Positions 1 to 35,026 of a stretch of DNA of 35,026 nucleotides are shown one piece after another. Every line of letters starts with the position of its first letter. The first letter of the stretch is position 1. Position numbers and translations under genes: made by a program. Source of the stretch: Limosilactobacillus oris DSM 4864 (lineage in GTDB: Bacteria > Bacillota > Bacilli > Lactobacillales > Lactobacillaceae); assembly GCF_001434465.1 (NCBI RefSeq), contig NZ_AZGE01000013.1, positions 10,501-45,526 of the forward strand, in the 5' to 3' direction. The notes beneath the pieces were generated by a model. The model ran no database searches, was not told the origin of the DNA, and worked only from the letters and a program-made list of their open reading frames with translations.

Positions 1-59
1 CCTGTCGACGCGCAGCTAGCCTGTAGGAAGGATGGCTACGCCGTGTAGCAAGCCTATTT

Positions 60-177
60 TGGGTTGGTTAAAGGCTGATTGATCAGCGTTTGAACTGCCA
101 ACCAGCTACTGCGCTGAGGCATTACTAACTTTAAAATATTAAAGAGGTTGAGTTAATTCCCAGCCTCTTTTATTTTA
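60..177 (+). repeat. Interspersed intergenic repeat, copy 1
   Basis: This stretch matches the reverse complement of 31806-31935 almost base for base over about 100 nt, with only some five to seven differences between 71 and 166. It matches 24290-24388 more loosely in the same orientation. It contains a short palindrome (GCTGATTGATCAGC) and a possible CAGCG/CGCTG stem, and it ends in a terminator-like hairpin. It has no coding capacity, so it is most likely a structured noncoding element or a terminator-bearing mobile repeat. The first 59 bases resemble the other half of copies 2 and 3 only in vocabulary. Confidence 0.7.
143..177 (+). terminator. Rho-independent terminator at the end of repeat copy 1
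   Basis: AGAGGTTG pairs with CAGCCTCT (one G-U pair) around a short loop and is followed by TTTTATTTT. It would end a plus-strand transcript that starts to the left of the window. Confidence 0.6.
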
Positions 178-270
178 AAGGAAAACCGTAGCGCAGTGCC
201 CGTGCGAAAACAGGATGGTGAACTAGCCAAGCTAGTATTCTCTCTTTTTATGATTTTTGTTACAAAAACA

Positions 271-299
271 TTACATTTTAATTGCTGACGTGTTACAAT
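271..299 (+). promoter_or_regulatory. Promoter of lipoprotein gene 1
   Basis: TTACAT (271-276), a 17-nt spacer and TACAAT (294-299) with TGT just upstream, an extended -10. The same boxes with the same spacing lie in front of the paralogous lipoprotein at 2638. That conservation in an otherwise diverged upstream region supports the call. Confidence 0.6.
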
Positions 300-352
300 A
301 ATAGTGTAAACAAGAAGTGGTAATGCTTCCTGCGGTTAAAGGGGTGTTTACA

Positions 353-1042
353 ATGAGATTAAATAAAGCCATTATCAATAGTTCATTAGTATTATTACTC
401 GCACTCGGGCTTGGTGGCTGTGCAGCCAATAACAGTGCCAGCACGCATAAGACTAGCCACGAGCCAACTTCCGCAAAGGTCACGAAAGCAAATAACCATA
501 AGAAAGCCGCTAACGATAGCACTGACCAGCCAAGCACTAAGCAGGAAAGCAACCAGGCCACTGCTAACAAGGCGGCCATTGAGGCCCCCGCAAGCTACGC
601 AAACGTAAATCAGCCAGCCAGCGTTGTTAATCCGGCACTCGCTAACAGCAACGCGGTAGCTTCCGGCAACCAGGCTCCTGTCGCAGGCCAAACTAACGCT
701 AACCAAAACAACCAGCTTGTGCGGCCTGCACAAAACACCCAGCAAGCAGTTAATAACGATGACGAACAAGAATTACCGGCACCGTTTTACTACTACTGGG
801 TTTGGAATGATGAGCAAGGACGGACTCATAATGTTGATTGGGATATGTCTGATATCATCAACCACAATAATGGCACGATTACCAATGAATATCGCTATGA
901 CCCGATTCCAGGCCAAGCTGTTCAATATGATAGTCGGGAATTCAACCTCCACTACCATAATGGCGGTTACCAATGGGTAGTTAACTTTGACAACCAGATT
1001 AACGCCAACCCGAGCCACGGGGTCGTTAACCGCATGAATTAA
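353..1042 (+). CDS. Secreted lipoprotein, low-complexity linker, unknown function
   Basis: A 229-residue predicted lipoprotein. The start at 353 is preferred over an in-frame ATG at 317 because AAAGGGG lies 7 nt upstream of it and a classical lipoprotein signal peptide begins there. The hydrophobic core is residues 11-19 and the lipobox is L20-G-G-C23, so Cys23 should be lipidated and anchor the protein to the outer membrane face. Residues about 25-145 are a hydrophilic Asn/Ala/Gln/Ser/Thr-rich linker with no visible fold. The C-terminal 80 residues are aromatic and Asn/Asp-rich and include W-N-D-E-Q-G-R-T-H-N-V-D. This matches WTDAQGVTHHVD in the protein at 2638, so the two are paralogs. I do not recognise a functional family. 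It has its own promoter and is followed by a strong hairpin. Confidence 0.85.
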   Translation: MRLNKAIINSSLVLLLALGLGGCAANNSASTHKTSHEPTSAKVTKANNHKKAANDSTDQPSTKQESNQATANKAAIEAPASYANVNQPASVVNPALANSNAVASGNQAPVAGQTNANQNNQLVRPAQNTQQAVNNDDEQELPAPFYYYWVWNDEQGRTHNVDWDMSDIINHNNGTITNEYRYDPIPGQAVQYDSREFNLHYHNGGYQWVVNFDNQINANPSHGVVNRMN

Positions 1043-1058
1043 CCTATTTAAGACAAAG

Positions 1059-1100
1059 AGAGGCTGGGAGAAAACTTCATTTTCTCACCAGCCTCTTGCT
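1059..1100. terminator. Strong hairpin, probably a bidirectional terminator
   Basis: AGAGGCTGG-GAGAAAA pairs with TTTTCTC-(A)-CCAGCCTCT around a 5-nt loop. It lies between the convergent lipoprotein gene and the AI-2E transporter gene. The T-tract is weak on both sides (TTGCTAGTTCTT on plus, CTTTGTCTT on minus). The GAGGCTG/CAGCCTC arms are the same as in the interspersed repeats. Confidence 0.55.
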
Positions 1101-1108
1101 AGTTCTTA

Positions 1109-1262
1109 ACTATTATAAAGATAACGTGGAAAATAACCACAAGGCTAGTGTCTAGCGCCGCGAAGCAAGGCTATTTGCCTACGAACGATAGCCGACCCGT
1201 GCCGTGTCAACTATCGTCCTAGGCTAGTCATACGCCTTGTCAAGGAGGTTATTTCCCACTCA
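1109..1262 (+). repeat. Interspersed intergenic repeat, copy 2
   Basis: The segment from GGAAAATAACC to TTATTTCCCACTC shares long blocks with the reverse complement of 24130-24240. These include CTAGCGCCGCGAAGCAAGGC (CTAGCGTCGCGGAGCAAGGC in the other copy), GGCTAGTCATAC and a GGAGGTTATTTCCCACTC-like end. It also holds a GATAG...CTATC arm. It is noncoding and lies just beyond the 3' end of the AI-2E transporter gene. Confidence 0.6.
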
Positions 1263-1270
1263 CCTTTTTA

Positions 1271-2386
1271 TTATTCTTTTGTTTCATCCTTTACCGGGTG
1301 TTCAATCCGGTAAATATCAAAGAAGTATTCTGCAATCGTCTTGAGGACGGCATAGAACGGGATGCAAAGAATCATTCCCGCAATTCCCGCGATGTGGCCC
1401 GCTGCAAGTAAGAACAGGATGATCGTCAACGGGTGAATTTGGAGCGTCTTCCCGATAATATTTGGGTAGATAACGTTCCCGTCGATTTGTTGGACCACAA
1501 TAACCACAATGATAACCAAAATCAGCTTCTGCGGGGCCATCGTCAGTGACACAAAGAGTGCCGGCGCGATTCCAATATAGGGACCGATATAGGGAATAAT
1601 ATTGCACAGGCCGGCAACAATCCCGAGCACCAGGGCCAACGGCTGGTGAATCAACAGGTAGCCCAGCGAGGTAAAGACGGCCACGAACAAGCACTCAATT
1701 ACCTGCCCCGCAATGTAGGAAGACAGGGTATCATTCATCTTCCCCAGCAGCTGGTCGACTTCCTTAGCATGGTGTGGTGATAGCCACTTCTGGATGCTTG
1801 GCCCCAGTTTGGACCCATCCTTCAGCATATAGAAGAGCATTACTGGCACCGTGATGGTCACGACCGTAATATTCGTCACCGCATTAATGACGTCGCCAAT
1901 CCGCGATGATAGACCCTTGAGAACCACCTGGGCATAGTTAGCAAGCTGGTGATCAAACTGCCGGTAGTAAGCCGTCAGGTCGATATTTTTCAGGGGCGAA
2001 TGCTGGATCGTATCATTCAGCAGCCGCTGCAAGCCGCTCGCCGTCTGTGGCAAGTGGGTCACCAGACTCGTAATTTCCTTGACCACTGGTGGAATCAGCA
2101 TTGCTAGGCCGCCACAAATAATTAAAATCAGCATTAAAACCAGCAGCAAGCTGGCAACGCCCCGGTTAAGGCGAAAGCGGCCCAGACGAACTTTCAGTAA
2201 TAATTTCAAAATCGGGTTAAGCATGTAATAAAGGAAACCCGACAAAATCAATGGCACAAAGACTACTGAAATAAAGGTAAGAAAGGGCTGGAAAATAAAC
2301 TGGATCTTGGTGCACACCCAAATCAGAGCCGCGATCACCAGCAGTAGGCTCGGCCAAAAGAGCCAATGGTAGTATTTTTCTTTCAC
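1271..2386 (-). CDS. AI-2E family transporter (polytopic membrane protein)
   Basis: A 371-residue member of the AI-2E/YdiK-type exporter family, integral to the cytoplasmic membrane. The usual pattern is present: two N-terminal membrane segments, a third, an amphipathic soluble region (about residues 115-180, including a 'SRIGDVINAVTNITVV' stretch), and four to five C-terminal membrane segments. The family hallmark GIVAGLCNIIPYIGPYIG is near residue 255. The GTG start at 2386 is chosen because GAGGAG lies 6 nt upstream. An ATG at 2413 in the same frame has no clear ribosome binding site. Members have been linked to autoinducer-2 export, Na+/H+ antiport or general efflux, and the substrate here cannot be told from sequence. 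The gene stands alone, converging on the first lipoprotein gene. Confidence 0.9.
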   Translation of the reverse strand: MKEKYYHWLFWPSLLLVIAALIWVCTKIQFIFQPFLTFISVVFVPLILSGFLYYMLNPILKLLLKVRLGRFRLNRGVASLLLVLMLILIICGGLAMLIPPVVKEITSLVTHLPQTASGLQRLLNDTIQHSPLKNIDLTAYYRQFDHQLANYAQVVLKGLSSRIGDVINAVTNITVVTITVPVMLFYMLKDGSKLGPSIQKWLSPHHAKEVDQLLGKMNDTLSSYIAGQVIECLFVAVFTSLGYLLIHQPLALVLGIVAGLCNIIPYIGPYIGIAPALFVSLTMAPQKLILVIIVVIVVQQIDGNVIYPNIIGKTLQIHPLTIILFLLAAGHIAGIAGMILCIPFYAVLKTIAEYFFDIYRIEHPVKDETKE

Positions 2387-2551
2387 GTTTTCTCCTCGTT
2401 TCTCGTTAAGCATTCGTATAATATAGTAAGCCTTTTACCACCGAAAAGATAGCTTAGGTCCCCTTTTCTGGTCGTAATCACCAGCTTATTAAACATTTAT
2501 TACGAAAAATGACTAAGTTTGAAATAAATTGACATTTTATTGTCTAAAAGG

Positions 2552-2580
2552 TTACATAAATATTTCAACAGTGTTACAAT
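2552..2580 (+). promoter_or_regulatory. Promoter of lipoprotein gene 2
   Basis: TTACAT (2552-2557), 17 nt, TACAAT (2575-2580) with an upstream TGT. The boxes and spacing match those at 271-299. A TTGACA-like hexamer lies further upstream (2529-2534). The start codon is 58 nt downstream, and a 7-bp hairpin (CAATGTT/AACATTG, 2602-2618) sits just before the ribosome binding site. Confidence 0.6.
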
Positions 2581-2637
2581 ATAATCATTGAAAGAAAAGA
2601 ACAATGTTAAAAACATTGCGGAAGGGGTGCTATTATT

Positions 2638-3162
2638 ATGAAGTTAAATCAAAAGGTCTTAAAGAGTTCATTAGTTGTTATGCTTGCGTTAGGGTTAGGC
2701 GGTTGCGCTGCCAATAGTGCAACTACGACCCACAAGAGTCACGAAGCGCAAAGCGCCCAGGTCGTTAAGCAGAACCATAAGAAAGCTAGCGACAAGGCAG
2801 CAGCTAAGGAAAGTACTAGCGAACAAAAGATGACTTCGAATAACAGCAGCTCTGCAAGTACGGTATCCAAGCAGGCTAGCAGCCAAGCAGCAAGTAGCAC
2901 TGTTGCTTCCACGAGAAGTGCTAATGCCAGTGCCGTTGCTGCTCCTGCAAAGGCTGCCCAAGAATCATCCAGCAGTGTGAAGGAAAACCAAAACATCCAA
3001 CTCGGCTTAGGTGATGTTGCCAGCTGGACTGACGCTCAAGGTGTTACCCACCACGTTGATAGCGACGGGATGGATCGTTACACTGCCAAGGGCAGTTCAC
3101 AGGTTCAATACCAAGACTGGTCTGGTCAACTGCCAAGCAATGCGGTTGTTAGCCACCACTAA
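2638..3162 (+). CDS. Secreted lipoprotein, paralog of the one at 353
   Basis: A 174-residue predicted lipoprotein with GAAGGGG as ribosome binding site. The signal peptide (residues 1-22) and lipobox L20-G-G-C23 are almost the same as in the protein at 353, and both continue with A-A-N. Residues 25-120 are a Ser/Ala/Lys-rich low-complexity linker, probably spanning the wall. A short C-terminal region has WTDAQGVTHHVDSDG, the counterpart of the conserved C-terminal motif of the larger paralog. No enzymatic motif is visible. The matching promoters suggest the pair is co-regulated although an AI-2E transporter gene on the other strand separates them. Function unknown. Confidence 0.85.
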   Translation: MKLNQKVLKSSLVVMLALGLGGCAANSATTTHKSHEAQSAQVVKQNHKKASDKAAAKESTSEQKMTSNNSSSASTVSKQASSQAASSTVASTRSANASAVAAPAKAAQESSSSVKENQNIQLGLGDVASWTDAQGVTHHVDSDGMDRYTAKGSSQVQYQDWSGQLPSNAVVSHH

Positions 3163-3188
3163 TCGGTGACGTAATAATAGCATTCCGT

Positions 3189-3226
3189 AAAAAGCCGCTC
3201 GGGAATTTTCTCGAGCGGCTTTTTGT
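3189..3226. terminator. Bidirectional rho-independent terminator
   Basis: AAAAAGCCGCTCG and CGAGCGGCTTTTT form a long GC-rich stem with T-runs on both strands. It serves the plus-strand lipoprotein gene and the minus-strand CAP-domain gene that converge on it. Confidence 0.9.
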
Positions 3227-3232
3227 GTTCCA

Positions 3233-5677
3233 TTAAAGTTTCTCTTGAATGACACCAAGGTGGATCGGCACGTCTACGTAATTGACGTTCGCGTCGGCGG
3301 TTGGCGAGTACCGACTGATGAGCGTATAGTCATTGCCACGCGGCCATCCCACGGGTAAAACTAGCGTAGCCGTAAAGCCAGCGGTGGCCGCGTTTAAGTA
3401 CTGCCGACCATATAACCGGGAAATATCCGGCCGGGAGATACCTACCGGCGAATCAGCAACCGTCTGCCGGGTCAGTTCCCGCCCCCGCGTGTTATCGAAC
3501 AGGATCAGGGTGTGGTAGCCACGAGCCAAGTTAGTGACCCGCCAGCCAGCAACTGTCAACTTAGCTTGGTCATTAGCCTGCTGGAGGAGGTGCTGGTCCA
3601 CGTACCCAGCTTCCTGACCGGACAACAGTTCCTGGGGTGCGAACCAGTAGTCGGTAAACTGGCTGCCATTCCCGTTGCCGTTCCCACTAGCACTGCTGGA
3701 ATAACGGCTGACAACCAGGTAGCGATGCCCAGGAATCAGGTTGAGTTCCGCCAGGTTTAAGGTTAGCTCAAAGCCAGACTGCCCGGCGTTGGCAACTCCC
3801 GGGTAAGCTCGTTGAACATCCGGCCGGGCGGCAGCGGTAACCAGGTACGATTCTACCTGGCGGTTTGCCGTCGCGTCGAACAGGATAATAAAGTGGTGCT
3901 GTTCAAACCGGCTGACCCCGTTCGCGTGCCAACCAGCAATCCGCAACTGACCATTGCTGACTGTAAAGTTATCCAGGTAAGCCTGGTTGCTGTACTGGCC
4001 ATCCGTCAGCGGAGTAAACCAGTAGTCGACAGCGTTGCCGTTGCCGGCGGGGTCATCTGTGTAGCGACTCAACACCTGGAGCCGCTGGTTAAAGTTAAGC
4101 GCGGCCAGGTCAAAGTTCACACTAAAGCCGGACCGCCCAGCGCCAGCGATGTGGCCGTAAACGTTAGCTACGTCCGGCCGGTTGGTGCCTGCCGACACCA
4201 GCCGCCGCCCCACTTCACGACCATTGTTCAAAATGATGATGTAGTGGTAAGCCTTTCCAGACGCCTGGTTGCTGGCGTGCCAACCGCTGAGCTGGAGCTG
4301 GTCACCCACCACCGTGGCACCATCCAGATTGGCATAGTTCCCCTGGTCTACCGAAAGCGGCGCAAACCAATAATCAACGTAATCGCTATTGCCATCCGCA
4401 CTGCCGCTATACCGACTGATCAAGCGGATACTGGTCACCTTGGCAAGCTGATTTGCCAGGTCGAGTTTGGTTGAAAAGCCTGCCTTGGCCGCATCATAGA
4501 CATTATGGGCCCGCTGAACATCGGGACGGTCAACACGGTTGGTGATCACCCGCCGAAGCTCGTGTCCGTTCTGGTCGAGTGCAATCAGGTAGTGGTAAGG
4601 GCGCCCCTGGGAGGCGTTGGTCGCGTGCCAGCCAGTCGCCACGAGCTGACCAGAACTGGTGATAAAGGAACCATCCAGCCAGGCATAGTTACCATTATCC
4701 GTCCGGTCCCAGTCAGGAGTGACTGTCCCCTGGTTGCTGAAATCATCACGCTTGTAATTGTTTCCGGTCGTCCAGATATAGTGCATATCAACATTTTCCA
4801 GCCGGAAAGTAAATGAGGTCCCGTTTGACCAGGTCCCTCTCCCCGTCGCGTAAGTCAGGGATGGGTACAGGGCCAGGGTCGTAATTGGCTGCTGGACCGT
4901 CAGGAAGTTCTGGGCGTGGCCAAAGAGGTCGCCAGCGTCGTTGAAGAACATCCCCATCAAGCCATAGTAAACACAGGCTTGCAAGTCATCCATCGTCTTG
5001 ATGGTAAATAGCGGCACCGCGTTGACATTTACGAAATCAGTCCCAACCGCGCTGGCAAACGACCGTGCCGTCAGGTTGGGGATGTTATCCACGTAGACCT
5101 GATGGGCCGCAATGTTTTCCGATTGGCCGCGCAGAATCTCGTAATCATGCCAGTGACCATTGAGGAGGGACTCATCACGAAACTGGTATTCGAGGGCCAT
5201 TGCCCGTACCTGGTTGATGGTTCCGGCATCCTGGGTAAATGGTTCCAGGCCAAATTCAGCTCGGGCCCGGTTGACGAGGTTAAGCCCGTACTGGTTAAGC
5301 TGGCTAACCTGGTCGGCAGTGAGGCTGTTTAGGTCAACCACCTGGGTGGCCGCGAGCCGGTCGGACTGGTAGTTATTATTGTAAATTCCCTGCTGGGCGG
5401 TCTGCTCGAAGGCATTGGCCGCCGCCTGGCTATTGACGTTGCGAACCGCGTCAAGGGTGTAGCCCGCCGGAAAGTTAATGGCTTGCGTGGCCTGAACCTG
5501 GGCCAGGTTATTGGAATAGAGGTTAAGACTGGTTGTTGCTGATTGGATAGCAGTCGGCTGGTTGGCTGCCGTGCTAACGGTAATATCGTCGGCCTGGGCG
5601 CCCCTAGTGGTCAGCGTCAGGCCGGTAAAGGTTGCAATTGCCGCTGTAGCAATTAGTTTAGCAACCGTGGTGTTCAT
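3233..5677 (-). CDS. Secreted CAP-domain protein with four C-terminal surface repeats
   Basis: An 814-residue exported protein; GAGGAGGAG lies just before the ATG. Residues 1-29 form a signal peptide ending in A-Q-A. Residues about 120-300 resemble a CAP/SCP (or SEC10/PgrA-like) domain, with LNLVNRARAEFGLEPF, NGHWHD near 173-178, SENIAA near 186-191 and GHAQNF near 253. Residues about 330-812 are four copies of a ~115-residue repeat. Each reads roughly LD...L..GWHA(S/T)N.....YHYIILxD, RPD(V/I), a (A/G)GxSGF core and (I/V)SRY(S/T)D...GN..(V/I)DYWF.PL. The same repeat forms five copies in the neighbouring L,D-transpeptidase, so it is probably a shared wall-binding module. There is no LPXTG signal or membrane anchor. 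The last repeat is the most diverged. GC content is high, like the neighbouring gene's ends. Confidence 0.85.
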   Translation of the reverse strand: MNTTVAKLIATAAIATFTGLTLTTRGAQADDITVSTAANQPTAIQSATTSLNLYSNNLAQVQATQAINFPAGYTLDAVRNVNSQAAANAFEQTAQQGIYNNNYQSDRLAATQVVDLNSLTADQVSQLNQYGLNLVNRARAEFGLEPFTQDAGTINQVRAMALEYQFRDESLLNGHWHDYEILRGQSENIAAHQVYVDNIPNLTARSFASAVGTDFVNVNAVPLFTIKTMDDLQACVYYGLMGMFFNDAGDLFGHAQNFLTVQQPITTLALYPSLTYATGRGTWSNGTSFTFRLENVDMHYIWTTGNNYKRDDFSNQGTVTPDWDRTDNGNYAWLDGSFITSSGQLVATGWHATNASQGRPYHYLIALDQNGHELRRVITNRVDRPDVQRAHNVYDAAKAGFSTKLDLANQLAKVTSIRLISRYSGSADGNSDYVDYWFAPLSVDQGNYANLDGATVVGDQLQLSGWHASNQASGKAYHYIIILNNGREVGRRLVSAGTNRPDVANVYGHIAGAGRSGFSVNFDLAALNFNQRLQVLSRYTDDPAGNGNAVDYWFTPLTDGQYSNQAYLDNFTVSNGQLRIAGWHANGVSRFEQHHFIILFDATANRQVESYLVTAAARPDVQRAYPGVANAGQSGFELTLNLAELNLIPGHRYLVVSRYSSSASGNGNGNGSQFTDYWFAPQELLSGQEAGYVDQHLLQQANDQAKLTVAGWRVTNLARGYHTLILFDNTRGRELTRQTVADSPVGISRPDISRLYGRQYLNAATAGFTATLVLPVGWPRGNDYTLISRYSPTADANVNYVDVPIHLGVIQEKL

Positions 5678-5729
5678 TGAATACTCCTCCTCATGTGAAT
5701 CTTTTAATATTTTACTATGAGTTCAAGTG

Positions 5730-5761
5730 AAAAAGAACCCCGCGCTAACGCAGAGTTCTTT
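5730..5761 (-). terminator. Terminator of the L,D-transpeptidase gene
   Basis: On the minus strand AAAGAACTCTGCG, loop, then GCGGGGTTCTTTTT. It is followed 50 nt later by the start of the CAP-protein gene, so the two repeat-bearing genes are probably separate transcripts. Confidence 0.8.
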
Positions 5762-5770
5762 GAATGATAA

Positions 5771-8302
5771 TTAGTTGTCGATAACGACCCGGGTACCAGT
5801 TGGGACGTTGTGCATAATCCAGTAGGCATCGGGGATGGAAAGCCGGATACAGCCGTGGGAACCTTGGTTGATGCCCAGTTGTGAGGCTTCGTATGGCTTG
5901 TAGTTGCCCCAGCGGTCAGTTGGCACCGTGTGGAAGAGGTATTCCCCGTGGTTAAGGAAGGACGTCCAGTAGTTGGCCCCCTCACCTAAGGCACCATTAT
6001 AGAAACTGTTCCCCCGCTCAGCCTGAATGTAGTAGGTTCCAAGCGGCGTGGTGCTGACCCCGTTTTGGTAGTAGCCAGCAGTACAGTACATTGTGTAAAC
6101 CACGTCATTGTTGTTCATCAGGTAGACCCGGTTCTGGCCGATCCGGACATGGATCCAGAAGTTGTTGAGTTGGCTCAAGTTCGGGTAGGCAAAGTATTCC
6201 GACGGCTGACGGTAGTCAATCGGTGTCCGCATCGCGTTGATGGAAACTAATCCGGACCATTCGTCAACCGCGTTGCCGTTCCCGTATTTGTCGTCGGTAA
6301 TCCGGTGGATGATCCGCACCATGTGGTGGTTGAGCTGGTTTGGAATGTTGAAACCGAGCTGGTAACCAGAATTGCCACTGTTGTAAATCGCTGGCTCTGC
6401 CTTGGCAACATCTCCCCGGGTGCGATTAGCATCTAGCACCTGCTGGCGCCAAAGCTCATGCCCAGTTTGACTATCGATGAAAATTAGCCATTGATACGGC
6501 TTATTAACTGACTGATTGCTGGCATGCCAACCAGCAACGTAAATACTTTGCGGACTAACTTGAATAGCATCGAAGTGACCGGCACTGGACAAGTAAACTG
6601 GACTGTACTGGTCATCGCAATTTCCATTTCCATGTTCATCATCAGAGAACCGTAAAATCAGTTGCATATTTCCTGTAATTTGGGTCGGGTTTAGTTTAAC
6701 TAGCGCCGAAAAGCCACTATTAGCGCTGTTATAAACTCCGCCGTAAATTTTAGCGATATCTGGACGGCTGGTTAAATTAAGGGCTACCCGATTGACTTCC
6801 TTACCATCATTCATGACCAATAAATATGGATGGCTCTTGTTCAAAGATTGGTCGCTAATCATCCAGCCATTAACTTGCAACCCCTCCTTGGTCATCTTAA
6901 TCCCTTCAATGTAAGAAGCACGTTGGTTGAGGGTAAATGGTGCAGACCAAAAGTCTGAATATTGCCCATTTCCACCATTGCCCTCGCTACTCGTCGAATA
7001 GCGGCTAACGATTACATAGCGATGACCAGGCTGCAAGTTCAAGCCCGTTAAATTAATTTGACCATTAAAACCTGATTGACCAGCACCGGGTACACCCGCC
7101 AAGAACCGGGTAATATCAGGACGATATATCTGTTCAGTATTAACCGAAGTAACTTGAGCATTACTCGTCAAATCAAAAAGAATACCGAAATGATTCGTTT
7201 CAAATGCTGCTAATGGACTTGCATGCCAACCACTGAAAGTTAAATGCTCCCCATCGCTCAGGTCGATACTATCAAGATGGCCCTGGTTATTCTGCTGACC
7301 AGTTGTAAGCGGCGTAAACCAATAATCGACATAGTCACTGTTACCATCATCCTGACTAGAATAACGACTAATAACTTGAAGCTGGTGATTAAAATTAATT
7401 TTTTCTATCGGAAGCTTAACAGTGAAGCCGGATTGGTTGCCATGGTAAATTCCTGGAAAAGCATGAACAATGTCCGGACGTGCTACTGGAACGTCAACCT
7501 TTACGCGGGTAACCTCTTTGTTAGTTGTTCGATCAAGCAGAATAATATAATGGTATTCCTTATCGGCAGCCAGATTAGTTGCATGCCAGCCACTCAACAC
7601 CAGCTGATTATCAGCAACAATTGCCTTATCAAGATTAGCCAAATTTGCACGACTCACCATAATTGGTGCGAACCAATAATCGATGGAGTTCCCATTTCCA
7701 GCTGCATCGTCGGTGTACCGACTAATGATTTGAATTCGGTCAAGATTAGCCAACTGACTACTAAAATTAAAGACAGCACTAAAACCCGATTGACCTGCTC
7801 CCGCCACATGATAATTTTTAGCAATATCAGGGCGGCTTACTTCATGATCAGTAATGTTTTGGCGAGCGATTTCTACGTTATGCGTCGGATCAAAGGCAAT
7901 GATGTAGTGGTACTGCCGGCCTTGTGATTCATTCGTCGCGTGCCAACCACTGACGTTCAGGCTACCATCTGAATTCAGCTTCGCCTGGTCTAGCCAGCCG
8001 TAGTTCCCATGGTCATTCGGGTTGATGTTAGTCTGGTCAGTAGTTGCCTGGCTAGTTACAGCAGTACCCCGGTTAGTATCCTGCTGAGGTGTAGTGGCAG
8101 AAGGTTGCTGATTGGTCTCCCGCCCATTTTGACTACTACCCGTAGTAGTTTGACCGACTTGCTGGACAGCTGGCGTGGTCGTTGCCGGCTCAGTGGCAGC
8201 CTGAGCTTGACCGGTACCGACTGCGATTCCCAACGTTGCGGCGAAAATCGTGGCCGTGACCCACAATTTTCCATGCTTATACAGTTTCTTATGTTCCTTC
8301 AT
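5771..8302 (-). CDS. L,D-transpeptidase (YkuD) with KxYKxGKxW signal and five surface repeats
   Basis: An 843-residue exported enzyme. The N-terminus HKKLYKHGKLWVTAT is a KxYKxGKxW-type signal, with cleavage likely after A-Q-A (about residue 35). A Thr/Gln-rich spacer runs to about 97. Five ~115-residue repeats of the kind in the CAP protein follow (about 98-670). A YkuD domain fills residues 716-843, with FHTVPTDRWG and the catalytic S815-H-G-C818-I-R-L. Enzymes of this fold make 3-3 peptidoglycan crosslinks or attach proteins to the wall; which applies here is not visible. GGGGAGGA lies 10 nt before the ATG, and a TATAAT is at 8338-8343. The stretch coding repeats 2-5 is visibly more AT-rich than both ends, which suggests recombination or a different origin for that part. 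Confidence 0.92.
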   Translation of the reverse strand: MKEHKKLYKHGKLWVTATIFAATLGIAVGTGQAQAATEPATTTPAVQQVGQTTTGSSQNGRETNQQPSATTPQQDTNRGTAVTSQATTDQTNINPNDHGNYGWLDQAKLNSDGSLNVSGWHATNESQGRQYHYIIAFDPTHNVEIARQNITDHEVSRPDIAKNYHVAGAGQSGFSAVFNFSSQLANLDRIQIISRYTDDAAGNGNSIDYWFAPIMVSRANLANLDKAIVADNQLVLSGWHATNLAADKEYHYIILLDRTTNKEVTRVKVDVPVARPDIVHAFPGIYHGNQSGFTVKLPIEKINFNHQLQVISRYSSQDDGNSDYVDYWFTPLTTGQQNNQGHLDSIDLSDGEHLTFSGWHASPLAAFETNHFGILFDLTSNAQVTSVNTEQIYRPDITRFLAGVPGAGQSGFNGQINLTGLNLQPGHRYVIVSRYSTSSEGNGGNGQYSDFWSAPFTLNQRASYIEGIKMTKEGLQVNGWMISDQSLNKSHPYLLVMNDGKEVNRVALNLTSRPDIAKIYGGVYNSANSGFSALVKLNPTQITGNMQLILRFSDDEHGNGNCDDQYSPVYLSSAGHFDAIQVSPQSIYVAGWHASNQSVNKPYQWLIFIDSQTGHELWRQQVLDANRTRGDVAKAEPAIYNSGNSGYQLGFNIPNQLNHHMVRIIHRITDDKYGNGNAVDEWSGLVSINAMRTPIDYRQPSEYFAYPNLSQLNNFWIHVRIGQNRVYLMNNNDVVYTMYCTAGYYQNGVSTTPLGTYYIQAERGNSFYNGALGEGANYWTSFLNHGEYLFHTVPTDRWGNYKPYEASQLGINQGSHGCIRLSIPDAYWIMHNVPTGTRVVIDN

Positions 8303-8415
8303 GGATTCATAGTCCTCCCCTAATGATAATCACCCATATTATACAATGACCCGGGCCTTAATATGGCAACTTTCTACTATCTGCTGATTTATTCAGTTAA
8401 CGAAGAATTTTAGCA

Positions 8416-8444
8416 TTTTCATCACAATAATATTTCCGTATAAT
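8416..8444 (+). promoter_or_regulatory. Possible promoter of the sunset-motif membrane protein
   Basis: TTTTCA (8416-8421), 17 nt, TATAAT (8439-8444). The -10 box overlaps an in-frame ATG at 8443, which argues that translation starts later, at 8479. Confidence 0.4.
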
Positions 8445-8478
8445 GAAAAAGTATTTTTATTTATTTGGGAGGAAGAGA

Positions 8479-9108
8479 ATGAGAAATACAGTTATTGCTA
8501 TTATTGGTTTGGTTATTTTCTTTGCATTTATCAAGTTCTTTTTAGTTGTGGGCGGAATCGTTGCCCTCTGTGCCAGCGGCTACTTTCTTTATCAAGCCGT
8601 GCGCGATAAGGATAACCGGCAAACACTGCTGAAGAAACGGTTGCTCCCGGCAGTGGTCACAATGGTCTTGTGCTTTGGTTTTACAGGGGCCCTTTCTGGT
8701 AATCAGCAAACTAGCCACCATGAAGCAGCAGGCAGCAGTGCTAAAACTACCCATAAGCACGCCGATAGTAGTTCCACTGATGATTCAAGTGACGATGATG
8801 AGGATAAGGATGACTTCGATTCAGAATCCAGTGAAGATAGCAGTGAGGATACCGGATCAACTGAAGATACTGCTAGCGAGCGCACCAGTAGCACCGACAT
8901 CTCAACCACTACGGAGAATGGTAACGCAAACCTGCATAATAACGGCGATATGACGACCGACCAGGTGGGAACCATTGTCGGTAACAGCCGGACGATGGTT
9001 TATCACACACCGGGCCAGCATGGTTACCGAATGAACTCTGGCAATGCCGTGTACTTTAACTCAGAAGCGGAAGCGCAGGCCGCCGGATACCGGAAAGCAC
9101 TCCGTTAA
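8479..9108 (+). CDS. Membrane-anchored protein with acidic linker and C-terminal sunset-like motif
   Basis: A 209-residue protein; the start at 8479 is chosen because GGAGG lies 6 nt upstream. Three hydrophobic stretches (about residues 4-18, 20-40 and 55-72) form a membrane anchor. Residues 75-150 are an extreme Ser/Asp/Glu/Thr-rich spacer, including runs such as DDSSDDDEDKDDFD. Residues 164-209 hold GTIVGNSRTMVYHTPGQ and then VYFNSEAEAQAAGYRKA. This matches the short domain called 'sunset', seen at the C-terminus of many lactobacillus surface and DNA-entry proteins (G-N...YH.PG...V.F.SE.EA..AGYR). Its molecular role is not established here. The gene is divergent from the L,D-transpeptidase gene, so the two may share a control region. 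Confidence 0.8.
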   Translation: MRNTVIAIIGLVIFFAFIKFFLVVGGIVALCASGYFLYQAVRDKDNRQTLLKKRLLPAVVTMVLCFGFTGALSGNQQTSHHEAAGSSAKTTHKHADSSSTDDSSDDDEDKDDFDSESSEDSSEDTGSTEDTASERTSSTDISTTTENGNANLHNNGDMTTDQVGTIVGNSRTMVYHTPGQHGYRMNSGNAVYFNSEAEAQAAGYRKALR

Positions 9109-9110
9109 AG

Positions 9111-9161
9111 AAACAAACCAAGCTCGTTGCTGATATGCCAGTAGCGGGCTTGGTTTGTTTT
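9111..9161 (+). terminator. Terminator of the sunset-motif protein gene
   Basis: AAACAAACCAAGC pairs with GCTTGGTTTGTTT around a long loop and ends in TTTT. The A/T arms also allow use from the minus strand. Confidence 0.8.
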
Positions 9162-9165
9162 CTGC

Positions 9166-9354
9166 TTAATTATATAGATTACTGAGGTCGTCAACTTGCG
9201 CTCTCAACTCGGGACTAAAGTCAACTAGGTCGGCTGGCGTAATGACCTGCTGGCCTAGTTGCTGGGCAAGAATCGTCAGCATTGACCGGCGGGATACTTC
9301 GCACACCACTCCTGGTGAGCGGCGGTCGGCCTTAATCCTTTTTTCAGTCGCCAA
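9166..9354 (-). CDS. Small open frame of doubtful status
   Basis: A 62-codon frame that opens only with TTG and lacks a good ribosome binding site. The C-terminal half (ILAQQLGQQVITPADLVDFSPELR) looks like genuine protein in composition and is amphipathic. The frame stays open upstream without a start codon. It may be the tail of a decayed gene, perhaps a regulator. I do not recognise a family. The rest of the gap between it and 9566 holds only one strong hairpin. Confidence 0.25.
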   Translation of the reverse strand: MATEKRIKADRRSPGVVCEVSRRSMLTILAQQLGQQVITPADLVDFSPELRAQVDDLSNLYN

Positions 9355-9495
9355 AAATTGGCTGATGCAAATTATCGCACTCCTTGTGAACGTTTTTAAT
9401 TATTTTCGAAACAGTCAAAACATTGGACGTTCTTCCCCAACGCATCTTCACAGTCATAGTAATCCACTATAGGCCAACTTCGTCAAATCACCACA

Positions 9496-9548
9496 ACACG
9501 CCCAAGCGAGATTTAAGGGGTAATAATCTCGCTTGGGCGTGTTTATTT
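9496..9548 (+). terminator. Large perfect hairpin downstream of the hydrolase operon
   Basis: ACACGCCCAAGCGAGATT (9496-9513) and its exact complement (9525-9542) form an 18-bp stem with an 11-nt loop, followed on plus by TTTATTTTA. It lies just beyond the 3' end of the minus-strand operon that ends at 9566. On that strand the tail (GTTGTGGTG) is poor in T, so it may act as an mRNA 3'-end stabiliser or a partial terminator. Confidence 0.6.
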
Positions 9549-9565
9549 TAGATTAAACAGTTGTC

Positions 9566-10621
9566 TTAAAGGGTGTTTTCACCTTCTTTCCAGCTATTCT
9601 TTGCGATAAATGGCACCGTCTTTTGTGGAGCAATAAACGAGAAGAAGCTAAGCTGATTACCCCAATCTGCGGTATCTCCCCAATCTAGTTCTCGTAAATT
9701 ACGATTATCGTAGGTGAAGGCAAATAGCTTTTTGTGCCGAATATCATAGCCAGAAGTATACTGCGTCCAGGCATAAATTGTTTTCTTATCACCGCCTATT
9801 CTTAGCGAGCCCTTCGGCGTGTTAACCGTTGTGATCAATTGAAAAATTTGGTTAAGCGCTTCGTTATCACTTACCGTCGGAGAAAGTAATTTAGCAAACG
9901 CTGCCCGTAGAAAACGTGATTCTGGTTTATAATCCGCTGGAATGCCAACCATGCCGCTAGTCGCCTCATCCATTGCAATTGGCGCAATTTCTTCATCCAT
10001 CTTGTAATCATAGCTACGCCCAGTTGTGCGTTCTAACCATAGTTTGACATTATTAATCTGCCAATCAAAAGTCGGCGCATTCGTGAACACGCCCAGTCTA
10101 TTCTCGTAAATCTTAAATCCATTGGGGACAGAAGGCTCCACAACGATTGAACGACCAGTTTCGTCAACAAAGACACAGTGCTGAGGTACCGACATCCCCA
10201 TCATTGGTCCAGCTTCATTCGTAACCCCCACGTCCTGATTTAGCTTTTCTTTAATCTCATCTAAACTGCCGTAATGAGTTAAAATCCAACTACAAATTTC
10301 TTCGCCCCGGATCGGCGTCTTGCCACTATCCTTAACTTCTTTCGTAGATACATAGCGGTAGAAATGATCAAAATAAAATGAACCGCCACAAATACCACTT
10401 TCATTAATTCCATCCAATAAGACGGGGGACTTATGCAAGTCCTTCGCCCAGACAATTCCCATCACCGCTTGCTGAGTAACAAAAGGCGAAGACATTGATG
10501 AGAAATTGTAACCCTTGGGAATCTTAACTCCTGAATATTCAAAATGCTGTTCAAAATCCTGGGTTCGTCCCCAATAGGGATTCCCCTGCTTGCTAATTAA
10601 TTCTATTCCGGTACAAGCCAT
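9566..10621 (-). CDS. Linear amide C-N hydrolase (choloylglycine hydrolase/penicillin V acylase family)
   Basis: A 351-residue Ntn hydrolase that cleaves a linear amide bond, as in conjugated bile salts, penicillin V or N-acyl homoserine lactones. AAGGAGG lies 9 nt before the ATG. The order Cys3, Arg19, Asp22 matches the family catalytic set (usually Cys2, Arg18, Asp21) shifted by one because the protein begins M-A-C-T. An alanine must therefore be removed to free the nucleophilic Cys. Other family landmarks are GINESG (71-76), VFTNAPTFDWQ (178-188) and SRFLRAAF (235-242). Tyr83 falls where penicillin V acylases tend to have Tyr and bile salt hydrolases Asn, a hint rather than proof of substrate. 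No signal peptide, so cytoplasmic. Third gene of an operon with a DMT transporter and an amidotransferase-like protein. Confidence 0.88.
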   Translation of the reverse strand: MACTGIELISKQGNPYWGRTQDFEQHFEYSGVKIPKGYNFSSMSSPFVTQQAVMGIVWAKDLHKSPVLLDGINESGICGGSFYFDHFYRYVSTKEVKDSGKTPIRGEEICSWILTHYGSLDEIKEKLNQDVGVTNEAGPMMGMSVPQHCVFVDETGRSIVVEPSVPNGFKIYENRLGVFTNAPTFDWQINNVKLWLERTTGRSYDYKMDEEIAPIAMDEATSGMVGIPADYKPESRFLRAAFAKLLSPTVSDNEALNQIFQLITTVNTPKGSLRIGGDKKTIYAWTQYTSGYDIRHKKLFAFTYDNRNLRELDWGDTADWGNQLSFFSFIAPQKTVPFIAKNSWKEGENTL

Positions 10622-10635
10622 CTGCAGCCGCCTCC

Positions 10636-11613
10636 TTAATTATTCGTGGATTCCGCTTCTTTTTGCGAAGGGATCATTGCAATTCCGGCACCAATCAGGG
10701 CTACTAACGCTCCCAATACAGTTACCATATACACATGAGCACCAAGTTGGGGAATCAGCAAATCCATCAAGACTGAACCAATCAGCTGACCAGCAGTCGA
10801 AGCCAAGCCCAGTAGAAGCAGTCCCAGTCCACGCACAAGCAATGCCATCAAGGCAATCGACAAAAGTCCCAGGGGTCCGCCCAAGTACATCCACCAAACG
10901 TGGGGAAGCTCGAAACTGACTTGGCCCATCCCAATTCTGACCAGCAAAATAACCGTCAGAATAGAAAAGCCAACGATGAAATTCCAAGTAATCGACACTA
11001 GCATTGAACCAGTTTCCTTGGCAATTGCGGAATTACCCGCCGGTTGCCAACCAGCAAGGATTCCCGCTAAGAACGGTAAAACGGCAAGACCGATTACTTT
11101 CGGAGCTGACCAGTTTGGCGAAACAACCAGGATCGTCGCAGCAATCGCACATACCGCGCCCAGGATCCGAGCAAAATTAAACGGCTGTTTTACCTCCACC
11201 CCAATTCCAAAACGGTCACAAAGTAATCCGGAAATCACCAGTCCGGAAATTAACGTCGTTTGAAAGGTGGCAACACCAAGAACTGAAGCGGATGCCCCTT
11301 CAGAAAAGACTACCATTGCTCCGCAAATTCCAGCAATCCAGTTCCACCATGGAAGATCATGAGCACGCATTTTTCGCGGAATAGAGGCAAACTGCGCCCT
11401 AGTCGAATGCCGGGCGAGGATGATAACCGTCATCACGACTAAGCCCGAGCCAAACGAAATGACTGCTGCCGCATTTCCATCGCCATGCAAAGTGTTACCG
11501 AGCTGACCATTTACAGCCGATTGTAACGGTGAGAGCATTCCGGCAAAAATAGTTGCTAGTACAAGTAAGGGAACCACAACGTCCTTCTTCACCCTATTGT
11601 TTGAGGAATTCAT
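10636..11613 (-). CDS. DMT-superfamily transporter, tandem DUF606 (YdcZ-like)
   Basis: A 325-residue inner-membrane protein with about ten membrane segments in two homologous halves. The first half has SPLQSAVNGQLG (about 27-38) and the second AGWQPAGNSAIA (about 187-198), the paired motif typical of DUF606/YdcZ permeases. The ATG at 11613 is chosen over a TTG six bases upstream because AAGAAGG lies 7 nt before it. The substrate is unknown. Its place between an amidotransferase-like gene (27 nt upstream) and an amide hydrolase gene (14 nt downstream) suggests it moves the substrate or product of that pathway, probably a small amide or amino compound. Confidence 0.88.
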   Translation of the reverse strand: MNSSNNRVKKDVVVPLLVLATIFAGMLSPLQSAVNGQLGNTLHGDGNAAAVISFGSGLVVMTVIILARHSTRAQFASIPRKMRAHDLPWWNWIAGICGAMVVFSEGASASVLGVATFQTTLISGLVISGLLCDRFGIGVEVKQPFNFARILGAVCAIAATILVVSPNWSAPKVIGLAVLPFLAGILAGWQPAGNSAIAKETGSMLVSITWNFIVGFSILTVILLVRIGMGQVSFELPHVWWMYLGGPLGLLSIALMALLVRGLGLLLLGLASTAGQLIGSVLMDLLIPQLGAHVYMVTVLGALVALIGAGIAMIPSQKEAESTNN

Positions 11614-11639
11614 TTTCAAACCTTCTTCCCATTTCAGAT

Positions 11640-12380
11640 CTAGTTATTAGAAAGCCAGTTAATACAACGGGAGTAAAACTCCCCGTAATTATTCCAATCC
11701 ATAAATTTATTTGACGCCCAGTGAGGACCGATGTCGCTCATATAGGCCAATGACCTGCCCTTTCCAAAACTTGCGGTAATTAACAACGGATTATCATCCA
11801 CGGTAAGTAAAACTTCACTTCCCTCCTTAGGGGTGGCTAATTGATAGCCAAGAATTGGCGGGAACTTGCCCAGCTTTTCAGTAATTGGGCTAGCCTTAGC
11901 GGTCTGTGGAAGTAGCCCTTGTGGAACCTCCCGCCGATCATCATACGGAAGAATATTGACCGGCAGGACATCTTCTACCGCGGTCCCGTGATAGTGCGCT
12001 TTCCCCTCAAAGCCGGCAAATGATAGGTAGCCACCTGCCATCATCAGGGCCCCACCATTTAAGACCCAGCTTTTTAATAGTTCAAGTCGGTTAACGGCTG
12101 CTTCTCCCTTATTAAAAACCTTATCGGGAAGCAAAATAGAATTAGCACCTATATCCGAGAGAATAACTACATCATATTCATCCAATTCCTTGTCAGACCA
12201 CGGAAATAGTTCAGGAACATCATGGGCAAATAAGTGCGTCACTGAATGGCCATGTGCTTCTAGTTCTTTAACGAGGTGCGCACACCCATTTTCAAGTTTG
12301 GTGCTGGTAAAGGAGTCATAACCCTTATATTCAATCGTCGAAGAAATCCATGATTCGCCTGCAATCAAAACGTTTGCCAT
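11640..12380 (-). CDS. Glutamine amidotransferase-like protein (DUF1355 family)
   Basis: A 246-residue cytoplasmic protein and the first gene of its operon; GGAGGG lies 7 nt before the ATG. It begins with the class-I amidotransferase-like strand (NVLIAGESWIS) and has a D-V-V-I-L-S-D-I-G-A-N turn near residue 80. A GGALMMAGGYLSFAGF loop is near residue 110 and GKGRSLAYMSDIGPHW lies towards the C-terminus. These are signatures of the DUF1355 group (ThuA/GATase1-like), usually annotated as putative glutamine amidotransferase. The usual nucleophilic Cys at the elbow is not evident, since the loop reads GGYLS. It may therefore bind or sense a ligand rather than release ammonia. It is linked to the DMT transporter and amide hydrolase genes and probably controlled by the LacI-family regulator upstream. 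Confidence 0.8.
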   Translation of the reverse strand: MANVLIAGESWISSTIEYKGYDSFTSTKLENGCAHLVKELEAHGHSVTHLFAHDVPELFPWSDKELDEYDVVILSDIGANSILLPDKVFNKGEAAVNRLELLKSWVLNGGALMMAGGYLSFAGFEGKAHYHGTAVEDVLPVNILPYDDRREVPQGLLPQTAKASPITEKLGKFPPILGYQLATPKEGSEVLLTVDDNPLLITASFGKGRSLAYMSDIGPHWASNKFMDWNNYGEFYSRCINWLSNN

Positions 12381-12430
12381 CTAAAGCCCTCCTTCAAGCT
12401 AAAATTGAAGTAAGTAAATGATTCTTGAAG

Positions 12431-12448
12431 TGATAAAGCGCTTTATCA
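12431..12448. promoter_or_regulatory. LacI-type operator upstream of the amidotransferase operon
   Basis: TGATAAAGCGCTTTATCA is a perfect 18-bp palindrome with the central CG typical of LacI-family sites. It ends 51 nt before the first start codon of the operon and just after the LacI-family gene, so it is the likely target of that regulator. Its spacing differs from the CcpA cre consensus. Confidence 0.7.
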
Positions 12449-12550
12449 AATTGCTAAAAAAAATCTTTTAATCCGAATGTATTTAAAATCGACCAATTTT
12501 GATATTAAGTGACATTCAAATTAAAAGAATCATTAGCAAACTTCGTCTTA

Positions 12551-12586
12551 AATATAACACATAATCGCGAAATGTAAACGCTTTTA
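12551..12586 (-). promoter_or_regulatory. Promoter with overlapping cre-like site
   Basis: On the minus strand TTTACA (12573-12578), 16 nt and TATATT (12551-12556) with TGT in front form a good extended promoter. On plus, TGTAAACGCTTTTA (12573-12586) matches the cre consensus TGWAANCGNTNWCA at 13 of 14 positions and covers the -35 box. Carbon catabolite repression of the downstream operon is likely. The leader would be about 170 nt and contains the palindromic operator. Confidence 0.55.
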
Positions 12587-12599
12587 TTGAACAAAAGAA

Positions 12600-13622
12600 T
12601 TATTTTTTGATCATTCGCACGGACTGACGCCTGATTAACTCGGGAGTTACGATTAATTTCTGGTGCGTAATTTTTTTATTAACAATCATTTTTAAGAGAG
12701 CTCCGACACTCTCACTAACCATTTTGGAAATTTGCTGGTCAACTGTTGTCAATGGATACTGAGTAATTACGTCGTAAGGATCATTATCAAAACCAATCAT
12801 TGAGAACCGGTTAAAGGCGTTTACCTGATGTTCATTAGCCCACTTGATAATTCCGAAGAGCATCATATCACTAGAACTCAAGACAGCGGTGACTTCATTA
12901 TTATTAATAATAGAGCTGGCTGCCTGGTACCCACTTTCAATCGAATAGTCGCCTTCATAAAGGAAGTCGGGATGAAACGTCAAGCCATTCTTTTCTAGCG
13001 TCTGACGATAACCTTGGTAACGCTCCGGTGCGTTAACATATTGAGCTTTCCCTTGGATAAAAGCAATATTACGGTGACCATGATCAATCAGCTCCTGGGT
13101 GGCTAGAGCGGCCCCCTGAAAGTTATCAAAATTGACTGAGCAAACCCTTAATTCATCCGCAGTTGCGTTAACTAGCACGAACGGCTTCCCGGTCTCATCA
13201 ATCTGCTTTTGCAGCTTCTCCATGTCTTGGTAGAAAAATTCGTTGGACGGCACTAGCAGGATACCATCAACTCCTCGCGATACCATGTTATGAAGAATAT
13301 GTCTTTCCTTTTCTGCCGAATTATTGCTATCAGCAAATAAGGTAGAGTAGCCATGCTGCGCTAATTGTTCATTGATTTCCCGTGTCATCTGGGCAAAAAA
13401 GGGGTTGGTAATGTCGGGAACAATTAAGCCAATGTTATAGCTAACGTGCCGGCTTAACGAAACCGCCGCAGAATTAGGCTGATAGTGAGTTTCTGCCGCA
13501 ATCTGCTTAATCCGCTTCCTGGTCTTGTCACTGACGCGGACCGGGCGGTCATTGAGCACTAAAGAAACCGTGCTCAATGACACACCCGCGGCCTGCGCAA
13601 TATCTTTCATTGTATATTTCAT
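12600..13622 (-). CDS. LacI/GalR-family transcriptional regulator
   Basis: A 340-residue regulator of usual family length. Residues 4-24 (TMKDIAQAAGVSLSTVSLVLN) are the helix-turn-helix. The hinge (about 45-58, YQPNSAAVSLSRH) is followed by the periplasmic-binding-like effector domain, beginning YNIGLIVPDITNPFFAQM. It ends with typical DxxxFGIIKWANE and MIGFDNDPYDVITQYPLTTVDQ elements. It most likely represses the amidotransferase/DMT/amide-hydrolase operon downstream, where a perfect LacI-type palindrome lies. A second inverted repeat over its own -10 box suggests autoregulation. No strong ribosome binding site precedes the ATG, and an in-frame ATG four codons later is possible. Confidence 0.93.
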   Translation of the reverse strand: MKYTMKDIAQAAGVSLSTVSLVLNDRPVRVSDKTRKRIKQIAAETHYQPNSAAVSLSRHVSYNIGLIVPDITNPFFAQMTREINEQLAQHGYSTLFADSNNSAEKERHILHNMVSRGVDGILLVPSNEFFYQDMEKLQKQIDETGKPFVLVNATADELRVCSVNFDNFQGAALATQELIDHGHRNIAFIQGKAQYVNAPERYQGYRQTLEKNGLTFHPDFLYEGDYSIESGYQAASSIINNNEVTAVLSSSDMMLFGIIKWANEHQVNAFNRFSMIGFDNDPYDVITQYPLTTVDQQISKMVSESVGALLKMIVNKKITHQKLIVTPELIRRQSVRMIKK

Positions 13623-13643
13623 CGAAATTCAGTCCAATACTAG

Positions 13644-13667
13644 TTACTGGTTTAATTATACCAGTAA
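13644..13667 (-). promoter_or_regulatory. Inverted repeat over the lacI-family gene promoter
   Basis: TTACTGGT and ACCAGTAA are separated by 8 nt. The minus-strand extended -10 box TGGTATAAT (TATAAT at 13655-13660) lies inside it, 33 nt before the start codon. It may be an autoregulatory or foreign operator; it does not resemble the CG-centred site at 12431. Confidence 0.45.
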
Positions 13668-14215
13668 TTGTTTGAGCAGATACTCCCTAAGGCAACGTAA
13701 GAGTGTTCATTTTCCGCCAAGAATTTCTCAATAATCTTAAAGACATGCAACTGTAGGAACTTTGTGTTCAAATACTCAGCCCCCTTGAGGATATACAGAT
13801 CGGCCGGGACGTGCTTCTCAGCTAATTCATCGTAAAGGCGCTCACTGTCCCGCACTGGCGCTACCTTATCCTCGCTGCCGAAGAAGATCAGAAACAGCAC
13901 GGTATTCTGGTCGATGTATGTCAGCGGGTTCGCCGCCTAATCCAAATCTGATGCCACTTCGAGTTCAACCCCGAGCAGTCTGAGATAAACGAAGTCAAAG
14001 TCATCTGTTGCCCTACCCTGCTTGGCGCTCAGCGGATCCACGACACCATAAAACGGAAACTCGACCTGGGTAATTCTTGAAACGTCGAGGCTATCAAACT
14101 CTTTGCGGCCATTCGTCACCCCCAGCCAGATGCCCACCGGCAGGCTAACATTATTATCCATCCACCACCGGCAAATCAAAAAGCCACTGGGTAGCGTTTA
14201 TCCATCCGTTTGGAA
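13652..14215 (-). pseudogene. Decayed alpha/beta-hydrolase (esterase) gene
   Basis: On the minus strand the frame reads GIWLGVTNGRKEF..., FYGVVDPLSAKQGRATDDFDFVY..., a TAG stop at 13937-13939, then AANPLTYIDQNTVLFLIFFG and SEDKVAPVRDSERLYDEL in the same frame. This is the C-terminal half of a prolyl-oligopeptidase-like esterase, where the catalytic Asp follows F-G-S-E. An earlier piece (MDKRYPVAF) is in another frame near 14180-14215. The middle of the protein, including the nucleophile G-x-S-x-G, and the N-terminus are missing. The expected catalytic His region reads KGAEYLN instead of G-A-x-H. So there is at least one stop, one frameshift and one deletion, and the gene is certainly inactive. 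Confidence 0.8.
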
Positions 14216-14292
14216 GTGGCGGATTACGGTCAGTCTCAGATCTGCCTACCCAGCCTGGCACTTGCGCGTAAGTAATAATTGTGGACACATAG

Positions 14293-14325
14293 CAAAAACA
14301 TCCCCCACAATTGAATGAGGGATGT
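14293..14325 (-). terminator. Terminator of the NCS1/kinase operon
   Basis: On the minus strand ACATCCC, a 14-nt loop, GGGATGT and TTTTTGC, 46 nt beyond the kinase stop codon. An alternative pairing of AATTGTGG with CCCACAATT overlaps it. Confidence 0.7.
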
Positions 14326-14370
14326 AAATTTCCAAACTCTATTTCACGGCTGCCTTTGATTGGATAACTA

Positions 14371-15252
14371 CTATAAACTACCGCCTTCCTGTTGAATCAC
14401 CTTTGCGGACAATCGATTTCCGAGCTTTACGGCTTCATCGATCACCATCCCTTCTTGTAAACCAGCGAGCACACCACCGCAGTGAGTATCCCCCGCGCCA
14501 ATCGTGTTAACAACTTCAACCTTTTTGCCAGGAATTAGCCGTCCACCGTTTGCGTCATATAGATACGTTCCTCGCGCTCCGAGGGTAACAATGACAGGCG
14601 TCTTGGTCTTCTGGTAAATATCAGCCGCCTGCTCAGCAAGAGTTCTTTTTCCACTCAGATAGCTAATTTCGTCTTCGTTTGCGTTAACAATTGTATCCGC
14701 TTTCAAAAATTCGGTTAAAATTGCTGACTCGATATGACTAATCCGGGGTGAAGCGTCAAACATAACCAGTGCCCCCGGCTTTCGCTTACTTAAACATTTC
14801 AATATTACTCGTGCTGCTTCTGGGTCTTCCATTTCGTACCCGCTGATGTAGAAATAGTCATAATCAGTTAAGTTAATCCCTGAAAACCAGCGCTCATCCC
14901 AGTGCTGTTCAATTCCCGGAACGGTAATAAAGGTCCGCTCTCCCGAAGGCTCAACCAGGCACAGATCCCAGCCATTATCAAACGAATTTTCATGCAAAAT
15001 AACCGGAATCCCTTTTTCCTTCAACGTTTGTCGGACAATCTCCGCATACTGGCCATCACCAACGGGAACCAGCAAGTCGGTACTGCCCTTTCCTAAGTAA
15101 TGGCTAATTGCCCCATAGACATTGAAGGCACAGCCACCAACGTTATTGGACTTGAACTTAGCGGTAGCGTCACCGCCAGATTCTGGCATCTGTGCAATAT
15201 CCATAATGACATCAACAAACGCTGCTCCTAGGATAAGACTTTTACTAGCCAT
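14371..15252 (-). CDS. PfkB-family carbohydrate/nucleoside kinase
   Basis: A 293-residue cytoplasmic sugar or nucleoside kinase of the ribokinase family. The N-terminal SLILGAAFVDVIMDI and NVGGCAFNVYGA (substrate-binding Gly-Gly) are present. Near the C-terminus is NTIGAGDTHCGGVLAG, in which the Asp of GAGD is the catalytic base. The ATG at 15252 fits AGGGG upstream better than the ATG three codons earlier. The gene overlaps the end of the permease gene by 8 nt, implying translational coupling. It corresponds to YegV in the E. coli yegTUV set. It probably phosphorylates the imported nucleoside or the sugar released from it, but the exact substrate is unknown. Confidence 0.9.
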   Translation of the reverse strand: MASKSLILGAAFVDVIMDIAQMPESGGDATAKFKSNNVGGCAFNVYGAISHYLGKGSTDLLVPVGDGQYAEIVRQTLKEKGIPVILHENSFDNGWDLCLVEPSGERTFITVPGIEQHWDERWFSGINLTDYDYFYISGYEMEDPEAARVILKCLSKRKPGALVMFDASPRISHIESAILTEFLKADTIVNANEDEISYLSGKRTLAEQAADIYQKTKTPVIVTLGARGTYLYDANGGRLIPGKKVEVVNTIGAGDTHCGGVLAGLQEGMVIDEAVKLGNRLSAKVIQQEGGSL

Positions 15253-16624
15253 GCTGCTCATCCCCTGTTCTCTTATCCTTCTTTACAAACAGGGAAAGCA
15301 CAAACATCACAATAATTGCAGCAATTCCCGAAACAAAGACTGCTAAACTACTGTTATTTTCAAAGATCCCGTGCGCAAATGGTCCCCTGTAGACAGCATT
15401 TGATGTAAAGAGGAAGCCAAAAACAGTAGCAACGACCCAGGAAATAATCCCTGGCCAGTTATAGCGAACTGGCGAACCCTCCTTCATTAAAAAGACGTCA
15501 TAACCTTGGCGACGATAAATCACGTTATCAACAAGGAAAATAGCTACCCAGGAGGCTAAACAGATCCCCAGGAAGTTCAAAAAGAGCTCAAAGTTGGTTA
15601 AAAAGTCACCGGAGATAAATAAAACATAAATGGAAATGACAACAATAATTAACGCATGAATTATCAGGGAAGTTTTCTGGGTAACTTCAATTCCAATCGT
15701 TGCTAAGTTGATTCGCGCAGACCTGAAAGATACTAGACATTGTGGAATAATTCCACCTGCCGCAACCAGGAAGTACAGGAAGCCAAACCAACTCGGAATC
15801 GCATTATACATCACTTGATAGGGGTCACTAGACGTCGCTAAACTAGGTGAAATCGTACTCAGGAGAACTCCACCGGCCATTAAAATGAACAGCGGTGTTG
15901 CGGCCCCCATCGTTGTATTCCAAAATGTTGCAGATAACTTGGTGTCAGGCCGGACATAAGCTCCCCAGTCGGCCGCTGCCATTGACCAGGAAATACTCGA
16001 CCCTGCTGCAACAAAGGCAACTGCTGGTAGCCACCCCGTAAGCCAGCTCCCTGCTTTCATCGAGAAGGCTTCACCCCAGTTGGCATTTATTAAGAACATA
16101 ATGAGCATTACCAAGGTTAAGACACCAAAAATCCAGCTCAGCCAAGTTTGAATTTTAGCAAGAGTGTCCTCCTTAAATATCCCCGATAAGATAACCAAGC
16201 CGGCGAAAATCACTAGGCAAATAAACTTCGTAAACCCAGTTTGAGGGACTTTGATGGTCTTCAACATTGCTGAAAATAACAACGTCCCGGTAATAACATT
16301 GACGGCCAACCAGCCGACCATGTTGAGCCAGGCCATAAAGTTTGGAATCTTATTCCCATAAGTCCCAAACGCCGCACGACTCATCTTGAAGGTAGTTACC
16401 CCCTCACGCCGGCCAATCATCGCTACCCAACCGGGAATTGCAAAAGTCAACGCCCCAATTAACGCTGCCGTAATGGATTGCCAAAATGACAAACGATAGC
16501 TGACAATAATTGCACCATAAACAAACCCCATTATCCCGATATTAGCTGCAAACCAATTGTAAAACAATTTCCCCGGACTTAATGTCTTATCTTCTTCTGG
16601 AACTTTAACAAAGTCATTATTCAT
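15245..16624 (-). CDS. NCS1-family (purine-cytosine permease-like) nucleobase/nucleoside transporter
   Basis: A 459-residue membrane protein with about twelve membrane segments. The N-terminal block (LFYNWFAANIGIMGFVYG) and IPGWVAMIGRREG near residue 65-77 are typical of the NCS1/cytosine permease group. SWSMAAADWGAYVRPDT near residue 215-230 fits the substrate-site loop of that family. GAGGTGAT precedes the ATG. It lies 21 nt after the ADP-ribosylglycohydrolase-family gene and overlaps the kinase gene. It takes the place of the unrelated transporter YegT in the otherwise similar E. coli layout, which suggests uptake of a nucleoside or a modified base. Confidence 0.9.
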   Translation of the reverse strand: MNNDFVKVPEEDKTLSPGKLFYNWFAANIGIMGFVYGAIIVSYRLSFWQSITAALIGALTFAIPGWVAMIGRREGVTTFKMSRAAFGTYGNKIPNFMAWLNMVGWLAVNVITGTLLFSAMLKTIKVPQTGFTKFICLVIFAGLVILSGIFKEDTLAKIQTWLSWIFGVLTLVMLIMFLINANWGEAFSMKAGSWLTGWLPAVAFVAAGSSISWSMAAADWGAYVRPDTKLSATFWNTTMGAATPLFILMAGGVLLSTISPSLATSSDPYQVMYNAIPSWFGFLYFLVAAGGIIPQCLVSFRSARINLATIGIEVTQKTSLIIHALIIVVISIYVLFISGDFLTNFELFLNFLGICLASWVAIFLVDNVIYRRQGYDVFLMKEGSPVRYNWPGIISWVVATVFGFLFTSNAVYRGPFAHGIFENNSSLAVFVSGIAAIIVMFVLSLFVKKDKRTGDEQHG

Positions 16625-16645
16625 GAGAAATCACCTCATTATTTT

Positions 16646-17644
16646 CTAGCCATTGAAAGTGCTAATCTGTTGCGCAAACTCCTTAATATTATGTTGTGGA
16701 TTCTTGTGATCAATTAAATTCTTCCAGTCAGCTGGAATTGCCTGAGCACCAACTTTGGCTCCGCAAATCGCAGTTGCCATGGCTCCAATCGTGTCCGTGT
16801 CCCCACCTAAATTAGTGCAGATAATTGCGCTCTTTTTTACGTCTCGAGCGTAATAAGCAATCGCAACGGCAGCTGGAATGCTTTCGGAAACCATCGTCCC
16901 CGTCCCTACCGTGTTGTAGATTGCCTGACTAAAGGCTGCGTCGTCGCCAGCGTATTTTTCAGCGAGCTGCAGGCCAACTTCAAGCCGTTCCTTGTTATGG
17001 GCCGCCCAGGTTGGCGCCCCGAGCTTGAAGCCAGCATCGTTTGCTTTTTCTGCGTAGGCAATAATGCTGTCCCAATCATAATCTGCTAAGGCAGCCGTTA
17101 CCGCCCCAGCAACCATTGCAGCCCCACTAATGGCAACATCGCTTGAGTGTGTAATCTTTGTAACTTCATAAACCATCTCGACCAGCTCATCCAATTGATC
17201 AGGGGCATACAGAGTTCCAATTGGTGAAACCCGCATCCCACAGCCATTTGTGAGGGCCGATTTGGTGACCTCGGAGGGATTTTTCCCCTCCTTAACCAGA
17301 GTCAGAGCCGCCTTACTGCTTGGTCCAAGAATATTATTGGTCCAGGCGCCGACCTGGTCAGCCCATTTCATAATGTGCTTAACGATTACTCGGGTATCAG
17401 GTTGCCAGTTAGTTTCAATGAGCGCATCCAGGATTGCAAACGCCTGGTTGGTATCGTCGGTATACTCGCCTGCTTTGAAGTTAATCGCAATGTCGTTGTC
17501 TTCAGTACCATCTAAAAAAGTCGTAATGTGCTTGCCAAACTTGGCTTGAATTTGCTGAATCGGCCAAAGCTCAGTTGGCATCCCCATTGCATCGCCAATC
17601 GCTTGTCCATATAAAGCTCCCAAAATTTTATCAATATCTCTCAT
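16646..17644 (-). CDS. ADP-ribosylglycohydrolase-family protein (YegU-like)
   Basis: A 332-residue enzyme, close to the length of E. coli YegU (334). Motifs are ALYGQAIGDAMGMPTE (about 11-26), GEYTDDT (the TDDT metal site), SPIGTLY and GGDTDTIGAMA near residue 277. The conserved acidic residues bind two Mg2+ ions and activate a water that breaks an N- or O-glycosidic bond at ribose. The ATG at 17644 is preferred to a GTG three codons earlier, with AGAGGAA 9 nt upstream. It is the first enzyme of the operon after the regulator gene. In this context it likely hydrolyses a nucleoside-like substrate rather than ADP-ribosylated protein; this is inference. Confidence 0.9.
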   Translation of the reverse strand: MRDIDKILGALYGQAIGDAMGMPTELWPIQQIQAKFGKHITTFLDGTEDNDIAINFKAGEYTDDTNQAFAILDALIETNWQPDTRVIVKHIMKWADQVGAWTNNILGPSSKAALTLVKEGKNPSEVTKSALTNGCGMRVSPIGTLYAPDQLDELVEMVYEVTKITHSSDVAISGAAMVAGAVTAALADYDWDSIIAYAEKANDAGFKLGAPTWAAHNKERLEVGLQLAEKYAGDDAAFSQAIYNTVGTGTMVSESIPAAVAIAYYARDVKKSAIICTNLGGDTDTIGAMATAICGAKVGAQAIPADWKNLIDHKNPQHNIKEFAQQISTFNG

Positions 17645-17659
17645 GCTGTGCACTTCCTC

Positions 17660-18355
17660 TTACATTCCTAACGTCAAATCAAATTCTGCATAATGACTAT
17701 AAATAACTTTTACCCTCTCGACCATTTCACCATTCTGATCATGAACGATCCCCTCTGCTTGTAGCAAGGCAGAATGTTCATCGCAATCGAGCAGCTTGGC
17801 TTCCTCTTGATTAGCCGACAAGGCAGACATCCGAAGGAGTGAAGTCGATGGGTAGGTCTTATATTCCTGCCGGATAGTTTCATACAGAGACTGCTTAGAA
17901 AAATCATAGCCGTTCAAACCGGGAAACCGTTGTAAGTCAAGTACTGACTCATCAAGGGTCATCGGGGTCAGATTTTGATCTGCTTTAATTAGTCGTAACC
18001 GGCGCAAAACATACAGCTCTCGTCCATTTTCGTGCTTAATCTCTGCCGAAATAATTCTGTTAACAGCGATAGCTCCAATTTGGCGAGCGTAGTCAGAAAA
18101 GCCTTTAAAGTTAAAGAGCTTGACTCTTGGCTTAGTCTGCCGGACAAAAGAACCCTTGCCTTGAACTTTTTCAATTAGGTTCATCTGTTCAAGGTCTTTT
18201 AGGGCCTTTTGCACCGTTGTCCGCGTGACATCAAACATTTTTGAATATTCTGTTTCAGAGGGCAGTTTATCCCCAGCCTTTCTATTAGTAAAAATATCAT
18301 TCTGAATTGCTGAAACTATTTGTGCGCGCAAGTTACCATTCCGATCTAAATACAT
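17660..18355 (-). CDS. GntR-family (HutC/UTRA-type) transcriptional regulator
   Basis: A 231-residue regulator. The ATG at 18355 is chosen because AAGGATGG lies just upstream and the winged-helix domain begins at once; the frame is open further upstream but that part lies over the promoter. Residues 8-72 are the GntR helix-turn-helix (AGDKLPSETEYSKMFDVTRTTVQKALKDLE) and wing (GKGSFV). The rest is a UTRA ligand-binding domain with YVLRRLRLIKADQNLTPMTLDES and VERVKVIYSHYAEFDLTL at the end. It stands 15 nt before the ADP-ribosylglycohydrolase-family gene, so it leads its own operon as YegW does beside yegTUV. It probably senses a phosphorylated product. A perfect palindrome over its own start of transcription is the likely operator. 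Confidence 0.92.
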   Translation of the reverse strand: MYLDRNGNLRAQIVSAIQNDIFTNRKAGDKLPSETEYSKMFDVTRTTVQKALKDLEQMNLIEKVQGKGSFVRQTKPRVKLFNFKGFSDYARQIGAIAVNRIISAEIKHENGRELYVLRRLRLIKADQNLTPMTLDESVLDLQRFPGLNGYDFSKQSLYETIRQEYKTYPSTSLLRMSALSANQEEAKLLDCDEHSALLQAEGIVHDQNGEMVERVKVIYSHYAEFDLTLGM

Positions 18356-18371
18356 TATTACCATCCTTACC

Positions 18372-18387
18372 ACTTGAGTACTCAAGT
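18372..18387. promoter_or_regulatory. GntR-type operator
   Basis: ACTTGAGTACTCAAGT is a perfect 16-bp palindrome starting two bases beyond the -10 box of the operon, so it covers the probable transcription start. Its position suits autorepression by the GntR-family protein. Confidence 0.75.
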
Positions 18388-18389
18388 AC

Positions 18390-18426
18390 ATGTTAACACC
18401 AATTTGTAGAATAGCAAGCGCTTTCT
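18390..18426 (-). promoter_or_regulatory. Promoter of the GntR/YegU-like operon with cre-like site
   Basis: On minus TTGCTA (18412-18417), 16 nt, TAACAT (18390-18395) preceded by TGT. The plus-strand AGCAAGCGCTTTCT (18413-18426) differs from the cre consensus only at its two outermost bases and covers the -35 box, so catabolite repression is plausible. Confidence 0.5.
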
Positions 18427-18498
18427 TGAGGTGGAAAAAATTAAAGTATAACAAATCCTTGTGGTCCCTATTAATAACTTCAGTAGTAAGTAGAATAT

Positions 18499-18533
18499 AA
18501 AAAAGCACCCCCTCAGAATACCGAGGGAATGCT
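18499..18533 (-). terminator. Minus-strand terminator upstream of the GntR operon
   Basis: AGCATTCCCTC, 8-nt loop, GAGGGGGTGCT and TTTTTT. It lies between the cupin gene and the GntR promoter and would stop minus-strand transcription coming from the IS-remnant side. No intact gene on that strand uses it. Confidence 0.6.
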
Positions 18534-18583
18534 GCATGTAAATTACATAATATAAGCAATACGAACAAAGCTATTCATTTGAT

Positions 18584-18591
18584 GGTATAAT
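18584..18591 (+). promoter_or_regulatory. Extended -10 box of the cupin gene
   Basis: TGGTATAAT with the TG motif one base before TATAAT (18586-18591), 30 nt before the start codon. There is no good -35 box. Confidence 0.5.
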
Positions 18592-18620
18592 GTTCACATT
18601 AATTGAGGAGGTCCACCGAC

Positions 18621-19130
18621 ATGAACAAAACCGATTACATCAACTCTCTCCACCTTCAGCCCCATCCGGAGGGCGGCTGGTACCGCCAGGTTTATCATAG
18701 TGCTGACACGTTTGCACCGGCCACGGTAAATAAGGATCGCTACTACTATACATCCATCTACTTCTTGCTGGATGCCAGCTCGCCATCACACTTTCACCGG
18801 CTGAAGCATGACGAGCTCTGGTATTATCACGCTGGTGACCCGATTACGATTTACAGCCTCTACCCTAATGGTTCGTCTAATCAAGTCATCCTCGGCCCCC
18901 ATCTGGACAAGGGCGAACAACTCCAGTACCGGGTATCAGCTGGCGTTATCTTTGGCTCAGCAGTTAACGCGAATGGCTTTAGCCTGGTTAGTTGTGCTGT
19001 TGCACCCGGCTTTGACTACCATGATTTTGAAATCTTTGACCAAAAGACTCTGTTGGCTAAGTACCCACAAAATCGTGATGTGATTGAGAAGCTTGCTTAT
19101 GAGAGGATTGATGATGAGGGTAGTAAATAG
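18621..19130 (+). CDS. DUF985 cupin-domain protein
   Basis: A 169-residue single-domain cupin. The ATG at 18621 has GAGGAGG 9 nt upstream. The family motifs are in order: PHPEGGWYRQVYHS (about 14-27), TSIYFLLDASSPSHFHRLKHDELWYYHAGDP (about 46-76) and VSCAVAPGFDYHDFEIF. His and Glu residues in HFHR, HDELW and the last motif suit a metal site in the beta barrel. DUF985 proteins have no settled function; sugar isomerase or binding roles have been suggested from structure. The gene has its own promoter, diverges from the GntR operon and is followed by IS66 debris, so it appears to stand alone. Confidence 0.88.
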   Translation: MNKTDYINSLHLQPHPEGGWYRQVYHSADTFAPATVNKDRYYYTSIYFLLDASSPSHFHRLKHDELWYYHAGDPITIYSLYPNGSSNQVILGPHLDKGEQLQYRVSAGVIFGSAVNANGFSLVSCAVAPGFDYHDFEIFDQKTLLAKYPQNRDVIEKLAYERIDDEGSK

Positions 19131-19230
19131 GAGCCATAGCATAACGCTAGATCTCTGCTTAATTGTTATCTTAAGGAAAATAAAAAGTGGTTACTATTCT
19201 TCATTTGATATGATTCTCGTCTAATATGAA

Positions 19231-19572
19231 CTAAAAATAAGAGGCAAACTTTGCTTGTGGGTAAAGCCGAATTTCTATTGCCACCGTAGCCATCAAACAT
19301 ATGATTCCCCGGTAATTATCGTCAACTATCTTACCGACTGTGGAGCCAGCACAAGTATAGTAATAATAAAATATCGCCAGTTGATGGTTAATAAACTCTT
19401 TAACTGTTCCGGCTACCCAGAAATAGCTAATTTCATAAGCATCATCGAATACTTTAAAAGACGTTTCATCCATATGAACAACTGTTTCTTGGCAAGTTAA
19501 TTTTAATAGTCGTTGATACAACGGCTCTAGATAGACTTGACTTACTTTGATGATGCTGGCTGGTAACTGCAT
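19231..19572 (-). pseudogene. IS66-family transposase fragment (central part)
   Basis: A 113-codon minus-strand frame that reads SQVYLEPLYQRLLKL...VVHMDETSFKVF and later YFWVAG. IS66 transposases have an H-A-D-E-T catalytic motif at this point, seen here as HMDET, followed by a Y-x-W-V stretch. The end (ICLMATVAIEIRLYPQAKF) no longer matches, and there is no N-terminus or C-terminus in frame. It is a remnant and cannot be active. The 90 bases before it hold nothing visible. Confidence 0.7.
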
Positions 19573-19827
19573 CCTTTAAGCAATTCTAACACTTGCCATA
19601 GCCTAATTTAACGATGAAAAGGCTGCGCCAAATTAAATTTGTTCTCTGCAGCTTTAGCTAAAATTGAACTAAAAAAGTAACTATGCGTTATGAAGTGAAC
19701 CTCGTAAGCTGGATACTTTAATTTAGACAATTCTTTCCAAGGTAAGATTCCGACATTCAATCAGAGTCTTGCCTTTTAGTATGTAACTTATCCGATTTTA
19801 ATTGTAAGCAGTTATCATCAAGAAGTA

Positions 19828-20240
19828 ATTGAAAAATTTGAACAACACAATTGTTAATCAAGCTTTAGTTGATAGATTGTACGTTTGTTTAAGGGCAATC
19901 AGGCAATCACAAGGGCGATTCAAAGAAGCCATCAACAATGCGTTGAGATTAAAGGGACGGGTATATCGAATCCTTGAGAATGGTCAAGTTCCCTTAACCA
20001 ATAATTAGGTAGAGTCATCGGTCCAACCAGTTACTTTAATACGCAAGAATAGCTTATTTGCTAAAAGTAAAGCTTGAACACAAGCAAGTACGATTATCTC
20101 CACTAAGCTAAAACAATTAGATGTCTATAAGTATTTCAAGTACTTATTTGGCAAAAGGGCAAAAGAAGCTCAATTAGATTGTCATGAAATAAACAATGAG
20201 CGATTTTTTCAGCCCGTTGATATACCCCACCTTATATCGC
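19828..20240 (+). pseudogene. IS66-family transposase fragment (C-terminal part)
   Basis: One plus-strand frame reads AIRQSQGRFKEAINNALRLK, then YRILENGQVPLTNN. It continues through stops at 20006-20008 (TAG) and 20075-20077 (TGA) with LIRKNSLFAKSKA, TQASTIISTKLKQLDVYKYF and KYLFGK. This order (D-G-x-x-x-x-x-N-N, R-K-N-x-L-F, then Y-x-Y-x-x-Y-L-F) is the C-terminal signature of IS66 transposases. It lies on the opposite strand from the central fragment at 19231, so the element has been rearranged as well as mutated. The bases between the fragments are AT-rich with no feature I can name. Confidence 0.7.
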
Positions 20241-20249
20241 CATTAACTG

Positions 20250-20291
20250 GAAGAATATGAAAGTAGCCCGTGCCGTCTCCAGGCACGAGCT
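20250..20291 (-). terminator. Probable terminator of the DUF6020/GT2 operon
   Basis: On minus AGCTCGTGCC, a 7-nt loop and GGCACGGGCT give a 10-bp stem with one G-U pair, followed by a T-rich tail (ACTTTCATATTCTT). It lies about 140 nt beyond the last gene; the rest of that gap shows nothing clear. Confidence 0.5.
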
Positions 20292-20427
20292 GCTTAACAA
20301 CAAAACTTATTCGATTTTTCTTGACGAAAAGCCTACCATTATATGTCTATTCTAAGGAATAGTACATCATTATAATACTCATTAAAGATCTTCAACTACC
20401 TTCGAAAGTCATCCCACTAAAGCCTAA

Positions 20428-22110
20428 TCACTCACGCCTGCCATACTTTATCTGATAAATGGATAGACATAGACTGAGCATAAGGGGAATAGTGTACACA
20501 ACCGGATACAGATATCTTCTTCCTTCAAATAAAGTCGAAACAGGAGCGAGCCAACACCCTAATAAAATAGAAAGACCTAACGGAATAACACTAAGCCAAT
20601 AAAATTTTACCTCCTCTAAGCCCCATTTTCTCAAAAAAGTTGCAGTGATAAATAATGGCAAAACAGAAGCATATAAACCATATGAAAGTAGTAGCTGCAA
20701 AATAGGATTTTTATAAAGATTGTCAAAAACTGTTTGGACAGCCTGACTTGATTTTCTAAACTCTCCCTGTCTAACAGCTGCCGAAGTTGGTATTAATTTA
20801 GGATCTAACAAATTATGCCAATCCATCGACATCAATGGATCATATTCTGCAAACGAAAACCACCCAGACACCATCGCATTAAATGCTGCAATATAAGTCC
20901 GCGGATGCCGTCTACCCTCCTTAAACCAACTAACCAAATAATTCTTATATTGCTTATAATTGCCACGATCGGTATATCCCTTTACAGGATCCGCATTAGT
21001 AGGATTATAGACTTTCCCAATATTTTTACCATCAAGTAGGACGTTTATTGAGTTAAATTCCGCCTTTGTCACATCTTTTGAATGGTATTTAAAATACCTC
21101 GCAGTTTGTTGAAACGGAACCGAGAACATTTCTTGCTTCCCACTTGGCGCCACATTTAACGTTCTTTTTACTCCTGTTAAAAGGCCCAGTGCAATTATCA
21201 CGCTGCAAACCAGAGTAGCAATTGAATATTTCCTATACTTTGGGATAAACAGGTACACCGCTACCAACGAAAAAGTAACTATATAAATTCCAACCGATTT
21301 CGTAATAATGCAAAGAATAGCAAATAGACCAAGCAAGCTATCGTATTTAAAATTAGAAAATACCCGCCCTTGGGTTCGCAAAGCCTCAATAAATAGGATA
21401 ATGAAAATGACATAAATCCAAGAAAACAATGCGTCTTTAGAAATAGTTTGAGCACTGATTGGAAAGATCGGACACAATGCGTAAAACAGAAGCATCGCCA
21501 AAACATATCCCGATTTTAACTTCAAGTATCTATGAGCATAGTAGGTAGTCAGTGAAAAACTAAATGCCGTTAAAAGCTCTTGGACAAAAGAGTAAACGAA
21601 AAATCCTAACTGCCAATTGTCCAGTTTCTCACCAAAGGGGGTAATAATTGCACCCATTATTAGAGTATCAAAAATTGGATGATGATTTGAAAATACTCCG
21701 TCATGGTTTCCCTTATAAAAATACTGAATAAATTGCGCTAATTGTCCCCAGGTATCATTAATCAATGTCCCGGGATACAGAGCAATTATTATTGGTAGCC
21801 AAAACAATAGGATAATTACAAAAAACAACCATAAATTATGCTTACTGTGTAATATTTTATTCCAAGCATTAAATAGGCCGTTAAATTCACCTATATATAC
21901 CGGACTAATAATATTTCTAACTATTAGTCTTCTAGCAAAGTAATTAATCACACTCAAAACAAAAAACACTACTAAAACTGTTACTAAATATGAGGATGAG
22001 AAATCACAACTGCCGCTCTCAATATAATTAGGTGCGGCAACCATTGCTAACGCCAATAATAGGCAAAATATATAATCAGTTGCCCCAATAACTTTAATTC
22101 TATTATTCAT
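20428..22110 (-). CDS. DUF6020-like polytopic membrane protein, predicted GT-C glycosyltransferase (copy A)
   Basis: A 560-residue protein with some 12 membrane segments. A GT-C-type first outer loop follows the third segment: YPGTLINDTWGQ with Asp119 and Gln123, then N-H-H-P at 142-145. Further on it has ISKDALFSW, SVPFQQTARYFK near residue 335 and PTNADPVKGYTDR near 375, all shared with the three paralogs in this cluster. GT-C enzymes use a lipid-phosphate sugar on the outer face of the membrane, with an acidic residue in that first loop as catalytic base; applying this here is inference. GAGGGG precedes the ATG, and the gene lies 17 nt after copy B, so they are cotranscribed. It is the last gene of the operon. 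The coding sequence is notably AT-rich. Confidence 0.82.
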   Translation of the reverse strand: MNNRIKVIGATDYIFCLLLALAMVAAPNYIESGSCDFSSSYLVTVLVVFFVLSVINYFARRLIVRNIISPVYIGEFNGLFNAWNKILHSKHNLWLFFVIILLFWLPIIIALYPGTLINDTWGQLAQFIQYFYKGNHDGVFSNHHPIFDTLIMGAIITPFGEKLDNWQLGFFVYSFVQELLTAFSFSLTTYYAHRYLKLKSGYVLAMLLFYALCPIFPISAQTISKDALFSWIYVIFIILFIEALRTQGRVFSNFKYDSLLGLFAILCIITKSVGIYIVTFSLVAVYLFIPKYRKYSIATLVCSVIIALGLLTGVKRTLNVAPSGKQEMFSVPFQQTARYFKYHSKDVTKAEFNSINVLLDGKNIGKVYNPTNADPVKGYTDRGNYKQYKNYLVSWFKEGRRHPRTYIAAFNAMVSGWFSFAEYDPLMSMDWHNLLDPKLIPTSAAVRQGEFRKSSQAVQTVFDNLYKNPILQLLLSYGLYASVLPLFITATFLRKWGLEEVKFYWLSVIPLGLSILLGCWLAPVSTLFEGRRYLYPVVYTIPLMLSLCLSIYQIKYGRRE

Positions 22111-22127
22111 AAATGCTTCCCCTCTGA

Positions 22128-23927
22128 CTATAACTTTCTACCACTATAAATGCCATTAACCAGCGGCAAAATCAGTAAGCCTTCAACACTGACCAATGGT
22201 AAGACATACCGTAAGAGGATTACCGGACTAAACACTAGTAAAACTAACCAAAAGATAACCGGCATAATAAACATTGCCCAATAGTGCTTCTGCTTATCAA
22301 CGATAACTTTACCTAAACTAACTGTCAGAATAAAAAATGGCAGTGCCGCACTAAATAATAATGACACCAGCGGAATTTTCTCATAATATTGTCGATTAGA
22401 AAAAGCATCAACTATCTTCTTAAAAGATGGCAATAAACTTTTGCCAAAGGTTTGCCGAGGCTGATTAGGCAGTAACGATAGACTATGAACCTCATAGTAT
22501 GGTTCACCAAACGCTGACGTGTCCTTATTCATCCCTGGATACCATAGCTGGACAGTCAACCGGCTAAAGGCATTCACGTACTCACCTGGATGCTTTCGTC
22601 CAACAGCACAATATAATTTAATAAATTTCCATGGTTCCTGACGAACTGCTTCCGTATTAAAGGTCGTCTTTACCGGATCAGAAATTGCTTCGAACGGGCC
22701 ACGGTAATTGTCATAGTTAGGGATAAACCCTTTGACTTCTTTTAACTGTTCACCTTGGTAGTCATGCGGATGTCTAACTACTGCTCGCGCTATTTGAACC
22801 TCTGGAATACTTAACGATTCTTTAATAGCGTCGTCACGACTATTAGTGACTTTTAAGCTCGATAGAACCGGTCCAGAATATAGCATAAATACTCCGACGG
22901 TTATCATTGCCGTAAACAACAGGCGTCTACGACCATGCTTCAATAAACAGCACAGTATAATTATGGTCAATACATAGACATACATCGCCTGCTTGAGAAA
23001 GGCCATGCTCAAAAAGGAAATTACTCCAAAAACAACTACATTTTTCCAGTTGTTAAAATATTCCTTCCCCCAAGCAATTTTAATCACTTGAAGTTCTAAA
23101 ATAATAAACAGCGCTGTGAAAATCACATTCTTTGTTGTAGTTACCGCCATAATAGGATAAAACGGCAACAAGGCAAATGTTAGAAAGGAGCCCAGTGACA
23201 AAAGCAACGACCGAGAATACTTAGCAATAAATGCACTTACATCTGCCAGGGCAAACGATAGGACAAGTGTTTGAAAGAATGAATAGACTGCTGCTCCTAA
23301 CCACCATGGGCTTTTCAGTTTCCCGATGGTAACGCCCAACAAATACGTATGTAACACTGGATGATGGCTATTAATGTTATGAGTTAAAAATTCCCCAATT
23401 TGTCCTGGTCCATCGTATCCATACACGCTTGGGAAATAAGCGAGTAAATATGGCAACCAGCAGAGTAAAATCACTGCCCAAATAATTACCACCCCGCGCT
23501 TCGTTGAGGCAAAACGATTTATTTTAACAATCGCCTGCTCCTGTACTAAAGCGTCCTTAATGTGCAACGAAAACAAGGCACGAATTAGACCAAACCAGAG
23601 AGGCCAGATTAAAAAAATCCTTATACAGGTTAGAACCGAAAATACCCGTGCATCATCAAATAGCATCGTATTACGACCCCAAACCAGACAAATAGCAAAG
23701 ACTAAGGAAATAATCAGAGCTCCAATATCTTTCCTCCGGTTTCGCGCCAAAAATAAACAATGTTTTAACAGGGTATAGCTACCGCTAAAAATTACCAGGC
23801 TATAAATACTATTCCCTAAAACTGTCTTATCACTTGTCTTAATCGTCATTGCTATGCCAAATGTTGCTAACAAGGCTAGCAAAGCGGCTACTAATATTCT
23901 CTTACGTTTAGTTTTCAAATCTACCAT
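22128..23927 (-). CDS. DUF6020-like polytopic membrane protein, predicted GT-C glycosyltransferase (copy B)
   Basis: A 599-residue membrane protein with AAGAGGAAA before the ATG. It has about 12 membrane segments and the cluster's shared landmarks: FPSVYGYDGPGQ with Asp172 and Gln176, S-H-H-P at 187-190, TTKNVIFTAL, then SLSIPEVQIARAVVRHP and ISDPVKTTFN. It is the most diverged of the four in the S-x-P-x(2)-Q motif, with EVQ instead of xQQ. A 496-nt gap holding repeat copy 3 separates it from the GT2 gene upstream. A and B may therefore be a second transcription unit or read-through from the first. The substrate is unknown. Confidence 0.82.
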   Translation of the reverse strand: MVDLKTKRKRILVAALLALLATFGIAMTIKTSDKTVLGNSIYSLVIFSGSYTLLKHCLFLARNRRKDIGALIISLVFAICLVWGRNTMLFDDARVFSVLTCIRIFLIWPLWFGLIRALFSLHIKDALVQEQAIVKINRFASTKRGVVIIWAVILLCWLPYLLAYFPSVYGYDGPGQIGEFLTHNINSHHPVLHTYLLGVTIGKLKSPWWLGAAVYSFFQTLVLSFALADVSAFIAKYSRSLLLSLGSFLTFALLPFYPIMAVTTTKNVIFTALFIILELQVIKIAWGKEYFNNWKNVVVFGVISFLSMAFLKQAMYVYVLTIIILCCLLKHGRRRLLFTAMITVGVFMLYSGPVLSSLKVTNSRDDAIKESLSIPEVQIARAVVRHPHDYQGEQLKEVKGFIPNYDNYRGPFEAISDPVKTTFNTEAVRQEPWKFIKLYCAVGRKHPGEYVNAFSRLTVQLWYPGMNKDTSAFGEPYYEVHSLSLLPNQPRQTFGKSLLPSFKKIVDAFSNRQYYEKIPLVSLLFSAALPFFILTVSLGKVIVDKQKHYWAMFIMPVIFWLVLLVFSPVILLRYVLPLVSVEGLLILPLVNGIYSGRKL

Positions 23928-24129
23928 AATTTCCTCTTAATAATTGATTCCCTATTGGAAAAGCAAATACTTTTTAATCCCTCAAATTCTATTTTACATA
24001 TACTGAACAATAAATTTTCAACAAAATAATCAGCTCTAAGTTTAAACACTAATACTTATACTTACAAGACGAATTTATTATTAGGAGTACGATTTCAAAT
24101 TCTAAACCGATGGCTTGACTAATCGTAGG

Positions 24130-24388
24130 AAATCGGGAGTGGAAAGTGACTTCCTCGACAGGATGTATGACTAGCCAGTCACGTGTCAACTATCATATAG
24201 CCTTGCTCCGCGACGCTAGGTACTAGCCTATCCCCTGTGATTGCAACGCGAAGTTAGTCTTTATAGAGACTAGGCAAGATTTATTAACGTTTGACCTACC
24301 AGTCAGCTACTGCGTCGTTGCATTTTTATCTTTAAAATAGCTAAGAGGCTGAGTTGATTCCCAGCCTCCAGAATTATCCGCCGATTTC
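24130..24388 (+). repeat. Interspersed intergenic repeat, copy 3 (composite)
   Basis: The left part (24130-24240) is an inverted copy of 1109-1262. The right part (about 24285-24388) is a direct copy of 71-166, ending in GAGGCTG...CAGCCTCC. So it joins the two modules seen separately in copies 1 and 2. It fills most of the gap between copy B and the GT2 gene; the remaining 200 bases (23930-24129) are AT-rich without visible genes. Confidence 0.6.
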
Positions 24389-24423
24389 AAAATAGTAATA
24401 ACAGAAATATATCACCAAGTTGC

Positions 24424-25371
24424 TTAATCCTTGTTTTCTTTTTTCCAAGTTGCTTCTTGCAAACGGAATTCATATTCCCGCCGCTCTTTTCGTTGCAATG
24501 CGTCTAAGATTAAACCACTATAAAATGAAATAATTCCGGCAATAAAACAAAAGCCGCAAACGACCAGCGTTGGCATATTAAGAACCTTACCAGTATGTTC
24601 ATAGGGAATCCAAACGTTCGGTATAAAGAATCCGATTGACAAAATCGCCAACACTAATGCTAAGAAACTGAAAAACTGTAGAGGCTTGTAGTTTCGATAC
24701 AGGGTGAAAATCAACCGCAACACCTTAAAGCCGTCAGAATAAGTACTTAGCTTGCTGATACTACCCGCTGGCCGATCTCGGTAATCAATAATGTGGTTCT
24801 TAACTGCCAAGTTATTAACCGTTGCAAAGATACTCATTTCCGTCTCAATCTCAAAGCCGTGCGATAAAACAGGATACGTCTTTACAAAGTTATAACTGAA
24901 GGCTCGGTAACCAGTCATAATATCCTTAATATCCGTATCGAAGAAGAAATTAATACTGCCCCGTACGAGTTTATTGCCAATCCCATGGAAAGGACGCTTA
25001 TTTTCTGCGAAATAGCTCGAGCTTAAACGGTCACCAACTACCATGTCGTAATTGCTGTGGAGTACATACTCGGCCATTTTAGGAATTTCTTCAGCAGGAT
25101 AAGTATCATCTCCATCAATCATCACGTAGCAACGGGCTTCAATTTCACGGAACATTCGACGAATAACGTTTCCTTTCCCTTGCTGGTACTCATGTCGTAC
25201 GATAGCTCCTGCTTCCTGTGCTAGCTTAACAGTATTATCCGTTGAGTTATTATCGTAAACAAAAATAGTGGCATTCGGGATATCATTAATTGCCCGTTTA
25301 CAATCTTCAACAACTTTTTTGATGGTCTTTTCTTCGTTATAACACGGAATCAAAACGGCTAGATCAATCAT
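24424..25371 (-). CDS. GT2 glycosyltransferase, polyprenyl-phosphate sugar synthase type (CsbB/DPM-like)
   Basis: A 315-residue enzyme. Residues 4-13 (LAVLIPCYNE), D40-N-N-S-T-D45 and D86-G-D-D89 are the GT-A nucleotide-sugar and metal sites. MTGYRAF at 152-158 and ETEM at 176-179 are typical of dolichyl/undecaprenyl-phosphate sugar synthases. Two C-terminal membrane helices (about 232-252 and 267-289) anchor it. It should load a sugar from a nucleotide donor onto undecaprenyl phosphate at the inner face. The ATG at 25371 is chosen because AAGGTGA lies before it; it overlaps the stop of the upstream DUF6020-like gene by 8 nt. That coupling ties it to the GT-C-like proteins as donor supplier. 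Which sugar is used cannot be read from the sequence. Confidence 0.92.
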   Translation of the reverse strand: MIDLAVLIPCYNEEKTIKKVVEDCKRAINDIPNATIFVYDNNSTDNTVKLAQEAGAIVRHEYQQGKGNVIRRMFREIEARCYVMIDGDDTYPAEEIPKMAEYVLHSNYDMVVGDRLSSSYFAENKRPFHGIGNKLVRGSINFFFDTDIKDIMTGYRAFSYNFVKTYPVLSHGFEIETEMSIFATVNNLAVKNHIIDYRDRPAGSISKLSTYSDGFKVLRLIFTLYRNYKPLQFFSFLALVLAILSIGFFIPNVWIPYEHTGKVLNMPTLVVCGFCFIAGIISFYSGLILDALQRKERREYEFRLQEATWKKENKD

Positions 25372-27118
25372 TTGGTTCACCTTTTTTCTTTCCAAACTTT
25401 AAAATATACAAGTAATAAATTATTAACATAAAAGTAGCAAATACGGTACAGCCTGAGTAACGTACTAGTCCGTTAACCGGTGAGGCAATACAAATCAAGA
25501 GGTTCATAAATATCGGTATAATGGGAACGATAAACCGAAATCCATATTTTGTCCACATTAGCAGTGCCATCAACAAACATAACCATATTGCAATCGACGT
25601 ACTAAAGAAAATATTGATAAATGGAACTGTTCCAGCACTACCGATAATCTGAATAAATCTGTTTCGCACCTTGGCAGAAGTAACATAATGCATATGCAGG
25701 AAAGTCGGTTTAGCGTAATCTGCCATTGCACCACACCAAGTAAAATCAGGTGCCAGAATCCACGGGACATAATAACCATTTGTCCCTGCAAATGTTGCGG
25801 AGAGATAAACCCCTGGATGACGCAATCCCATATCTAACCATACCTTAGCATACTTACGAAGATTAAAATTTTTTCTTAGACTAAACTTCACCGGGTCAGC
25901 ATTGTTAGGAACATAAATTTCCCGGAGCTTTTCTGGATTCTTAAAAGTAGTTGCCAAAATATGCTTCTCATGGTTAGTAACATCATTGGGGTATGCCTTT
26001 AAATAACGTGCGGTTTGTTGTACTGGCAAACTAAGAGTCTCTATTCTTTCCGTCGGTGCAATATTCATTGATGGCAATGCCACTTTTATAAAACCAACAT
26101 AAACAGATACTACTATAGCTAATGATAATAAAAATCGTTTCCAAAATCTTCCTTTTTCCACAAAAATCAAGCAAAAAAGTGGTGGAGCTACCATATAGAT
26201 CCCATCATTTCGCCAAAAGCAAACTAGCAGACCAGAAATAATTAGGCCTGGTATCTTCCCCCCCCACTTTTTTCTAATCCCATTTGTATGCCCTATGAAG
26301 AGTTCAACACCGATCAACAATAGCACTGTTACGTACAGAGCAAATAAGGCCAGAAACATTCCGTCTTTATGCAGGGTTGTGCTTGCAAAGGACCAGTATG
26401 GTGCCAGTCCAACAAACAGTGAGCAGGCCACCGCGATTACCCTATTAACACCTAGCTTGGAAACCCGGGAAATACACCAAGAGTAAATTAAGGCGCAGAT
26501 TAACATCTGTATGCAGACATACAGAAATAAGCCAAAGTTATCGCCGCCAAGACACCTCCCCAAATTGAATACTTCACCCTCGAAGATTGTACTCAAAATT
26601 GGCTGATGATTATTCATTGGAATAGCCCCATAAAACTGTAATAACTGAAAATTACCATCCCCCGCAACGTTTCCTGGAAGAAAGGGGAGAAGGTATAGCA
26701 ACCAGCCTATTGAAATAATACTAAATGATTGAAGCCATGAAATTCCCTTAGATCTACCAATAATATTTTTAACAATGGAACATTGAATTAGTACCTGAAA
26801 CATCTTTTCAAAAAGAATGGTTAACCCAATTACCGCTAAAATCACTTCTACCAGCAACAGTTTATCCACTGCTCGATTCCTATAATCAATTACTTCCCAA
26901 ATAGTAACCACAGCTAAAAGAGCTGCAAAGGTGAAGCAAAAATACCCATTCAGGTATCGCCCTGCCAAAAGCGGTGTCTTTAATAACCAATAAGCTAATC
27001 CTAATAGCGGCAGATATAACAAGAAGTAAATATTATCAACGGTTATCTTTTGTAAATCAAGTACCAGCCATAGGCTAATTCCTACGATAAACAACTGCGT
27101 TAATTTCTTTATTCTCAT
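25364..27118 (-). CDS. DUF6020-like polytopic membrane protein, predicted GT-C glycosyltransferase (copy C)
   Basis: A 584-residue membrane protein. The ATG at 27118 is chosen: GGAGAAA lies upstream, and the stop of copy D (TAA) shares one base with this ATG, a translational-coupling arrangement. Landmarks are LPGNVAGDGNFQ (Asp154, Gln158), N-H-Q-P at 170-173, TLHKDGMFLALF, ETLSLPVQQTARYLKAYP and VPNNADPVKFS. The protein ends in a Lys-rich cytoplasmic tail. It is the closest of the four to copy A by motif wording (QQTARYxK, PxNADPVK), although the two lie apart. Confidence 0.82.
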   Translation of the reverse strand: MRIKKLTQLFIVGISLWLVLDLQKITVDNIYFLLYLPLLGLAYWLLKTPLLAGRYLNGYFCFTFAALLAVVTIWEVIDYRNRAVDKLLLVEVILAVIGLTILFEKMFQVLIQCSIVKNIIGRSKGISWLQSFSIISIGWLLYLLPFLPGNVAGDGNFQLLQFYGAIPMNNHQPILSTIFEGEVFNLGRCLGGDNFGLFLYVCIQMLICALIYSWCISRVSKLGVNRVIAVACSLFVGLAPYWSFASTTLHKDGMFLALFALYVTVLLLIGVELFIGHTNGIRKKWGGKIPGLIISGLLVCFWRNDGIYMVAPPLFCLIFVEKGRFWKRFLLSLAIVVSVYVGFIKVALPSMNIAPTERIETLSLPVQQTARYLKAYPNDVTNHEKHILATTFKNPEKLREIYVPNNADPVKFSLRKNFNLRKYAKVWLDMGLRHPGVYLSATFAGTNGYYVPWILAPDFTWCGAMADYAKPTFLHMHYVTSAKVRNRFIQIIGSAGTVPFINIFFSTSIAIWLCLLMALLMWTKYGFRFIVPIIPIFMNLLICIASPVNGLVRYSGCTVFATFMLIIYYLYILKFGKKKGEPND

Positions 27119-28965
27119 TATCTTTCTCCGTCCTTCTTGTAAAAACAAAGAATTAACAAAAGCGGATCAAGTACAATTAACGGTAATGTGTACCTCAAAA
27201 AACCATTAACTGGTGAAACTAAAGAAATCAATACCACCGCACCACCAACTAAAATTAAGTTTAAGTAGGCAAAGCGACGTTGGTCAATAATTGCCACGCT
27301 CGGCAGTAAATATAAAGCAAACCAAGTAAATGAAATAAATAGCCAATTTACTAACGGAAGTTCTGATCCCTTCTTGAGGAGGGTTGCAAAGCTGTAAAAG
27401 AGGTTAGGATTTTTCAAATGATAGTTGGCAAATAAACGCGTTACTGTCTCATTACCAGCATCATTCGGGCCAACAATCCATGAAAAGTACGAAGGGTGGT
27501 TCTGCGGATAAAGGTAGAAAATATTTTGACCAACAAGTGCTTCTAAGTAAAGGCGTTTGTTCTTCATTCCGATTTGCAGCCAGAGTTGCCAAAAGCTCCC
27601 CTTATCCTTCACAAATTGTTGGCTTTTATATAACTTCATCCGCTGTTGGTAGTCACCGACAAATTTATAATAGGGCCATCGTGAATTCACCTTAACACTA
27701 TCAGCAAATTCAGGATTATAAGCAGCGGCTATCTTTGAATAATTAAAGAAATGGTTTAACTGGCGTTTTTCACTTCGATTAAGCGATGCCGGATTATCCT
27801 TTGCTACCCGAGCTAATTGTTGCATAGGTATTGATAAGGACTCCATCGGCTCTGTCGGCAGCGCTTTAGTTACCATAGTCAATCCCTTGGACAACCCCAA
27901 AGTTAACAAGACCGCAACTAACACTGCAATAAAGATTTTCTTGCGCTGTTTTAGCCAGATAGAACCTAACGCAGCCAAAATCAGGTATACTACACCATCG
28001 TTTCGCGTTAGTGATAGTAAAACTCCACTAACTACCAGCAACCAGATTGCAAATCGGTTCTCAATGGTTGTCTGCACATCCAGAAGGAGTAATGCGGAAA
28101 TGAATAAAATAAAGAAGGCAACAAAGTATCCTGTCTTATCCAAACCATTTGCCCATTCGATGACTGCTGGGAATCCACCAAAAAATACAGCGAGAACAAC
28201 TGCCACATATTTATTAAAGTAGCAGGCTATGATTGTCACTAGTAAACTAAAACTTGCAATCGTTAATAGGTTTAAGAAAATGCTATTTAACAAAATCCCA
28301 GCATTAATTGAATGAAAACAGCTCAGACCAACTTTAACAAAAAATCCCTGAAGCAAAGTAGTAAAAAGCGGGTGGTGGTTAGTTAAACTAAAAACACCAT
28401 AAATCGTTTTCTGATGAAACAATTCATCCATCTGCCGCATCCCGTCATAACCAGCCAATCCAGGAATGGATACAACAAAATACGGCAACGCTAGGACCGC
28501 TAAGAGTAAAAAGATAAACAAATAAAATTTAACCTTGCCCTCTGCGTTTATTGGCATTTCTCGCAAATGAAACTTAATAGTTAACTGATAGACCGTCAAG
28601 AACAGGTAAAAGAGCAAAATTGAAATTGCTAGCCAAGATAGAACTGAATACCAAACGTCGCGGCCAGATTCCCAAATTAACGAAAGATTGCCACGCGAGG
28701 TATAAGCGCGGCCAATCACAAGGATAATCGAATATCCAAGAGCAATTACCGTATTAAGTAATAGCCCACGTTTACTAATCTCCAAATTCCGACTAAATAC
28801 GCTCATTATAATTAACAGTATCAATGCCGATAATATTGAGATAGCCGTCGCACCATCAAATGAGATCCGACTAGCATTACCGCTCGGGTAGTTAACTGCT
28901 GTCCCTAGCAACACTAACAGTGAACTAAATACTAATAAATACTTATTTAACTTAATCCTAATCAT
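27118..28965 (-). CDS. DUF6020-like polytopic membrane protein, predicted GT-C glycosyltransferase (copy D)
   Basis: A 615-residue membrane protein with GGAG 10 nt before the ATG. Landmarks are IPGLAGYDGMRQ (Asp174, Gln178), N-H-H-P at 196-199, GLDKTGYFVAFF, ESLSIPMQQLARVAKDNP and PEFADSVKVNSRWP. Compared with A and C it has the insertion between the Gln and NHHP like A, and lacks N-A-D-P (F-A-D-S instead). It is the first of the GT-C-like genes after the acyltransferase gene (24 nt) and overlaps copy C. Different motif details among the four suggest different sugar donors or acceptors. Confidence 0.82.
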   Translation of the reverse strand: MIRIKLNKYLLVFSSLLVLLGTAVNYPSGNASRISFDGATAISILSALILLIIMSVFSRNLEISKRGLLLNTVIALGYSIILVIGRAYTSRGNLSLIWESGRDVWYSVLSWLAISILLFYLFLTVYQLTIKFHLREMPINAEGKVKFYLFIFLLLAVLALPYFVVSIPGLAGYDGMRQMDELFHQKTIYGVFSLTNHHPLFTTLLQGFFVKVGLSCFHSINAGILLNSIFLNLLTIASFSLLVTIIACYFNKYVAVVLAVFFGGFPAVIEWANGLDKTGYFVAFFILFISALLLLDVQTTIENRFAIWLLVVSGVLLSLTRNDGVVYLILAALGSIWLKQRKKIFIAVLVAVLLTLGLSKGLTMVTKALPTEPMESLSIPMQQLARVAKDNPASLNRSEKRQLNHFFNYSKIAAAYNPEFADSVKVNSRWPYYKFVGDYQQRMKLYKSQQFVKDKGSFWQLWLQIGMKNKRLYLEALVGQNIFYLYPQNHPSYFSWIVGPNDAGNETVTRLFANYHLKNPNLFYSFATLLKKGSELPLVNWLFISFTWFALYLLPSVAIIDQRRFAYLNLILVGGAVVLISLVSPVNGFLRYTLPLIVLDPLLLILCFYKKDGER

Positions 28966-28989
28966 TATTAAATTCTCCAGCTATCTAAC

Positions 28990-30036
28990 TCACCGAATAG
29001 CAAATAATTTGCGTACAATCTTAAACCGAGCAAGGATGACCGTCGCTATCTCACATAATAATACCCGGTAAATATCTTGAATAATCCCAATGCTATTAAA
29101 TGATAATCCGAGTGCAGCCAGATGGTTTCCCAAAATGACTGTGTCCGTAAATACACTTAAACATACTAAATGGAAGGCTAATGTAATCAATGCTAACCGT
29201 CCCAACATCGCCAAACGGTGCATTGAAACACGCGTTTCAAGTACCTTGAATAGGTACATCAAAAAGTAGCTGCCACCAATGGCCCCCACCATTTTCAGAA
29301 CAGGATTGTCGGCATAGCCAGTATTAAACCAGAAATCACCTTTGAGTGCGGACCAACAGCACAAGACAAGTCCAATCACTGCCAGTACACTATTTCTGAT
29401 ACTTAAATCCATCAAATGGTACTCACGGATAATATGGCCAGCGGTATAGAAAGAAATACTCAGGAGCGCCGGCCCAAGTGACCAGGGAAGCTGAATAAAT
29501 GAACTCACTGCAAAAACAATTACTGCAAGAACAATACTGACCCCTACTAAGACACTGGTTTCTTTATTACGGCTAAGCGTATCGGTCACTTTACGTAAAA
29601 GCTGATAGATAATATTCCCAAAATACATTGCCAATAGGAACCACACTGCTCCGATTGCAGGAATCATAATTCCTCGAAAAATCGTTTGATTACTAGGCGT
29701 ACCAATTCCATACAGAGCAGCGATAAGGTAATGATACCAGTGATCCGTCGTTATCATTCCTGGAACATGACGATGCAAGCTGATTAACGAAAGAAGAAAG
29801 ATGATTAAGGCCGTGACACCATACGGAACCAGTAATGTTCGTATCCCGGCCTTAGCAGTCCGAACAATCGTTTTACGTCGTGTTAAATAACCAGATAGGA
29901 CAAAGAAAATTGGTACATTAATCGCATATATTAGGTGCTGCCAAAAGCCTGCAGTATAGGTATGACCTACAATTATTAGCATCATACTTACTGCACGCAC
30001 ACAATCTATCCATTCAATTCGTTTCCGACTGCTCAT
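28990..30036 (-). CDS. Acyltransferase-3 family membrane protein
   Basis: A 348-residue protein with about ten membrane segments. The N-terminus RIEWIDCVRAVSMMLIIVGHTY carries the conserved R-x(10)-H of acyltransferase-3 (here Arg14 and His25). NVPIFFVLSGYL follows at about 40-51. Such proteins O-acetylate or otherwise acylate sugars of surface polymers from the cytoplasmic face. GGAGGAGA precedes the ATG. It begins only 12 nt after the prfC stop codon, so it is read from the prfC promoter or a site within prfC. In this context it likely decorates the glycan built with the DUF6020-like and GT2 enzymes. Confidence 0.88.
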   Translation of the reverse strand: MSSRKRIEWIDCVRAVSMMLIIVGHTYTAGFWQHLIYAINVPIFFVLSGYLTRRKTIVRTAKAGIRTLLVPYGVTALIIFLLSLISLHRHVPGMITTDHWYHYLIAALYGIGTPSNQTIFRGIMIPAIGAVWFLLAMYFGNIIYQLLRKVTDTLSRNKETSVLVGVSIVLAVIVFAVSSFIQLPWSLGPALLSISFYTAGHIIREYHLMDLSIRNSVLAVIGLVLCCWSALKGDFWFNTGYADNPVLKMVGAIGGSYFLMYLFKVLETRVSMHRLAMLGRLALITLAFHLVCLSVFTDTVILGNHLAALGLSFNSIGIIQDIYRVLLCEIATVILARFKIVRKLFAIR

Positions 30037-30048
30037 TTAGTCTCCTCC

Positions 30049-31629
30049 CTATAACTTCGCCGTCAGCTTCACATCCGGGTACTTCTGCTTGAACCAGTTT
30101 TCGGCAAACTGGTTTTCAAACAGGAAGAGTGGCTGGTCGTGGATGTCCTTGACCAGGATGTTCCGCGAAGATGACATCTTTTCGTCCAGCTGTTCTGGGT
30201 CGATCCAGCGCGCCGTCTTGCTCCCCATTGGTTCCATGACAACATCCGAGTTGTACTCGTTCTTCATCCGGAACTTGAAGACTTCAAACTGCAGCTGACC
30301 CACGGCCCCCAGGATATAGTCATTAGTCGTGTAAGAACGGTAAAGCTGGACAGCCCCTTCCTGGACCAGCTGGTTGATCCCCTTGTGGAAGGACTTCTGC
30401 TTCATCACGTTCTTTGCCGAAACCCGCATGAAGAGTTCCGGTGTAAACTGCGGCAGCTTCTCAAACTTAACGTCCTGCTTACCGGTGTAAATCGAGTCCC
30501 CAATCTGGAAGTTCCCCGTATCGTACAGGCCGATGATGTCCCCGGCAACCGCGTTTTCGACGTTTTCCCGGGTATCTGCCATAAACTCCGTCACGTTTGA
30601 CAGGCGAAGCGGCTTCTGGGTCCGCTCCAGGGTAACGTCCATCCCCCGGTCGAACTCACCCGAACAGATCCGCACGAAGGCGATCCGGTCCCGGTGCCGC
30701 GGGTTCATGTTAGCCTGAATTTTAAATATAAAGCCAGAGAACTCTGGCGCCAACGGCTTGATGACCTCCCCGTCTTCTGTCTGGTGTTCACCCGGTGCGG
30801 GGGCAAACTGGAGGTAGTTCTCCAGGAAGGTCCGCACCCCGAAGTTAGTTAGGGCAGAACCAAAGAAGACTGGAGTCTGGTAACCCTTAGCAATCTTGTC
30901 CCGGTCCAGTTCATTACCAGCAACTTCCAGGAGCTCCATCCCGTCCAGGGCGTCTTGCCATTCACCATCGCCAGCCAGCGGGTTGTCACCCATAACGTTG
31001 CCATCTTCATCCAGCGGCAGGTAGGGATTCTCCGGGTCCGCTGGGTGGGTCAAAGCAACCCGGTGGTTAAAGCGGTCGTAAATCCCCTTAAACTGGTGAC
31101 CAGATCCGATTGGCCAGTTCATCGGGTAGGTTTCGATTCCTAAAACATCTTCAACTTCGTTTAGGAGGTCAAGCGGTTCCCGGGCGTCCCGGTCGAACTT
31201 GTTCATAAAGGTAAAGATCGGAATCCCCCGCATCTTACAGATTTGGAAGAGTTTCTTGGTCTGCGGCTCGATCCCCTTGGCGGAGTCGATCACCATGACC
31301 GCGGAGTCCACGGCCATCAGTGTCCGGTAGGTATCTTCGGAGAAGTCTTCGTGCCCCGGGGTATCCAAAATGTTGATTCGCTTACCCTGAAAGTCGAACT
31401 GCATGACGGAAGAAGTGACGGAGATTCCCCGCTTCTTTTCGATTTCCATCCAGTCGGACTTAGCAAAGTTACCGGTCTTCCGGGCTTTAACGGTCCCAGC
31501 CTCGCGAACTACGCCCCCGAAAAGAAGGAGCTGTTCGGTAATCGTCGTCTTCCCCGCGTCCGGGTGCGAAATGATGGCGAACGTCCGCCGCTTATTCACT
31601 GCTTCAGCAAGCTGTTTTGGTGACATCAT
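30049..31629 (-). CDS. prfC: Peptide chain release factor 3
   Basis: A 526-residue translational GTPase that recycles RF1/RF2 from the ribosome after peptide release. The P-loop SHPDAGKTT is at 21-29. Switch elements RGISVTSS and DTPGHEDF follow, then NKFD; the C-terminal RF3 domains include [18 protein letters not shown] and [12 protein letters not shown]. The length fits the family (about 520-530). The first of two adjacent ATGs (31629) is chosen, with AAAGGAAA 8 nt upstream; an upstream in-frame extension to 31662 has no such site. The gene is GC-richer than the downstream cell-surface genes with which it appears cotranscribed. Confidence 0.97.
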
Positions 31630-31672
31630 CAGTATTTTCCTTTCATATTTAAAATTGCGCAATATCTTTTAT

Positions 31673-31701
31673 ATTTTAAGATATTCTGGGACGTAAAGCA
31701 A
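31673..31701 (-). promoter_or_regulatory. Promoter of prfC
   Basis: TTGCTT (31696-31701), exactly 17 nt, TAAAAT (31673-31678), 44 nt before the start codon. It is the only clear promoter found upstream of prfC, the acyltransferase and copies D and C. Confidence 0.55.
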
Positions 31702-31805
31702 TTGGCCGTGCGGTTAAATCACCGGTATTATTATAACGATTCCGGCTAATAATAGTGACTTTTTCAGGGAAAGAGCCCATTTTTCAACTACCGTCCACCT
31801 AATGA

Positions 31806-31935
31806 AAATGAGGCTAGGAATTAACTTAACCTCTTTAATATTTTAAAGTTAGTAATGCCTCAGCGCAGTAGCTGGCTGGCAGTTCAAATGCTGATAAATC
31901 AGCGTTTGACCAACCTAGCCATCCTTGCGGAGGTT
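31806..31935 (-). repeat. Interspersed intergenic repeat, copy 4
   Basis: The minus strand matches 60-177 with few differences, including GCTGATTTATCAGC, the stretch CAGCTACTGCGCTGAGGC and the terminal hairpin. It sits between prfC and the LTA-synthase-like gene, just past a stronger terminator. Confidence 0.75.
31811..31842 (-). terminator. Terminator-like hairpin of repeat copy 4
   Basis: On minus AGAGGTTA...CTAGCCTC then ATTTTC. It is weaker than its counterpart at 143-177 because of substitutions on both arms. Confidence 0.4.
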
Positions 31936-31945
31936 CGAAGACAAA

Positions 31946-31982
31946 CGCCCCAAATCAGCTTGCTGGTTTGGGGCGCTTTTTC
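31946..31982. terminator. Terminator of the LTA-synthase-like gene
   Basis: CGCCCCAAA (31946-31954) and TTTGGGGCG (31967-31975) form a perfect 9-bp stem. The T-tract is best on plus (CTTTTTCTC) but the minus side (TTTGTCTT) also suits, and the only adjacent gene reads on minus. Confidence 0.7.
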
Positions 31983-31996
31983 TCACTCTCTAGTCT

Positions 31997-34902
31997 CTAC
32001 TTCAAATATTTCAACGTGTATTTCTTGCCCGCAGTGACGTCATACTGGACGAGACGGTAATCTTGTAGCAACTGCTTTTGCTGCTTAGTCAAGCTGCTTT
32101 CCTTGACCAATTTGCCCTGACTATTGATAAAGTCAGTGTGGGCTACTGTGCCGCCAGTATTACCATCATCATCTGCCTTGACGTTTTTAGCCATCGCTGG
32201 GAGCTTTTCAAAGACGTCTGTTAACAACGCTTGATACCAGGTAACCTTGGAATTAGTCTGTTTGGCAACCATAGCAATAAAGTCGTTGGGACTTACTACC
32301 GCCGTGCCTTGCTTAAAGTTCTTCGCACCATGGGCCCGAGCATACTTATTAGAATAGATAAAGTACTCGGTCTCGTGCAATTTCACCCCATCCTTTGCCA
32401 TGTCATTCTGGTAGATTCCCGGCAAGTGGTCACCGTAAAAGACAATCGTAATCGGCCGGTTAATTCCATCAATCTGCTTGATAAACCGCTTAACGGCGTT
32501 ATTGGTATAGTGAATCTCTGTACTAAATTCATTAACTTCGTCGATCTTCGTTCCCTTGGAGACACTAATAGCATTATACCGTTTAAGATGGTTATAACGG
32601 TGATCAGAATATGGAAAGTGGTTTTGCATGTAACTAAGTTAATAAACTGACCATGTGGATATGACCGCAACTGATCGATAACGTTTTGATATGAGGTTTG
32701 GTCTGACAAGTATGGACTCCTGTCAATTCGATGCTGATGTCTAATCTTATCCTTGCTCCCTAAGTAGAGAAACTTATCAAAGCCAAATTTTGGATAGACA
32801 CTTGTCCGGTTGTAAAAAGTACCGATATAAGGATGGATGGCCACCGCATGATTAAAGCTATCCACAATGGAAGGGTTAACTTTTAGCTTGCCAACTAACT
32901 GTGTATAAGGAACCGGAAGCGTTGGCGAAAAATTGCTGACACTATAACCAGTTAGCGTCATGTATTCCATGTTGGCCGTTCCTCCACCGTAGCCAGAACT
33001 AATCATCGTTCCCCCGGTATTTTGTTGTTGTATTTTTTTAATCTCCGAAATCGGACTATTTTTCAGATTAACACCAGGAACCCTACTAGGATCAGAAAAG
33101 CTTTCGTTAAGGTTAAAAATCACCGTCTGCCGTTTTAAGTCATTATGACGGTAACGGTTCACTACTTGCGCTTGTGATTGGTACTTTTTAACGATTTGTT
33201 CCATTCTAGCCTTTGAATACCCTGATGGTTTATCCATAATTTTAACATCAACGTTATTCATAAACTGAACCAGTGGGCCGTTAGTTCGAGCACCGCTCAG
33301 TTGATTATAAAACATTGGCTTATCATCTATAGAGAGCAGCAAGTTATTAATTGGTGTCCCCGCATGATTCCAAAAAACACAACTGCCAAACAGGATTGGG
33401 GCTAAGAGAAGGTATCCCCACCGCTGACGGCTTTTAAATCTCAATTTAACTGGATAATGCTTTTCTAACCAGTAAATCGCAACAATTAGAATTGCGATCC
33501 CGGTTATTACCCCCACCCAAAGAATAGGGCTAACCATTCCAAACAAACTACCGGCAACCTTTACCATTGATAAATCTACCGGCAGAACTGGCTCATTACG
33601 GGCAGCTATCTTTTCCCGATTAGCAATCACGAAGGCTGCGTTGATAAAAATAATCAGTGCCAAGCTGAACCAGTATCGATTACTAATTGCCTGAATAAAC
33701 TTAGTCGCTGAAAAAAGTAGTAAAGTCGTTAAAAGTAACAATAACTCGCGTTGAGTAAATACATAAGAAAAAATATTATGATATTTGCCAGCACTAATTA
33801 GCCAAGTATTATTCATTAAAAGCATCGATGCCGCCGCAATGGCATAAGAAATAGCCGCCACCAGCAGGTTAGGCCCATACCTTTTAATCAAAGCTGCTCT
33901 CTCCTGCTTAGTAAAACTTAAAGCAGTAGTGGTACTAATCCATTGGTTAATTGCTCTTACTTTAGGAGTAGTTAAGAGCCACCACCATAGTCCAGCAACC
34001 AACAAATAAATGCTAATCGCACTAAGGGCTAAAGCACCCGTTGCAACCGTTGAATGACTTATCGGCTTTCTTTCTGCAATTGCATATACCACCGCAAAGA
34101 CTGAGCTATTAGATAAAAATACCATTACTGACAATGGATAACTAATTGCTGGCTTGCTTATCTGTTGAATTAATAATTTGGCAAAAGAATACGCCGCTAA
34201 TACTGTAAAAAGGTTTGTAACTACTGTGAAACGGTTAATAGTGGTTCCGTCATAGCTTAAAAACGGAATCAAGCCTTGACAAAGAAAATTAATGACTAGG
34301 CTCCCCAGTCCTACAAGCCCCCACCTGTAATTATTTGAATGTCCAAGGTTTCCACCAAGAACAAATAAACATGCATAGAAAAGGGTCAGAAAGTTATCAT
34401 TCCATCCCCAGATATTTACCGGTGTTAAAAATGGCAAAGCAATTAACAGCCAGATAATTCTTATTAGCCGTTGCGGAACCATTCTCTGCTGCGTAGGAAA
34501 TAAACTTGCAATAATCAGTCCTCCCATCACTCCTGTAATTAATGGGTAGGAGTTCCGCAAAATTGGCAGCATACTGTTAAAAATAGTAATCGGGTAGTAG
34601 TTGATTCCATTATCCGTCAACGCAATTGCTAAACTGAGTAGACAGCCAAAGACTGCCGTGTTTAACCATATTTTAACTACTAACGCTTTCTTATCTACCC
34701 GGTTATAAAGAAAATAGCCTAATAAAAGCACTAACAAGTCAGGCCCAATAAGAGTTAGCCCTTTAATAATTAGATAGACACTAGTACGAATGTTAGCCGC
34801 ATTGTGTTCAGTTATATTTGGCGTCAAGTTCCAATAAACTTGAGCAAAGCCTGCCCAAAATAATACTAAACCCCAACTTATCTTATTTTTCAACCCTTGC
34901 AT
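31997..34902 (-). pseudogene. LTA-synthase/phosphoglycerol-transferase-like protein with one frameshift
   Basis: Read across a -1 shift near 32630 this is one protein of about 968 residues. The N-terminal ~500 residues have a dozen or more membrane segments, far more than the five of canonical LtaS. An extracellular alkaline-phosphatase-like domain follows: IFNLNESFSDPS, then SSGYGGGTANMEYMTL, where Thr is the likely nucleophile as in LtaS. After the shift come MQNHFPYSDH and FYGDHLPG (metal-binding Asp-His). The reading frame breaks at HGQFINLVT / MQNHFPYS. Restoring a single A in GTTACATGC would rejoin the frames. AGAGGAA precedes the ATG. It would transfer phosphoglycerol or a related group to a surface polymer. 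The shift is either a true mutation, which loses the metal site, a phase-variation event or a sequencing error. Confidence 0.85.
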
Positions 34903-34934
34903 TTCCTAGATTCCTCTTTTTAATTATCAAAACT

Positions 34935-34963
34935 ATTATCACCTAAACGATTTCTTTCTTCAA
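34935..34963 (-). promoter_or_regulatory. Promoter of the LTA-synthase-like gene
   Basis: TTGAAG (34958-34963), 17 nt, GATAAT (34935-34940), 33 nt before the start codon. Confidence 0.55.
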
Positions 34964-34988
34964 GTTTAGAAAGTAACGAACAGTAATT

Positions 34989-35026
34989 ATGAAAATCTTC
35001 GGCTCTACAATTTTAAGTACTGATGG
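34989..35026 (+). CDS. Possible start of a divergent gene, cut by the window edge
   Basis: An ATG followed by twelve open codons (MKIFGSTILSTD) reads off the right edge. The ribosome binding site is weak. Position and direction suit a gene divergent from the LTA-synthase-like gene, but the piece is too short to identify. Confidence 0.2.
   Translation, partial: MKIFGSTILSTD

Follow-up and report, generated by a model that had tools for sequence, protein, structure and literature searches.

A candidate gtr-type glycosylation cassette with one donor enzyme and four DUF6020 proteins in Limosilactobacillus oris DSM 4864

Four large membrane proteins of the family DUF6020 are encoded around a single family 2 glycosyltransferase (GT2) in a 35,026-nucleotide stretch of the Limosilactobacillus oris DSM 4864 genome (contig NZ_AZGE01000013.1; hereafter the window), which raises the question of how so many related proteins could be employed beside one such enzyme. 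A sequence-only reading had regarded the locus as a multi-sugar surface glycosylation system. Here, the locus is considered likely to be a gtr-type extracytoplasmic glycosylation cassette, in which one donor enzyme serves four DUF6020 transferases of the GT-C kind that were recruited separately. No paper on DUF6020 (PF19484) was found in the literature searched; the principle of such cassettes is known, but apparently neither this protein family nor an arrangement with four copies has been described.

Gene order and conserved residues

Each of the four minus-strand open reading frames matched PF19484 above the cut-off (Table 1), so the four polytopic proteins reported earlier are real. No fifth copy was found in a search of the same genome. 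The GC content is 38.5%, compared with 48.0% for sequence of the same genome.

Table 1. Features of the locus, in window positions.
Feature	Positions	Strand	Evidence
Copy A: DUF6020 protein of 560 aa, predicted GT-C transferase	20428..22110	-	PF19484 E 7.8e-45
Copy B: DUF6020 protein of 599 aa, predicted GT-C transferase	22128..23927	-	PF19484 E 1.7e-17
Intergenic gap of 496 bp separating GT2 from copy B	23928..24423	-	terminator-like hairpin 24369-24344
GT2, predicted GtrB/DPMS-like synthase of a polyprenyl-phosphate sugar; DGD motif (residue 94) and two TM helices at the C-terminus	24424..25395	-	PF00535 E 2.4e-22
Copy C: DUF6020 protein of 594 aa (TTG start) or 584 aa (likely ATG start), predicted GT-C transferase	25364..27148	-	PF19484 E 6.8e-51
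Copy D: DUF6020 protein of 615 aa, predicted GT-C transferase	27118..28965	-	PF19484 E 8.7e-41 and motifs
Acyltransferase_3, OafA-like O-acyltransferase	28990..30036	-	PF01757 E 4.1e-22
prfC, housekeeping gene for release factor 3 at the flank of the locus	30049..31662	-	RF3_C E 2e-43

The gene overlaps noted before are present, but their reported extent was partly an effect of the start codons chosen: with ATG starts, GT2 and copy C share 8 bases (ATGATTGA) and copies C and D share 1 base (TAATG). With such short overlaps, translational coupling of GT2, C and D is still likely. The gap between GT2 and copy B and its terminator-like hairpin suggest that B and A form a second transcription unit; 15 terminator-like sites were observed in positions 19500-32000 against 10.6 expected from shuffles, which is weak evidence alone. 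The acyltransferase gene lies 24 bp upstream of the start of copy D, and the two probably belong to one operon; prfC, a further 12 bp upstream, is possibly co-transcribed with the acyltransferase gene. It is the marker of the insertion site and stands outside the glycosylation system. The release factor gene directly adjoins DUF6020/GT2 genes in the relatives L060, L186, L187, L188 and L189 and is not adjacent to them in L059, L062, L182-L185 and L190; a location beside prfC was seen in 6 of 13 genus loci.

The motif D-x3-Q is found at D119, D172, D164 and D174 in copies A, B, C and D, respectively. Three of these positions agree with the sequence-only reading, and its Asp154 of copy C is the same residue as D164, counted from the internal ATG instead of the upstream TTG. 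The motif [N/S]-H-[H/Q]-P follows in all four copies after 15-23 residues (not 14-24, as first given), and S-x-P-x-x-Q-x-A-R and the late motif, in the form D[P/S]VK, were found in all four as described; copy A, for example, carries NHHP at 142, SVPFQQTAR at 330 and DPVK at 374. All four copies contain the motifs in this order, which none of 80,000 shuffles did; of 46 further DUF6020 proteins, however, only 2 show the ordered pattern, so that parts of it were tailored to the four copies.

Family-wide conservation was counted in 61 DUF6020 proteins. These comprise a 50-protein set, which was used for the tree and for counts and in which Clostridia are represented by 13 of the 24 copies in alignment A5 (our own choice), and the remaining 11 A5 copies; the 50-protein set is without the rows G208 (broken), L039, L041, L040, L031 and L038 and the split copies in L049 and L055. 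P158, K261, R563 and Y564 are invariant, and D164 (60/61, one E), D418 (60/61) and K421 (60/61) nearly so; Q168 (51/61) and R381 (only 31/61) vary. The 11 added copies exposed the exceptions D164 to E in L125 and K421 to Q in L090.

These residues bear on the proposal that one copy alone transfers sugar, the others being acceptor-binding accessories or dead paralogues. In a review it is speculated that a second protein serves acceptor recognition in some GT-C systems (PMC8035078), but D164, K261, D418, K421, R563 and Y564 are intact in copies A-D, all four reading frames are open, and a comparison of copy B with its orthologue shows purifying selection (dN/dS about 0.08, a comparison made for copy B only, close orthologues of the other three copies not being found). 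The proposal is regarded as unlikely.

Fold and membrane orientation of the DUF6020 proteins

Structure models were built for two of the four proteins, copies C and B, from 29 and 27 sequences, respectively. GT-C-fold proteins, classed as such from entry titles, made up 50 of the 50 listed VIA rows for copy C and the first 42 of the 50 listed for copy B, and both models contain a GT-C transmembrane core. In Foldseek, the best match of copy C was ArnT (E 6e-3, probability 1.00); no match reached E 0.001, and TM-scores to GT-C entries were about 0.25-0.36. The earlier assignment of DUF6020 to the GT-C glycosyltransferases is thus upheld for the two copies modelled; copy A is predicted to share the fold from its family membership.

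The best structural matches of copies C and B were protein O-mannosyltransferases, and the acceptors could accordingly be sought among secreted surface proteins (PMT- or PgfM-like), such as adhesins with a KxYKxGKxW signal. Such a signal was found within 10 kb of GT2 in 10 of 14 genus genomes, where 0.94 were expected (P 1e-9), but this P is too small, as genes for surface functions tend to lie together and the genomes, being related, are no independent samples; radii of 5 and 10 kb are the fairer ones, 17 kb having been picked once the distances were known. Moreover, the nearest signal is 16 kb off in the window's own genome, the rank among GT-C structures is silent on the acceptor, and the pair sits in polysaccharide clusters in other genera (L046, L056). 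That the acceptors are proteins is rather unlikely on this evidence.

In copy C, K and R account for 23 of 73 loop residues placed inside versus 24 of 238 placed outside, and the conserved polar residues map to segments on the outer side or to the outer ends of helices. Loop 157-202, the first on the outside, contains one R and no K; RNRAVD (90-95), in one outer loop of the N-terminal extension, has two Arg, contrary to the positive-inside rule. D164 is located in the loop that follows core helix 138-156, which the K/R distribution places on the outer face, and is a putative catalytic residue. This is the side on which the sequence-only reading had expected the conserved Asp, in the copies modelled.

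A relation to YfhO was also considered. All four copies matched DUF6020 and not YfhO in Pfam, and no sequence link between the two families was found in the one hhalign comparison made (probability 3.6%, E 0.012), on which membership of DUF6020 in the YfhO/GtlB family (PF09586) was rejected. YfhO carries D-x3-Q near the N-terminus in 20 of 20 sequences; as proof of kinship the shared motif was rejected, the profile comparison giving no link, and it is treated as an analogy only. A search of PDB sequences with the DUF6020 profile gave nothing convincing (best E 0.044, a GPCR).

The predicted donor enzyme and a candidate flippase

The GT2 has two hydrophobic segments at its C-terminus, as reported before, and its profile matches the solved dolichol-phosphate mannose synthase 5mlz (E 1.1e-13). 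Together with PF00535, these features identify a membrane-linked GT2 of the DPMS/GtrB kind, whose product is predicted. It scored 190.8 bits against TIGR04182 AglJ, under the cut-off of 325, and resembled the PgfS model only weakly, at 35.5 bits against a cut-off of 500.

The GT2 is genetically linked to the predicted GT-C proteins by its overlap with copy C, and the linkage recurs elsewhere. In 20 of the 24 Lactobacillaceae neighbourhoods counted, GT2 and DUF6020 are within 1 kb of each other; the other four have DUF6020 but not this GT2 (L039, L040, L041, L058), with L040 and L041 on contigs shorter than 5 kb. The family has 27 DUF6020-bearing genomes, G065, G068 and G189 being left out of the 24; for G165, its second short contig (L031) lies outside the count. 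GT2 and DUF6020 share exactly 14 of 50 genus genomes, and the view that DUF6020 proteins are partners of the GT2 is supported. In a phylum sample, DUF6020 matches were found in 8 of 398 genomes, 5 of them above the cut-off; copy counts there are lower bounds, few candidates being scored per genome (3 instead of 4 in the L. oris genome itself).

In the Clostridia loci, the best 80 of 579 relatives, DUF6020 lies within 3 kb of GT2 in 22 and does not in 58, which shows that DUF6020 is not the exclusive associate of this GT2 family. These loci were collected with GT2 as bait and are biased towards GT2-linked DUF6020, a bias from which the Lactobacillaceae figures are free. Other GT2 neighbours in Clostridia include DUF6044, DUF6077, DUF2142, DUF6056, GtrII and YfhO; in a scan of 36 polytopic neighbours, acyltransferase, MBOAT, Polysacc_synt and transporter families accounted for 9 matches, and several members matched nothing. 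In L184, a PMT_2-like protein is found beside the GT2.

The term multi-sugar is not supported, as one GT2 should make one lipid-linked sugar. It would apply if each DUF6020 copy received its own lipid-linked sugar from other genomic GT2s, and further GT2 genes do exist in the genome, one of which, in the polysaccharide region (L044:5336-6265), encodes two hydrophobic segments. But the other GT2s match the window GT2 at just 23-28% identity over part of the length, the genes of GT2, C and D overlap in succession, and DUF6020 co-occurs with this GT2 in the same 14 of 50 genomes, so that separate donors appear highly improbable.

The flippase thought to be missing is indeed absent locally, but a single GtrA gene is present on another contig, and complete absence was rejected. 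GtrA was found in 14/14 genus genomes having the GT2/DUF6020 system; because it is also found in 30 of 36 without this GT2, it is a putative flippase of the system. GtrA and GT2 are 7.6-36 kb apart in all eight genomes with both on one contig, and in the relatives L050 and L106 GT2, GtrA and DUF6020 are contiguous.

Origin of the four copies and a proposed mechanism

The other copies are only 23-25% identical to copy C, and median identity in the genus set is 77.7% for GT2 versus 19.2% for DUF6020. In the tree, the four copies occupy four positions; their label needs 4 changes, at least three of which are forced by the starred branches, the branches of A and C being long. The copies did not form one clade (AU p 2.7e-95). 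Recent tandem duplication was rejected on these grounds, so that the fourfold expansion noted earlier is not a tandem array. Eleven of the 14 genus genomes with the system carry a single DUF6020 match free of inner stops, and in a twelfth the only copy is broken. Copy D has relatives in L049 (32%) and L182 (29%).

From homology, the GT2 would load one kind of sugar onto undecaprenyl phosphate at the inner membrane face, and the lipid-linked sugar would be flipped to the outer face by the single chromosomal GtrA. There, the DUF6020 enzymes, with the fold predicted for two copies and catalysis by the Asp of the first outer loop presumed, would place the same sugar on different acceptor sites of surface glycopolymers, presumably one acceptor for each transferase. 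The acceptors would most likely be the surface polysaccharide of the cell, and possibly surface proteins. The product is probably O-acylated by the acyltransferase encoded next to copy D. The transferases themselves were probably recruited from separate DUF6020 lineages to a single conserved donor enzyme and not multiplied by duplication on the spot.

Known systems share parts of this scheme. In the gtr cassettes of Shigella flexneri, which encode the flippase GtrA, the synthase GtrB and a serotype-specific GT-C protein Gtr, gtrA and gtrB are conserved and interchangeable and gtr(type) varies (PMC3259042), so that a conserved donor enzyme is likewise combined with a highly variable multi-spanning transferase; however, one gtr(type) accompanies gtrA and gtrB there, whereas four DUF6020 genes are found here and gtrA elsewhere. 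In Listeria monocytogenes 4b, GttA is required for Gal on WTA and LTA, and in GttA/GtlB/GttB/GtcA one GT-A synthase and one predicted flippase serve multiple GT-Cs, according to the same review (PMC8035078); two GT-Cs are involved there rather than four, and DUF6020 showed no sequence link to YfhO in the one comparison. One lipid-linked arabinose supplies several GT-C Araf transferases in mycobacterial arabinan synthesis (PMC11127046), but with a phosphoribosyl-route donor, other GT-C proteins and another phylum. PgfS/PgfM1/PgfE/PgfM2 of Streptococcus mutans also combine a GT2 with two multi-spanning partners, but they are described as glycosylating proteins, with an epimerase gene, and PgfM1 is assigned to PMT_2 (PMC5856776).

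Lactobacillus johnsonii FI9785 is a lactobacillus whose surface polysaccharide likewise depends on GtrA and GtrB: this pair (241-242), encoded by adjacent genes unlike here, is needed for the branched glucan EPS1, and no transferase was found nearby (PMC7117936). DUF6020 could instead build homopolysaccharide, polymerising and branching directly from undecaprenyl-phosphate sugar with one enzyme per linkage, and several transferases on one donor would suit chain and branch linkages. However, in L046 and L056 the pair lies amid heteropolysaccharide genes (Wzz, Wzy-like below cut-off, Glf, sugar-phosphate transferase, Wzx-type), and the single intact DUF6020 of most genus genomes with the system fits single-residue decoration more simply; a building role is judged very unlikely. 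With decoration as the preferred reading, DUF6020 gains a predicted fold and a likely role, and is a candidate source of the transferases still missing from GtrA/GtrB systems of lactobacilli, that of the L. johnsonii glucan being one example.

A broader reading is offered tentatively, at somewhat less than even confidence: a combinatorial surface-decoration locus, in which a constant lipid-linked-sugar synthase, often beside prfC, collects unrelated DUF6020 GT-Cs and one donor sugar reaches several sites. If such swapping occurs, the surface glycans of these lactobacilli would diversify while the donor enzyme stays constant, and the locus would be a stacked Gram-positive counterpart of phage serotype-conversion cassettes. 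Acyltransferase-GT-C fusions would then represent further modules; Acyltransferase_3-DUF6020 fusion proteins were found in the relatives L038 and L063.

The gene block and the predicted fold of DUF6020

The cassette is arranged in the order acyltransferase_3, D, C, GT2, a 496-bp gap that contains a terminator-like hairpin, B and A, and all four large proteins exceed the Pfam cut-off for DUF6020 (PF19484). The motifs named in the sequence-only reading were found in the four proteins; its Asp154 of copy C is the same residue, but is numbered Asp164 from an upstream TTG. The ordered motif set occurred in none of 80,000 shuffles, and it fits the four better than the whole family, since it is complete in just 2 of 46 other DUF6020 proteins. 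Across 61 DUF6020 proteins, P158, K261, R563 and Y564 (copy C numbering) are invariant; D164 (60/61, E in locus L125), D418 (60/61), K421 (60/61) and E370 (58/61) are nearly constant, and Q168 (51/61) and R381 (31/61) are looser. The acyltransferase gene begins just 12 bp after prfC ends, and the cassette may therefore be transcribed from the prfC promoter.

Features of the window and of related loci (L numbers)
Feature	Location	Strand	Remarks
KxYKxGKxW-signal protein	5771-8302	-	C-terminal YkuD L,D-transpeptidase domain
Operon-like gene set	14371-18568	-	GntR/UTRA regulator, ADP-ribosylglycohydrolase, purine/cytosine-type permease, PfkB kinase
IS66 transposase fragment	19231-19572	-	Pfam; just past copy A
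Cassette	20428-30036	-
Copy A	20428-22110	-	DUF6020
Copy B	22128-23927	-	DUF6020
GT2	24424-25395	-
Copy C	25364-27148	-	DUF6020
Copy D	27118-28965	-	DUF6020
prfC-acyltransferase spacer	30037-30048
LtaS/phosphoglycerol-transferase-like sulfatase	31997-34902	-	Split over two frames
Acyltransferase_3-DUF6020 fusion	L038:5736-8648		970 aa; Pfam
Acyltransferase_3-DUF6020 fusion	L063:12484-15414		976 aa; Pfam
PMT_2-like protein	L184:9761-11308		515 aa; between DUF6020 and GT2
Divergent DUF6020-like protein	L039:8732-10957		741 aa
Divergent DUF6020-like protein	L041:16-2277		753 aa
YfhO-family protein	L180:9961-12597		Own genome
YfhO-family protein	L181:9904-12822		Own genome

Loops of copy C were assigned to the inside or the outside by alternation, starting from the helices of its structure model. 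Lysine and arginine account for 23 of 73 residues in the inside-placed loops versus 24 of 238 outside, and the first outer loop (157-202, after core helix 138-156), which contains D164, holds one arginine and no lysine; an exception is the N-terminal extension, whose loop 90-95 has two arginines. Because of this distribution, D164, K261, E370, Q378, D418, K421 and R563 are predicted to occupy outer segments or helix ends on the outer side, as are all ten invariant columns of a first 25-protein alignment. The sequence-only reading had named models lacking a GT-C-like arrangement, or an inward-facing aspartate, as outcomes against its proposal; both were sought and neither was seen in the models of copies B and C, and the D164 loop of copy C is placed outside.

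The GT2 partner and a candidate flippase

The GT2 enzyme (domain E 2.4e-22) carries two C-terminal helices and gives a profile match to dolichol-phosphate mannose synthase 5mlz (E 1.1e-13). DUF6020 is present in 27 of 201 sampled Lactobacillaceae genomes. Of 24 neighborhoods containing it (one per genome, the window counted), 20 have a GT2 of the window's subfamily no more than 1 kb away. The four that do not are L039, L040, L041 and L058, two of them (L040 and L041) being contigs shorter than 5 kb. The divergent proteins of L039 and L041 have a longer N-terminal membrane part, and no window-type GT2 was found in the stretches fetched around them. Within the genus, the same 14 of 50 genomes hold both DUF6020 and the window-type GT2, and neither was found in the other 36; were genomes independent, which is not the case, the chance of this agreement would be 1 in 9.4e11.

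In a scan of named genomes for GT2 relatives (best 80 of 579, mostly Lachnospiraceae, 58-78% identical), DUF6020 lies within 3 kb of GT2 in 22 of the best 80 loci. The 36 large polytopic neighbors in loci where DUF6020 is not beside GT2 include DUF6044 (7), DUF6077 (2), DUF2142 (2), single Pfam matches to DUF6056, GtrII and YfhO, acyltransferase and transporter families, and some proteins with no Pfam match. Several of these DUFs are presumably GT-C clan members. Since such polytopic families stand beside GT2 elsewhere, DUF6020 seems to occupy the slot of other GT-C transferases. The PMT_2-like protein of the genus relative L184 (E 2e-4, below cut-off) gives that locus the appearance of a mixed GT-C pair behind a single GT2.

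The sequence-only reading had noted the lack of a flippase at this site. Locally no flippase gene is present, but GtrA is encoded elsewhere in the genome and is linked to the system in relatives. GtrA was found in 44 of 50 genus genomes, mostly as one match each, including all 14 with GT2-DUF6020; it lies 7.6 to 36 kb from GT2 in all eight genomes with both on one contig, and on a separate contig in the other six, the window's own included. In the family, GtrA falls within the same fetched neighborhood in 11 of 24 loci. The absence of a local gene is thus probably not the absence of a flippase, because GtrA is present in all 14 system genomes and is contiguous with GT2 and DUF6020 in L050 and L106. 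The ORF adjoining GtrA in the window's genome we take to encode a flavodoxin. The two YfhO-family proteins of this genome may share its single GtrA gene; no window-type GT2 was found in the stretches fetched around them.

The best account of the cassette, and a fairly probable one, is a gtr-type system. GT2 would make one lipid-linked sugar on the inner side, GtrA would turn it to the outer side, and the four DUF6020 proteins, as putative GT-C enzymes, would attach this same sugar outside the cell. Predicted fold, gene linkage and co-occurrence were obtained here; we infer donor synthesis, flipping, transfer and acceptors. According to published reports, three-component systems and one flippase serving several pairs are already known, and in Listeria one donor enzyme, GttA, serves two GT-Cs, GtlB and GttB (PMC8035078). 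Likewise, several GT-Cs are fed by one donor in mycobacteria (PMC11127046), donor genes are constant and the transferase variable in Shigella (PMC3259042), and for L. johnsonii GtrA-GtrB the partner transferase was not found nearby (PMC7117936). Literature searches for DUF6020 or PF19484 returned no paper. As far as these searches and those on Limosilactobacillus/Lactobacillus with GT-C/Gtr show, three things are new: the predicted GT-C fold of DUF6020, how closely the family is paired with a single GT2, and the presence of four unrelated copies in one cassette.

Placement of the four copies

In the genus set, which includes L084 (Limosilactobacillus alvi, placed in the genus by inference) and omits genome G208, median pairwise identity is 77.7% (72.0-97.1) for 14 GT2 proteins and 19.2% (14.5-84.8) for 18 DUF6020 proteins. 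The window copies take four separate places in a 50-protein tree, B with L190, L184, L189 and L. alvi, and D with L182 and L049; A and C are long branches whose exact place is unsure. A single clade for the four was rejected (AU p 2.7e-95). Copy B is probably kept functional, because dN/dS against its L190 orthologue is about 0.08, with dS near saturation.

In 6 of 13 genus loci seen (the window, L060, L186, L187, L188 and L189), prfC directly adjoins the cassette. The other five species have one DUF6020 each at this site: L060, L186 and L188 share one lineage, L187 has a different one, and the L189 protein is related to B. Four copies are the most in the genus search; a single other genome carries two, and in G208 a copy is broken into two pieces. 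Nor is four exceeded among the 201 family genomes; G142 likewise gives four matches, two of them pieces of one split copy. G+C content is 38.5% in the block versus 48.0% over 152,723 bases of the genome, and the 5 of 156 9.6-kb stretches that are equally G+C-poor all overlap the block. An IS66 fragment lies beside copy A, and ORFs near the cassettes of L188, L060 and L047 are presumably IS66-like, judged from their first residues.

Candidate acceptors and neighboring genes

Gene surroundings suggest a polysaccharide acceptor: in L046 the GT2-DUF6020 pair lies among genes for Wzz, a Wzy-like protein (below cut-off), a sugar-phosphate transferase and Glf, and in L056 it lies near a Wzx-type gene. 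The contig that carries GtrA in the window's genome has a comparable region, with Wzx-type, Glf and sugar-phosphate transferase genes. The position of KxYKxGKxW-signal genes suggests a protein acceptor: 10 of 14 genus genomes have one no more than 10 kb from GT2, against 0.94 expected, with L184, L183 and L062 as examples of such closeness; this count is to be read knowing that surface genes tend to lie together and that the genomes share ancestry. The acyltransferase gene adjoining copy D and the fusions in L038 and L063 suggest that O-acylation and glycosylation target the same polymer; a protein in L061 shares the 970-aa length and N-terminus of such a fusion.

The operon-like gene set perhaps serves nucleoside salvage. 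The split of the sulfatase gene, with profile positions 1-169 in one ORF and 172-299 in the next, is a frameshift or sequencing error, and similar LtaS-like genes lie near GT2-DUF6020 in L052, L056 and L057.
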